Source of the DNA: a virus | Direction: 5' to 3' (one strand) | Length of the DNA stretch: 42,398 nt | IMG/VR virus record: IMGVR_UViG_3300007735_000734 | Span: 1 to 42,398 of that record | Part shown: positions 1-42,398 of the stretch, piece after piece | How positions within the stretch are numbered: the first letter of the stretch is position 1 | Layout of the letters: every line of letters starts with the position of its first letter | Translations under genes and position numbers: made by a program | The notes under the pieces: generated by a model | Told to the model about the DNA's origin: nothing | The model's database searches: none | Seen by the model: the letters and a program-made list of their open reading frames with translations, nothing else

Positions 1-287
1 GTAATATAGGCGCAGCCTACGGGCCAGGTCAGTGAGCTATCTTCCTGCCGCGTAAGGCGGCCGTAAATAGCTACGCCATCGCCCTGGCAGTGATTCAGTG
101 AAAATCGTACTTCGAGATCAGTAGGAAGATGACCTAACTTTTCTTCTAATCTAGAAGTCAGATAATCTTTGACTTCATCGCTATCCATAACTTCATATAG
201 GAATTCCTGATATTCCCGGATAGCTCTCTCTCGCGCATCACCTTCTAATTCCTGGAAGGTATATCGCCTTACCGTGTAGTACTTCAT
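1..287 (-). CDS. Hypothetical phage protein, left copy, 3' end cut by window edge
   Basis: This is the N-terminal 95 or so residues of the protein encoded in full at 40476..41045, and by eye the bases are identical there. The start at 287 is chosen because GGAG lies 8 bases upstream. The visible part begins MKYYTVRRYTF and contains the stretch FQELEGDARERAIREYQE, a pattern seen in a widespread family of uncharacterised phage and plasmid proteins (YTF-x-EL-x3-A+-x-A). No catalytic motif is visible. It is the last gene of the leftward module in this copy. Confidence 0.8.
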   Translation of the reverse strand, partial: MKYYTVRRYTFQELEGDARERAIREYQEFLYEVMDSDEVKDYLTSRLEEKLGHLPTDLEVRFSLNHCQGDGVAIYGRLTRQEDSSLTWPVGCAYI

Positions 288-304
288 CTCTTCATCTCCA
301 TTCC

Positions 305-363
305 GCATTAGGTCATTCGCCTAATATGCGGCCACCTTCCAGGGATATCGCTAGCCCTGGAAG
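305..363 (-). other. Intergenic stem-loop pair A
   Basis: Two inverted repeats fill the 87-base gap between the clamp gene and the next gene. The first pairs GCATTAGG (305..312) with CCTAATATGC (321..330) with one bulge. The second pairs CTTCCAGGG (336..344) with CCCTGGAAG (355..363), a perfect 9-bp stem. Neither is followed by a T-run, so they are not ordinary intrinsic terminators. The right copy keeps both at 41063..41088 and 41094..41121, with a substitution in the first loop. Confidence 0.7.
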
Positions 364-374
364 ATAGTCGCGTA

Positions 375-995
375 TTACGCCTTCCGCATAGGCATCAGTA
401 ACGCCCTCCAGGTTACTTTATTGCCCTCCAGGCCGATGATAATCGGCTTCTTTTCATCGATAAATTCGATCGTTACGCTGCCACCTTTCCCTACGATCTT
501 CGCGTAATCGGCAAAGAATGAAGGATTCAGAGTGATATTCGCCAGAGCTACCCGCGGTTGATCTTCCGCGGGCCATAGTTGATCAGTGGGAGGGTAAGTA
601 CCATCAAAGGCGCGGAAGGATACTTCCTGATCCAGATAGCGGGCCGTTACGCGATCACCATCGCGCTCGATCGTCATATAGGCATAACTACCCTTCGCTG
701 CCTTCGCTAACGCGATGATCTTCTTAGCATCATCGACCGGAATTACCGTGGCAGGTAGTGATCCCGCCATAGTTTCCACTTGCTCTACTTTTCCCTCGAT
801 CAAGCGATATCTATCGGTAGCCCTGGCGATCACCAGATCGCCGCTAGATTCGATGCCGATCGTGTTGAGTAGGGGCAGGCTCTTATCCTTGCCCGCGTGG
901 GTAATTACTCCCTCTAATAGCTCTAATAAGGTGCCCGCGTGAATTGCTACCGTGCCGGTAGTCTTCGCCGCTTTTTCTTCTAGTGATGCGCTCAT
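375..995 (-). CDS. DnaN-like sliding clamp, short two-domain form (left copy)
   Basis: The 206-residue product resembles the last two domains of the bacterial beta clamp, which holds the replicative polymerase on DNA. Family marks in order are a KDKSLPLLNTI stretch (~37-47), ATDRYRL (~59-65), VIPVDDAKKII in mid-protein, FDGTYPPTDQLWP, and a C-terminus ending LLMPMRKA, which matches the MPMR end of DnaN. Bacterial DnaN has about 370 residues and three domains; one domain's worth is missing. A ring would then need three subunits, as in PCNA or T4 gp45 (inference). The start at 995 follows AAGGAAAG. A second, diverged copy lies at 41133..41846. Confidence 0.85.
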   Translation of the reverse strand: MSASLEEKAAKTTGTVAIHAGTLLELLEGVITHAGKDKSLPLLNTIGIESSGDLVIARATDRYRLIEGKVEQVETMAGSLPATVIPVDDAKKIIALAKAAKGSYAYMTIERDGDRVTARYLDQEVSFRAFDGTYPPTDQLWPAEDQPRVALANITLNPSFFADYAKIVGKGGSVTIEFIDEKKPIIIGLEGNKVTWRALLMPMRKA

Positions 996-1032
996 ATTCT
1001 TTCCTTCATCTCTTATTCATCGCCGCCCTTAT

Positions 1033-1093
1033 GGCAGCGATGCCGTATCGGTAAGGATACGATCTAAGGCAGGGAATATCAAGCATCCCTGCC
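1033..1093 (-). other. Intergenic stem-loop group B
   Basis: The 111-base gap upstream of the clamp gene contains GGCAgcgaTGCC (1033..1044), GTATC/GATAC (1045..1049 with 1056..1060) and a perfect 8-bp stem GGCAGGGA/TCCCTGCC (1068..1075 with 1086..1093). No T-run follows in the leftward direction. The right copy preserves the group at about 41884..41944, which suggests selection on the folded RNA or on protein binding. Confidence 0.65.
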
Positions 1094-1106
1094 CTAGCTC
1101 TTAGCC

Positions 1107-1250
1107 TTATCGGTAACCGATTAGCTGGCACACTCTCCCTTCTATCGTGTCGCGACATTCGCCATAAACCGGCTCCAGGAATATCGCCGCGGCCAGGATG
1201 GTGAGGGCCAGGGCCGCCAGAAGGGCTAATAGTATTTTCTCCTGGCGCAT
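1107..1250 (-). CDS. Small single-pass membrane protein (left copy)
   Basis: The 47-residue product starts MRQEK and has a hydrophobic run of about 20 residues (ILLALLAALALTILAAAIF), followed by a short tail with two cysteines (GECRDTIEGRVC). It looks like a membrane-anchored or exported micro-protein with a possible disulfide; no family was recognised. Its ATG overlaps the stop of the gene before it (TGATG), so translation is probably coupled. The right copy at 41958..42101 differs by one residue near the C-terminus (Q to H) by my reading. Confidence 0.7.
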   Translation of the reverse strand: MRQEKILLALLAALALTILAAAIFLEPVYGECRDTIEGRVCQLIGYR

Positions 1251-1411
1251 CACTCACCTACCTGGATGCCCGCATACCGGACAATAGTGTTGAGGGTTAT
1301 ATGAATCTCACAATCGCACAATTCTCCGCCGCCCATATTCTCCTCGTATTCCAGATGGGAATAGTTATCCTCGTACATCTCATTGATCAATTCCTGGAGA
1401 GTGTCGCGCAT
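1250..1411 (-). CDS. Hypothetical 53-residue protein (left copy)
   Basis: The start at 1411 is the second of two adjacent ATGs; GGGGAGGA gives it a good spacing of 5. The product begins MRDTLQELINEMYEDNY and has an acidic middle and the pair CDCE near the C-terminus. No family was recognised. It overlaps the previous gene by one base and the next by one base, so the three genes 1587 to 1107 form one translationally coupled set. The right copy at 42101..42259 is one residue shorter and keeps the CRCD pair, so the cysteines may bind metal. Confidence 0.7.
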   Translation of the reverse strand: MRDTLQELINEMYEDNYSHLEYEENMGGGELCDCEIHITLNTIVRYAGIQVGE

Positions 1412-1587
1412 CATTCCTCCCCGCAATCGCATAGATGGCCGCAGGTATAGCAAACATAACCGCATCCCCAGGCCGTGTTATACCCGTACACGCGGCGGCC
1501 ATCGCCGCCTATAAAGGTGTACCAGCGGCCCGCGGCATCCATCGCCGCCCCTACACTCTCGCGCTCTTTTTCTATTGACCAGCTCAT
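1411..1587 (-). CDS. Small Cys-rich protein (left copy)
   Basis: The 58-residue product starts MSWSIEKERESVG. Its C-terminal third has closely spaced cysteines (CGYVCYTCGHLCDC), which suggests a small zinc-binding fold. The start at 1587 is preferred over an in-frame ATG at 1602 because AAGGGA lies 6 bases upstream of it. The stop overlaps the next ATG. A 5'-truncated copy runs off the right edge of the window (42259..42398). No family name can be given. Confidence 0.7.
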   Translation of the reverse strand: MSWSIEKERESVGAAMDAAGRWYTFIGGDGRRVYGYNTAWGCGYVCYTCGHLCDCGEE

Positions 1588-1614
1588 ATTTATTCCCTTC
1601 ATCTCGTTTATTCT

Positions 1615-1654
1615 GGGATATTCATCCCCTACCCTCCCCAGGCCGTAGCCTGGG
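1615..1654 (-). other. Intergenic stem-loop pair C
   Basis: The 87-base gap between 1588 and 1674 holds GGGATattcATCCC (1615..1628) and the perfect stem CCCAGGC-CGTA-GCCTGGG (1637..1654). There is no T-run after either on the leftward strand. The arrangement, two hairpins between two genes, is the same as in groups A, B and D. Confidence 0.65.
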
Positions 1655-1674
1655 AAGGATAGGTAACGCCCTCC

Positions 1675-1824
1675 CTAGCGGCACTCTGGGCATACCATCG
1701 CGTCATTCTCCGGCCGCTGGTAAATCTCATATTCATCCACTATCTGCCCGCACTCTTCGCAGGAATAGAAATCCTTCCCCTCTTCCTGGGTCATCTTCAT
1801 CAATAGCTCATTGATGTCGCTCAT
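1675..1824 (-). CDS. Small zinc-ribbon protein
   Basis: The 49-residue product has two CxxC pairs, CEEC near residue 27 and CPEC at the very end, separated by an acidic segment; this is a rubredoxin- or zinc-ribbon-like knuckle arrangement. The start at 1824 is the second of two adjacent ATGs behind AGGAGG, with a spacing of 7. It resembles the many CxxC microproteins in the right-hand leftward module. Its partner is unknown; zinc ribbons this small in phages often contact host RNA polymerase or replication proteins, but nothing here shows that. Confidence 0.7.
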   Translation of the reverse strand: MSDINELLMKMTQEEGKDFYSCEECGQIVDEYEIYQRPENDAMVCPECR

Positions 1825-1835
1825 CATCTCTCCTC

Positions 1836-2174
1836 CTATAACCATTCCTGGCGCAGCGATTCGCGGCCGTCTAGGCCGTATAGCGCGATGCTTACACTCT
1901 CCACTAGATGCCATCCCATATCCATTCCCAGGCCCTCTACTCTTACGGCCCTGCCGCCATTACGGTCTATGAGCCGCCAGCCTAGAAGGCGGGCCACCCA
2001 GAAGGTGATGGCATAGATGCGGCCATCGCGTACACAATAGACGGCAATATCTCGCGACATTCCAGAGCGGCTAACGCTCTTTACGCTGGTATAGACGGTA
2101 CTACCAGCAGGTAGCATCTTTTCTAGCTGGAAAATAGCTTCCTGCCGTATCTGCTTTTTTTCTAGTGCCTTCAT
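1836..2174 (-). CDS. Conserved phage hypothetical with SVSRSGMSR motif
   Basis: The 112-residue product begins MKALEKKQIRQEAIFQLEKML, an amphipathic helix, followed by TVYTSVKSVSRSGMSRDIAVY. The SRSGMSR stretch with a following beta strand is typical of a family of uncharacterised proteins found in many phages. The RBS is AAGGAAAAG just upstream. It is the second gene of the leftward module and is preceded by a strongly structured gap. Function is unknown. Confidence 0.75.
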   Translation of the reverse strand: MKALEKKQIRQEAIFQLEKMLPAGSTVYTSVKSVSRSGMSRDIAVYCVRDGRIYAITFWVARLLGWRLIDRNGGRAVRVEGLGMDMGWHLVESVSIALYGLDGRESLRQEWL

Positions 2175-2195
2175 CTCTTTTCCTTTTCTCTTAGC

Positions 2196-2270
2196 GGAAT
2201 CGGTTAGCGATTCCCTACCGTTGCCAGGTCATCGAAGAGCTGGCAACGATAGGCAACGGCTACGCCTATC
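2196..2270 (-). other. Intergenic stem-loop group D (strongest)
   Basis: Three inverted repeats lie nearly end to end: GGAATCG-gttag-CGATTCC (2196..2214); a long stem of 13 pairs out of 14 joining bases 2214..2227 with 2240..2253, core CGTTGCCAG/CTGGCAACG; and GATAGGC/GCCTATC (2248..2254 with 2264..2270), which overlaps the second and so would be an alternative fold. No T-run follows on the leftward strand. The mutually exclusive pairing is what a switch or processing site would show, but that is inference. Confidence 0.7.
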
Positions 2271-2294
2271 TAATTTTTGATCATCTGGTGATTA

Positions 2295-2591
2295 CTACCA
2301 TCGCTCATCGAATAGAGCAACGGCCCATTGATGAAGAGCGCTAGCAGCGGCTAGCTCTTCCTCTTTTCCTTCTGTATCAAAGTAGAAGGCCGTAACCGTG
2401 TTGAGGTCACAATCTTCTTCCACTCTTACGCCATCTTCTTCAGGGAAAAAGAAGGTCATCGTGCGGAATCGGTTAGGGGCAGATTCCGCGAATAGAAAAG
2501 GATGCGAATCATCCTCACCAGATTCTTCCAGCTCTTCCCGTAATTCATCAGTAAGGGCTAGTAGTTGTTCTTCGCGTAATTCCTTGCTCAT
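2295..2591 (-). CDS. Acidic hypothetical protein, first gene of leftward module
   Basis: The 98-residue product is strongly acidic (MSKELREEQLLALTDELREELEES, then several EED/EEE runs) with a predicted helical N-terminus and a beta-rich middle. GGAG sits 9 bases before the ATG. No family was recognised. As the most promoter-proximal gene of the leftward unit it may be an early protein; high acidity is common in phage DNA mimics and inhibitors, but nothing here proves such a role. Confidence 0.65.
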   Translation of the reverse strand: MSKELREEQLLALTDELREELEESGEDDSHPFLFAESAPNRFRTMTFFFPEEDGVRVEEDCDLNTVTAFYFDTEGKEEELAAASALHQWAVALFDERW

Positions 2592-2697
2592 ATCTTCATC
2601 TCCATATCTGGCAGGCAGGCCCTGCCATAGCTCAATTATGAAGGAAGGCTAGGGAGGAATCAACTACCAGCGGGAGGGAATTACTAGCCCGCCATCA

Positions 2698-2815
2698 CCA
2701 GGGCCAGGGCCAGCTCATCCAGGGCCAGGGCATCGAAGGGGCCAGGGAATCACCAGGGCCAGGGATGCCGCCGCCTTCTGGGGTATGCCGTTAGGCCGCT
2801 GGATGCCGTTAGGCC
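2698..2815. repeat. Iteron-like short repeats
   Basis: CCAGGGCCAGGG occurs three times exactly (2698..2709, 2719..2730, 2753..2764), with a further partial GGCCAGGG near 2740. Directly after, ATGCCGTTAGGCC occurs twice with an 18-base period (2785..2797, 2803..2815), and TTAGGCCGC recurs near 2854. Such clustered repeats in a non-coding region are typical of binding sites for a replication initiator or a small terminase; which one applies cannot be told from sequence. Confidence 0.6.
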
Positions 2816-2875
2816 AGAGCCGCCCCTATAAATATCTAACCTCCTTCCATCCATTAGGCCGCCCATCCCTGGGTA

Positions 2876-2901
2876 TTGTCGACATATCGCCATATAGACA
2901 A
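2876..2901. promoter_or_regulatory. Dyad-symmetric site, possible operator
   Basis: TTGTC (2876..2880) and GACAA (2897..2901) flank two ATAT blocks, giving an imperfect 26-base dyad. TGTCGACA inside its left half is itself palindromic. The site lies in the divergent control region, so a repressor or activator could bind here; there is no direct support beyond symmetry and position. Confidence 0.3.
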
Positions 2902-2916
2902 GGGAAAACCATCCAG

Positions 2917-2936
2917 AAAAAAAGGGGAACGACCCC
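2917..2936 (-). terminator. Leftward intrinsic terminator or attenuator
   Basis: On the minus strand GGGG-tcgtt-CCCC (2936..2924) is followed by seven Ts (2923..2917). The stem is only four G-C pairs. It lies upstream of the first leftward gene, so it would cut short a leftward transcript starting to its right. That makes it a possible attenuator or the end of a small leader RNA. Confidence 0.4.
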
Positions 2937-3063
2937 CCGTTGTTGAATCGGCGCGACCGAGATGTCACATACCCACAAAAAATATTTCGACTAAAGTGAA
3001 GATCCCGTGACTCGGCCATTTAAGCCACTTGTTCCTGTGAGTTCCATCACATTCCAATATATT

Positions 3064-3096
3064 TTTCCAAAAAATGGGAAATCGGGTATATTTCCC
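3064..3096 (+). promoter_or_regulatory. Candidate rightward promoter with overlapping inverted repeat
   Basis: TTTCCA (3064..3069), a 17-base spacer and TATATT (3087..3092) resemble a sigma-70 promoter aimed at terL. A perfect inverted repeat, GGGAAAT (3076..3082) and ATTTCCC (3090..3096), covers the -10 element, as an operator would. The -35 match is only 4 of 6. Confidence 0.35.
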
Positions 3097-3111
3097 GCCT
3101 TATATATAGTA

Positions 3112-3217
3112 GGGGGATGAAATCCCCGCGCCCTCTGTGAAGCGGGGATGAAGCCCCCGTGGCTGCTCCGGTCTTACGCCTCCGCAGCCCCCTAGGGCGT
3201 AGGAGGCGATCTACCCT
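3112..3217. repeat. GC-rich inverted-repeat block upstream of terL
   Basis: Successive hairpins are GGGGAT-GAA-ATCCCC (3113..3127), CGGGG/CCCCG (3143..3147 with 3155..3159), CGCCTCC/GGAGGCG (near 3178..3208), and the palindrome CCCTAGGG near 3190 whose half CCCTAG recurs near 3215. GGGGATGAA is thus present twice. Such density directly before a terminase gene is suggestive of a packaging start site; alternatively it is a structured leader of the late mRNA. Confidence 0.5.
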
Positions 3218-3291
3218 AGTTCGCGCCTTCACAGCTTGCGGCGCTCAACTGATCCGCTCCGCTACTTCGAGCAAGGACCATTAGGAGACTT

Positions 3292-5148
3292 ATGGCAGAA
3301 AACTCTGCCGATATAGCTAAGAGGATCATCCTCAAATCTGTCGCAGAAGGACTGACAGTAGACGCAGCCTGCAAGGCTGCAGGCAAATCGATCAAGACCT
3401 ACGAATACTACCGACGCACCGATAGAGCTTTCGCTGACAAGATGGACAGAACCCGCTTGGGTTTACGCGAAAAGACTTTCGCGTCCACCGATGTCACAGA
3501 ACTGACCTTTGAACAGTTCCGCGAAAGGTTCTTGCACAGCAAGACCTTCCCGCACCAAAAGAACTTAGTGGATGTCATTGAAGGTCGCCAGCCGAGCTGG
3601 CTCCACGAATCGATGAAATACGAGCAAGGACAGCCCAACCGCATCCTGCTCAACATCCCGCCCAACCACGCCAAGTCGATGACCATTACCGTCGACTACG
3701 CGACCTGGCTCATCTGCCAGAACCCAAACTTCCGCATCCTGATCGTCTCCCAGACACAGCGCCTTGCGGCCGATTTTCTCTACGCCATCAAGCAACGCCT
3801 GACTCACCCAATGTATGAAGACTTACAAGCAGCCTACGCTGCTGGCGTAGGGTTCAATTCCAAGAGCGCGACCTGGACTGCTACCCGCGTGACCTTTGGT
3901 AACGAGCTACGCGAATCTTCGGAGAAAGACCCGAACCTAGAGGCAGTCGGTATCGGTGGTCAGATCTACGGTAAACGTGCCGATATGATTATTGTCGATG
4001 ACGCGGTGACCCTTTCTAACGCTAACGATTTCGAGCGCCAGATCAAATGGCTCAACCAAGATGTTCGCTCCCGTCTCAACCCGACGGGCAAGTTGATTAT
4101 CATTGGTACCCGCGTAGCAAGTATTGATCTGTATAAAGAGCTTCGCTCTCCTGAGCGCTACCCTGGTGGGATTAGCCCGTGGACTTATCTAGCGATGCCA
4201 GCACTTCTGGAAGCGCACGAAGATCCCAACAAGTGGGTCACTCTCTGGCCTTACTCCGACCAGCCCTTTGACGGGCAGCCGGAAGAGGAGAAAACCGAAG
4301 AGGGTCTCTACCCCCGCTGGTCAGGCAGAAATCTTTTCAATGAACGACAGCAGATGGATAGCTCCACCTGGTCGCTGATCTACCAGCAACAAGATATCTC
4401 GGACAACGCGGTCTTTGATCCCATCTGTGTCAGAGGCGCGATTGATGGGATGCGTAAGTCAGGCAGACTCACTCCTGGCGTTCCAGGCCATCCACATAAT
4501 GTCAATGGATTTATCACCGTCTGCGGGTTAGACCCCGCGATCGTGGGAGATACGGCAGCAATCTGTTATGCCATCGACCGAGCAACGCATAAGCGCTACA
4601 TCGTCGATGCTATCAAGATTACCCGCCCCTCGCCAGCGCAGATCCGTCAGTTGATCTTTGACTGGACGGCGGCCTATACGCCCGCCGAGTGGATCATTGA
4701 GAAGAACGCTTTCCAGCAGTTCCTCACCCAAGATGAAGGTATCCGCCAACATCTGTCTACACGCGGCGTGTACTTGCGTGAGCATCACACCGGTTCCAAC
4801 AAATGGGATACCGGATTTGGTGTAGCCAGTATGTCCTCACTCTTTGGTACCAAGCAAGCCGATGGCAGACACCATCGAGATAACTTGATTCATCTACCCT
4901 CTGATCAAACCGAAAATATCAAGGCTCTGATTGAGCAGTTGATCACCTGGTCGCCAGAGACAAAGGGTAAGACCGATATGGTGATGGCGCTTTGGTTCTG
5001 TGAGATCAAGGCTCGTGAAGTCTTGAACCACGGACAGTATGCCAACCACCACCTGAAGAATCCATTCCTCACGCGCCACGAGCGCAGTAAGAGAATGGTG
5101 GTCAATATTGACCAACTGCTAGAAGAAAAAAATCAAACATTTATTTAG
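3292..5148 (+). CDS. terL: Terminase large subunit with N-terminal HTH segment
   Basis: The 618-residue protein powers DNA packaging and cuts the concatemer. The ATPase domain has a Walker A-type loop IPPNHAKSM (~122-130), Walker B MIIVDD (~232-237) and a coupling motif IIGTR (~270-274). The RNase H-like nuclease shows D414 (GLDPA), E470 (WIIEKN) and D562 (KTDMVMA). Residues ~12-42 look like a helix-turn-helix (VDAACKAAGKSIKTYEYYRR), which is normally found in the small terminase. No separate small terminase was recognised nearby, so DNA recognition may be built in. The RBS AGGAG lies 5 bases before the ATG. It heads the rightward virion block. Confidence 0.95.
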   Translation: MAENSADIAKRIILKSVAEGLTVDAACKAAGKSIKTYEYYRRTDRAFADKMDRTRLGLREKTFASTDVTELTFEQFRERFLHSKTFPHQKNLVDVIEGRQPSWLHESMKYEQGQPNRILLNIPPNHAKSMTITVDYATWLICQNPNFRILIVSQTQRLAADFLYAIKQRLTHPMYEDLQAAYAAGVGFNSKSATWTATRVTFGNELRESSEKDPNLEAVGIGGQIYGKRADMIIVDDAVTLSNANDFERQIKWLNQDVRSRLNPTGKLIIIGTRVASIDLYKELRSPERYPGGISPWTYLAMPALLEAHEDPNKWVTLWPYSDQPFDGQPEEEKTEEGLYPRWSGRNLFNERQQMDSSTWSLIYQQQDISDNAVFDPICVRGAIDGMRKSGRLTPGVPGHPHNVNGFITVCGLDPAIVGDTAAICYAIDRATHKRYIVDAIKITRPSPAQIRQLIFDWTAAYTPAEWIIEKNAFQQFLTQDEGIRQHLSTRGVYLREHHTGSNKWDTGFGVASMSSLFGTKQADGRHHRDNLIHLPSDQTENIKALIEQLITWSPETKGKTDMVMALWFCEIKAREVLNHGQYANHHLKNPFLTRHERSKRMVVNIDQLLEEKNQTFI

Positions 5149-5157
5149 GAGAACACA

Positions 5158-5364
5158 ATGCCAGCACCAAAAAAGCAAGATACACCTTTAAGAAAAGCAG
5201 AGATTAGATCAATTAAAGCCGGAGCAAAAGCAGCAAAAGATCCAATGACTATGAATAAAACTGCTCGTAATTCAAGTCAACTAAGCGCTGAATACAACGC
5301 TGGTTATATTGCTGGCAAAAAAGATATGGCCGCTTTTAAGCGTAATCAAGCTAAGAAGAAATAA
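5158..5364 (+). CDS. Small basic hypothetical protein
   Basis: The 68-residue, lysine-rich product begins MPAPKKQDT and ends KRNQAKKK. It has the stretch SAEYNAGYIAGKKDMAAFK. The RBS AGGAG is followed by ACACA and the ATG. It shares its MPAPKK opening with the next gene, so the two may be distant paralogs or share an N-terminal tag. It lies between terminase and portal. It could be a small DNA-binding or head protein; the function is unknown. Confidence 0.7.
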   Translation: MPAPKKQDTPLRKAEIRSIKAGAKAAKDPMTMNKTARNSSQLSAEYNAGYIAGKKDMAAFKRNQAKKK

Positions 5365-5373
5365 GGAACTATT

Positions 5374-5658
5374 ATGCCAGCACCTAAAAAGAAAGCAACT
5401 GCCTCTAAAGCAACTATGAAGACAGGATCAAATTCTGACGGAGTTGCTATGCGTAATCGTAGCGCCTATATAGACGCAGTACAGAACATTCGTGAGACTT
5501 CAGAAACCCGTAGAGATGTGTGGGATGCTGTAGATCTTATTGCCAAGGCAGGTAAGAAGTTCAAGCAAGATCCAACCAAAGATATTGCCAACTGGAAGAA
5601 GTTTGTTACCAAGGTAACACCAAAGGACGCTAATCCAGCCTGGAACAAAAAGAAGTAA
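5374..5658 (+). CDS. Small basic hypothetical protein
   Basis: The 94-residue, lysine-rich product begins MPAPKKKATASKATMK, with a more globular middle (SAYIDAVQNIRETSETRRDVWDAV in two halves) and a basic end (PAWNKKK). AAGGA precedes the ATG. Together with 5158..5364 it sits between terL and the portal gene, the usual place for small terminase or head accessory genes, but no HTH is evident. Function unknown. Confidence 0.7.
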   Translation: MPAPKKKATASKATMKTGSNSDGVAMRNRSAYIDAVQNIRETSETRRDVWDAVDLIAKAGKKFKQDPTKDIANWKKFVTKVTPKDANPAWNKKK

Positions 5659-5667
5659 GGAACTTAA

Positions 5668-7434
5668 TTGCTAACAGCCAAAGAGATCGCAGCAAAGGTA
5701 TCGCGTCTAACCACGCGCTATTCTGCCCGCGACCAACGTATGCGCGACGTGCTATCAGTACGTCAAGGCGATATGAGCAAGGTCTATCCTTCGATGTTCT
5801 CCGAGGAGTACCCAAAGCCTCTTATCGCTAACTTCATCGACGTTGCCGCCCGCGATCTCGCTGAAGCGATGGCACCCCTTCCATCCTTCAACTGTGCTGC
5901 TACCAATATGGTTTCCGATTCACAACGCAAGGCTGCTGATATGCGTACCCGCATCGCAAACTACTACAGCTCAGCATCAGAGTTACAACTCCAAATGTAT
6001 TCTGGTGCTGACTGGTTCAATACTTACGGCTTACTTCCTGCCATTGTTGAGATGGATTACGATACTAACAGTCCTCGTATTCGCTTGCTCAATCCTTTTG
6101 GTGTATATCCAGAGATCGACCGTTTTGGTCGCACCATCTCCTTGACTCAAGTAATACAAATGGATGCTGAGTCTTTGGCTATGCAGTACCCAGAGTTCTA
6201 CGATCAAATCATTGGTCGACGACAATATCAAACAGGATCTCCATATATCGAGGTTGTCCGTTACCACGATGCAGAGCAAGATGTAATGATGATTCCATCG
6301 CGGATGAACCTTGTTCTTTCGCAGACAGAGAATCCACTCAAGAAGTGTATGGCTCGCGTAGCGATGCGCTACAGTCTTGACGGCGAGGCTCGTGGTCAGT
6401 TTGATGATGTCTTATCAGTACAGCTCGCTCGCGCTCGTTTTGCAGTCTTGCAGATCCAAGCAGCAGAGAAGTCCATCCAAGCGCCGATTGCTATTCCCCA
6501 AGATGTTCAGGAGCTTGCTCTTGGCCCTGATGCGATTATGCGTTCTGCCAATCCGCAAGCAATTCGTCGCGTTCCGCTAGAACTTCCTAATAATGTTTTT
6601 GCTGAGTCTGGTGTACTAGAGCGTGAACTTCGTTTAGGAACCCGTTACCCAGAAGTGCGTAGCGGAAACATTGACGCATCAGTTGTCACTGGTCGTGGAG
6701 TGCAGGCACTCCAAGCAGGATTCGATACCCAGATCAAAGCAGCACAAGCACAGTTTGCTAAACTCTTTACTGAGTTGATTGGTCTATGCTTTGAGGTAGA
6801 CGAGAAAATGTTTGGATCTCAACAGAAAGAGATTCGTGGTGTAGATGATGGAACTCCATATATTCTCAAGTACGTTCCATCCCGTGATATCAAGGGTGAC
6901 TATGCTGTCGATGTCCGTTACGGCATTATGTCGGGTATGGATCCTAACCGAGCAGTGATCGCTCTACTACAGATGCGTAGCGATAAGCTCGTATCCCGCG
7001 ACTATGCTCGTCGAGAACTTCCTATCGATGTCAATGTGACTCAGGAAGAACAAAGAATTGATATTGAAGAGATGCGCGATTCCCTTCGTGTAGCAGTAGC
7101 TCAGTACGCTCAAGCAATTCCCGCACTAGCATCGCAAGGACAAGATCCTTCTGAGATCATCAAGCGCATCGCAGAAGTGATCCAAGGTCGGCAAAAAGGT
7201 CTTCAACTGGAAACTATTGTGGAGAAGGCATTTGCTCCTGCTCCACCTCCGCCAGCTCCAGAGCAACCAATGCAACAGCAGACGGCGATGCCAGGAGAAC
7301 AGATCTCAGCAGCAGGTGCGGTTCCCGCCGCTGCCTCGCAGGCCCCTCCTTCACCGGCTGGTGCAACCCCTGCTGCTGGTCAACCCCCAGTCAACATCGA
7401 CGAACTACTCGCCGCCATCGGTGGCGCGGCTTAG
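5668..7434 (+). CDS. Portal protein
   Basis: The 588-residue protein would form the twelve-subunit ring at the capsid vertex through which DNA passes. Support is its size, its place directly after terminase, and its make-up: a helical N-terminus (RYSARDQRMRDVLSVRQGD), an alpha/beta body with portal-like segments such as GVYPEIDRFGR and GTRYPEVRSGN, and a low-complexity Pro/Ala/Gln tail from about residue 520. Translation starts at a TTG at 5668 with AAGGA 6 bases upstream; no ATG gives a better start. The assignment is by context and composition rather than one invariant motif. Confidence 0.8.
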   Translation: MLTAKEIAAKVSRLTTRYSARDQRMRDVLSVRQGDMSKVYPSMFSEEYPKPLIANFIDVAARDLAEAMAPLPSFNCAATNMVSDSQRKAADMRTRIANYYSSASELQLQMYSGADWFNTYGLLPAIVEMDYDTNSPRIRLLNPFGVYPEIDRFGRTISLTQVIQMDAESLAMQYPEFYDQIIGRRQYQTGSPYIEVVRYHDAEQDVMMIPSRMNLVLSQTENPLKKCMARVAMRYSLDGEARGQFDDVLSVQLARARFAVLQIQAAEKSIQAPIAIPQDVQELALGPDAIMRSANPQAIRRVPLELPNNVFAESGVLERELRLGTRYPEVRSGNIDASVVTGRGVQALQAGFDTQIKAAQAQFAKLFTELIGLCFEVDEKMFGSQQKEIRGVDDGTPYILKYVPSRDIKGDYAVDVRYGIMSGMDPNRAVIALLQMRSDKLVSRDYARRELPIDVNVTQEEQRIDIEEMRDSLRVAVAQYAQAIPALASQGQDPSEIIKRIAEVIQGRQKGLQLETIVEKAFAPAPPPPAPEQPMQQQTAMPGEQISAAGAVPAAASQAPPSPAGATPAAGQPPVNIDELLAAIGGAA

Positions 7435-7447
7435 CAGGAGGTGAATA

Positions 7448-7582
7448 ATGATCAAGAAAGGCAAAGTAGCTAAGGCTCCAATGTCACAACCTACCAAGGG
7501 AGTGATGGACACAGCGAAACCAAAAGGCGGTAAGGTCGAGTTTGGATACACCCCCGCTGGACGCAAAGGAACAAAGGCTTAA
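7448..7582 (+). CDS. Small basic protein after portal
   Basis: The 44-residue product starts MIKKGKVAKAPMSQPTKG and ends PAGRKGTKA. A very strong RBS (AGGAGGTGA) precedes the ATG, which argues that the gene is real despite its size. It is rich in Lys and Gly and has no hydrophobic core, so it is probably disordered and may bind DNA or a partner protein. No family was recognised. Confidence 0.7.
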   Translation: MIKKGKVAKAPMSQPTKGVMDTAKPKGGKVEFGYTPAGRKGTKA

Positions 7583-7617
7583 ATGAAGATTATGGTAAGG
7601 CGTACTGGGAGGTACGA

Positions 7618-7809
7618 ATGAATCAACCGGTACGCCCGATCCATATCGTGATGACGCTGTTTATATTTGCTTTCAATATGCTCACCACGATAGCAGCTTT
7701 TATCAAGGAGATTGTCTATCTCTTTGAATCACATTTGAATTATCAATATGATCTCAACGATCGCATTGAAGAACTACACGAAGACTTAGAAAGACTACAG
7801 GAGGAATAA
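7618..7809 (+). CDS. Small membrane protein
   Basis: The 63-residue product has one hydrophobic helix (residues ~9-32, IVMTLFIFAFNMLTTIAAFI) followed by an acidic coiled-coil-like tail (LNDRIEELHEDLERLQEE). GGAGG sits 5 bases before the ATG. A 12-codon reading frame (7583..7621) ends across this start and could couple translation. Inside a head gene cluster it might be a membrane-active or virion component; this is inference. Confidence 0.7.
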   Translation: MNQPVRPIHIVMTLFIFAFNMLTTIAAFIKEIVYLFESHLNYQYDLNDRIEELHEDLERLQEE

Positions 7810-8267
7810 TGGCAGGCAAAGGCGGATATCAAAAGCCTAATAAGCCAGCAACCTTTTCCCCTCCTGGCAAATATTCCAAGCGTACTGATGGTGGCCCAGG
7901 AGATACACGGCAGCCACAGATGAATATTCCTTCTGCTGGCTATGGTGAAGGTGTGGAGACTGCCGCCCTTCAGGGTGGCGCTCCATTAGCTGCTACTGGT
8001 GGATCTGCCGGAACACCACTACAACAGATTGCAGAGATCAAGGGAAAGATCACTCCTTTGGATGCTCCTACTCAGCGACCCGATGAACCAATCACGGCAG
8101 GTATGCCATTTGGTGAAGGTCCAGGACCGGAAGCTCTGCCCAACTTCCGTCAGGCTGAATACGACATTGTGGATAAGTATATGCCAGCACTTGTTCGTTA
8201 TGCGGATGAGGCAGACACTCCACAGTCTTTTAGATTATTTGTTCGTTACTTACAGGGAAATCAGTGA
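7809..8267 (+). CDS. Head-region hypothetical protein
   Basis: The 152-residue product has a long Gly/Pro/Ala-rich, probably disordered N-terminal two thirds and a compact C-terminal segment (YDIVDKYMPALVRYADEAD then SFRLFVRYL). GGAGG lies just before the ATG, which overlaps the previous stop by one base. The layout suits a scaffold-like or linker protein that binds a partner through its C-terminus. No family was recognised. Confidence 0.7.
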   Translation: MAGKGGYQKPNKPATFSPPGKYSKRTDGGPGDTRQPQMNIPSAGYGEGVETAALQGGAPLAATGGSAGTPLQQIAEIKGKITPLDAPTQRPDEPITAGMPFGEGPGPEALPNFRQAEYDIVDKYMPALVRYADEADTPQSFRLFVRYLQGNQ

Positions 8268-8410
8268 ACGATTTCGTAGCAAATGTTTCCGCGTTCGTAG
8301 AGTCACTAGGTATGGATGAGCCTGGAGTAATCCTTTCTCTCGCCAACATTCCCTGGGAGAGTAACGAAGACCGAGATCAATTTATCGAATTCCTTACTAG
8401 AGAGGTTTAG
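8264..8410 (+). CDS. Small acidic protein, GTG start
   Basis: The 48-residue product begins (M)NDFVANVSAFVESLG and ends FIEFLTREV. The GTG start overlaps the preceding TGA by four bases, and AGGGA lies at a good distance. The composition is acidic and helical (DEPGVILSLANIPWESNED). No family was recognised. Position between a head gene and the giant virion gene suggests a virion assembly role. Confidence 0.65.
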   Translation: MNDFVANVSAFVESLGMDEPGVILSLANIPWESNEDRDQFIEFLTREV

Positions 8411-8412
8411 CT

Positions 8413-11400
8413 ATGGCTCTCAAGTACTGGGATGGGGCAAAGAACTTTCTTAGCAATTCTCTAGGCGCTATTATCAATACGCCAACTGCCTTGGCAAACA
8501 ACCTTACTAACGCTGCCATTCAGACAGGTTTCCAAAAGACTAATCCACAAATCAATACTACCGATTTAGCGTCTAATATGAACGAAGCTACTGCAGCAAA
8601 GAACGCGGCAGCTCTCAATAAGTCGCAGCAGTTAGCTCGTCAGGCTGTAGATACCGTTGCTAAACCAGCAGAAATTCTTAATATTGCGACTGCAGCAGAT
8701 AGTATTTTAGGAATAGTAGATAGCGTTTATCAAACAGTTCGTCCGGTAGTAACAGAACCGTTATCCGCATATTACCTTGGTATGGCTGATTTCTATACCG
8801 GTAAAGAAGTTGATTGGCAAAAGAGCTGGAATCAAGCCCAGGAGATATCTCCAGGCCAATCTATGTCTAATTTCTATTCCAAATCTCTTGGTGAATTTGG
8901 CATTACGGATTATGCAAAAAAGGAAGGTCTCAATCTTCCCACTTTTCTTGATCCTAATTTTAATATTGCAGATCCTATTGCTCGTAAGAAAGCATTTGAG
9001 GATGAAGTATTTGGCAAGTTGACATCGGGCTTTCTCGATGGAACAGTTGCGTGGTTTACTGATCCATTAGTTCTTGGTGGTAAGGCAATAGCAGCGGGTC
9101 AAAGATTGACCCTTACTCGTCCAATCAATAGTTATGACGATGTAATCAGGATGCGTTCTGATCTTGATATCCACGGTATGTGGGTTAAGAGTGGTGGAAC
9201 AATGGGTCGTGAGACACCTATTGGAACCGCAGCGGAACGTCTTGTCGATAAGACACCAACAGAAGCATTAGTTGATCCATTAATTAAGAATTCAACCAAT
9301 CCTCGTCTGCTTGCTCGTCTTACCGGTAATGCTAAAAGCTATGATGATGTTGCTGATATAATTGCTGCATCTTCAGGCGATGTTACCTCGATGAATAAAC
9401 TACGAGCAAACCAAGCATCCGTTGCAGAAGATATATCGCGCAATCAGAACATTTTGACCGATATGCAGAAGGAACTCTCTATAGTAGACTGGGGAGCAGG
9501 CTCAATACCTGAGCGCATCTTTGCTAAAGAGGCAGAGAAGGTCAAGATGCAAAAAGTTCTTGACGATCTAATGCAGCGTAACGAGAACCTCAATGTCGCT
9601 CTTTCTGAGCGTGTGGGCGATTATCGTCTCATTCAAAACTTTACTGCTGGTATTGATGCCACTATTCTCGGCAAAAATATCGGAGTCCAAATCGAGAGAC
9701 TTCGTGGACTCAAAGGTCAGGCAGAACATAACCTAACATTTTTCCCACGATCTTTCCAAGATAATGCTCTCGGTGTCAAGGTCAGCAATATCACAATGGC
9801 CTGGAATAAATTGCCTAATGGTAATGTTCGCGTTGACGGTGGTGGCCTAGCAGATTCTGCTACTGAAGTTAAAGCAATCATCAACTCTATTCCTGACTTC
9901 AAGCTTGCCTCGACTCCAGAAGAGGTAGCAATCAACCTAGAGACGAAGACACAACTTCTTGACAACTATATTTCCGCTACCAGTGCTACTGGTCGTCGTA
10001 ATGCTCTTAAAGCTATTGAAGAACAGTCGATTGATGTTATAGCGAGCAGATACGGATTTACCGCAGAAGAAGCAAAAAAAATGTACCAATCTTGGGAACA
10101 GGTGCGATCGAATATTCTCAAGAGCTTCGAGAGCAGAGGATCGTATGTCGATGATAACGGCGATATCGTAACTTCTCCATTCTGGAAATCTGAGATGCCA
10201 AACGTCGTTCCAATGATGGACTTTGCTGAATTTGACAAGTTTCTTAAAGCGAATGTAGGTATGTTATCTTCTGCAAGATCTGTGGGTATGCAAACTGCGG
10301 CTGAATTCGAAGGGTGGTTAGACACACTCAATTCATTTTTCAAAGTGTCTGTTCTAACTCGTATTGGTTATCCAGTTCGAAATACCATTGAAGGTCAAAC
10401 TCGTATTATGACCGTACTTAATAGTATGGTCAAAGCGGATAATGTCATCGCTAACTTTTCTAAGAATATGGCAACTCGTGCAAAGATAGCTAAACTTTAT
10501 GCAACAAGAACCGTCAGTATTACTAATCCACGACAAATCAATACTGGAATAAATAAATTGCTCTATCAAAGAGATTCTATGGTAGAGGCGCGAGCATCTA
10601 TCCTTGATCAGATTACTGAGCGCCAGTATTATGCCGGTGCAACTGGGGTCTTTGGTAAGAAATTAGAGAAGGAGACCGTAGAGCGAGCTATCCTATCTGA
10701 GACTCTTATGAAAGAGAAGGATACCTACCGTTTCATTGAGCTTCAATACAAAATGAAAGAGCAGGATGGCCTGCTTTACGGCAAGGATCATAAGGATTAT
10801 ATGAGCTTGCTCAACAAGGCTTATCGTACCTATGTATCAAAAGAGGTTCTTCCGACTTTACCTAAGGGAACTACCCTCGTTTATGCCGATGCTTTTGGCG
10901 GTGGAGTCTATTACAAGATTGAGGGCAAGCGTCTACCTAAGACTGCTGTTGGTGATTTCGATACCCGTCGTGGCGTTCCAGGGCAACTCCTTGGCGAAAT
11001 GGAAGGCCCAGTCAAGGGAGTCAATGTTCGAGGAAAAGAACCATCTCCCGACATTCGAGTCTTTACTACCTACGAAAATTCTCGTAGTATGAATTATGAC
11101 AATATTGCCGAACTTCTGGATGATGAATATAAGGTAGCAATCCAAACTTTTACTGAGAATATCAATAAGATTGATGAGCAGGTTTTAGACTTGATGGAAA
11201 AGTCTATGAAGCTCAATGCTATTAGATCAGAATTAAAGATTGTTCGATCCGGTGAAGAACCAGTTATCTTTAATCTTCCTAGCGGAAAAAGAGTCCAATT
11301 CTCTGGAGCTTTTCAGGGTCCAAATGCAGATCTTATTCGAGGCGAAGCATCTGGAGCAAAGACTCTCAACTGGATGTCTGAACAAGATGCCTATGTATCC

Positions 11401-13716
11401 TTTAACGCTCTCAAGGGAAGCAGTATCCCAGGATTTGGTAAGGGAACTTTTACTGGAGAGGCAAAGGTCGTCGCTCCGACAGATCCTCAATATTGGTACG
11501 AGATGGCTCGCATCTCCAATAAAATTCTTCGCAACGATCAACTAGCCACCAGACTTCTTCTTAATCAGTCCGATGAAGAGATAGCCACCTGGCTACTTTC
11601 TCAAAAAGGTAAATTCTACTTACGCGAAATTGATGCGGATGTTAAGAAGTCTGAAGTATTGCTTCATATTCAAGAAGCCCGTACTCGTGTACAGAAAATG
11701 ATTCCAGACCCATTGGTGCGTCAGTTAATTGCTAGGGAAGAGCTTACTCCACAGCAGTTTGAAATTCTTTTCAGAGGACATCCTCAGTTGGATGTTCTGG
11801 CTGGACAAGAGTTCGTAGAAAACGGGCTTCGCGCCGGTCGAGGAAATATCCGTCGCAAACTCGAAAGAGGAGCAAGTAAGGTCATCAACACGATTGGTAC
11901 TATGCCAGAGGATCGATTGGTTTCTTGGCCATTCTACCAACGACTATATGAGAATTCACTTCGTCAAGAGGTTCGCCTGGCTGAACGAGCAGGCAAGAAT
12001 ATCAATGATGAAGATTGGATTATTCAGGCCGAGCGTACTGCCCACGATACTGCTCGCACCACTTTGAATAAAACCTTATATCGAGTCTTCAATAATTATG
12101 GTGCTGCAAGTTTTATGCGTTTTATTGTTCCATTCTTTAACGCGCAATATAATGCTCTTTGGTATTACGGAAAGACTTTCGTAAAGGATCCTTCAAAGCT
12201 GGCTCGCGCCTCTATGATCTGGAATTCACCAAACAATATTGCTACGGTTGTTGACGAAGAAGGCAACGAAGTTTCTTCTGGAGTCGGTCCATCAACTCCT
12301 CAATATCTTCTATTTACTTTGAGTCCAGAACAGCGTAAAACTTTTGGGATTCCTGGCGGATATAACGTTTATATTCCAAAAAATAGCTTGAACATCTTTC
12401 TTCAGGGTGAGAACCCTATTCTTCCAGCATTTGGTTTACCAATAATGATCCCTACGACTATTATCGCTAACTCCAAACCAGATTGGATTGGCAATATTGA
12501 AGGATTTGTTACAGAGATTGCTGGAAAACAGGCAGCAGATCTGACCCTTCGATCCATTCTTCCATTCGGTAGGTCGGTCAAGGATCCACTGACACAAGCG
12601 CTTCCAGCGTGGCAACAGAAGACCTTACAACGTTTAGAAGGTGATGACAACAAGGTTTATGCCAGCATCGTCGGAACAGCGATGAAGGTTAATGACAATG
12701 AATGGCAAAAGAATGGTAAGGTGGGTAAACGACCTACATATAAAGATGCCATCAAGGTAGCCAATCAGATGTATAAGATTCGTATTGCTGCGAATCTGCT
12801 CTTGCCAGTAGCCATAACTTTGAAGCCAGAATGGCAGTTTATCGTCAACGAATATTCTCGTGCGCTCAAGGATCCTGCTATTGGACCATCAAAGGTGTTT
12901 GACTACCTATATAGCAAGTGGGGATTAGAGGGTCTATACGTTACCGCTCCATCAACTCGTACTGAAACTGGAGTGGTTAAGACTATTGGAGCAGTGCGTA
13001 ATGCTCAGAAATATTCTAATCTCATAGCATCCTTCGATAAGTCATACCAGAGGCTTCCGTTACTGGCTGGATTTATTGCCAATTATGGAACAGTCGATAG
13101 TGGTGGCGAGGACTATGCCGCCAACTATTTCAGTGATCGTAAACTTCGAGCTGGCGGAAAGACCGTATGGTCTGAATCTCGTGCAGCAGATGATGTTGTA
13201 GAAGATCGTGAGATCCAAATTGGTTGGACCTTCTATCAAAAGGCACGAGAGAATCTTAACATTCGTCTTGATAGGGAAGGAATTTCTGGGCTAAATACTA
13301 AAGCGGCTGAAGATTCTGGTATCAAGGACGAGTGGGAATCTTATGTCGACGAGATGCGAAAGTTCTTCCCATTCTGGGGTAAGGCTTTTGATAATCCAGA
13401 AAAGACTATTGGAAAATCAGAGGCTTACGTCAAGGGGATTGAAACGATCCTTGCCGATAAGAAGTGGATGGCAGACAATGGAAATACTGCTGGAGCTAAG
13501 GCTCTTGTGGGATTTGTATCAACCCGTAAACTTCTTGTAAACACCCTTCAGCAGAGGAAGGCTGATGGTGGTTCCGCCAATATTGAGAATGAAAATAATT
13601 CTGATCTTTATGATGAATGGCAGAAATATATTCGAGATCTTTCTATATACTCAACAGAGTTTGCCAACCTATATACACGAGTATTAGAGAATGATAAGTT
13701 GGGAGCGATTGAATAA
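8413..13716 (+). CDS. Giant virion protein, probable ejection or internal protein
   Basis: At 1767 residues this is the largest gene, an eighth of the window. It is mostly alpha-helical by composition with many charged coiled stretches. A notable C-terminal-half segment reads AERTAHDTARTTLNKTLYRVF followed by MRFIVPFFNAQYNALWYYG. That A..A..T then PF..t..n pattern recalls conserved segments of large internal virion and polyvalent phage proteins (recalled, not searched). No peptidase or lysozyme motif was spotted. Its place between portal and scaffold, and the absence of a tape measure, favour a protein ejected with DNA in a short-tailed phage. Confidence 0.6.
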   Translation: MALKYWDGAKNFLSNSLGAIINTPTALANNLTNAAIQTGFQKTNPQINTTDLASNMNEATAAKNAAALNKSQQLARQAVDTVAKPAEILNIATAADSILGIVDSVYQTVRPVVTEPLSAYYLGMADFYTGKEVDWQKSWNQAQEISPGQSMSNFYSKSLGEFGITDYAKKEGLNLPTFLDPNFNIADPIARKKAFEDEVFGKLTSGFLDGTVAWFTDPLVLGGKAIAAGQRLTLTRPINSYDDVIRMRSDLDIHGMWVKSGGTMGRETPIGTAAERLVDKTPTEALVDPLIKNSTNPRLLARLTGNAKSYDDVADIIAASSGDVTSMNKLRANQASVAEDISRNQNILTDMQKELSIVDWGAGSIPERIFAKEAEKVKMQKVLDDLMQRNENLNVALSERVGDYRLIQNFTAGIDATILGKNIGVQIERLRGLKGQAEHNLTFFPRSFQDNALGVKVSNITMAWNKLPNGNVRVDGGGLADSATEVKAIINSIPDFKLASTPEEVAINLETKTQLLDNYISATSATGRRNALKAIEEQSIDVIASRYGFTAEEAKKMYQSWEQVRSNILKSFESRGSYVDDNGDIVTSPFWKSEMPNVVPMMDFAEFDKFLKANVGMLSSARSVGMQTAAEFEGWLDTLNSFFKVSVLTRIGYPVRNTIEGQTRIMTVLNSMVKADNVIANFSKNMATRAKIAKLYATRTVSITNPRQINTGINKLLYQRDSMVEARASILDQITERQYYAGATGVFGKKLEKETVERAILSETLMKEKDTYRFIELQYKMKEQDGLLYGKDHKDYMSLLNKAYRTYVSKEVLPTLPKGTTLVYADAFGGGVYYKIEGKRLPKTAVGDFDTRRGVPGQLLGEMEGPVKGVNVRGKEPSPDIRVFTTYENSRSMNYDNIAELLDDEYKVAIQTFTENINKIDEQVLDLMEKSMKLNAIRSELKIVRSGEEPVIFNLPSGKRVQFSGAFQGPNADLIRGEASGAKTLNWMSEQDAYVSFNALKGSSIPGFGKGTFTGEAKVVAPTDPQYWYEMARISNKILRNDQLATRLLLNQSDEEIATWLLSQKGKFYLREIDADVKKSEVLLHIQEARTRVQKMIPDPLVRQLIAREELTPQQFEILFRGHPQLDVLAGQEFVENGLRAGRGNIRRKLERGASKVINTIGTMPEDRLVSWPFYQRLYENSLRQEVRLAERAGKNINDEDWIIQAERTAHDTARTTLNKTLYRVFNNYGAASFMRFIVPFFNAQYNALWYYGKTFVKDPSKLARASMIWNSPNNIATVVDEEGNEVSSGVGPSTPQYLLFTLSPEQRKTFGIPGGYNVYIPKNSLNIFLQGENPILPAFGLPIMIPTTIIANSKPDWIGNIEGFVTEIAGKQAADLTLRSILPFGRSVKDPLTQALPAWQQKTLQRLEGDDNKVYASIVGTAMKVNDNEWQKNGKVGKRPTYKDAIKVANQMYKIRIAANLLLPVAITLKPEWQFIVNEYSRALKDPAIGPSKVFDYLYSKWGLEGLYVTAPSTRTETGVVKTIGAVRNAQKYSNLIASFDKSYQRLPLLAGFIANYGTVDSGGEDYAANYFSDRKLRAGGKTVWSESRAADDVVEDREIQIGWTFYQKARENLNIRLDREGISGLNTKAAEDSGIKDEWESYVDEMRKFFPFWGKAFDNPEKTIGKSEAYVKGIETILADKKWMADNGNTAGAKALVGFVSTRKLLVNTLQQRKADGGSANIENENNSDLYDEWQKYIRDLSIYSTEFANLYTRVLENDKLGAIE

Positions 13717-14846
13717 TGAGTGTACCAGAGGCACCAAATCCAAATAAAATCCTAAAAGGTGGCGACTCAACCACCGCTCCAACTATTAATATTGGCTACG
13801 GTGTTACTGGCGTACCCACTGATGTCAAGAAGATCCCTGGATACATTGATAGTCTTGCTAGCACTAATCCAGAAGCTTTCAAGGCTATGGCTGCATCAAT
13901 CAAACGCTTGGGTATACCAGTCCGTAAGTTTACTGATGTTGGTGTAGCGATAGCTGGATTTGTGACTAAGTTAAAGCAGGATACTAATCCCGCCCTCAGA
14001 GGTATTACTCTGGAGACTTTTCTTGCTTCAGCACCAGCAAAAGAGTCTTTTGCAGTACAGAAGAAAAAGAAGCCTACCAAGCAGTATTATCTTACAACCC
14101 CTGAAAATGCTGCGGCTGAACTTGATGCCGAGTTGTCAAAAACACTGGGCGTTACCGCGACCCCAGAAGAGCAAAAGGCATACTACAAAGAGTTGATAGC
14201 GGAGCAGAAAAAAGCTCCTATGGTAACTACCACTACTGATGGGATAGTTACTCAGAGTGCTGGATTCTCTGCTGCACAAAAAGAAGCATTACTTAATAAG
14301 TTCATAGCGGCACGAGCCGCTAAATCTATGGGCAAGGCAGAAATGGTCGGCGGAACACGCGTTGACGTTGCTGCTCCAGAACAATTTACTGGTGAATTTA
14401 TTAAGAACATCAATGCTCTCAAGGCATACTCCAATGCTTATGGGGTTCCAATGAATGAATATGAAATAAGGCGAGCCGCCATTCAATCTATTACTTCTCC
14501 TGGTGGAATTGATGCACAGGCAGAACAGATCAAAGCGGTGGCAAAGGGCATCTATTCCGGTCTTGCTCAATTCATTGATCAAGGACTAACTCCAGAAAAA
14601 TTGCTTCAGCCATACATCGCTAAGAAGGCACAGATTCTAGAAATCCCAGAGGAATCAATCACTCTGAACTCAACCGAAGGGCAGCAAGTGGTATCTAAAG
14701 TAGTGACTGATAAGGGCTTGCTCCCTATCTATAACTACGAACGCGAACTCCGCCAAGATCCACGCTGGCGTTTTACCAAAAATGCTAACGATGAAGCAGC
14801 AACTTGGGTCAATAGTATTATGAGAAGTTTTGGAATAGCGGGTTAA
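13716..14846 (+). CDS. Probable internal virion protein
   Basis: The 376-residue product has a disordered N-terminus, a mostly helical body and a C-terminal segment YNYERELRQDPRWRFTKNA followed by EAATWVNSIM. The ATG overlaps the stop of the giant gene by one base, and the following gene starts two bases after its stop, so the three form one translational unit. In short-tailed phages two or three internal or ejection proteins are often encoded side by side. No family was recognised. Confidence 0.6.
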   Translation: MSVPEAPNPNKILKGGDSTTAPTINIGYGVTGVPTDVKKIPGYIDSLASTNPEAFKAMAASIKRLGIPVRKFTDVGVAIAGFVTKLKQDTNPALRGITLETFLASAPAKESFAVQKKKKPTKQYYLTTPENAAAELDAELSKTLGVTATPEEQKAYYKELIAEQKKAPMVTTTTDGIVTQSAGFSAAQKEALLNKFIAARAAKSMGKAEMVGGTRVDVAAPEQFTGEFIKNINALKAYSNAYGVPMNEYEIRRAAIQSITSPGGIDAQAEQIKAVAKGIYSGLAQFIDQGLTPEKLLQPYIAKKAQILEIPEESITLNSTEGQQVVSKVVTDKGLLPIYNYERELRQDPRWRFTKNANDEAATWVNSIMRSFGIAG

Positions 14847-14847
14847 T

Positions 14848-15912
14848 ATGGCTGAACAACTTTTTAGTGATATTCCTGGTGAGGGTACTCTTTATCAGGT
14901 ACCGGTAATTGAACCTGAGCCAAAGATAATTACTGGTTCAACAAAGCCAGTTGCTCGTGGCAAATCAGGTATGTCACTTGCTAAAGAGCAGGCTATCGCT
15001 ACTCGTAAGGCTGCTGAAGAGAAGGCCGCCAATGAACGTAAGATGGCAGATATAAGTCTTGAAAGACGAGATGCTTTCCAGTTTGTTATCAATGCTCTCA
15101 AGCCATACGGCTTGGAAGGTGTTGGTCAGACCCTGAATGACCTAATGCTTGATCCAACAATCGGCCCTGCTAAAGCAGAGTACATTATCAAATACGATAC
15201 AGCGATCAACCCAAAGACCGGCAAGCCATTCAATGATGCTTATGCCAAGAGATTTGCTGGAAACTTCCGTCGCATCGAGCAGGGTCTTCCTGCCTATAGC
15301 GAAGGCGAATATATGGCCTATGAGAACGAATATAAGTCGCTTCTTAATTCCTTGGGCTATGGAAACCTTGCTACAAAGTCTGCTATGGAAAACTGGATTG
15401 CTAATACGGTATCCCCAAGAGAAGTAGCAAGCAGAGTAGAACTAGCTACCACTGTATCTATTCCCGTACAGGAAACACTCAAGAGTTTCTTGCCAGGAAT
15501 CGGAACAAATGACATTGTAGGCGCATTACTTGATACCGCCAATGGATTACCCATACTCAAGAAAAAGGTAGAGCGAGCGAAGATCGCCACCGCTGCCAAG
15601 ACAGCAGGATTGCCAACTCTTTCAGAAGCCCGTGCAGAACAACTTCTTCAAGCTAATGTCACTGAGGCACAAGCCCAACGTGGGTATATGAATATCGCCA
15701 GTGGTATCGAACGCGGTCGTCAATTAGCCGCACTCCAGGGTGAAGGAGACTTCACAATGGGAGAGGCAGAAAGTGCAGTCTTTGGACTTGCTGGCGCACC
15801 AGAGGCAGGAAAGAAAATGAAGAGACTTGCATCACGAGAACGAGTGCTATACGAAGGACAATCAGGATTAACTGCTGGCGCACTTGATACTGGACGAGCG
15901 GGCGCAATCTAA
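14848..15912 (+). CDS. Probable internal virion protein
   Basis: The 354-residue product has a Lys/Ala-rich coiled segment near residues 45-75 (LAKEQAIATRKAAEEKAANER) and then a globular helical domain (FQFVINALKPYGLEGVGQTL, later PAYSEGEYMAYENEYKSLL). A second Ala/Arg-rich helix lies near residue 245-290. Like its upstream neighbour it has no recognised family but sits in the typical place for ejection proteins, directly before the capsid genes. Confidence 0.6.
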   Translation: MAEQLFSDIPGEGTLYQVPVIEPEPKIITGSTKPVARGKSGMSLAKEQAIATRKAAEEKAANERKMADISLERRDAFQFVINALKPYGLEGVGQTLNDLMLDPTIGPAKAEYIIKYDTAINPKTGKPFNDAYAKRFAGNFRRIEQGLPAYSEGEYMAYENEYKSLLNSLGYGNLATKSAMENWIANTVSPREVASRVELATTVSIPVQETLKSFLPGIGTNDIVGALLDTANGLPILKKKVERAKIATAAKTAGLPTLSEARAEQLLQANVTEAQAQRGYMNIASGIERGRQLAALQGEGDFTMGEAESAVFGLAGAPEAGKKMKRLASRERVLYEGQSGLTAGALDTGRAGAI

Positions 15913-16035
15913 CTAGACCTGCCACAGACCGACCGGCCCTGTGGAGTGAAAGAAGACCGGTAGATAGAGCCATACCGTTTCCCCGAACGACTATGAGGCT
16001 ATCGCTAACTACGAGAAAATGGGAGAGGACTACCT
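15913..16035 (+). promoter_or_regulatory. Leader before scaffold and capsid genes
   Basis: This 123-base gap carries the inverted repeat CCACAG (15922..15927) and CTGTGG (15939..15944) without a T-run, and the scaffold RBS GGGAGAGG near its end. Since capsid genes need high expression, a late promoter or RNA processing site could be here, but no clear promoter hexamers were found. Confidence 0.35.
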
Positions 16036-16506
16036 ATGTCCAATCAATGGGATGACGACGACGACGATAATTATGAAGCCCCAGAGGTGAATAATGATCT
16101 CGTCAAGCAACTCCGCAAAGCTAACAAGCAAAAAGAGAAAGAACTAGCAGAACTCAAATCGCAGTTTGAAAATCTCTCGAAAGCACAAAGAGAACGAGCG
16201 ATCAAAGATACGCTGGCTTCTCGTGGAGTGAACACAAAGATTGCGGCTTTTATCCCGTCGGATATCGAACCTTCAGAAGATGCGATATCTAAGTGGCTCA
16301 CCGATTATGCCGATGTATTCGGCTTCGAAGCCGCTCCGCAAGTAACACCGAATGTCGATCCAAAGACCGCTAATGACTATAAGCGTATGACTCAGACCGC
16401 AGAGCAGGGGTTAACCCCTAATCATAGTGAAGACATAATGCGAAAACTACTCAACGCGAATAGCAAAGAGGAGTTGGATGCAGTCATTCGGGAATCTGGA
16501 CTGTAA
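16036..16506 (+). CDS. Capsid scaffolding protein
   Basis: The 156-residue protein would form the temporary core that shapes the procapsid. Support is the position immediately before the major capsid gene, the acidic N-terminus (QWDDDDDDNYEAPE), a coiled-coil segment at ~22-58 (RKANKQKEKELAELKSQF), and a helical C-terminus (EDIMRKLLNANSKEELDAV), which is the usual capsid-binding end. GGGAGAGG precedes the ATG. Scaffold sequences are poorly conserved, so the call rests on composition and context. Confidence 0.8.
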   Translation: MSNQWDDDDDDNYEAPEVNNDLVKQLRKANKQKEKELAELKSQFENLSKAQRERAIKDTLASRGVNTKIAAFIPSDIEPSEDAISKWLTDYADVFGFEAAPQVTPNVDPKTANDYKRMTQTAEQGLTPNHSEDIMRKLLNANSKEELDAVIRESGL

Positions 16507-16530
16507 ACCCTAAAACGAAAGGCATAACAA

Positions 16531-17454
16531 ATGGCAATTCCTGACGGCTCCTTAACCGGCACGTCGGCGATTAGTCGCTTAGTACAGACAGCATACGATC
16601 AGTATGTAAGAATGGCGCTCCGCTCCATTCCTGTAATGCGCGCCCTCGCAGACGTGAAGCCAGTTGAACAAGCTATGCCTGGTTCTTCGGTTGTCTTCTC
16701 AATTTACTCAGATTTGGCACAAGCCACTGCGACTTTGACTGAAACATCCGATGTCTCCAGCATCGCACTCGGTAACCCAACAAACGTTACCGTAACCCTC
16801 AATGAGTACGGCTCCGCAGTCACCACGACTAAGAAGCTCAACCTCACCTCTTTCAATGATGTCGACGCAGCTCTTGCTGACATCATCGCTTACAACGCAG
16901 CAGACTCAATCGATGCAGTTGTGGCAAGCGTTCTCACCGGCGGCACCAACGTCGCATACGGTGGAACCGCAACCAGCACAGGATCACTTGGCGCAACTAG
17001 CCTCTTGACCGTTGCTGATATCCGTGGCGTTGTCACAGAGCTTCGCACCAACAAGGCTTTGCCTCGTATGGGCGAACTCTATGCAGCATACGTCCACCCA
17101 CGTCAGGCAGCAGATCTCCGTGCGGAGACTGGCACTGGCGGATTCCAAGAGTTAACCAAGTACGTCGAGCGCACACCGTTCGTCGCTGGTGCAGTTGGAG
17201 TCATCGAAGGTGCATACGTTGTGGAAACCCCACGCGTTCCTACCGCAACCTACGGAACCTTTACCGCATACAAGGCAGTTGTTGCAGGCCGTGAGGCTCT
17301 TGCCGAGGCTTTGGTACAGGATACTTCCGTCATCATTGGTCCAGAAATCGACGCACTCCGTCGTTTCCGCACCATCGGTTGGTACCTCTTCGGTGGATGG
17401 AGCTTGCTCCGTCAAGCGGCTATTTACCGCATCGAAACCACCACATCTGCGTAA
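16531..17454 (+). CDS. Major capsid protein (HK97 fold, N4-gp56-like)
   Basis: The 307-residue product is the shell protein. It shows the pattern TLTETSDVSSIALGNPTNV followed by VTLNEYGSAVTTTKKL, which resembles the N4 gp56-type family of HK97-fold capsid proteins, then a domain with GELYAAYVHPRQAADLR and a C-terminal strand region. The scaffold gene directly upstream supports the call. Codon use leans to C-ending codons more than in neighbouring genes, as expected for a highly expressed gene. AAAGG precedes the ATG. Confidence 0.88.
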   Translation: MAIPDGSLTGTSAISRLVQTAYDQYVRMALRSIPVMRALADVKPVEQAMPGSSVVFSIYSDLAQATATLTETSDVSSIALGNPTNVTVTLNEYGSAVTTTKKLNLTSFNDVDAALADIIAYNAADSIDAVVASVLTGGTNVAYGGTATSTGSLGATSLLTVADIRGVVTELRTNKALPRMGELYAAYVHPRQAADLRAETGTGGFQELTKYVERTPFVAGAVGVIEGAYVVETPRVPTATYGTFTAYKAVVAGREALAEALVQDTSVIIGPEIDALRRFRTIGWYLFGGWSLLRQAAIYRIETTTSA

Positions 17455-17464
17455 CGGCAGTAAT

Positions 17465-17492
17465 GAATGGGCGGGGGAAACTCCGCCCATTC
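17465..17492 (+). terminator. Strong hairpin after the capsid gene
   Basis: GAATGGGCGG (17465..17474) pairs perfectly with CCGCCCATTC (17483..17492) over an 8-base loop, 10 bases after the capsid stop. There is no T-run after it (CACTTAATA), so it is more likely a partial terminator, or a 3' stabiliser of capsid mRNA, than a full stop. Its position would lower expression of the genes downstream. Confidence 0.55.
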
Positions 17493-17509
17493 ACTTAATA
17501 AGGAGATAG

Positions 17510-17833
17510 ATGACTCAGTATGTTCTCACCACGCCTTGGCGTTGGGAGACTTGGGGAACCAAAGACACAATGGACCCATACTCCCGATTGGCTGGAAGGC
17601 CAATTACCGGTGGAACTATTGATGGACCTATCAACCCGTTCCTTACCGATATCCCCCGTGGTTACACTTTATTGATCACAGGAACTTCGGTAGCGGAGAT
17701 TCAAACTCCAAGCCAAGATCAATTAGCTGACTGCGACAGTTATTATCTTGGAGGTCATACCTACACCGTAGACCAAGCGACAGCGACTATCCTTACCAAT
17801 GCTGGTTATGGAGACTACCTGGAGCCGATTTAA
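17510..17833 (+). CDS. Structural-region hypothetical protein
   Basis: The 107-residue product is beta-rich, with the segments PRGYTLLITGTSVAEIQTPSQ and DSYYLGGHTYTVDQATATIL, and ends DYLEPI. AAGGAG precedes the ATG. The place right after the capsid gene suggests a head decoration or completion protein. The C-terminal DQATATILTNAGYG pattern looks like a small folded domain, but no family could be named. Confidence 0.7.
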   Translation: MTQYVLTTPWRWETWGTKDTMDPYSRLAGRPITGGTIDGPINPFLTDIPRGYTLLITGTSVAEIQTPSQDQLADCDSYYLGGHTYTVDQATATILTNAGYGDYLEPI

Positions 17834-18114
17834 TGAGTAACTGCACTTCCTCGTGTAAGACCCAAGATCACGAATCCTATGGAGAGTGCCTACAATCGAA
17901 TATCCCAATGTTCAGTGGCGTTACTCCATCTAAAAGTGGATACGATCAAGATAAAGTAAAGAAGGACCAGAAAGAATTAGATTCCTATTTCGCGGCTGTA
18001 AAGCAAGGAATCGAACCACGATCTACCAGACAGCCTGATATTGATACGGCAGTCAAACTATCTAATGAAGCCGGTAAGGCTTTTGACGGAACAACACTCA
18101 AGTTTAAGGATTAA
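17833..18114 (+). CDS. Hypothetical protein with N-terminal Cys motif
   Basis: The 93-residue product opens with CTSSCKTQDHESYGECL, three cysteines and a histidine that could bind a metal, then a charged helical tail. The SYGEC pattern recurs in small proteins of other actinobacterial phages, as far as I recall. Its ATG overlaps the previous stop by one base. It belongs to the run of small genes between capsid and fibre genes. Confidence 0.7.
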   Translation: MSNCTSSCKTQDHESYGECLQSNIPMFSGVTPSKSGYDQDKVKKDQKELDSYFAAVKQGIEPRSTRQPDIDTAVKLSNEAGKAFDGTTLKFKD

Positions 18115-18116
18115 CT

Positions 18117-18392
18117 ATGACAACTCCGGCCTGGCAACGCAAAGAGGGTAAAAACCCCAAAGGTGGACTAAACGCCAAAGGTCGGGCAAGTGCTAAAGCG
18201 CAAGGGATGAACCTCAAGCCTCCGGTCAAGAAGGCAGAGGCAAAGAAATCTCCCAAAGCTGCTGGCCGCCGCAAGTCATTCTGTAGCAGAATGTGCGGTA
18301 TGAAATCTAAACTGACTTCCGCCAAGACGGCGAAAGATCCCAACTCGCGGATCAACAAATCCTTGCGAGCCTGGGATTGTAAATGTTCCTAG
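18117..18392 (+). CDS. Basic phage protein of DUF6321-like type
   Basis: The 91-residue product starts TTPAWQRKEGKNPKGGLN and continues AKGRASAKAQGMNLKPPVK, then RRKSFCSRMCGMKSKL and DPNSRINKSLRAWDC. This order (AW-RKEGK-GGLN-KGR, SFC-RM-GM, DP-SRIN-LR-W-C) matches a widespread small phage and cyanophage family that I recall as DUF6321. The product is very basic, with four cysteines. Function is unknown; the basic charge and late-gene position suggest binding of packaged DNA. Confidence 0.75.
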   Translation: MTTPAWQRKEGKNPKGGLNAKGRASAKAQGMNLKPPVKKAEAKKSPKAAGRRKSFCSRMCGMKSKLTSAKTAKDPNSRINKSLRAWDCKCS

Positions 18393-18404
18393 AAAGGTAG
18401 AACA

Positions 18405-18674
18405 ATGGCAGACTCCGATTTTGTGTTAATGGCAGAGCCATTGACTCCGATGCTCGCTATGGCGCAGGAAGCACATAAGCTCCTTGAGACTTATATGAAG
18501 GCAGGGTTTACTCGCAAAGAAGCGTTTGATCTTACCGCCAGCCAACTCCCTGAATGGGGTTTCCCATCACGCACAGTGATCGAGGAGCCAGAAGATGACA
18601 TTGAAGAAGATGACGAAGACTACGAATTAGACGAAGAAGAAATCGATGATGATGATGTAGAGGAGGGATACTAA
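18405..18674 (+). CDS. Acidic-tailed hypothetical protein
   Basis: The 89-residue product has a helical first half (LAMAQEAHKLLETYMKAGFT, then EAFDLTASQLPEWG) and a C-terminal third made almost entirely of Asp and Glu. The EAF-L-A--L--W part resembles a small helical domain found in phage proteins. The acid tail could pair with its very basic neighbours. AAAGG lies upstream of the ATG. Confidence 0.65.
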   Translation: MADSDFVLMAEPLTPMLAMAQEAHKLLETYMKAGFTRKEAFDLTASQLPEWGFPSRTVIEEPEDDIEEDDEDYELDEEEIDDDDVEEGY

Positions 18675-18808
18675 TGAACAACTACCCAAACGATACCGAA
18701 GACTCTGGTATGGAATCTGAGGAATATATCAAGCCTTATGACATTCCAGCGGCATTTCCAACATACGAATCACTACAGACTGGCGCACCAGGAAAGAAGG
18801 CAAAGTAA
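18674..18808 (+). CDS. 44-residue hypothetical protein
   Basis: The product starts MNNYPNDTEDSGMESEEY and ends GAPGKKAK. GAGGAGG lies just upstream and the ATG overlaps the previous stop by one base, so the frame is very likely translated. It is acidic at the N-terminus and basic at the end. It is followed by a one-base overlap with the next, even smaller gene. No family was recognised. Confidence 0.6.
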   Translation: MNNYPNDTEDSGMESEEYIKPYDIPAAFPTYESLQTGAPGKKAK

Positions 18809-18876
18809 TGAAGAAGTCAAAGGGTAAAGGCAAGGTCTGTAAGAAGTGTGGCAAGATGGGATGTAAGTGCAAATGA
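18808..18876 (+). CDS. 22-residue Cys/Lys microprotein
   Basis: The frame encodes MKKSKGKGKVCKKCGKMGCKC and one more Lys before the stop. Four cysteines in a CxxC...CxC arrangement could hold one zinc ion. It overlaps the gene before it by one base and the gene after it by four bases (ATGA), and such tight packing suggests it is translated. It is among the smallest candidate zinc knuckles one could expect; existence as a stable protein is not proven. Confidence 0.5.
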   Translation: MKKSKGKGKVCKKCGKMGCKCK

Positions 18877-19037
18877 AGAAGACCAAAGTAGAGAAGGTTA
18901 TGGGCGAGTTCAAACGCGGCACTCTCCACTCTGGCAAGAAGGGTCCGGTCGTCAAGTCCAAGAAACAAGCAATCGCTATTGCTCTATCTGAAGCAGGTAA
19001 GAGCAAGAAAATGATGCGCCGAACCAAGAAGAAGTAA
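18873..19037 (+). CDS. Small basic protein of DUF6496-like type
   Basis: The 54-residue product contains KVMGEFKRGTLHSGKKGPVV and KSKKQAIAIALSEAGKS. This combined pattern, K(V)M-EFK-GTLHSGKKGPVVKS-KQAIAIALSEA, matches a small family of phages and bacteria that I recall as DUF6496. The basic tail (MMRRTKKK) suggests nucleic-acid contact. The ATG overlaps the previous TGA by four bases. Confidence 0.75.
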   Translation: MKKTKVEKVMGEFKRGTLHSGKKGPVVKSKKQAIAIALSEAGKSKKMMRRTKKK

Positions 19038-19201
19038 TGTCTTCGGGTAAGTACCGGAAGCATCACGGCTTCAACTCTGTACAAATCAAGAACGGACTCA
19101 TAGTACGATTTACCAAAGATGGACGAATACGAGAAGTCCTCGGAAAGTATGGAGAGTATGGTAAAAAAGAAGAAAGCATTTTGGGATACAAAAAATCCTA
19201 A
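19037..19201 (+). CDS. 54-residue hypothetical protein
   Basis: The product starts MSSGKYRKHHGFNSVQIKNG and continues LIVRFTKDGRIREVLGKYG, which looks like a small beta hairpin domain. The ATG overlaps the previous stop by one base. Its 3' end overlaps the next gene in another frame by about 50 bases, unusual in a cluster where overlaps are 1-4 bases. A missed frameshift or a truly overlapping pair are both possible. Confidence 0.6.
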   Translation: MSSGKYRKHHGFNSVQIKNGLIVRFTKDGRIREVLGKYGEYGKKEESILGYKKS

Positions 19202-19319
19202 GAAGAAATCAACATCCCTGACCCCAGATCAGAAGTCAGCAGCTAAGGCTCGCGCAAAAGCAGCAGGTCGACCTTATCCTAACTTAATCGACAACGCCTG
19301 GGCATCAAAGCAGAAGTGA
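19149..19319 (+). CDS. Basic protein with AGRPYPN motif
   Basis: The product (56 residues from 19149, 53 from an alternative ATG at 19158) is rich in Lys and carries SLTPDQKSAAKARAKAAGRP followed by YPNLIDNAWA. LTP-QK--AK-RAK-AGRPYPN-DN is a recurring tail in small phage proteins. The start is uncertain: GGAG lies 3-4 bases before 19158, and an in-frame ATG at 19119 has no RBS. It overlaps the preceding gene. Confidence 0.65.
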   Translation: MESMVKKKKAFWDTKNPKKKSTSLTPDQKSAAKARAKAAGRPYPNLIDNAWASKQK

Positions 19320-19327
19320 GGTAGGAA

Positions 19328-19620
19328 GTGCCAACATACGGTAATGCAGGTTCAACTTACATAGATGAACTCAATCGTCTAGCCAATGGTGGCGCTTCTT
19401 ATCCTGCTATCACTGCTTACAAGGATGCGGCTTCGGCCGCAAGAGCGTGGGCAGCAGCACGATCGGTAACTCTGACCGGTGGTATTACCGATACCGTAGG
19501 AGTTCTCAACCTCATCGCCAGCAATACCCGTCCTAATTGGAAAGATCTGGCAGGAGTCTGCAATCAGATCGCTTCCACTACTGGTCTTGATCCTGTGACT
19601 GCTCTTCGACAGGTGGCTTC

Positions 19621-19624
<4 letters not shown>
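19328..19624 (+). CDS. Structural-region hypothetical protein, GTG start
   Basis: The 98-residue product has TYIDELNRLANGGASYPAIT, a helical middle (AARAWAAARSVTL) and the segment NTRPNWKDLAGVCNQIASTTG. Similar small proteins (N-RPNW-DL-GVCNQ-A) precede tail fibre genes in related phages, as far as I recall. The GTG has GAGG 6 bases upstream. Its stop overlaps the start of the next gene by four bases. Confidence 0.7.
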
Positions 19625-21422
<1,798 letters not shown>

Positions 21423-21431
21423 AATAGAAGG

Positions 21432-22487
21432 ATGAAAGTTGCCGTATATTCGATTGCCAAGAACGAAGAAAAGCACGTCCAACGATGGGCAGAATCAGCA
21501 ACTGATGCTGATGTACTCCTTATTGCAGATACGGGATCGACGGATAAGACCGTCGAAATCGCGCAGTCCTTGGGCATTATTGTCCATCGGATTAGCGTTG
21601 ATCCATTCCGCTTTGACGACGCGAGGAACGCGTCGTTAGCACTGATTCCAGCAGATATTGATTACTGCATCGCACTGGATCTGGATGAAGTCCTAGAGCC
21701 AGGATGGCGATGGGAGCTGGAAAAGTGTTACAAGTCAGGAGTCAATAGACCACACTATCGATTCATCACTAAGGTTAATCCTGATGGATCAGTGGCTCAA
21801 GAGTTTGATGGATTTAGAATCCACGGTCGCAAGAATGTCCGATGGAAGTTTCCCATCCACGAAGTTCCAATGAACTATGGTGTAGAGGAAAAACGCGGCA
21901 AGACCAGAATTACCATCAAGCACCTGCCTGATGAATCAAAGTCACGCGGTCAGTATCTACCAATGCTAGAGATGGCAGTGTTGGATGATCCCTCGAACGC
22001 CCGCCATAAGTATTACCTAGCTCGTGAGTATTTCTACCACGAGCGCTTTGAAGAAGCAGCAGACTTCTTTAGGTTGTATTTAGATCAATCAGACTTTCCG
22101 GCAGAGAAATCCTCTGCTTATCGGATGCTCGCTAAATGCGAGCCAGAGGAAGAGGAAGCCCACTTCCTGCGATCTATTGCAGAGAATGAAGGCAGAGAAT
22201 CGTTCCTTGCCCTAGCAGATTATTACCATCGCCAGAAGCGGTGGGAAGAGTGCCTAGCGGTAGCGATGAAATCGCTGGAATATACCGAAAAAAATCTTGC
22301 TTTCATATCAGAAGAGTGGGCGTGGACGCACACTCCGTACGACTTGATAGCAGTAGCAGCGTGGAACTTAGGTTCTTATGAGACAGCAGCAGAGTATGGC
22401 AAGAAGGCAGTAGAGATCACACCCAACGACGAGAGGCTTCAGACAAATCTGAAGTTCTACCAGGAGAAGATAGATGGCAACACTTAG
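21432..22487 (+). CDS. GT2-family glycosyltransferase with TPR-like tail
   Basis: The 351-residue protein has a GT-A domain: AVYSIAKNEEKHVQRW (~4-19), IADTGSTDKT (~31-40), a DxD metal site in ALDLDEVLEP (~81-90), and FPIHEVP near 140. From about residue 185 it has helical TPR-like repeats (YYLAREYFYHERFEEAADFF, WEECLAVAMKSLEY, AAEYGKKAVEITPND). It would transfer a sugar to a protein or saccharide. Its place between the collagen fibre and adaptor genes suggests the fibre as substrate. AGAAGG abuts the ATG, unusually close. It overlaps the next gene by 14 bases. Confidence 0.85.
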   Translation: MKVAVYSIAKNEEKHVQRWAESATDADVLLIADTGSTDKTVEIAQSLGIIVHRISVDPFRFDDARNASLALIPADIDYCIALDLDEVLEPGWRWELEKCYKSGVNRPHYRFITKVNPDGSVAQEFDGFRIHGRKNVRWKFPIHEVPMNYGVEEKRGKTRITIKHLPDESKSRGQYLPMLEMAVLDDPSNARHKYYLAREYFYHERFEEAADFFRLYLDQSDFPAEKSSAYRMLAKCEPEEEEAHFLRSIAENEGRESFLALADYYHRQKRWEECLAVAMKSLEYTEKNLAFISEEWAWTHTPYDLIAVAAWNLGSYETAAEYGKKAVEITPNDERLQTNLKFYQEKIDGNT

Positions 22488-23370
22488 CGATATGATTGAT
22501 GAGGTTCGTTCCTCTCTCGCTGGTTATACCTTGCGACAAGATCGAATCACCTATCTCAATACGGCTATCAATACTACTGACCTTGCGATTCAGGTGGGAT
22601 CTTCGGCAAACCTTGCCAAAGGCATTGTCGAGATTGACAGTGAACTCATCTGGGTAGATAACTTCAATAAGACGACAAACACTCTTAATGCGGCTCCTGG
22701 CTTTGGTCGAGGATTTCAGAACACTACTGCCGCCCCACACGCTCAGTATGCTCAAGTCACCCTTAGCCCAACCTTCCCACGAATGATGATTCAGCAGGCA
22801 ATCAATGATACTATCAATAGCGTCTATCCTAAACTCTGGGGTGTTGCCTCCACTACCTTTACTTTCAATGCTTCTCAGATCACCTACCCATTACCTGATG
22901 ATGCTGAGAACATCCTTTATGCTTCGTGGCAAACTACTGGATCTTCGCAAGAGTGGCTACCGATAAACAAATGGCGTATGGACTCGATGGCAAATATCGC
23001 CACCTTCAATACCCAGACGACAATCAATATCTATGAGAATATCCAACCAGGTCGTACCATCCAAGTCTGGTATACCACTCAACCGAATACCTTAGATTCC
23101 AGTACTGATGACTTTTCTCTCGTCTCAGGACTTCCAGAATCAAGCAGAGATGTAATTATTTATGGAGCCTCTTACCGTTTGATGAGCTTCATTGATGCCG
23201 GTCGTATTAGCCTTGATAGCGCTGAATCAGATACCGCCAATAACAAGATCCCATCCACTGCTGGAACTTCATCCTCGCGGTACTTACTGGCTCTATATCA
23301 ACAAAGACTTGATGAGGAATCGCGCAAGCTATCCGACATCTATCCGATCCGAATCCACTACACAAGGTAG
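22474..23370 (+). CDS. Head-tail adaptor-like structural protein
   Basis: The 298-residue product begins ATLSDMIDEVRSSLAGYTL, continues with beta-rich segments (VEIDSELIWVDNF, FTFNASQITYPLPDDAENIL) and ends with a helical part holding DVIIYGASYRLMSFIDAGR and RYLLALYQQRLDEESR. The long C-terminal helix with GA--RL pattern resembles adaptor or tail tubular A-type proteins that sit under the portal in short-tailed phages. The call is from pattern and context. GGAG lies 8 bases before the ATG. Confidence 0.55.
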   Translation: MATLSDMIDEVRSSLAGYTLRQDRITYLNTAINTTDLAIQVGSSANLAKGIVEIDSELIWVDNFNKTTNTLNAAPGFGRGFQNTTAAPHAQYAQVTLSPTFPRMMIQQAINDTINSVYPKLWGVASTTFTFNASQITYPLPDDAENILYASWQTTGSSQEWLPINKWRMDSMANIATFNTQTTINIYENIQPGRTIQVWYTTQPNTLDSSTDDFSLVSGLPESSRDVIIYGASYRLMSFIDAGRISLDSAESDTANNKIPSTAGTSSSRYLLALYQQRLDEESRKLSDIYPIRIHYTR

Positions 23371-23376
23371 GAATCA

Positions 23377-23763
23377 ATGACAGTAAGAAAATACTCCACG
23401 ATCAGCCTAGAGACGACTCTGGCTTCATCTATCAACTCTTCTGCCACGAGTCTAACTGTCGCTACTGGTACTGGTACCACGCTCCTTGGTGGAGTGACGC
23501 TGACGGCTGGAGACATCTTCCTTTGTGCCATTGATCCTGATACCTCTAGTGAAGAGATCATCTATGTCACGGCACGAACTGGCGACACTCTGACTATCAC
23601 CAGAGGTCAGGCAGGAACCAGCGCAATCTCACACTCTAACGGTGCCACGATCCAACACGTCTTTACCGGCGAGGATGCACAACACTTTGAGGACTCGATC
23701 AATAGTTTGGAAACAAATACAAGTGCTGGCGTAACAACTGCGCTAATGCTAATGGGTGGATAA
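23377..23763 (+). CDS. Tail-fibre-associated structural protein
   Basis: The 128-residue beta-rich product shows TTLASSINSSATSLTVATGT, then FLCAIDPDTSSEEIIYVTA, GDTLTITRGQAGT and HSNGATIQHVFTGEDAQHF. The order 'DPDT--EEI--VTA--G-TLT-TRG--GT-A-SH--GA---H' is common in small fibre or baseplate-type proteins of phages. It probably decorates the tail tip. AGGAATCA precedes the ATG. Confidence 0.65.
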   Translation: MTVRKYSTISLETTLASSINSSATSLTVATGTGTTLLGGVTLTAGDIFLCAIDPDTSSEEIIYVTARTGDTLTITRGQAGTSAISHSNGATIQHVFTGEDAQHFEDSINSLETNTSAGVTTALMLMGG

Positions 23764-23779
23764 GAAAAGGAGACTATAA

Positions 23780-24109
23780 ATGCCAACCAATTACAAAGTC
23801 CTTGGGCAATCAAACCCAGCGGCAACCACAGCAACATCCCTCTATACGGTGCCAGCCTCCACACAGGCCGTGGTATCCACTATCGTCATCGCTAACCTTG
23901 CAGCGACCTCAGCGACCTTTCGGATTGCTTGTCGCGTAGCAGGAGCAGCCTTGGCTAACTCACAGTATGTCGCATACGATGTCAGCGTCGGAGCTAATGA
24001 CTCCACTGCACTGACTCTGGGTGTGACCTTGGGTGCAGCAGATGTCATTACTGTCTATGCCTCAACTGCAAACGTAACCTTCACCGCATTTGGAAGCGAG
24101 ATCTCCTAA
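23780..24109 (+). CDS. Conserved small virion protein
   Basis: The 109-residue product reads NYKVLGQSNPAATTATSLYT, then VPASTQAVVSTIVIANLAAT, with Ala/Thr/Val-rich strands to the end TFTAFGSEIS. This compact beta sandwich, with KVLGQ-NPAATT at the start and FGSEI at the end, is a recurring small virion protein next to fibre genes in many phages. GGAG precedes the ATG; the stop overlaps the next gene by one base. Confidence 0.7.
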   Translation: MPTNYKVLGQSNPAATTATSLYTVPASTQAVVSTIVIANLAATSATFRIACRVAGAALANSQYVAYDVSVGANDSTALTLGVTLGAADVITVYASTANVTFTAFGSEIS

Positions 24110-24762
24110 TGGCAGTTAATTCATTTAATGCTCAAAACCCACCGGTAACCACTAAGGGTGATCTCTTTACCTTTAGCACCATTCCAACGCGGTTGGCTGT
24201 TGGTACTAATGGTCAAGCATTACTGGCAGATTCGACCACAGCCACAGGGCTAAAATGGGGCGCGGCGGGATCAACGCCAAGTTTTACACTTTTAGGCACG
24301 GGTACAACTACCAGCGGCACCACAGTTACAGTAAGCGGAATATCGGGAATAAATCAACTTTTTATTTATTTCAATGCCGTTACAAACAACACGGCTGGAA
24401 ATGAATTTAGATTACGACTAAATGCAGATAGCGGAACTAATTACAATTACAGCAACGAGAGATTGAGCGTGGGTTCCAGTAATTTTGGTGCAACGGTGGA
24501 TAACACGACATTTTTTAGATTAGCGACCACCGGTGCTGGTACGGATGCTTTGAGTGGACACGCGATGATTTTCGGTTGCAATTCCACAAACGCGAAAGTA
24601 GCGACAATAACAAGCGCGGCTTCTTATACCGGTACAACCGGCGGTTTCCATTACAATGGCGGCGGCTATTACACCGGCAGTTCGACCATTAGCAGCGTAT
24701 CTTTAATCTCATCAACCGGTGCTTTTAATGGTGGCAGTTTCTTAGTCTATGGGAGTGCGTGA
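24109..24762 (+). CDS. Tail fibre, receptor-binding-type head 1
   Basis: The 217-residue product has a short fibre-type N-terminus (VTTKGDLFTFSTIPTRLAVG, then NGQALLADSTTATGLKW), common in phage fibres, joined at about residue 58 to a beta-sandwich head (FTLLGTGTTTSG onward) ending SFLVYGSA. Base use changes at that junction: the head uses more A/T-ending codons and AAT/TTT runs than the N-terminal part, suggesting that the head was swapped in. Related heads occur at 24986, 26299 and 27175. It probably contacts the host surface. Confidence 0.75.
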   Translation: MAVNSFNAQNPPVTTKGDLFTFSTIPTRLAVGTNGQALLADSTTATGLKWGAAGSTPSFTLLGTGTTTSGTTVTVSGISGINQLFIYFNAVTNNTAGNEFRLRLNADSGTNYNYSNERLSVGSSNFGATVDNTTFFRLATTGAGTDALSGHAMIFGCNSTNAKVATITSAASYTGTTGGFHYNGGGYYTGSSTISSVSLISSTGAFNGGSFLVYGSA

Positions 24763-24763
24763 A

Positions 24764-24970
24764 ATGTATAAAGAAATTATTTACAATATTGAAACCGGCG
24801 AAACGACAGAGCGTGAATATACGGCTACGGAAATCAAAGAAGTGGAAAAAGCTACTTTAGAAGCGCAAAAACAAGTAGCAGAATTAGCGGACAAAGCTAA
24901 GACAAGAGCAAATGCACTTGCCAAACTCGCCGCACTTGGACTAACCGAAGAAGAAATCGCTGCTCTTTAG
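24764..24970 (+). CDS. Small coiled fibre-accessory protein 1
   Basis: The 68-residue product reads MYKEIIYNIETGETTEREYT, then a helix rich in Glu, Ala and Lys, ending LAKLAALGLTEEEIAAL. The start at 24764 is chosen over an in-frame ATG at 24749 because GGGAG lies 9 bases upstream. It is a clear paralog of 27687..27920, which shares the N-terminal '(I)-TGE-T-E-T--EI' and the C-terminal ALAKLA-LGLTE. Such proteins usually follow fibre genes and may act as assembly chaperones. Confidence 0.75.
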   Translation: MYKEIIYNIETGETTEREYTATEIKEVEKATLEAQKQVAELADKAKTRANALAKLAALGLTEEEIAAL

Positions 24971-24985
24971 GAGAGTACATCACCT

Positions 24986-25858
24986 ATGGCTATTACCCGA
25001 ATCAAGAACTCCAGCATCAGAAGCAACGGGCCAAAGTACGACAACGCCCTTGCTGGTTTGCCGTATCGTCCTACGATCGGCACAGCCACCGACGGTGGTA
25101 CCGGTACCACGGTATCGGTTGCCTTCACCGAGAACAATTCTGCCGGTGCTGGCATTACCTATACCGCCTTGTCCACTCCAGGATCATTAACGGGAACAGG
25201 ATCTGCAAGCCCTGTTACCGTCTCTGGTTTGACTACTGGTACTGCCTATACCTTCCAGGTTAAGGCAGGTAATAGCCTTGGTGATTCTGCGTATTCCTCT
25301 GCAAGCAACTCGGTAACTCCGATCTCACCCTCCAGCTATGAATCTATTGCTACTGCTACTGGTACGGGTTCAAGTTCAACATTAACTTTCAGTTCTATCC
25401 CTAGCACCTTCAAGCACTTACAAATTCGGGGAATCGCTCGAGGTACAGCAAACGGCGGAACAACTCCACTCACGCTTTGGATTCAATGTAATTCTGATAC
25501 CGGAAGTAATTACGCTTACCACAGATTGCAGGGAGATGGTTCTACTGCTTCAGCACTTGGCCAAGCAACGCAAACAAAAATATTTGCAGGAGTTTACGCA
25601 GATTCAGGTTATGCAGCCAACATAACAGGCGCAATATATGTTGATTTGCTTGATTATGGTTCAACATCCAAATATAAAACTTTCAGAGCTATGTCGGGTG
25701 TAGATGATAATTCCGGCACCACTGGATCACAAATAAGTTTGCGTTCTGGATTATGGATGAGTACGAGCGCGGTAACTTCGATTACCATAACAAACAATGG
25801 TGGGGATAATTTCTCAACTTCAACCACTTTTGCCCTATACGGAATTAAGGAATTTTAG
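24986..25858 (+). CDS. Tail fibre with fibronectin III domain and head 2
   Basis: The 290-residue product has a short basic N-terminus (AITRIKNSSIRSNGPKYDN), a fibronectin type III-like domain at ~28-112 (VSVAFTENNSAGAGITYTAL, SGLTTGTAYTFQVKAGNSLG), and a C-terminal head from ~115 (YESIATATG, TLTFSSIPSTFKHLQIRGIA) ending FALYGIKEF. The head is paralogous to those at 26299 and 27175. AGGAGAG precedes the ATG. Fn3 domains in phage tails help surface adhesion. From about 25370 the base composition is again more A/T-rich than the Fn3 part. Confidence 0.8.
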   Translation: MAITRIKNSSIRSNGPKYDNALAGLPYRPTIGTATDGGTGTTVSVAFTENNSAGAGITYTALSTPGSLTGTGSASPVTVSGLTTGTAYTFQVKAGNSLGDSAYSSASNSVTPISPSSYESIATATGTGSSSTLTFSSIPSTFKHLQIRGIARGTANGGTTPLTLWIQCNSDTGSNYAYHRLQGDGSTASALGQATQTKIFAGVYADSGYAANITGAIYVDLLDYGSTSKYKTFRAMSGVDDNSGTTGSQISLRSGLWMSTSAVTSITITNNGGDNFSTSTTFALYGIKEF

Positions 25859-25861
25859 ACT

Positions 25862-26299
25862 ATGCCCCAAGGTGGTCACAACAAGATTGCAGACTTCTGT
25901 ACATTAGAGGATTGCAACAAGCCGTATATGGCTAAGGGATATTGCACAATGCACTACCGCAGATTCCGACTATACGGAAATCCACAAACCAAATTACGAA
26001 ACGGAATCCAAACCAATCAAGATGGGTACACCTACATTAGAGTAGTGCCTGGTAATGGAAAACTAGGCAAATATAAACTAGAACACCGGATCGTAATGGA
26101 ACAGCACTTGGGCAGAGAACTTCTTACCACAGAGTATGTTCACCACAAGAACGGCAATCGTAAAGATAATCGTATAGAGAACTTAGAACTATGGTCACAC
26201 GCACAACCGCCAGGACAAAGAATTGAGGATAAAGTGACTTATGCCATTGAAATCCTAGAGCAGTATGCTCCACACCTTTTAGGCAAGGTGAGTGCATAA
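25862..26299 (+). CDS. HNH endonuclease 1
   Basis: The 145-residue protein has an N-terminal zinc-finger-like part (FCTLEDCNKPYMAKGYCTMH, i.e. C-x4-C ... C-x2-H) and an HNH nuclease core: HRIVMEQHLGRELLTTEYVH, then HKNGNRKDNRIENLELWSH. The HH--N--DNR-EN-EL pattern is the beta-beta-alpha metal site. It lies three bases after one fibre gene and overlaps the next by one base, so it is expressed with them. Free-standing HNH genes are often mobile and nick near their own locus. A role in fibre-gene exchange is inference. Confidence 0.88.
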   Translation: MPQGGHNKIADFCTLEDCNKPYMAKGYCTMHYRRFRLYGNPQTKLRNGIQTNQDGYTYIRVVPGNGKLGKYKLEHRIVMEQHLGRELLTTEYVHHKNGNRKDNRIENLELWSHAQPPGQRIEDKVTYAIEILEQYAPHLLGKVSA

Positions 26300-26805
26300 T
26301 GGCAGCAGGAGCAACTTACGAGCCAATAGCGACCGCTTCCATTAGTGGAGTTTCGACTTACACATTTTCCAGTATTAGTGGTTCCTACACAGACTTGAAA
26401 TTGATTACAAACGCCATAGTCGGAAGCGCAGGAGATTATTTGCGTATTAGATTTAATGGCGATACTGCTACCAATTATTCCTCAACCGGACTTCGGGGTA
26501 ATGGATCAGCCGCAACAAGTAGCCGTTTTACTTCCCAAACCGGTATTTATTTGGGAACGGCTAAAGGCGGTTCAACTACTGTTCCTTTTTTGGCTATTGC
26601 TAACGTATTTTCTTATGCCGGTTCTACTAATAAAACTTGCTTAATTGAATACTCTAACGATCAAAACGGAGATGGAAGCGTTGAAAGGCACGTTGGATTA
26701 TGGAGAAGCACCTCAGTCATAACTTCTATTACAGTTTATTCTGATGGTGGGTTCAATTTTGGTACTGGTTCAACTGCCACCCTCTACGGAATAAAGAGCG
26801 CGTAA
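26299..26805 (+). CDS. Tail fibre, head 3 (stand-alone)
   Basis: The 168-residue product is a head domain alone: TYEPIATASISGVSTYTFSS, ISGSYTDLKLI, a beta body with LRIRFNGDTATNYSSTGLRG, and an end ATLYGIKSA. It lacks the fibre-type N-terminus seen at 24109, so it may attach to another fibre or be expressed as an exchangeable tip. Its ATG overlaps the HNH stop by one base, and its stop overlaps the next HNH start by one base. Confidence 0.75.
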   Translation: MAAGATYEPIATASISGVSTYTFSSISGSYTDLKLITNAIVGSAGDYLRIRFNGDTATNYSSTGLRGNGSAATSSRFTSQTGIYLGTAKGGSTTVPFLAIANVFSYAGSTNKTCLIEYSNDQNGDGSVERHVGLWRSTSVITSITVYSDGGFNFGTGSTATLYGIKSA

Positions 26806-27173
26806 TGAAACCCTGCAAAGAGTCTAATACGGGAATTACCAACAACGGGTATAGCCGCATTAAACATAATGGCAAAAACATACAAGCACACCGACTTGCG
26901 TGGGAAGAAGCAAATGGCACGATCCCCAAAGGATTAGTTATTGATCACCTCTGCCGCAATCGTAAGTGTGTAGAAGTGGATCATCTAGAATTGGTAAGCC
27001 AGCAAGTCAATGTAATGCGTGGGCTGCACAATATAGATAACCGAACTCACTGCAATAAAGGTCACCAGTTTGAAGGGAACATTATGGTACGCAAGAACGG
27101 CAAGCGTGAATGTGCCGAGTGTAACCGAGAACGAGCAAGGGCAAACTACGCCCGTAAAGTAAAGGCGGCCTAA
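26805..27173 (+). CDS. HNH endonuclease 2
   Basis: The 122-residue protein shows AHRLAWEEANGTIPKGLVID, then HLCRNRKCVEVDHLELVS, an HNH core of the LAW-x-x-x-G-x-I-P-G-VIDH-C-N--C---HLELV type common in phage homing enzymes. Its C-terminus has CNKGHQF and CAECNRERARANYARK, a second zinc knuckle with a basic helix for DNA contact. It differs from HNH 1, so the two were acquired independently. It overlaps the preceding fibre gene by one base and ends two bases before the next. Confidence 0.88.
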   Translation: MKPCKESNTGITNNGYSRIKHNGKNIQAHRLAWEEANGTIPKGLVIDHLCRNRKCVEVDHLELVSQQVNVMRGLHNIDNRTHCNKGHQFEGNIMVRKNGKRECAECNRERARANYARKVKAA

Positions 27174-27174
27174 T

Positions 27175-27678
27175 ATGCCTACACCCACTTATGTCGCTTT
27201 GGCTAAGACAGTTTTGACAACAACGGCTAGTTATGTTGATTTTGATGCAATTCCGCAAACTTATACAGATTTAATAATAGTTGCATCTACGCGCAATAAC
27301 TCTGGAGCAGGTGAACAAAATATTGTATTACGAAACAACAAAGCAGCTTTTAGTAGTGCGCGTGGCTTAGAGGGCAATGGTTCTTCTGCTTCATCTAACA
27401 GTTTTGCAAATCAAGGAAGTGTAGCAAATAGCACTTTTACTAGCAATACTTTTACAAGTAGTGAATTTTATCTAGCAAATTATACAAGAGCAGGAAATCA
27501 CCAAACCAGCTCAACTACTGCTAACGAAAACAACACGGCTACAATTACAAATGGCATAAGAGCAACTGCCGCCGTAGATTCGGAAAGTGTGGCTGTCACA
27601 TCATTACGGATAGCTTCTACTTTAGGCAGTTTTGTTTCCGGTTCCCGTTTTGACCTATACGGCATTAAGAACTCATAA
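27175..27678 (+). CDS. Tail fibre, head 4 (stand-alone)
   Basis: The 167-residue product starts PTPTYVALAKTVLTTTASYV, has DFDAIPQTYTDLIIVASTR and ends SRFDLYGIKNS. It is related to heads 2 and 3 through the pattern 'IP-TY-DL-I' and the LYGIK end, but is otherwise divergent. A/T-ending codons prevail. It has no fibre N-terminus. It lies directly after HNH 2 and before the second accessory paralog. Confidence 0.75.
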   Translation: MPTPTYVALAKTVLTTTASYVDFDAIPQTYTDLIIVASTRNNSGAGEQNIVLRNNKAAFSSARGLEGNGSSASSNSFANQGSVANSTFTSNTFTSSEFYLANYTRAGNHQTSSTTANENNTATITNGIRATAAVDSESVAVTSLRIASTLGSFVSGSRFDLYGIKNS

Positions 27679-27686
27679 GGAGAAAA

Positions 27687-27920
27687 ATGGCAGACAAACC
27701 AACCAAACTCATTGTTGATTGCTCGACAGGGGAGCAGACAGTAGTAGAGCTGACTGACGAGGAAATTGCTCAACTAGAGGCTGATCGCGTAGCAGCAGAG
27801 GCGCAACGAGCAGAGCAAGAGGCAGCAGAGGCAGCTAAGGCACAAATTAAGGCAGCAGCTCTTGCCAAGTTAGCTTCACTCGGACTTACTGAGGACGAGG
27901 CTAAAGCCATCGCTGGCTAA
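27687..27920 (+). CDS. Small coiled fibre-accessory protein 2
   Basis: The 77-residue product reads KLIVDCSTGEQTVVELTDEE, then a long Ala/Glu/Gln helix, ending ALAKLASLGLTEDEAKAIAG. It is a paralog of 24764..24970. AAGGAGA precedes the ATG. One copy follows the first fibre head and the other follows the last, so they bracket the HNH-containing cassette. Proteins of this kind in other phages sit after fibre genes as assembly factors or tip subunits; the function here is unproven. Confidence 0.75.
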   Translation: MADKPTKLIVDCSTGEQTVVELTDEEIAQLEADRVAAEAQRAEQEAAEAAKAQIKAAALAKLASLGLTEDEAKAIAG

Positions 27921-28042
27921 TGAGCCTGATCACAGGAAACTGCACGACCGATGATCTCCCCTCGTGGGAGGATTTTGTCGACCCTATAGACGGATATAAG
28001 GAGAACAATGCCCTACGGCTCAGACATCACCGAAGGTGGTGA
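27920..28042 (+). CDS. Possible 40-residue protein overlapping the nozzle gene
   Basis: The ATG overlaps the previous stop (TAATG) and the frame reads MSLITGNCTTDDLPSWEDFV then DPIDGYKENN before entering the next gene out of frame for 35 bases. The upstream part has normal coding character and fills an otherwise empty gap. No RBS beyond coupling is seen, so existence is uncertain. Confidence 0.4.
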   Translation: MSLITGNCTTDDLPSWEDFVDPIDGYKENNALRLRHHRRW

Positions 28043-29939
28043 GTACCGCGAGATAGCCTTCTCGCTGTCCAATCCCAATATCGCTGCGTCGATCTACACT
28101 CCAACCGACTATGCCTACGATATAGCCATCAACGGTTTGCCGTTCTTCCTGATGAATAGCGATCAGAACCCTTATCGTCGGGTGACCGCCAAGTATCGCA
28201 AGGATCAATTCGATCAAACCCGCGAAGCGGGTGAGCAGTCGCTTACTGGCTGGTGGTTCCGATCCCAGTCATCCTTCCACCTTGGCGCTGGTATCAAGTA
28301 CTTCGAGCCTGCTCAGGATGAGTCCTTGCGATTCCAGTACACCGAATCCAAGGGATGCGATATCTGGACAAAGGGCCAAGTAGAACTTCTCAATACGACC
28401 GTCAGGGCGCTTACCAGTTCCAATACTCCATTAATCATCGGAGCCAATGATGGCACCAATGACTGCCTTGTTGTTGCTGACGCAACCGAACTCAAGAAGA
28501 TCACGATGAGTAACGATACCCCTACCGTATCTACCTATACTCAAGCTGGCACTGCTTCTACCATCTTTGATCTGACCACCGATGGAACCCGTTACTGGTT
28601 TATCAATACCACTCACGTCCATCGTGGCAATATCGGTGGCGCTACTGGTGATACAGAAATCTACAACGCATCTTCTACCACCGCCGCTCGCATTAAATAT
28701 GTCAAACAACGCCTTATTGCAGCAGTCAATAACACATTACGAGAATTAGATCCTGCTCATACTGGCGGAGGAGCGCTTCCGGCGGCTTTCTACACCCACC
28801 CACAGACTGACTGGACCTGGACGACAATCTCTGAAGGTCCTGCTGCCATCTATGTTGGCGGCTATAGCCGCAAGAACTCTTCTATCTATAAGATTACCCT
28901 TGATCTCACCGCAGCCAATTCACTAGGATTCCCCGACCTTAATGTTCCTACCGTTGTCGTCGATCTGCCAGAGGGCGAGATCATCAATACCTTTGATACC
29001 TACCTGGGAACCTATGGCGTTCTTTGCACCAATAAAGGTGTGCGAATAGCCATCCTTGGCACTGAAGGAAATGTCTCCTACGGCCCGCTTCTTTTTGAAG
29101 TCGAATGTACTGATGTCACCTTCCGTGACAAGTTTGCCTATGTCTCTACCAAGGTTGACGGTGAATCAGGATTGGTTCGTATTGATCTCTCAGAGCCTGT
29201 TATCGCTAACAGTCTGGTCTTTCCCTACGCCTGGGATGTCTACGCTTCTGGAGAGACGACGACAAGCAATTCTACCGCCTTCCTAGGAGCGACCGATAGG
29301 GTCGCTTTCTGCGTTCCTGGTGACGGTGTATGGATCGAATCCTATGGCGTAAAGGTTTCTAGCGGGTATCTCCAAACCGGTTATATCCGTTACAACACTC
29401 TTGAGGACAAGATCTTCAAGTTCCTTAGTCCACGCGTTGATACTACCAATGGTGCCTTTACGGTGTTCTCTATTGGAGAAACAGGTACTGAATATGATAT
29501 CGGTGGCTACGCCCAAGGAACAGGAGCAAGTGAACTCGGTATTCCTTACCCTACCGGTACTCATCAATACCTTGGCTTCAAGTTCACCTTGAATCGATCA
29601 TCTACTGATTCCACTAAAGGACCACTCTTTACCGGATACCAACTCAAGAGCTTGCCCGCAGTACTTCGTCAACGACTGATCCAATACCCATTAGCCTGCT
29701 ATGACCACGAGAGCGATTCACTCAACAACGAGGTCGGCTATGACGGTCGAGCCTTCGACCGTTTGAGCAACTTGGAAAGCATTGAGAATGTCGGAGACAC
29801 AGTACGCGTACAAGATTTCAGAACCGGTGAATCCTTCATCGGTCTGATAGAAGAGATGGATTTCCGAAACGTCACTCCTACCGACAAGCGTTTTAGCGGG
29901 TTCGGAGGAGTCCTCACTGTTGTCATAAGGACGGTATAA
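28008..29939 (+). CDS. Tail nozzle-like beta-propeller protein
   Basis: The 643-residue product is beta-rich throughout, with repeated blade-like units such as IYVGGYSRKNSSIYKITLDL, YLGTYGVLCTNKGVRIAIL and FAYVSTKVDGESGLVRIDL. Early it has WWFRSQSSFHLGAGIKYFEP then SKGCDIWTKGQVELL, a pattern I associate with tail tube or nozzle proteins of short-tailed phages. It would form the tail end below the adaptor. AAGGAG lies before the ATG. With the adaptor-like gene at 22474 it supports a podovirus-like tail. Confidence 0.6.
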   Translation: MPYGSDITEGGEYREIAFSLSNPNIAASIYTPTDYAYDIAINGLPFFLMNSDQNPYRRVTAKYRKDQFDQTREAGEQSLTGWWFRSQSSFHLGAGIKYFEPAQDESLRFQYTESKGCDIWTKGQVELLNTTVRALTSSNTPLIIGANDGTNDCLVVADATELKKITMSNDTPTVSTYTQAGTASTIFDLTTDGTRYWFINTTHVHRGNIGGATGDTEIYNASSTTAARIKYVKQRLIAAVNNTLRELDPAHTGGGALPAAFYTHPQTDWTWTTISEGPAAIYVGGYSRKNSSIYKITLDLTAANSLGFPDLNVPTVVVDLPEGEIINTFDTYLGTYGVLCTNKGVRIAILGTEGNVSYGPLLFEVECTDVTFRDKFAYVSTKVDGESGLVRIDLSEPVIANSLVFPYAWDVYASGETTTSNSTAFLGATDRVAFCVPGDGVWIESYGVKVSSGYLQTGYIRYNTLEDKIFKFLSPRVDTTNGAFTVFSIGETGTEYDIGGYAQGTGASELGIPYPTGTHQYLGFKFTLNRSSTDSTKGPLFTGYQLKSLPAVLRQRLIQYPLACYDHESDSLNNEVGYDGRAFDRLSNLESIENVGDTVRVQDFRTGESFIGLIEEMDFRNVTPTDKRFSGFGGVLTVVIRTV

Positions 29940-30137
29940 ATGTCTGCTGCCGATTGGGCTGGTCTCATCGTATCTGTTGTCACTATCGCCTCTGCTTTTG
30001 TTATGGCGATTCAATGGTTGGTCAAGCACTACCTCAATGAACTCAAACCCAATTCTGGATCAAGTCTGAAGGACTCGGTAGTCCGGCTAGAACGGCAAGT
30101 AGAAAAAATTATGGACATACTCCTGGAGCGTAAATGA
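29940..30137 (+). CDS. Small membrane protein, holin-like
   Basis: The 65-residue product has one hydrophobic helix at ~7-28 (GLIVSVVTIASAFVMAIQWL) and a charged coiled tail (SVVRLERQVEKIMDILLERK). It directly precedes and overlaps by four bases the endolysin gene, the usual position for a holin or a lysis regulator. Similar single-helix proteins with an LER-V--I--LLE tail are common next to phage lysins. Confidence 0.65.
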   Translation: MSAADWAGLIVSVVTIASAFVMAIQWLVKHYLNELKPNSGSSLKDSVVRLERQVEKIMDILLERK

Positions 30138-30586
30138 TCCCACTAGCACGAGTTGCACAACCAGCCGCTAAGGCCATTCTCCAGCAGGCTACAGCGCTAC
30201 GACCTAAGCGCAACAAGGCATCTGATGGCCTCTTGCCATCCAAGGCACACATCAAGCAGAATCCCAACTCTGATCACAACTCAGGCTTTGCCTGCGATCT
30301 CACCCACGATCCAGCTAATGGGATAGACTGCAAGGACATATTCGAGAAACTGAAAGAGGACCCTCGTGTCAAATACCTCATCTTCCAAGGCCGCATCTGG
30401 TCGCAAGAAAAAGGCGAGCGCCACCACAACGGCTACTCCCACCCGCACCACCTCCACATCAGCATCAAAGAAACCAAAGGCAGCGACACCAGCCCGTGGT
30501 TCCCTTGGCTCGGCAAAGCCAAAGCCAGTGACAAGATCAAAGCAACACTCAGCAAGAAACCAAAGAAAGAAGTCCGAAATGACTAA
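30134..30586 (+). CDS. M15-family peptidase endolysin
   Basis: The 150-residue enzyme would cut peptidoglycan cross-bridges at lysis. The zinc site of the M15 (D-Ala-D-Ala carboxypeptidase-like) fold is visible as SDHNSGFACDLTHD (H48, D55) and HPHHLHIS (H108), with SDG-LPS-AH-KQ upstream. A Lys-rich C-terminal tail may aid wall binding. It starts four bases before the end of the membrane-protein gene (TGGAG before the ATG) and overlaps the next gene by eight bases, forming a lysis cassette. Confidence 0.85.
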   Translation: MIPLARVAQPAAKAILQQATALRPKRNKASDGLLPSKAHIKQNPNSDHNSGFACDLTHDPANGIDCKDIFEKLKEDPRVKYLIFQGRIWSQEKGERHHNGYSHPHHLHISIKETKGSDTSPWFPWLGKAKASDKIKATLSKKPKKEVRND

Positions 30587-30773
30587 AGATAAGGCAATTC
30601 AGATACTTTATTCCTATTTGCGAGCTGGAGCAGCCGCAGCAGCGGCGCTCTATCTAGCGGGCGAGACTGATCCTAAGACCCTGTGTTGGGCCTTTGTAGC
30701 AGCCATAGCAGGGCCAGCGCTCAAGGCGCTGGATAAGACAGCCAAGGAATTTGGACGAGGTTCTAAGAAGTAG
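30579..30773 (+). CDS. Second small membrane protein, putative holin
   Basis: The 64-residue product starts MTKDKAIQILYSYLRAGAAA and has two short hydrophobic segments (AAAAALYLAGE, LCWAFVAAIAGPAL) around an ETDPKT turn, ending in a basic tail (FGRGSKK). This fits a two-helix holin hairpin. The start at 30579 overlaps the endolysin stop; the frame is open upstream to 30366, but that part is an overlap artefact. It is the last gene before the terminator. Confidence 0.65.
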   Translation: MTKDKAIQILYSYLRAGAAAAAALYLAGETDPKTLCWAFVAAIAGPALKALDKTAKEFGRGSKK

Positions 30774-30963
30774 TTTCCTGCGAGGCAAATGGGCGATCCC
30801 TAACGGGGTCGCCCTCTTTTTTTATTTTCTGGACAAGTTCAATATCTTCTTCAGCAAGCCAATTCATCAACTTTTGAGCCATCAACTGTGGCGGGTCTGG
30901 AAGTGTGTAGCCATAGTATTTCCAAAGGATCTTTGCAAAGGTATTACGAGGTTCGAGTTCCAC
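30763..30963 (-). CDS. Small leftward hypothetical protein, GTG start
   Basis: The 66-residue product begins (M)ELEPRNTFAKILWKYYGYTL and continues PDPPQLMAQKLMNWLAEEDI. The GTG at 30963 has GGAGGG 5-7 bases upstream, a strong RBS, so this start is preferred over a longer frame to 31065. It overlaps the previous leftward gene by 20 bases and the end of the rightward holin gene by 11. The terminator at 30791 falls inside its C-terminal codons. No family was recognised. Confidence 0.65.
   Translation of the reverse strand: MELEPRNTFAKILWKYYGYTLPDPPQLMAQKLMNWLAEEDIELVQKIKKEGDPVRDRPFASQETTS
30791..30824 (+). terminator. Strong rho-independent terminator of the virion/lysis block
   Basis: GGGCGATCCC (30791..30800) pairs with GGGGTCGCCC (30805..30814) over a four-base loop, ten pairs with one G-U, followed by TCTTTTTTT and further T-rich sequence. 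It lies 18 bases after the last rightward lysis gene and ends the late transcript. Confidence 0.92.
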
Positions 30964-31099
30964 TGAGACCCTCCAGGTATTCCTTCCACCGCTTAGGCGG
31001 TGGCCACGGGATTCCCCACTGAGCCAAGGTCGCTTTAGTCCAACCGCCTTTGGCGGTTCTCTCAAATTCTATTTCCTCTTTGCTTGGTATGCGATCCAT
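30944..31099 (-). CDS. Small leftward protein with WGIPWPPPK motif
   Basis: The 51-residue product reads MDRIPSKEEIEFERTAKGGW, then TKATLAQWGIPWPPPKRWKE. The pattern GW-(R/K)-TLA-WG-PWPPPK-W is one I associate with small proteins of actinobacterial phages. A strong RBS (GGGAGGG) precedes the ATG at 31099. It is the first gene of a two-gene leftward unit facing the lysis cassette and divergent from the replication block. Confidence 0.75.
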   Translation of the reverse strand: MDRIPSKEEIEFERTAKGGWTKATLAQWGIPWPPPKRWKEYLEGLSGTRTS

Positions 31100-31114
31100 T
31101 ATTCCCTCCCCTAC

Positions 31115-31143
31115 GGAACGGCTAGGCGCGTCAGCGCCGTTCC
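31115..31143. repeat. Inverted repeat in the divergent promoter region
   Basis: GGAACGGC (31115..31122) and GCCGTTCC (31136..31143) form a perfect 8-bp stem. It lies between the leftward gene at 31099 and the candidate promoters near 31166..31194, so it could be an operator or a hairpin in the leftward leader. Confidence 0.45.
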
Positions 31144-31165
31144 TACCCCACCCCGTACTGTTCCT

Positions 31166-31194
31166 TTGTCACTCGCTTACGCTCGTATTATACA
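31166..31194 (+). promoter_or_regulatory. Candidate promoter for the replication block
   Basis: TTGTCA (31166..31171), a 17-base spacer and TATACA (31189..31194) match sigma-70 elements at 5 of 6 and 4 of 6. On the other strand the overlapping bases 31187..31192 read TATAAT, a perfect -10 for the leftward pair of genes, although no -35 stands at the right distance. A perfect hairpin ACACGCC-GAG-GGCGTGT (31209..31225) follows in the rightward leader. Confidence 0.5.
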
Positions 31195-31280
31195 CATCTC
31201 CGCTACGGACACGCCGAGGGCGTGTATCAGTTCTTGCTTTTGTCAGTGGTCAAGAGTACCTTTGGTTTCAAGGAGGATCA

Positions 31281-32255
31281 ATGGACATAGTTCAAGAGCT
31301 AATACTTGCGCTCCGCAACAAAGATGCGTCGCGCAGTAGAAGCGTACAGACACAGATCGGACCGTCAGAACTCGGCGGTTGCTCTCGTAAAGTCTGGTTC
31401 CGCATTAACTCTCATCCCGTCACTAACGAGAATAACCTCAAGTTAGCAGCGATTATGGGAACTGCGATACATACCGAGATCGAAGCCGCGCTTACGCGCA
31501 TCGATCCTGAACATAAAAGATTCTGGCTAGAGACAGAAGTTGAGTACGGCGATATGAAAGCCCACATCGACTGCTATATGCCAGAGGAAAAGATGATCGT
31601 GGACTGGAAGACCATCAAGACCAAGACTGCTGGTTACTTCCCGTCTACTCAACAGCGCTGGCAGGTTCAGGTATACGGATACCTGATGATCCACGGCGGG
31701 GGAAATCCTGTGGATAAAGTCGCACTCGTTGCGATTTGCAGAGATGGCGATGAGCGTGATGTAATTCTGCACGAGGAGCCATACGATGAGTCCATCGCAC
31801 TCGAAGCCTTCGCGTGGTTAAAGCAGATCAGAGAATCTGAAACCGCTCCTGCTGCAGAAAAAGATGCGATGAGTTATTGTCGGTTCTATTGTAACTATTA
31901 CGACGAGTCTGGTGAGATTGGATGCACTGGTCTAAAAAAAGCAGACGCACCTATGGTGCGGATCTCTGAAGGACACGCTGACGTAGTAGCACAGCAATAC
32001 TGGGAGCTTGATCAAACCATCAAGGATTTGACCAAGCGCAAAGAAGGTCTCAAAGATGAACTCGAAGGATATGTCGGAGAGACTAATAGCGGATACCAGA
32101 TCACCTGGACTTCCGTAGCTGGTAGAAAAACGGTAGATAGCCAAGAAGTAGAAAAAGTTCTAGGCTATGTACCATACAAAGTAGGGAAGGAATCCCTACG
32201 ACTGGAAGTAAAAGCAACAACTAACGAAGGAGAAGAAGCAAGTGGCCTCGAATAG
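31281..32255 (+). CDS. Cas4/RecB-like exonuclease with Fe-S cysteines
   Basis: The 324-residue enzyme belongs to the PD-(D/E)XK nuclease superfamily. Visible are H64 (TAIHTEIE), D97 (KAHIDCY), D108-x-K110 (IVDWKTIK) and QVQVYGY, the RecB order. Cysteines C34 (GGCSRKVWF), C200, C204 and C215 (CRFYCNYYDESGEIGC) match the four-Cys iron-sulfur cluster of Cas4 and AddB. It likely resects DNA ends for recombination or replication. AAGGAGG lies before the ATG at 31281; an open frame from 31050 is not used. It heads the replication block. Confidence 0.85.
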   Translation: MDIVQELILALRNKDASRSRSVQTQIGPSELGGCSRKVWFRINSHPVTNENNLKLAAIMGTAIHTEIEAALTRIDPEHKRFWLETEVEYGDMKAHIDCYMPEEKMIVDWKTIKTKTAGYFPSTQQRWQVQVYGYLMIHGGGNPVDKVALVAICRDGDERDVILHEEPYDESIALEAFAWLKQIRESETAPAAEKDAMSYCRFYCNYYDESGEIGCTGLKKADAPMVRISEGHADVVAQQYWELDQTIKDLTKRKEGLKDELEGYVGETNSGYQITWTSVAGRKTVDSQEVEKVLGYVPYKVGKESLRLEVKATTNEGEEASGLE

Positions 32256-32712
32256 CCCAACAACCAAACTCCAAGTCAACTTCAAGTTGAGCAACGGAGA
32301 TCTCATCAACGTCTACGCAGATACGCAAGAGGAATTGGAAAAGGGTTTGACCTCTATCCAAGATCTTTCGACGCTTATCTCTAGCGTTTCGCAATCGCTC
32401 AATGGCGTAGCTCGCGTCATTGATATCGCTAAGGTCGCACCTAGCGCACCAGCGCCGGTGGCAGCACCAGCAGCAGCACCGGTAGCAGCGGCGAGCGCTG
32501 CAGTCGAGACTGTTGTTGATCGTTATGGCAACCAGTGGACTTACGGTTTGCCTGATGCACCAGACCTACCCGATGGTCGTGGTAAGTATGCAAAGAAGCG
32601 CGGTACCTCTAAGCAAGGTAAGGCGTATGTTGGTTGGTTTGATCCAGCCAAGGGTCCGAAACCATTCCAACCTGGAGCTGTTGAAGCGGAAACAATTTGG
32701 GCAAAAAACTAA
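32242..32712 (+). CDS. Early hypothetical protein, GTG start
   Basis: The 156-residue product has a folded N-terminal part (KLQVNFKLSNGDLINVYADT), an Ala/Pro linker (~86-105) and a C-terminal part with YGNQWTYGLPDAPDLPDGRG and GKAYVGWFDPAKG. The linker between two domains and the aromatic, basic end suggest binding to nucleic acid, possibly single-stranded, but no SSB signature is seen. The GTG has AAGGAG 9 bases upstream and overlaps the exonuclease gene by 14 bases. Confidence 0.7.
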   Translation: MASNSPTTKLQVNFKLSNGDLINVYADTQEELEKGLTSIQDLSTLISSVSQSLNGVARVIDIAKVAPSAPAPVAAPAAAPVAAASAAVETVVDRYGNQWTYGLPDAPDLPDGRGKYAKKRGTSKQGKAYVGWFDPAKGPKPFQPGAVEAETIWAKN

Positions 32713-32719
32713 ACGACCA

Positions 32720-32995
32720 ATGCTACGACCTTGGGAGTTCGTTGATCCTCCGTGTAGGGAGTTAGGCCCTGATGCCTTCTTCCCTGACACTTACGAGAAT
32801 ATGGGATATTCCCCATTAGCTTTGCGAACACTGCGAGATGTTTGCAATAGCTGTCCGTTCAAGATTGCTTGCTTTGAATGGGCAGTTCGCCACGAAGCAC
32901 ACGGATTCTGGGCAGGCACTACTGAGCGCCAGCGCAGGATCTACCGTCAAGATCATAAGATCCCTTTTCATTCACCGGAGGCAAACCTTGCTTGA
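32720..32995 (+). CDS. WhiB-family transcription regulator
   Basis: The 91-residue protein has the WhiB layout: C12 (DPPCRE), C42 and C45 (VCNSC), C51 (ACFEWA), and GFWAGTTERQRR, the turn and basic motif that follow. The four cysteines hold a 4Fe-4S cluster, and WhiB proteins bind the host's main sigma factor. The family is found in Actinobacteria and their phages, so it is the best host clue here. The ATG at 32720 has only a weak RBS. A longer frame from 32513 overlaps the preceding gene and is rejected. Confidence 0.9.
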   Translation: MLRPWEFVDPPCRELGPDAFFPDTYENMGYSPLALRTLRDVCNSCPFKIACFEWAVRHEAHGFWAGTTERQRRIYRQDHKIPFHSPEANLA

Positions 32996-33830
32996 TCTAC
33001 AGAGGGCGTGGAGAGGTACTCAGATGCGAGCTGAGCCTCTGCCTGATGTATGGCGAGGACTCTCTGGCAAACAGATTAAGTTCCGCAGAGGTCAGGTCTG
33101 TATGGTTGCAGCGCAACCAAACGCTGGCAAGTCAATGTTCGCTCTTATCTACGCGATCAAGGCGAATGTACCGACACTCTTCTTTTCAGCGGATACCGAT
33201 ATCTCTACGGTAGCGATGCGAACAGCAGCGCACCTCACCGGCCATACACAACTGATGGTGGAGGAGAACTTAGAACTTCAGGGTGGGTTCTATAACCATC
33301 AGATAGATCGCGTATCGAATATCAAATGGGTCTTTGATCCATCCCCTTCGATTGATGACATTGAGCTTGAGGTGAAGGCATACATAGAACTCTATGGTGT
33401 ACCACCTCAGCTCATTGTGATCGATAACTTATCGAACGTGGTGGCTGAGACTGATAACGAATGGTCAGGACTACGGGCGATTATGACCGAGTTCCACCAT
33501 CTCGCTCGACTCACGGAAGCCTGCGTCCTGGTGTTACATCACACTAGCGAGCAGTCAGAGTATGGCAAGTCCTTCCTTCCGCCACCTCGTCGAGCGATCC
33601 ACGGAAAGATTTCGCAGCTTCCTAGTCTGATCGTGACCTTGGGATTCAATCCCACTCAGCACGAGCTGACCGTGGCTGCAGTAAAGAACCGCTTTGGTCC
33701 TCACTCGGCTGATGGATCAGATTATGTGACACTCTTTCCGAATTACTCTACCTGCCAGATCGGGGATACCGATGCTCAAGGTAGGGCTTATAGAAACTCG
33801 GCGATACAGGAGCAATACAGTGGATATTAA
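32988..33830 (+). CDS. DnaB/RecA-like helicase ATPase domain
   Basis: The 280-residue protein has the P-loop AAQPNAGKSMF (~41-51), FFSADTDISTVAMRTAAHLT as in DnaB-type domains, Walker B LIVIDNLSNV (~155-160) and VLVLHHTSE further on. It corresponds to the C-terminal motor of DnaB or to RadA-like ATPases without the DnaB N-terminal domain. It probably unwinds or loads at the phage fork. Translation starts at TTG 32988 behind CGGAGG, overlapping the WhiB stop; a later ATG is at 33024. The frame open from 32838 lies over WhiB and is not used. Confidence 0.82.
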   Translation: MLDLQRAWRGTQMRAEPLPDVWRGLSGKQIKFRRGQVCMVAAQPNAGKSMFALIYAIKANVPTLFFSADTDISTVAMRTAAHLTGHTQLMVEENLELQGGFYNHQIDRVSNIKWVFDPSPSIDDIELEVKAYIELYGVPPQLIVIDNLSNVVAETDNEWSGLRAIMTEFHHLARLTEACVLVLHHTSEQSEYGKSFLPPPRRAIHGKISQLPSLIVTLGFNPTQHELTVAAVKNRFGPHSADGSDYVTLFPNYSTCQIGDTDAQGRAYRNSAIQEQYSGY

Positions 33831-33954
33831 AATCTATAAGAACCTGCACTTCGTAGCAGGATGGACGTGGCATAGCTTTGGTATTGGTATCGGCTTTACC
33901 AGATATGCTATTTCAATGGATCTCGGATTCTTTTATTTAGGATTCGAGTGGTAA
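33820..33954 (+). CDS. Small aromatic-rich protein
   Basis: The 44-residue product reads (M)DIKIYKNLHFVAGWTWHSF and then GIGIGFTRYAISMDLGFFYL. It is rich in Phe, Trp, Tyr and Gly and could be a small beta sheet or peripheral membrane peptide. The GTG has AGGAG 7 bases upstream and overlaps the preceding gene by 11 bases; the stop overlaps the next start by seven bases. No family name could be given. Confidence 0.65.
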   Translation: MDIKIYKNLHFVAGWTWHSFGIGIGFTRYAISMDLGFFYLGFEW

Positions 33955-34298
33955 ATAAGAACGGTCGCAAAGGCTCTGCCTTTGAAACTGGAGTGATGAG
34001 ATGGCTCCGTGAACGGGGAATATTCGCGGAGCGTCTTACCAAAGCAGGAGCAAAGGATGAAGGCGATCTTGTCGTCATCGTGGCAGGTCAGACCTATATC
34101 TTGGAACTGAAGAACCGGCAGAGAATTGATCTACCTGCCTTCTGGGAAGAGGTTATGACCGAGGCAAAGAACTACGCCAAAGCCAGAGGATTAGAAGAGA
34201 TACCGCCAGGGTTTGTCGTCGTCAAGCGACGATCACACGGAATCGAGAAGTCCTGGGTAGTCCAGGATTTGCAGTCGTGGTTGAAGGAACGCAAATGA
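33948..34298 (+). CDS. Holliday-junction resolvase-like nuclease
   Basis: The 116-residue protein has the archaeal-Hjc/PD-(D/E)XK order: KGSAFETGVMRWLRERG with E13, D40 (DEGDLVV) and E53-x-K55 (ILELKNR). These place metal ligands for branched-DNA cleavage. It would resolve recombination or replication junctions before packaging. It starts at GTG with AGGA 6 bases upstream. It sits among helicase and exonuclease genes, which fits. Confidence 0.75.
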   Translation: MVNKNGRKGSAFETGVMRWLRERGIFAERLTKAGAKDEGDLVVIVAGQTYILELKNRQRIDLPAFWEEVMTEAKNYAKARGLEEIPPGFVVVKRRSHGIEKSWVVQDLQSWLKERK

Positions 34299-34546
34299 CT
34301 TATGAAGAATTGCTAGAAAAGATAGATGATGAAGGTGAGTTTCAAGTACAGTATTTTGATTGCAAGCCCATCTTCATCTCTGCCCTTCGTGCCGTAGTGG
34401 AATTGCATAAGCCATTTAATGCAGATACAGATAAACCGAGTTGTTCTCGGTGTATGGATGCCACAACGGAAAATGGGAAATATGAAATGATGATGTCTCC
34501 TTATCCGTGTGAACTCATTAGAACCATAGAGAAGGAGTTACAATGA
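34295..34546 (+). CDS. Hypothetical protein with Cys pair
   Basis: The 83-residue product starts MTYEELLEKIDDEGEFQVQY and has CSRC near residue 52 and one more Cys (PYPCELI) near the end. The sequence pattern ALRAVVELHKP followed by C-x2-C is common in small phage proteins of actinobacterial hosts, as far as I recall. AAGGA lies 6 bases before the ATG, which overlaps the preceding stop by four bases. Confidence 0.7.
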   Translation: MTYEELLEKIDDEGEFQVQYFDCKPIFISALRAVVELHKPFNADTDKPSCSRCMDATTENGKYEMMMSPYPCELIRTIEKELQ

Positions 34547-34692
34547 AAATCAAAGCATATATACCAGAGGACTTTACTATTGAAGCAGTGGGAAGGGCTT
34601 ATGAACTTGGTCTTATCTCACAGCAAGAAGCACGAGAGATGATTCGACGAATCTGGGGAACAGATATCTTATTTACAAACCAGGAGAAATAA
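34543..34692 (+). CDS. 49-residue hypothetical protein
   Basis: The product reads MKIKAYIPEDFTIEAVGRAY, then ELGLISQQEAREMIRRIW. It is helical with an amphipathic pattern (EAREMIRRIWG). AGGAG lies 5 bases before the ATG, which overlaps the preceding stop by four bases, and its own stop overlaps the methyltransferase start by one base. The strong RBS and double coupling make it a likely real gene. Confidence 0.7.
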   Translation: MKIKAYIPEDFTIEAVGRAYELGLISQQEAREMIRRIWGTDILFTNQEK

Positions 34693-35195
34693 TGGCTAGT
34701 TCTAATCCAGAGAACCGATGGTGGGTACTGAATAAGGCGATGCAGCTACAACCCAAGACGGTGATCGATGTAGGAGCTGGTTGCGGAACCTATGGGCAAC
34801 TACTCAAACCCTTCATCCCTGCTCATTATGCTGCCATTGAGATCTATGAAAAGAATGTCGAGCAGTTCAAGCTGCGAGATATCTATGATGAAGTATGGAT
34901 TGATGATGTGCGAAACTACACCAGTCTCTCAGCAGACTTGATCATCTTTGGTGATGTGCTAGAGCATATGACCGAAGAGGAAGCCCTCAATGTCTGGGAA
35001 GTTGCTAGTCAAGGATGCAAGTACGGGATCATCTCTATACCGATCATCCATTATCCACAAGGAACTGTGGATGGGAATGTCCACGAAACCCACGTCGTCG
35101 ATGACTGGGATAACATCAAAGTATTCGAGTCCTTCAAAGGGATCTTCGAGTGTCGAATAGGTACCGAGACTGGTGCCTATCTGGCGAAATTCTAA
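34692..35195 (+). CDS. Class I SAM-dependent methyltransferase
   Basis: The 167-residue protein has motif I VIDVGAGCGTYG (~24-35) for S-adenosylmethionine, an acidic strand end (AAIEIYEKN) and FGDVLEHMTEEEA (~92-104), the LEH signature of small methyltransferases acting on proteins, lipids or small molecules. It lacks the (D/N/S)PPY motif of N6-adenine or N4-cytosine DNA methylases. Substrate is unknown; it may modify a host or virion component. CAGGAG precedes the ATG. Confidence 0.85.
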   Translation: MASSNPENRWWVLNKAMQLQPKTVIDVGAGCGTYGQLLKPFIPAHYAAIEIYEKNVEQFKLRDIYDEVWIDDVRNYTSLSADLIIFGDVLEHMTEEEALNVWEVASQGCKYGIISIPIIHYPQGTVDGNVHETHVVDDWDNIKVFESFKGIFECRIGTETGAYLAKF

Positions 35196-35203
35196 GGAGA
35201 GAA

Positions 35204-35335
35204 ATGCCAACACCAAATGGAAACATCACCAGCTCAAACTTCTGGGATGGACAAGAGCCAGAGCTAGTTAGCGCAGAAGCCTGCCCTTGCTTTACCGGAG
35301 GTACCTGCCCTACTGAGGGGAAGCACAAGGAATGA
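35204..35335 (+). CDS. 43-residue Cys-containing protein
   Basis: The product reads MPTPNGNITSSNFWDGQEPE, then ACPCFTGGTCPTEGKHKE. Three cysteines in C-x-C-x5-C spacing with a nearby His could bind zinc. AAGGAGAG is placed well before the ATG. The stop overlaps the next start by four bases. No family was recognised. Confidence 0.65.
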   Translation: MPTPNGNITSSNFWDGQEPELVSAEACPCFTGGTCPTEGKHKE

Positions 35336-35505
35336 TCTGCGAATCTTGCCAAGTCGGAGCCGACTTCAAATCCAGAGGCAATACAGATAAAGCCCAGGAA
35401 CTTCACAACTATTGCAAGGGAGACTGCTGTTGTCAGCACAGGACGGATTCCGGTTACGTCGCCAACGACGGAAAACCTCACATCAATCAAGTGCAATCCC
35501 CATAA
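35332..35505 (+). CDS. 57-residue zinc-binding-type protein
   Basis: The product starts MICESCQVGADFKSRGNTDK and continues AQELHNYCKGDCCCQH. CxxC at the N-terminus and a later H, C, C cluster could build one zinc site. Small proteins of this shape (C--C--A-----GN---A--LH--C-G-C-CQH) recur in actinobacterial phages as far as I recall. It overlaps the primase zinc-finger gene by 76 bases in another frame, more than typical for this block. Confidence 0.65.
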   Translation: MICESCQVGADFKSRGNTDKAQELHNYCKGDCCCQHRTDSGYVANDGKPHINQVQSP

Positions 35506-35804
35506 TTCCCATCGTCGCCTACTACGGGGGCGAGGTGCGTGAGGGCAGGAATGTTTCCGTTCGTTGCCTGCTCCACTCAGATAAGCGCAGAAGTGCAGTG
35601 ATCGATACCGTCGAGAACCTGTACTTCTGCCACACCTGCTCACAAGGCGGTAATGCCGTCAATATTGTTATGATCAAAGAAGGAGTGGAGTTCAAGGATG
35701 CTCACCGAATCGCAGTTGATATTGCAGAGAAGTCTGGCGCTGGAGTACACGGAAAGTCTCACCGATCAGGCGCTGGCATACCTCGACGGACGTGGGATAT
35801 CTGA
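35430..35804 (+). CDS. DnaG-type primase zinc-binding domain (split primase part 1)
   Basis: The protein carries the CHC2 zinc finger of DnaG primases: C46-x2-H49 (VRCLLHSD) and C67-x2-C70 (FCHTCSQGGNAV), followed by VNIVMIKEGVEFKDAHRIAV. This domain reads template DNA at the primer start. The start is uncertain because no ATG precedes the conserved part; TTG at 35430 with AGGGAG 7 bases upstream is preferred, and TTG 35412 is an alternative. The 3' end overlaps the TOPRIM gene by 107 bases, so finger and catalytic parts are separate proteins. Confidence 0.78.
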   Translation: MSAQDGFRLRRQRRKTSHQSSAIPIIPIVAYYGGEVREGRNVSVRCLLHSDKRRSAVIDTVENLYFCHTCSQGGNAVNIVMIKEGVEFKDAHRIAVDIAEKSGAGVHGKSHRSGAGIPRRTWDI

Positions 35805-36354
35805 GAAGATCGCTGCCAACAAGTGGCTTGGTACTGTTGCCAACAACAACCCAGGTCACGAGAACTACCAAGGCTGGCTATCGATTCCCTATGTCGTTGC
35901 CACCGGCAACGTGGTGGGCTTCAAGTTCCGGCGGATTGATGAGGGCTTGCCCAAGTATGGCGCACCACTGGGCCAGAAGAGTCATCTCTATAACGTTACC
36001 GATATCAATAAGCAGTCGCCTGTCATAGCGATCTGCGAAGGAGAGTTAGATGCGATCGTTCTTTCAGAGATCTGTGATATTCCTGCTGTTGGTTGTCCTG
36101 GGGTATCGAGCTGGAAGAAGCACTACGGGAAACTTTTTCAGGGATTTGAGAAGGTCCTTATCGTGGGCGATAACGATAACAAGGAAGACGGATCGAATCC
36201 TGGCCAAGATTTCGCAAGGCGTGTCGCGCAAGAGATAGTTCATTCACAGGTAATATTGTTACCAGCAGGTATGGATATTAATTCTTATTACTTAGCAGAG
36301 GGAGCGGATGCCGTTCGTGAGCGACTTGGGATCCAATGGAAAAAGACCGCTTGA
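35698..36354 (+). CDS. TOPRIM primase-like protein (split primase part 2)
   Basis: The 218-residue protein has a DnaG-like region (YLDGRGISEKIAANKWLG, then WLSIPYVVATGNVVGFKFRR) and a TOPRIM fold with AICEGELDAIVL (E114) and VLIVGDNDNKEDG (D158, D160), the metal-binding acids for primer synthesis. It lacks the helicase-binding domain and the zinc finger, the latter supplied by the overlapping gene upstream. GGAG lies 7 bases before the ATG. The DnaB-like ATPase at 32988 is a likely partner. Confidence 0.83.
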   Translation: MLTESQLILQRSLALEYTESLTDQALAYLDGRGISEKIAANKWLGTVANNNPGHENYQGWLSIPYVVATGNVVGFKFRRIDEGLPKYGAPLGQKSHLYNVTDINKQSPVIAICEGELDAIVLSEICDIPAVGCPGVSSWKKHYGKLFQGFEKVLIVGDNDNKEDGSNPGQDFARRVAQEIVHSQVILLPAGMDINSYYLAEGADAVRERLGIQWKKTA

Positions 36355-36742
36355 TGCAGGACGTGATCTCTATGCTGAGTGGGTTAGGTTTTCGAGTGAT
36401 CCAAGTAGATTTGGAGCGTGGGACACTATTGATCCAGTTGCCTCCCGTACGCCCCTAGCAGACCATCCTGCAGTTCTTGCATATCGTAAAGGTGTCACTA
36501 CGGAGGACTTGACTTCGTTCATCGAGTCCTTCGCTTCTCTCCGAGCAGGTCGAGTGCGCGGTGTTGGCGCGAAACAATACGCGCACTCCACTGGACAGAA
36601 GTTTGAGAAGTTCTCTTTCCAAGATACTGTGAGGGAGTTACTGGAGGAGCTGGCAGATGCCAGCAACTATATAGATTTCCTTGCGATCAAACTCTTATCA
36701 CTGATCCCAGAGTCGCAGGATACTGGCATCGATTGTGACTAG
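36308..36742 (+). CDS. Possible NTP-pyrophosphatase-like protein
   Basis: The 144-residue product has a helical C-terminal part with DTVRELLEELADASNYIDFL. An E-x3-E-x-x-D-x3-NY order of this kind occurs in MazG-like and related all-alpha nucleotide hydrolases, but only one such helix is clear. The middle segment GVGAKQYAHSTGQKFEKFS is reminiscent of phage proteins that precede this helix. The frame overlaps the TOPRIM gene by 47 bases; GGGAG is rather close to the ATG, so a later GTG or TTG start is possible. Confidence 0.5.
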   Translation: MPFVSDLGSNGKRPLDAGRDLYAEWVRFSSDPSRFGAWDTIDPVASRTPLADHPAVLAYRKGVTTEDLTSFIESFASLRAGRVRGVGAKQYAHSTGQKFEKFSFQDTVRELLEELADASNYIDFLAIKLLSLIPESQDTGIDCD

Positions 36743-37373
36743 GAAAGATCTTCCGCCGGAGGTAGCTGAGCGGGTACCGGTTATCGCGTACTCGGTCTAT
36801 CGCACCTATCGGAAGTATGTAGATAAGGATGAGCTAGTCCAAGAAGCCTGGATCTGGTGCTTGAAGCGCCGAGATGATATCGAGAAGGCACTCGCCGAGA
36901 CCAACCCAGATATCCGTAAGCATAATGAGAGCCGCCTATGGTGGCAGCTCAAGCGCACTTGTGAACGCTATGCCCGCAAGGAGAAGGCGATCAAGAGTGG
37001 TTATGTAGTAGGTGATGAATACTTCTTTGAGATCAGTACGATCTCACAGATGCTTCCGCATATTATGGCGAACATATTTGAGGGAGCCTTGCTGGAGCAA
37101 GCTCAGCAGATGGTCGATGATGGCCTTCCTAAGCGCCCTAGCGCCCCTTCAGAGGGTCGTAACCTGCTGACTATGCTGGTGGATATCAAGAAGGCGTACG
37201 AACTTCTGGACGAGCAGGAGAGGGAGCTTCTCAAGGCTCGCTATCACGAGAATCTGACCTTGGTACAGATGGCAGAGAGATTCGAGACTTCCAAATCTTC
37301 AGTGGATCGGTGGTGCGAGAACGCGCTGCGCGCCCTACAGCGTTTACTGGGAGGGGATTCTCCGTGGTCTTAG
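36735..37373 (+). CDS. Sigma-factor-like regulator
   Basis: The 212-residue product has a region 2-like helix pair (KYVDKDELVQEAWIWCLKRR, ~27-46) and a C-terminal region 4-like helix-turn-helix (LLDEQERELLKARYHENLTL, then VQMAERFETSKSSVDRW). The DELVQEAW and RYHENLTLVQMAE patterns are those of ECF-type sigma factors. It could direct polymerase to phage late promoters. It starts at GTG 36735 without a good RBS, overlapping the previous stop by eight bases, so the expression level is probably set by coupling. Confidence 0.72.
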   Translation: MTRKDLPPEVAERVPVIAYSVYRTYRKYVDKDELVQEAWIWCLKRRDDIEKALAETNPDIRKHNESRLWWQLKRTCERYARKEKAIKSGYVVGDEYFFEISTISQMLPHIMANIFEGALLEQAQQMVDDGLPKRPSAPSEGRNLLTMLVDIKKAYELLDEQERELLKARYHENLTLVQMAERFETSKSSVDRWCENALRALQRLLGGDSPWS

Positions 37374-37768
37374 AAGAGGCAGAGTTATTCCAGCATCTCA
37401 AGAATAGTCAATGGCCGGATCTTGTCAAGTCTAATGGAACCTATGATACCTTTGACTGTATCTCGCAGGAAGCAGGGATCTATGCCGAACTCAAATCTCG
37501 TCGAACGCACTATGACGATCTCCTCATTGAGAAGAAGAAATGGGATAACCTCATACTTCACGCTGACACTCTCCAGCTCCGGCCTTGGTACATCAACTCC
37601 ACGCCACAGGGTATCTATGCGTTTGATCTTAGTAACAGATCAGTGCCAGTGTGGGAACACCGGACTATGCCCATCACTACCGACTTTGCTAACAAGCAAA
37701 AAACCCTGAAAATTGTGGGGTTTTTACACATATCGGAGGGGATCAAACTTGCCGATCTATCCGTATAA
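37364..37768 (+). CDS. PD-(D/E)XK nuclease-like protein
   Basis: The 134-residue product shows DTFDCISQEAGIYAELKSRR, with D31 and E42-x-K44 as the metal-binding PD-(D/E)XK core, then DDLLIEKKKWDNLI, which is typical for small restriction-enzyme-fold nucleases. GTG 37364 has GGGAGGGG 7 bases upstream, so the longer frame from 37310 is rejected. It is the third nuclease of this superfamily in the block. Target unknown; host DNA breakdown or recombination are both possible. Confidence 0.68.
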   Translation: MVLEEAELFQHLKNSQWPDLVKSNGTYDTFDCISQEAGIYAELKSRRTHYDDLLIEKKKWDNLILHADTLQLRPWYINSTPQGIYAFDLSNRSVPVWEHRTMPITTDFANKQKTLKIVGFLHISEGIKLADLSV

Positions 37769-37925
37769 GTGTGAGTTCTGTGCCAACTATTTGGAAATCG
37801 AGCGATCGGTAGATGAAGATCGCCCAAACCCTGCGTGTAATTACTGCGGGGTTCAGATGACTCGTGTATGGTCAGCGCCAGGAATTCAATTTCGAGGATC
37901 AGGTTTTTACTCGACAGATAATTAG
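37749..37925 (+). CDS. FmdB-type zinc ribbon protein
   Basis: The 58-residue product starts (M)PIYPYKCEFCANYLEIERSV and continues with CNYCGVQMTRVW. The opening (M)PIY-Y-C--C and the second CxxC pair match the FmdB putative regulatory zinc ribbon family. It starts at TTG 37749 behind GGAGGGG. It is the last gene of the rightward block. It may regulate transcription; the family has no well-defined function. Confidence 0.8.
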   Translation: MPIYPYKCEFCANYLEIERSVDEDRPNPACNYCGVQMTRVWSAPGIQFRGSGFYSTDN

Positions 37926-38020
37926 TGAGCCAGTTTACTTGGTCGTAGCTCAGGACCCTTACGGGAAATTTCTTTCGCCGCACTACCTAGTGTAGCACGA
38001 TCTCCTAATTCTCGCCGATG

Positions 38021-38054
38021 AAAAAAGGCCCCGCATTTTTAGTGCGGAGCCTTT
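38021..38054 (-). terminator. Leftward rho-independent terminator
   Basis: AAAGGCCCCGCA (38024..38035) pairs with TGCGGAGCCTTT (38043..38054), 11 of 12 positions, over a 7-base loop. On the minus strand the stem is followed by a run of six Ts (38026..38021), on the plus strand only by TTT. It therefore acts mainly on leftward transcripts, with possible weak rightward action for the replication block. Confidence 0.8.
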
Positions 38055-38101
38055 GAGATAAGAGTTGCCGGAGATGAAGGTACAGCTTCCCTTACCGTTG
38101 G
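38021..38101 (-). ncRNA. Candidate ~80-base small RNA
   Basis: A leftward promoter-like pair (38108..38135) would start transcription near 38101 and the terminator at 38021..38054 would end it. There is no gene between, so the product would be a free RNA of about 80 bases ending in the terminator hairpin. Promoter match is moderate and no homology could be checked. Confidence 0.35.
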
Positions 38102-38107
38102 GTAAAG

Positions 38108-38135
38108 CATATATTCAGATATAGAGAATAGTCAA
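38108..38135 (-). promoter_or_regulatory. Candidate leftward promoter
   Basis: On the minus strand TTGACT (38135..38130), a 16-base spacer and TATATG (38113..38108) resemble sigma-70 elements, 5 of 6 and 4 of 6. It points into a gap without a gene, toward the terminator at 38054..38021. Confidence 0.4.
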
Positions 38136-38149
38136 ATCGGAGGATATAT

Positions 38150-38452
38150 CTATCCGCCGATCTCCTCATTCTCGCCGCCGTAACTAATACCAGTGGCGCT
38201 CGTACCACCTGCTGAGAGCGCGACACGCGCTGCCTCCGTAGCGATGATCGAGATACCTAAGACCTCGTAAGATCTGGAGGTCAGGGCGTTTACTCTTCTC
38301 TCCAAGTCGCTGAGCAATTCCGTAAGCGCTCGATCGCGGGTTATCCGCGAGGTGATCAAACCGGCTCTCACCGGCCCATAAGGTGATAAGGCAGCTAACT
38401 TCTTTTGGCGTATATCCGAGAGCCTTACTATATTCTCTGGCAAGTCTTTCAT
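38150..38452 (-). CDS. Possible overprinted reading frame in the transglycosylase gene
   Basis: A 100-residue frame starts MKDLPENIVRLSDIRQKKLA and ends GENEEIGG, running in another frame through nearly all of the transglycosylase domain and 34 bases beyond its stop. AAGGAG lies 10 bases before the ATG. Composition is ordinary for a protein (DRALTELLSDLERRVNALTS). It could equally be a chance frame opposite a conserved GC-rich gene. Confidence 0.3.
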   Translation of the reverse strand: MKDLPENIVRLSDIRQKKLAALSPYGPVRAGLITSRITRDRALTELLSDLERRVNALTSRSYEVLGISIIATEAARVALSAGGTSATGISYGGENEEIGG

Positions 38453-38621
38453 TCCTTTTCTTCTCCTTCCAAGTAGCCTTCGTTCGTTCGATAGTGGGGG
38501 CGGGAGATGGCTTTGGCGGATCAAACTTCTTCGCCGTCCATTCCTCCCCGTGGGGAAGCAAGATAAAGGCTAGTGCCAGGGCCAAGAAGGCCGCCAGCAC
38601 TAGCCGTCTAGTGTTATTCAC
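38184..38621 (-). CDS. Membrane-anchored lytic transglycosylase-like protein
   Basis: The 145-residue product has an N-terminal membrane or signal helix (~5-23, RRLVLAAFLALALAFILLP), a Pro/Lys linker, and a lysozyme-like domain: CLITLWAGESRFDHLADNPR with E85 as likely catalytic acid, SSAYGIAQRLGE, and LRYLDHRYGGSACRALSRWY. The LW--ES-(W/F)---A-NP-S-AYGI-Q order is that of actinobacterial SLT/Rpf-type domains. It would cut glycan strands, either to help DNA entry or lysis. It starts at GTG 38621, overlapping the previous stop. Confidence 0.82.
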   Translation of the reverse strand: MNNTRRLVLAAFLALALAFILLPHGEEWTAKKFDPPKPSPAPTIERTKATWKEKKRNERLAREYSKALGYTPKEVSCLITLWAGESRFDHLADNPRSSAYGIAQRLGEKSKRPDLQILRGLRYLDHRYGGSACRALSRWYERHWY

Positions 38622-38701
38622 TTCTTCAGTCTATCCTCATACTCCAGGATCGCCCAACTGATCAGGCATACGATAGTAGTACCGACATATATCTCGATCA
38701 C
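38618..38701 (-). CDS. 27-residue membrane microprotein
   Basis: The frame reads (M)IEIYVGTTIVCLISWAILEY then EDRLKK: one hydrophobic helix with charged ends. It starts at GTG 38701, which overlaps the stop of the preceding gene, and its stop overlaps the transglycosylase GTG, so translation would be coupled on both sides. Size and partner resemble a pinholin-like or anchor peptide; this is inference. Confidence 0.5.
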   Translation of the reverse strand: MIEIYVGTTIVCLISWAILEYEDRLKK

Positions 38702-38847
38702 TCCTGGCCCTCCCGTATTTGAGAGAGGGCATAGGCCATTCGCTTCAGATTCTGGACAGCGAGATCACTCTCGCCCCGTTCTAGCTGCTGGAGGGCGAGG
38801 GTTCCCGTGAGCTTCGCCTTCTCCTCCCAGTAAATGTCGGGGATCAT
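38698..38847 (-). CDS. 49-residue hypothetical protein
   Basis: The product reads MIPDIYWEEKAKLTGTLALQ, then QLERGESDLAVQNLKRMAYA. It looks helical (two-helix hairpin). CGGAGG lies 4-5 bases before the ATG at 38847, which makes this start far better than the open frame to 38910. It overlaps the preceding gene by four bases. It shares the 'ISWEELA' or 'IYWEEKA' opening with its neighbour at 38844..38987. No family was recognised. Confidence 0.7.
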   Translation of the reverse strand: MIPDIYWEEKAKLTGTLALQQLERGESDLAVQNLKRMAYALSQIREGQE

Positions 38848-38987
38848 AATTCCTCCGATCGTGGGCAGTCTTCCGCTAGTTGCCCTTGCTCTGGGTCTTC
38901 GCATATACACCAGCCAAACCGCTCCACCTGAGTAGCGTGGGTCAGATTCGCCAGCTCTTCCCAGGATATATCTTCTATCGTTCCCAT
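38844..38987 (-). CDS. 47-residue hypothetical protein
   Basis: The product reads MGTIEDISWEELANLTHATQ, then VERFGWCICEDPEQGQLAED. Three cysteines (CIC, later C) could bind metal. AGGGA precedes the ATG at 38987. It overlaps the gene before it by one base and the gene after it by four. No family was recognised. Confidence 0.65.
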   Translation of the reverse strand: MGTIEDISWEELANLTHATQVERFGWCICEDPEQGQLAEDCPRSEEL

Positions 38988-39106
38988 TACTTTCCCTCTC
39001 TCTCGCAGGCGTGCGGAGGAATGTCGTACCACTCCGCTAGGCTCTTCACTTTATTTCCATACCACTTTTGGCATTTCTCGCAGGTTCCTATCAGGATCAT
39101 TACCAT
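38987..39106 (-). CDS. 39-residue zinc-knuckle-type protein
   Basis: The frame reads MVMILIGTCEKCQKWYGNKV, then KSLAEWYDIPPHACEREGK. CEKC and HAC give a CxxC...HxxC-like set for one zinc. AAGG lies 5 bases before the ATG at 39106; an internal ATG at 39100 is possible. Short but well packed between overlapping neighbours. Confidence 0.6.
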   Translation of the reverse strand: MVMILIGTCEKCQKWYGNKVKSLAEWYDIPPHACEREGK

Positions 39107-39249
39107 TCCAACCTTTCTTCCATCATTCGATCGTATGCTTCATCAGGATCGGGTTCTCCGCATCCGCACTCGGTAGGTATCCGTTCGCACCGCTCACAGA
39201 TATCTTCCTTCCCTAGTGAATAGGGGTCTTCTAGTATCGGGCCGCTCAT
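39100..39249 (-). CDS. 49-residue Cys-rich protein
   Basis: The product reads MSGPILEDPYSLGKEDICER, then CERIPTECGCGEPDPDEAYD. Four cysteines in CxxC and CxC pairs suggest a zinc knuckle with an acidic end. The ATG at 39249 has GGAG very close, and the frame overlaps its neighbours by four and seven bases. No family was recognised. Confidence 0.6.
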   Translation of the reverse strand: MSGPILEDPYSLGKEDICERCERIPTECGCGEPDPDEAYDRMMEERLEW

Positions 39250-39374
39250 TCTCCAGCACTCCATTCTTCATATTGTTGCTTCTCTCTATTCCATACGCAA
39301 TACCCGCCGCAGGAACATTCACCTATTCCTGGAACATAATCGCTATAAATATATTGATGTTTATGATCGCTCAT
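39246..39374 (-). CDS. 42-residue Cys-containing protein
   Basis: The product reads MSDHKHQYIYSDYVPGIGEC, then SCGGYCVWNREKQQYEEWSA. Histidines near the N-terminus and CSCGGYC could bind zinc. The start has only a weak, distant AAGG, but its ATG overlaps the stop of the preceding gene by one base. H-H--IYSD-VPGIG-C-C is a pattern I recall from small phage proteins. Confidence 0.6.
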   Translation of the reverse strand: MSDHKHQYIYSDYVPGIGECSCGGYCVWNREKQQYEEWSAGE

Positions 39375-39661
39375 TAGATCACTACCTTTTCGCACTCGGC
39401 GCAGGTAAACCCATCAGGATAACCTTCTGCTTCTGCTGCTTCAGCATCGTTAGAATCTTTTCCGCACTCCAGGCAGATCATTCCATCGCTAGTCTGGTAT
39501 CCGATTACTTCGATTCCTTCCCAGGAATAAGAGCTATCGAGGAATTCCTGAGAGCTATCATCGAGATCAAAGGATGGGAATTCCATCTTCTCTAACACGC
39601 TTCTCATATCGTCAGTATCGATTAGATAGGTAAATCTCATCTCCAGCTTATGCTTAGGCAT
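39374..39661 (-). CDS. Zinc-ribbon hypothetical protein
   Basis: The 95-residue product starts MPKHKLEMRFTYLIDTDDMR, has an acidic middle and ends with a zinc ribbon CLEC...CAEC (about residues 63-66 and 87-90). It starts with the ATG overlapping the previous stop by one base. N-terminal part could be a small alpha/beta fold. Function unknown. Confidence 0.7.
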   Translation of the reverse strand: MPKHKLEMRFTYLIDTDDMRSVLEKMEFPSFDLDDSSQEFLDSSYSWEGIEVIGYQTSDGMICLECGKDSNDAEAAEAEGYPDGFTCAECEKVVI

Positions 39662-39900
39662 TACGCGATCCCCCTCTCAATGTCGGTGGCGTTCATTAGC
39701 TGGAGATACTCTCCTAGTAATTGAGCCGCCTTTTCATCCCTGGAATAGACATAACTTTGATCATTCATCAGCTTGTATGGTGGATACCATACGCCGTTGA
39801 TATAAGTAGTACCTTCTGGGAATCTAGCCCATTCAGAATCCATATCCCAGTACCATCCCTTATCGCTATCGTAAGTAATAATAAAGTGGTGCTGGCTCAT
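39661..39900 (-). CDS. Hypothetical aromatic-rich protein
   Basis: The 79-residue product starts MSQHHFIITYDSDKGWYWDM and has DSEWARFPEGTTYINGVWYP, with an unusually high Trp/Tyr content, and a helical end (AAQLLGEYLQLMNATDIERG). The HHFII-YD---GW-WD pattern looks like a small beta-rich domain found in phages. It overlaps both neighbours by one base. Confidence 0.7.
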   Translation of the reverse strand: MSQHHFIITYDSDKGWYWDMDSEWARFPEGTTYINGVWYPPYKLMNDQSYVYSRDEKAAQLLGEYLQLMNATDIERGIA

Positions 39901-40058
39901 TACGCTTCCGCCTTTACTCTGGCGATGCGGAATGATCCTGGATCATTCGATCGATAGTCGGCCAGTATCTCCAGAGCTTCCTTCTTCGATGCGGCCGTAT
40001 ATACCGGCTCCCATCCGTTCCAGTAAAGGCCCTGGACTTCATAGTCATATTTATTCAT
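39900..40058 (-). CDS. 52-residue phage hypothetical protein
   Basis: The product reads MNKYDYEVQGLYWNGWEPVY, then TAASKKEALEILADYRSNDP, and ends FRIARVKAEA. The order 'Y-(V/L)QG-Y---WE-V---------L--YR-N-PG--FRI--V' is a small conserved phage family of unknown function as I recall. GGAG lies 8 bases before the ATG. Confidence 0.7.
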   Translation of the reverse strand: MNKYDYEVQGLYWNGWEPVYTAASKKEALEILADYRSNDPGSFRIARVKAEA

Positions 40059-40216
40059 CAGATATTCTCCATCTCTTCCTGGCAGTCACTTTCCCCGTGT
40101 AGATCGATCCATTCAGTCGAATTAGGAGAGTAGTAGCTGATCTCCCATCCGCATTGAGAGCAAACATAGTAACCTTGATCCTGGCGTTCGAGCCGGTACT
40201 CTCTACTAGGCTTCAC
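40058..40216 (-). CDS. 52-residue zinc-finger-type protein
   Basis: The product reads (M)KPSREYRLERQDQGYYVCSQ, then CGWEISYYSPNSTEWIDLHG and ends ESDCQEEMENI. CSQC followed by H and C builds a C2HC zinc site. It starts at GTG 40216 with AAGG 7 bases upstream, overlapping the previous stop by four bases. No family name can be given. Confidence 0.65.
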   Translation of the reverse strand: MKPSREYRLERQDQGYYVCSQCGWEISYYSPNSTEWIDLHGESDCQEEMENI

Positions 40217-40476
40217 GCGTTTACCTTCTCAGCGCAGTGATTCCAGCAATTCCCGCAGTCAGCGCAGTGATCTAATTGTGATCCTGGATCGTAACCAGCT
40301 CCGCAGGTATCGCACTCGCCTTCCGGCTCCCAGGTAGCGTAGTAATCTCCCTCTACTTCGCGTAGTCCGGTATAGATCACTATCTGCCCGTCTAGATCTT
40401 TATCGATGGCATAACCCAGGCATAACTTCGCTAGCTCAGATCGGAATTGATATCCCGATATCTTATTTTCGCTCAT
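40213..40476 (-). CDS. Zinc-binding hypothetical protein
   Basis: The 87-residue product starts MSENKISGYQFRSELAKLCL and contains DKDLDGQIVIYTGLREVEGD, then a cysteine-rich end (ECDTCGAGYDP, DHCADCGNCWNHCAEK). The 'D-DGQIVIYTGL' motif is common in small actinobacterial phage proteins as I recall. Several cysteines and histidines at the end could bind one or two zinc ions. It overlaps both neighbours. Confidence 0.72.
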   Translation of the reverse strand: MSENKISGYQFRSELAKLCLGYAIDKDLDGQIVIYTGLREVEGDYYATWEPEGECDTCGAGYDPGSQLDHCADCGNCWNHCAEKVNA

Positions 40477-41045
40477 TACGCGATCACCTTCTCAATGGCA
40501 TCTTTGGGGATATCAAACTTCCCGCTCGATAGGAATACAGCTTCTTCATCCTCTTCGAGATTCATTATCGCAGCTTCGCGGCCAGTCATACTATCGATAT
40601 AGCGATAGCCTTCTCGCTCCAACTCGCGGCAGATATCGCGCAGTTGCTTCTCGATGATGCTTCCATCGATATCGATCCATTCATCATCACCATCGTATCC
40701 TTCTACGCTGAAGGAATTCCAGTGAGTATTATGGTAGCCGAAAGAATTACGGTTGAGAGTAATATAGGCGCAGCCTACGGGCCAGGTCAGTGAGCTATCT
40801 TCCTGCCGCGTAAGGCGGCCGTAAATAGCTACGCCATCGCCCTGGCAGTGATTCAGTGAAAATCGTACTTCGAGATCAGTAGGAAGATGACCTAACTTTT
40901 CTTCTAATCTAGAAGTCAGATAATCTTTGACTTCATCGCTATCCATAACTTCATATAGGAATTCCTGATATTCCCGGATAGCTCTCTCTCGCGCATCACC
41001 TTCTAATTCCTGGAAGGTATATCGCCTTACCGTGTAGTACTTCAT
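40476..41045 (-). CDS. Conserved phage hypothetical (YTF-EL family), complete copy
   Basis: The 189-residue product starts MKYYTVRRYTFQELEGDARE. It contains RFSLNHCQGDGVAIYGRLTR and a mid part with GYHNTHWNSFSVEGYDGDDE, ending with a helical acidic domain. The TF-EL---A+E-AI-EY opening and the FSLN-CQGDGVA-YG stretch are typical of a widespread uncharacterised phage family. The start at 41045 with GGAG is preferred to 41066. Its 5' part is repeated at 1..287. Function unknown. Confidence 0.78.
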   Translation of the reverse strand: MKYYTVRRYTFQELEGDARERAIREYQEFLYEVMDSDEVKDYLTSRLEEKLGHLPTDLEVRFSLNHCQGDGVAIYGRLTRQEDSSLTWPVGCAYITLNRNSFGYHNTHWNSFSVEGYDGDDEWIDIDGSIIEKQLRDICRELEREGYRYIDSMTGREAAIMNLEEDEEAVFLSSGKFDIPKDAIEKVIA

Positions 41046-41132
41046 CTCTTCATCTCCATCCCGCATTAGGACATTCGCCTAATATGCGGCCACCTTCCAG
41101 GGATATCGCTAGCCCTGGAAGATAGTCGCGTA

Positions 41133-41846
41133 TTACGCCTTTCGCATAGGCATCAGTAACGCCCTCCAGGTTACTTTATTGCCCTCCAGGCCGATGATAA
41201 TCGGCTTCTTTTCATCGATAAATTCGATCGTCACGCTGCCCTTCTTCCCTACGATCTTCGCGTAATCGGCAAAGAAGGAAGGGTTCAGAGTGATATTCGC
41301 CAGAGCTACACGCGGTTGATCTTCCGCGGGCCATAGTTGATCAGTGGGAGGGTAGGTACCATCAAAGGCGCGAAAGGATACTTCCTGATCCAGATAGCGG
41401 GCCGTTACGCGATCACCATCGCGTTCGATCGTCATAAAGATATTGATACCCTTCGCCGCCTTCGCTAACGCGATGATCTTCTTCGCATCATCGACAGGAA
41501 TTACCGTGGCAGGTAGTGATCCCGCCATATTCTCCACTTGCTCTACTTTCCCTTCTATCAAGCGATAGCGATCGGTAGCCTTAGCGATCACTTGATCGCC
41601 TTCCGATACGATCGAGATCGTGTTGAGTAGGGGCAGGCTCTTATCCTTGCCCGCGTGGGTAATTACTCCCTCTAATAGCTCTAATAAGGTGCCCGCGTGA
41701 ATTGCTACCGTGCCGGTAGTCTTCGCCGCTTTATCTTCTAGTGATGCCTTCATCTCTTTTCCTTTCCTATTGATCTCGCCAGTGGGGTTAGATGATGACC
41801 AGCTAACCGTATCGACCATATCTTCATCGCGTAATTGTGCGCTCAT
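41133..41846 (-). CDS. DnaN-like sliding clamp, right copy with optional N-terminal extension
   Basis: The core from M at 41753 is 206 residues and matches the left clamp over most of its length, with changes clustered in two places: NTISIVSEGDQVIAKATDR for NTIGIESSGDLVIARATDR, and GINIFMTI for GSYAYMTI. The C-terminus again ends LLMPMRKA. An in-frame start at 41846, with the same AAGGAAAAG context as the left gene, adds 31 residues (MSAQLRDEDMVDTVSW...). The ATG at 41753 has its own RBS, so one locus may give two proteins. Like the left copy it has two, not three, DnaN domains. Confidence 0.83.
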   Translation of the reverse strand: MSAQLRDEDMVDTVSWSSSNPTGEINRKGKEMKASLEDKAAKTTGTVAIHAGTLLELLEGVITHAGKDKSLPLLNTISIVSEGDQVIAKATDRYRLIEGKVEQVENMAGSLPATVIPVDDAKKIIALAKAAKGINIFMTIERDGDRVTARYLDQEVSFRAFDGTYPPTDQLWPAEDQPRVALANITLNPSFFADYAKIVGKKGSVTIEFIDEKKPIIIGLEGNKVTWRALLMPMRKA

Positions 41847-41957
41847 ATCTTTTCCTTCATCTCTTATTCATCGCCGCCCCTATGGCAGCGATGCCGTATC
41901 GGTAAGGATACGATCTAAGGCAGGGAATATCAAGCATCCCTGCCCTAGCTCTTAGCC

Positions 41958-42101
41958 TTATCGGTAGCCGATTAGGTGGCACACTCTCCCTTCTATCGTG
42001 TCGCGACATTCGCCATATACCGGCTCTAGGAATATCGCCGCGGCCAGGATAGTCAAGGCCAGGGCCGCCAGGAGGGCTAGTAATATCTTTTCCTGGCGCA
42101 T
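41958..42101 (-). CDS. Small single-pass membrane protein (right copy)
   Basis: The 47-residue product starts MRQEKILLALLAALALTILA, nearly identical to 1107..1250, with the tail ECRDTIEGRVCHLIGYR. The ATG at 42101 overlaps the previous stop. A longer frame to 42170 covers the upstream gene and is rejected. The very high conservation compared with the nearby clamp region suggests that the sequence is constrained. Confidence 0.7.
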   Translation of the reverse strand: MRQEKILLALLAALALTILAAAIFLEPVYGECRDTIEGRVCHLIGYR

Positions 42102-42259
42102 CATTGACCTACCTGGATGCCCGCATAGCGGGCCATAGTGTCTAGGGCGATATGGATATCGCAGCGGCATTGATCGCCGCCCATATTTTCCTCATATTCC
42201 AGGTGAGAGTAGTTACTCTCATAAATCTCGTTTATCAATTCCTGGAGAGTGTCGCGCAT
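42101..42259 (-). CDS. Hypothetical 52-residue protein (right copy)
   Basis: The product reads MRDTLQELINEIYESNYSHL and ends ARYAGIQVGQ. It is the counterpart of 1250..1411, with one codon deleted and several substitutions in the middle (GGDQCRCDIH for GGGELCDCEIH), keeping two cysteines. The start at 42259 is the second of two ATGs behind GGAGGA. Confidence 0.68.
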   Translation of the reverse strand: MRDTLQELINEIYESNYSHLEYEENMGGDQCRCDIHIALDTMARYAGIQVGQ

Positions 42260-42398
42260 CATTCCTCCGCACAATCGCATAGATGGCCGCAGGTATAGCA
42301 AACATAACCGCATCCCCAGGCCGTGTTATACCCGTACACGCGGCGGCCATCGCCGCCTATAAAGGTGTACCAGCGGCCCGCGGCGTCCATCGCCGCCC
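42259..42398 (-). CDS. Small Cys-rich protein (right copy, 5' end cut)
   Basis: The frame ends with GYNTAWGCGYVCYTCGHLCD and CAEE and runs off the window edge before its start. It is the counterpart of 1411..1587, with CAEE for CGEE at the end. The stop overlaps the following ATG. Confidence 0.7.
   Translation of the reverse strand, partial: AAMDAAGRWYTFIGGDGRRVYGYNTAWGCGYVCYTCGHLCDCAEE

Follow-up and report, generated by a model that had tools for sequence, protein, structure and literature searches.

A predicted intercistronic mRNA element with two competing pairings in the early-gene gaps of a phage and its freshwater metagenome relatives

The window analysed here is the whole virus record IMGVR_UViG_3300007735_000734, 42,398 bases in length, whose right end (40759-42398) repeats positions 1-1550 at 93-100% identity, with a perfect match across the first 300 bases and divergence beyond. 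The two contig ends probably stem from two strain variants of a single genome and meet at its closure point, rather than forming a true duplication, and we read their overlap as that of a circular or terminally redundant genome; with the ends taken as variants of one overlap, the left module and the string of genes at 38-41 kb form a single leftward gene string. The terminase and another virion-region protein tie the virus to numerous metagenome contigs of IMG/VR; a more distant link is to Streptomyces phages (Beephvirinae). The left module contains a gene for a beta-clamp-like protein of 206 aa (375..995, minus strand; Pfam DNA_pol3_beta_2, E 8.5e-7; PHROG 947, E 7e-13), the right copy of which carries a 93-base insertion relative to the left copy. 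Its length is roughly half that of a bacterial clamp, and many related phages conserve it at the corresponding position, with 34-46% identity. As a single query it found no relatives among viral contigs or annotated phages, while an alignment of its homologues gave 142 matches in viral contigs and none in bacterial genomes. Elsewhere in the window, the open reading frame at 19965-21422 contains an extended array of 9-base repeats (71 register copies) and looks like a collagen-like Gly-X-Y fibre protein. A hairpin flanked by A and T runs at 38024-38054, between convergent gene strings, is likely a bidirectional terminator. A GC-rich hairpin with seven T after it (2921-2938, minus strand), ahead of the left module's first gene, could be a terminator in the early operon's leader; in this it differs from the junction elements described below.

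Four gaps of the left module, 288..374, 996..1106, 1588..1674 and 2175..2294, hold two or three inverted repeats apiece on the mRNA (minus) strand, as the preliminary description of this DNA had noted, and their minimum free energies lie well below those of dinucleotide shuffles (z -4.5, -5.4, -4.7 and -4.1, respectively). The stems were given there as up to 13 pairs; they are present, at a different length, the long forms spanning 15-23 positions with a few mismatches. A fifth site that had been placed after 2591, at 2609..2627, did not hold up, being no more structured than shuffles (z -1.1) and giving no covariance-model match. The other leftward string, described as lacking such hairpins, indeed gave no covariance-model match above noise (best E 3.7). 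In the two gaps shared by the left and right copies there are five substitutions (302, 313, 998, 999 and 1029), all outside stems by inspection, in keeping with the suggestion that the right copies retain their stems; for comparison, the clamp gene differs by 6.6% between the two copies.

Judged from sequence, the hairpin gaps hold copies of one conserved cis-acting intercistronic mRNA element. In mRNA order it comprises the upstream stop codon with strand a, hairpin P1, strand b, strand c, a start-associated sequence and the start codon. P1 has a CUAUC...GGURG core and a hypervariable, covarying upper stem. In the relatives' elements, strand a is UAGUGGCGUA-like, strand b resembles UCUGC-ACUA or UAUCUUACUA, and strand c is followed by a purine-rich start region and AUG. 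The preliminary description lacked two features of the element. The two hairpins of each gap share one strand and are therefore alternatives, b pairing either with a, which extends P1, or with c, which forms hairpin P2. In addition, the competing strand contains or adjoins the upstream gene's stop codon. This two-pairing plan fits all four gaps of the window, three via the covariance model of the element (R1, with the window left out of its training) combined with a search for P2, and 996..1106 by sequence inspection. R1 matched three of the four gaps and the right copy of element 1, in every case on the sense strand and within a gap.

All elements lie on the minus strand, and elements 1 and 2 flank the clamp gene. 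Element 1 (298..379; R1 E 1.8e-10; z -4.5), at the junction of the clamp gene and gene 40476-41066, consists of the stop codon UAA (377-375), paired with UUA in strand b, within strand a (379-368), the P1 core (367-332), and strands b and c as P2 (331-303); its right, strain-variant copy is at 41056..41137 (R1 E 2.6e-10). Element 2 (1018..1109; z -5.4), upstream of the clamp gene, is too diverged for a significant R1 match and has 30-nt arms that are 80% complementary; it comprises UAA at 1109-1107, P1 at about 1100-1061, P2 at about 1061-1044, whose loop CUUACC is able to pair with UAAGG at the stop, and a third hairpin at 1042-1018. Its right copy, at 41869..41957 (z -4.8), lies where the repeat is 93% identical. 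Element 3 (1595..1677; R1 match 1595-1667, E 4.3e-7; z -4.7) has UAG at 1677-1675, strand a at 1674-1663, the P1 core at 1662-1629 and P2 at 1628-1615 (GGGAU gaau AUCCC). Element 4 (2181..2264; R1 E 2.9e-13; z -4.1), upstream of gene 1836-2174, has strand a at 2264-2253, the P1 core at 2252-2215 and P2 at 2214-2196 (GGAAUCG cuaac CGAUUCC).

The start-associated sequence GAGATGAAG has 12 copies in the window versus 0.57 expected, and stands at the start of every gene after a hairpin gap as well as of the first gene. On the minus strand, two copies in overlapping registers lie at the start of gene 40476-41066 (282..298), and others ahead of the clamp start codon (1004..1012), ahead of the gene below 1588 (1597..1605), overlapping the start codon of gene 1836-2174 (2169..2177), and ahead of the first gene, 2295-2591 (2594..2602), where the leader hairpin is not significant. 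At the corresponding start position, Streptomyces phages carry CAAGGG(G)AGAGA. Promoter-like matches were no commoner in the window than in shuffles.

The element fills early-gene gaps in this phage and in more than 100 relatives, phages of freshwater metagenomes whose contigs were collected via the terminase and via the alignment of the short clamp protein. A strong hairpin lies within 40 nt of the clamp stop codon in 79 of 80 clamp loci, versus 2% of random windows, and another upstream of the clamp gene in 76 of the 80. These loci contain about 160 sense-strand matches to R1, nearly all antisense matches being weaker shadows of sense matches at the same sites, and 15 long contigs have 1-5 matches each; over 771 kb around a virion-region gene, R1 gave one marginal match. 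No Rfam 15 family reached its gathering threshold in the window and seven relatives, the hits at E<=1 being just weak chance matches to eukaryotic or archaeal families, and the element is undescribed in Rfam and in the open-access literature searched.

The idea that a shared RNA-level mechanism underlies the hairpins is strongly supported by compensatory changes, by an excess of G.U pairs over A.C mismatches and by sense-strand intergenic placement. Loss of the stems among relatives, or repeats moving independently of the genes, had been named as observations that would speak against it; both were looked for and neither refuted it. The covariance analysis across relatives that had been called for found compensatory change in nearly every pair. 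In 43 diverged elements, the window excluded, 90% of the cells of a 24-pair long form are paired versus 69.9% after shuffling, changes on both sides occur in 21 of the 24 pairs, and the covariation score is 0.61 versus 0.21 shuffled and at most 0.19 in slid registers. RNAalifold independently returned a 3-pair UAG:CUA base, an internal loop and the core helix. Among hairpins taken without motif selection, G.U pairs outnumber A.C mismatches on the mRNA strand by 261 to 13. The pattern used to collect elements favours CUAUC/GGURG and requires a U.G as the fourth core pair, whose constancy therefore carries no evidential weight; in unselected hairpins AUC/GGU is present in 33 of 67.

That strand b has two partners is borne out by permutation of partners among 81 elements, which had been collected without regard to strands b and c: a:b (z -8.9) and b:c (z -14.9) are both specific, and no a:c pairing is seen (z +1.1). 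In the fixed-length subset, all five pairs of the P2 helix show double-sided changes and the P2 loop matches strand a (mean run 5.5 versus 4.1 permuted, 0/500); alignment A3 was chosen for a fixed-length P2, so that its 100% pairing is biased and the unselected test is the permutation. Sequence comparison shows P1 to be kept by compensatory change, and strand b to be complementary to both a and c. As P2 loops are mostly 4-6 nt, the a:b and b:c pairings are largely mutually exclusive, giving two folds: a single long hairpin, with a:b stacked beneath P1, or P1 plus P2. The long form has a computed median advantage of 3.4 kcal/mol over the alternative. P2 mostly ends 20-28 nt ahead of the start codon, and both folds leave the ribosome-binding site unsequestered. 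A simultaneous pseudoknot, in which a pairs with the P2 loop while b:c is formed, was judged sterically unlikely with loops mostly of 4-6 nt, although longer loops might accommodate it.

The upstream stop codon is part of this arrangement. Columns 3-5 of strand a, which lie seven nucleotides ahead of the core, hold an in-frame stop in 32 of 97 elements; 31 of these 32 are fully paired with an anti-stop, an arrangement that element 1 of the window shows with UAA and UUA (UAG:CUA in 25, UAA:UUA in 5, UGA:UUA in 1). Of the 47 elements with a stop-like triplet in columns 3-5, the feature for which alignment A2 was chosen, 21 have it out of frame; hence the pairing is maintained even where the triplet is not the stop, and the overlap of stop codon and element may partly reflect compactness rather than sensing. 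We found no description of a competing second partner for a stop-pairing strand in the open-access literature searched. Stop-codon readthrough was considered as a general role and rejected, the median of 12 open codons after the stop being that of random positions.

Cultured Streptomyces phages of the Beephvirinae share this layout in diverged sequence. In six annotated Streptomyces phages, gaps in the early block fall into two length classes, one of up to 43 nt and one of 61 nt or more. In WRightOn, whose replication block is almost gapless, strong structure (z -2.9 to -5.0) was seen in nine of nine long early gaps tested, but neither in an early gap of 34 nt nor in the replication block's sole 64-nt gap. 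R1 reaches neither the Streptomyces phages nor TM4; permutation tests were therefore used in the former, which have the same architecture and are not proven members of one sequence family. There the a:b pairing is specific (z -11.7). The pairing of b (its first 10 nt) with downstream sequence is weak (z -2.4), and the complementarity of P2 loops to the upstream stop-codon region (z 6.5, n=31) comes from a test adopted after that weak result.

We favour a model in which the element is an intercistronic insulator or processing element, its two folds probably toggled by the terminating ribosome; we put the probability of this reading at about 0.5. The long fold would be the first to form, usually with a small advantage in stability. 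On reaching the upstream stop, a terminating ribosome would cover strand a and free strand b, which could then pair with c. In either fold, a stable double-stranded block would part the two cistrons, and might insulate adjacent translation units of the early operon by stopping decay or reinitiating ribosomes from crossing the junction. In addition or instead, the long duplex could be a substrate for RNase III-type cleavage, after which P2 would serve as a protective 5' hairpin of the downstream message, beside its ribosome-binding site. Both the shift in balance between the folds by a ribosome on the stop and the element's role in insulation, stability or processing are inferred. Processing and stability control were among the mechanisms proposed in the preliminary description; with insulation, they form the most plausible class remaining, while put-type antitermination, also proposed there, is taken up below. 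A more far-reaching view, which we offer tentatively and would not count on, is that of a widespread actinophage RNA class in which the terminating ribosome throws a two-state switch at the major junctions of early operons: the stop would be paired in one state, the anti-stop strand would pass to a hairpin near the next ribosome-binding site in the other, and the termination of each gene would thereby be sensed and relayed to the fate of the next message.

The confidence that we attach to the insulator or processing, RNase III and translational-switch readings overlaps between them. It is conceivable, if somewhat doubtful, that the elements are plain RNase III sites of the T7 kind, in which the long duplex alone matters and the alternative hairpin provides a stable 5' end for the 3' product. 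T7 has 10 intergenic RNase III sites, many sharing a gap with a promoter (PMC9135205), and this precedent resembles the window in its long mRNA hairpins at intergenic junctions of early operons. Here there is one long intergenic duplex per early-operon junction, up to 24 pairs long and hypervariable yet paired. Cleavage by RNase III is putative in this case, however, and such sites alone would leave unexplained the conserved core and the retention of both a:b and b:c. The core, the alternative pairing and the pairing of stop codons set the element apart from the T7 sites.

Slightly less probable is a translational switch, whereby upstream termination toggles the fold and tunes downstream initiation by coupling or anti-coupling. 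The stop codon within strand a, the complementarity of the P2 loop to the stop region, which extends to Streptomyces phages (z 6.5), and the position of P2 near the initiation footprint all agree with such a role, but the effect would be modest with the ribosome-binding site uncovered in both folds. The plan recalls ribosome-dependent attenuators of the trp and erm type, in which a middle strand has two mutually exclusive partners, one of them within reach of a ribosome. In the phage element, by contrast, the ribosome would be terminating on full-length genes, the ribosome-binding site is free, there is no U-run terminator, and copies stand at several junctions of one operon.

Transcription attenuators or antitermination elements, put- or nut-like, are improbable, even though the hairpins lie in the leader direction of the operon and alternative pairing is typical of attenuators. 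A U-run is absent from 81 of 81 elements, none having five or more T among the 8 nt that follow the long hairpin, which extends to relatives the earlier remark that no hairpin of the window is followed by a T-run. The put RNAs of HK022 likewise place two adjacent stem-loops in the nascent early RNA. Yet put sites are few and promoter-proximal, one or two per genome, whereas the window has junction elements at four places and other contigs up to five matches, with competing strands, adjoining stop and start codons, several copies per operon and no Rfam match; antitermination of the put type is thus unsupported.

Least probable, and already largely refuted, is a set of DNA-level protein-binding inverted repeats of the kind suggested for the extended start-associated sequences (ESAS) of cluster K mycobacteriophages, which likewise lie beside a start-associated sequence (PMC3203893), since here the stems are hypervariable with compensatory change, G.U pairs are far commoner than A.C mismatches on the mRNA strand, and at the same sites scores are higher for sense than for antisense. 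ESAS are conserved 17-bp repeats, linked to the 13-bp start-associated sequence (SAS) GGGATAGGAGCCC at the start codon, and departures from the repeat were held by the authors not to support RNA pairing (PMC3203893). The two systems are alike in having inverted repeats in the gaps of non-structural (early) genes, in one orientation and directly ahead of a short repeat located at the start codon. They differ in that the window's stems vary freely yet pair, with many pair types per position in the upper stems, in that the second hairpin shares a strand with the first, and in the use of GAGATGAAG. Two ESAS sites of Mycobacterium phage TM4, at about 19990-20670, fold into long near-perfect RNA hairpins. 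The published view of ESAS as DNA sites may merit re-testing by covariation in a larger set of cluster K genomes.

Structured intercistronic phage RNAs are known from few models. The element adds a large and statistically strong RNA family in freshwater metagenome phages, with a diverged form in cultivable Streptomyces phages, and the same layout in the latter makes it testable at the bench. Such work would show how phages with compact operons keep adjacent messages apart, and our findings suggest that repeats in other actinophages merit re-examination at the RNA level.

Follow-up and report, generated by a model that had tools for sequence, protein, structure and literature searches.

Three paralogous fibre-head slots in a freshwater phage: single-head exchange among relatives and HNH genes at the head junctions

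Freshwater Nanopelagicales are very abundant, and their phages have been reported to carry highly variable fibre islands for which no mechanism was given. The locus described here raises the question of how receptor-binding heads are exchanged in such phages, and whether the homing nucleases that reside among the heads drive the exchange, a cause-effect link that is often assumed. It belongs to a freshwater phage (IMGVR_UViG_3300007735_000734, positions 1 to 42,398), and the whole stretch of 42,398 nt is referred to as the window. A preliminary description had read it as a host-range locus in which homing-type nucleases drive the gain and exchange of heads. A variable fibre tip with a probable role in host range and the exchange of receptor-binding heads are both supported below; the driving role of the nucleases is not.

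All genes of the locus lie on the plus strand, downstream of a fibre backbone (22474..24109) formed by up298 (22474-23370), stem128 (23377-23763) and stem109 (23780-24109). The four head reading frames starting at 24109, 24986, 26299 and 27175 and the two HNH genes starting at 25862 and 26805 were confirmed. headA (24109..24762, 217 aa) is followed by smallA (24764..24970, alternative start 24749), which encodes a short charged protein. Then come headB (24986..25858), HNH1 (25862..26299), headC (26299..26805, 168 aa), HNH2 (26805..27173), headD (27175..27678, 167 aa) and smallB (27687..27920), whose short product, a possible assembly factor, closes the module in most relatives. On its N-terminal side, headB contains an fn3-like stretch (residues 38-108, Pfam 1.4e-5) ahead of the head domain. 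A conserved downstream gene (28008..29939, 643 aa), with relatives in Immanuel3-type Streptomyces phages, serves as a landmark. Junctions of 1-3 bases, as first described, are found from headB through headD (-1 to +3 bases at each), whereas the outer ones are longer (15 nt from smallA to headB, 8 nt from headD to smallB). The heads are indeed poorer in G/C-ending codons than the stems (GC3 of 0.38, 0.32 and 0.25 for headB, headC and headD vs 0.47-0.50).

The conserved unit is headB-headC-headD-small, found in 155 non-redundant viral arrays, including those of the cultured Planktophila phages E7 and F5, and this order recurs more often than expected by chance. In a tree of 183 heads, the slot labels require 5 changes, compared with 87 in shuffles, and identity averages 46% within a slot vs 35% between slots; B, C and D are thus separate paralogue classes in fixed slots. 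The proposed paralogy of four heads, most of them ending in LYGIK, stands for these three (LYGIKEF, LYGIKSA and LYGIKNS); headA ends in LVYGSA and is a distant relative (19-24% identity). Units of headA and its own small gene recur independently in relatives (e.g., L016 and L089), and headA with smallA is a separate module outside the B-C-D triad. The two small genes, previously taken for a paralogous pair bracketing the heads, each trail their own head module, and the direct similarity between their products is limited to a C-terminal LGLTE motif (E=0.011). Searches of INPHARED matched only E7 and F5 with headC and gave no match with headD; cellular genomes contain almost no relatives (2 loci).

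The AlphaFold2 model of headC is a confident beta sandwich (pLDDT 91.5). In the PDB it weakly matches galectins and a minor pilin, PilC, at TM about 0.34-0.48, and its high-TM matches are phage proteins of unknown function. The predicted fold can be described as lectin-like, and together with the position of the heads in the locus, it suggests that they bind a cell-surface glycan. In a model of the L149 read-through chain, which covers headB and headC, the two pack against each other (pTM 0.81), with a disordered linker. The input was an in-frame B-C read-through alignment, in which NCBI table 6 served purely as a modelling device. A heteromeric B/C/D tip is plausible on the strength of this model. 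An apparent natural B+C fusion in L015 was rejected as evidence of interaction, as it proved to be a deletion in which the end of headB and the start of headC are missing.

Single-slot exchange of heads between viruses is shown by 16 array pairs that are discordant by slot: one head or two are nearly identical between the arrays, and the rest have diverged strongly. For example, L173 and L175 share 98% identity in headC, with 47% in headB and 45% in headD, while L194 and L263 are 99-100% identical in headB and headC and 56% in headD. L173 and L209 form another such pair, and headD is 96% identical between L158 and L270. Within the same pair of arrays, near-identical heads have a dS of 0.01-0.13 and their neighbours a dS above 1. 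The headD of the window is 80% identical to that of the otherwise distant array L132. The preliminary description held that relatives with the same gene order and no head exchange would speak against it; relatives do keep the order, and they do exchange heads.

Most shared blocks stop within ~100 bases of gene junctions. On the swap side, left edges fall mostly between -44 and -23 of the slot ATG and right edges mostly between +14 and +103 past the slot stop, although conserved ends alone pull alignment edges towards junctions and the mapping is no finer inside conserved tracts. Some exchanges are intragenic, as in L158 and L173, which diverge ~170 nt into headB. The tracts at the junctions comprise the last ~12 codons of a head and the first ~14 of headC, and their synonymous sites are conserved while those of the head interiors are not. 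Over the final 12 codons, codon-usage divergence amounts to 0.7-1.0 bit, compared with 0.04-0.07 inside the heads (p 1e-4 to 5e-9). In the window, the B/C tract has a left part at the end of headB (25823..25858) and a right part at the start of headC (26299..26333). The left part of the C/D tract, at the end of headC (26775..26805), is a direct-repeat copy (TACGGAATAAAG), and the conserved end of headD (27648..27678) holds the third copy of this 22-nt repeat.

This conservation could serve translation coupling or the function of the protein C-terminus instead of recombination. An alternative in which the tracts act solely as a signal for translation or at the RNA level, made of Shine-Dalgarno and TAATG coupling elements, with an incidental role in recombination, is possible, if somewhat unlikely. 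AAGG..G spaced ahead of the ATG and TAATG overlaps are common at the junctions, and the HNH genes share such 3′ tails. However, the synonymous constraint covers the L, Y and G codons and some positions up to about codon -12, which is too far upstream for a Shine-Dalgarno element, and it also enters the first codons of headC. In addition, no conserved RNA structure was detected at the B/C junction (-0.83 kcal/mol, no compensatory pairs).

Both nuclease genes belong to HNH_3 (PF13392), with scores above the curated cutoff of 24.8 bits (HNH1, 5e-12, 45.7 bits; HNH2, 1e-17, 63.9 bits). They nevertheless fall into two distinct subfamilies (E=0.11 when compared with one another by BLASTP). HNH1 encodes an N-terminal Cys/His cluster and has a head-like 3′ tail (AAGGTGAGTGCATAATG), while the 3′ tail of HNH2 (27160-27173, TAAAGGCGGCCTAA) matches the headC tail of relatives without HNH2. 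Across relatives, both types are found at both junctions, and the B/C and C/D sites between conserved genes are either occupied or empty. Such presence and absence at the same site is the pattern by which free-standing homing endonucleases (intronless homing) are recognized, and the empty-site alleles of L003, L021 and L133 place the HNH2 insertion inside the last codons of headC. HNH1 and HNH2 hence have the appearance of homing-type genes, free-standing ones, that inserted themselves into the head junctions. HNH1 has a dN/dS of ~0.03 vs L021.

Head diversity would be a product of the nucleases if they cleaved, at the junctions, alleles that lack a head or carry a different one, with neighbouring heads then copied in during repair. 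The HNH genes do sit at the borders where heads change, as anticipated, and the Seg enzymes of T4 bring about both flank co-conversion and marker exclusion (PMC2988022), the latter being also known for lactococcal HNH enzymes (PMC12724721). Nevertheless, only 10 of the 155 B-C-D arrays carry an HNH gene, leaving ~145 without, and in 15 of the 16 discordant pairs neither array has an HNH gene; the single pair with an HNH-bearing virus compares with ~2 expected by chance from 10/155. Moreover, the HNH1 block common to the window and L107/L021 (25823-26333, 511 nt) takes in only ~35 nt of each neighbouring head, and the heads flanking it share ~40-65% nucleotide identity. As regards co-conversion of flanks, the dS of HNH1 (0.65) is not clearly below that of all backbone genes (0.62-1.7). 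Because the array and the exchanges occur without HNH genes, and HNH-bearing pairs are at about chance level, these genes appear to be passengers rather than to drive head swapping. Earlier HNH visits, since lost, are possible behind exchanges in HNH-free arrays, yet nuclease-driven exchange as the general explanation is unlikely.

It is also very improbable that the heads owe their variation simply to rapid divergence under pressure from the host, their conserved ends being retained because folding and translation need them. Between the window and L021/L003, head dN is 0.38-0.60 and dS is similar to that of the flanks, as this explanation would have it; consequently, for the window itself, rapid divergence is indistinguishable from old replacement, and dN/dS was uninformative among its relatives, dS being high throughout. 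The neighbouring low- and high-dS heads of the discordant pairs are nonetheless impossible by point divergence, unless they are assembly artefacts. A diversity-generating retroelement or invertase, suggested by variable receptor-binding genes with repeated ends, was rejected as scarcely credible: variation spans whole heads, no reverse transcriptase or recombinase family was found in the window ORFs covered by the Pfam scan, and no long inverted repeats were found around the heads.

We therefore favour as probable a three-slot fibre tip in which single heads are exchanged at junction tracts and HNH1 and HNH2 are mainly junction parasites. The locus would encode paralogous lectin-like heads B, C and D in fixed positions, with a small protein after them that may have a part in assembly. 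During co-infection, the junction tracts could provide short arms of homology for homologous or homeologous recombination, and one head would then be replaceable with its neighbours undisturbed. HNH1 and HNH2 would home to these tracts, or at any rate lodge there. By taking over the 3′ tail of a head, including the coupling signal made up of an SD-like element and TAATG, they would allow translation of the next head to continue; they may now and then promote an individual local conversion. A bolder version, in which the B/C/D tip is an obligate heterotrimer, the junction DNA acts as built-in homology arms by which single subunits are reshuffled into combinatorial specificities in freshwater actinophages, and the HNH genes are specialised arm parasites, is speculative and rather doubtful.

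The favoured reading offers a testable rule, namely three paralogous slots with single exchange at conserved junctions, and separates exchange from resident homing nucleases. Should the tip prove heteromeric and combinatorial, it would depart from the homotrimeric tips usual in phage fibres. Cultured phages with a laboratory host are at hand (E7 and F5 on LanE-43).

In lambdoid phages, boundary or linker sequences, short conserved DNA at gene borders, serve modular exchange; the tracts of the window differ in that they are repeated within one array and are themselves coding, at the ends of paralogous tip genes. The Planktophila phage LanE43AprE7 has the same B-C-D-small module, flanked by the same landmark genes and without HNH, and LanE43AprF5 is 96% identical to it over the compared part (OX376640, OX376641; PMC10202952). 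The main text of their report presents a variable 5-kb island, and slots, single-slot exchange, junction conservation and HNH insertion are not described in the portion of that text consulted (PMC10202952). In the tripartite tail of virophage DSLV2, too, three related tail proteins follow one another in a fixed order; they were shown to purify together as a cell-binding heterotrimer, and slot exchange or HNH genes do not feature in the portion of the report consulted (PMC12724248). Those are T4 gp37-like collar-domain proteins, another family; the window heads have no Pfam match to the collar domain (PF07484) and their nearest folds also differ, so the B-C-D heads are not members of the DSLV2-type tail and at most an analogue. 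The HNH genes resemble T4 seg/mob and lactococcal Skunavirus HNH genes, which are endonuclease genes lying sporadically between conserved phage genes with short co-inherited flanks (PMC2988022, PMC12724721). Unlike these, two HNH types with putative cleavage activity and mobility here share one site class, found at a pair of paralogous junctions, and both make renewed use of a head 3′ tail.

Open reading frame calling placed the genes of the locus where the preliminary description had them: four heads (headA to headD) starting at 24109, 24986, 26299 and 27175, HNH genes at the B|C (HNH1, 25862..26299) and C|D (HNH2, 26805..27173) junctions, and small genes at 24764..24970 and 27687..27920. The HNH genes are mutually unlike, as proposed, both scoring above the cutoff for Pfam HNH_3 yet belonging to different subfamilies, and the codon contrast was confirmed, with a GC3 of 0.25-0.38 in heads B-D versus 0.47-0.50 in the stems (23377-23763 and 23780-24109). 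Other features hold in part. The LYGIK ending, followed by two residues, is found in heads B, C and D but not in headA, a distant head. Junctions of 1-3 bases describe the B to D span (-1 to +3 bases) but not the longer outer junctions, and the supposedly paralogous small proteins bracketing the cassette have only a weak C-terminal motif in common, each trailing its own head module. Upstream lies a long collagen-like repeat fibre gene (19965-21422); in several relatives the B-C-D module comes directly after such a gene rather than after the stems. Between this gene and the fibre base is a glycosyltransferase family 2 gene with TPR repeats (21432-22487), whose position in relatives is taken by the same gene or by another gene of ~350 aa. 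The sequence at 1-1550, in the DNA polymerase III beta-clamp region, recurs at the other end of the window (40759-42398) with 91-95% identity. The record, although classed as lacking end repeats, is therefore likely to be an almost complete genome (~40.8 kb) closed with two strain variants.

Related arrays were gathered by searches with flanking genes, HNH genes, headC and a junction DNA pattern, giving 155 non-redundant arrays after clustering (a few partial). Their gene maps show one repeated unit, headB, headC, headD and a small gene, in constant order, behind either stems (the window) or a collagen-like gene (related loci L006, L085 and L089). Doubled BCDBCD arrays in L088 (about 11807-15014) and L165 are apparent tandem duplications of the whole triad within one virus. 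In a tree of 183 heads, B, C and D stand apart, with 5 label changes versus 87 in shuffles; heads of one slot (a fixed B, C or D position) have a median identity of 46% and heads of different slots 35%, a gap that also holds inside one virus. In L015 (626-1618), B and C are one fused ORF, in which a deletion, either natural or an assembly artefact, has removed the last part of B together with the first part of C. HeadA and its small gene form a second, separate module that occurs alone elsewhere. In another lineage (L016, L018, L041, L046 and L047), headA-small-headA-small stands in the position of B-C-D.

The headC search matched the cultured Planktophila phages LanE43-AprE7 and AprF5, whose records are listed under ct2KA10. 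The LanE43-AprE7 locus (L183) carries headB (5417-5992), headC (5995-6504) and headD (6504-7013), then a small gene, without HNH genes; three proteins in the paper on these phages (PMC10202952) are, we think, these heads. The downstream landmark gene of the window (28008..29939, 643 aa) has relatives in Immanuel3-type Streptomyces phages, in which a single protein occupies the place of stems and heads. Together, these cultured and Streptomyces phage relatives make an actinobacterial host likely for the window virus.

The proposal of a host-range-type locus with modular head exchange was borne out. Sixteen pairs of non-redundant arrays have one or two heads at 80-100% identity and at least one other at about 43-62%. 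For example, L173, L175 and L209 have headC in common at 96-98% with B and D unlike, and dS between L173 and L175 is 0.13 in headC but >1 in B and D. HeadD is common to L158 and L270 at 96%, B and C but not D are common to L194 and L263, and L132 matches the window at ~80% in headD although its downstream gene is merely 33-44% identical. The common blocks mostly start 23-44 nt upstream of the slot ATG and end 14-103 nt past the slot stop. Individual cases could be simple assembly chimeras; as a general source of the discordant pairs, chimeras are argued against because the members of the pairs inspected were drawn from separate metagenomes and, for the most part, fall short of 100% identity. 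Between the window and its nearest relatives, L003 and L021, the head proteins are far more diverged than the flanks with similar dS, so that replacement and fast divergence are inseparable in this comparison. Overall, the order is fixed and exchange occurs slot by slot; conserved coding ends form its borders, of which HNH genes are sporadic occupants.

At these borders, codon choice differs from that in the head interiors. Over the final 12 codons of every head the divergence amounts to 0.7-1.0 bit per conserved residue, compared with 0.04-0.07 in the interior (B, p = 1e-4; C, p = 4e-5; D, p = 5e-9). Over the first 14 codons it is 0.35 bit in headC (p = 8e-6) and 0.18 bit in headD (p = 0.016). 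End signatures are slot-specific (e.g., GCC CTA TAC GGA ATT AAG GGA GCA TAA for B and ACC CTC TAC GGA ATA GCG GCG GCA TAA for C), and ~70 bases of the B|C tract are conserved among viruses whose heads are barely alignable as DNA. A search for conserved RNA structure at the B|C junction found none. An SD-like AAGG and the TAATG overlap account for part of the junction conservation, but not for the upstream L, Y and G codons.

Either HNH type is found at either junction: HNH1-type genes at B|C (window, L107/L021, L108, L109) and C|D (L089, L170), HNH2-type genes at C|D (window, L139) and B|C (L130, L260). No HNH gene was seen within a head in the mapped arrays, and of the 7 HNH genes of these types in 1.4 Mb of loci retrieved with queries other than HNH, a sample partly selected for carrying heads, 4 lie at head junctions. 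The window and L107/L021 have 25823-26333 in common at 90.6%, corresponding to HNH1 plus ~35 bases of each neighbouring head, outside of which their heads are unlike; HNH1 is under purifying selection in this comparison (dN 0.02, dS 0.65). Sites empty of HNH2 in L003, L021 and L133 carry CTCTACGGAATAAAGGCGGCCTAA ahead of the headD start, while the window has CTCTACGGAATAAAG then AGCGCGTAATGAAA at the left border and GTAAAGGCGGCCTAATATGCC at the right border, the HNH2 end. Comparison of these sequences places the insertion at the lysine codon of LYGIK: the former headC tail is the present HNH2 end, and the tail of headC is new. Most junction HNH genes have head-like tails and the TAATG overlap with the next head, whereas HNH1 relatives elsewhere (L008, L062, L110) are without such tails.

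The claim that HNH enzymes drive head exchange was not supported: with HNH genes in 10 of 155 arrays, ~2 of the 16 discordant pairs would include an HNH virus by chance and 1 does, thus the data show no link between HNH presence and exchange. An HNH gene may nonetheless start individual local conversion, as T4 Seg enzymes can (PMC2988022) and as reported for lactococcal HNH enzymes (PMC12724721), and HNH genes may formerly have been present and later lost.

The AlphaFold2 model of headC is a beta sandwich (pLDDT 91.5) with weak, lectin-like PDB matches (PilC minor pilin, galectins) and strong matches to phage structures, mostly of unnamed proteins. A B-C chain of L149 modelled through the stop, with 13 natural B-C pairs, reached a pTM of 0.81 with a disordered linker, which suggests that B and C may pack against each other. 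Neither C nor D has its own stem, consistent with their assembly on B. Our preferred reading, although unproven, is a heteromeric B/C/D tip. In virophage DSLV2 (PMC12724248), three consecutive related tail proteins are known to form a heterotrimer, with a fold that differs from that of the B, C and D heads.
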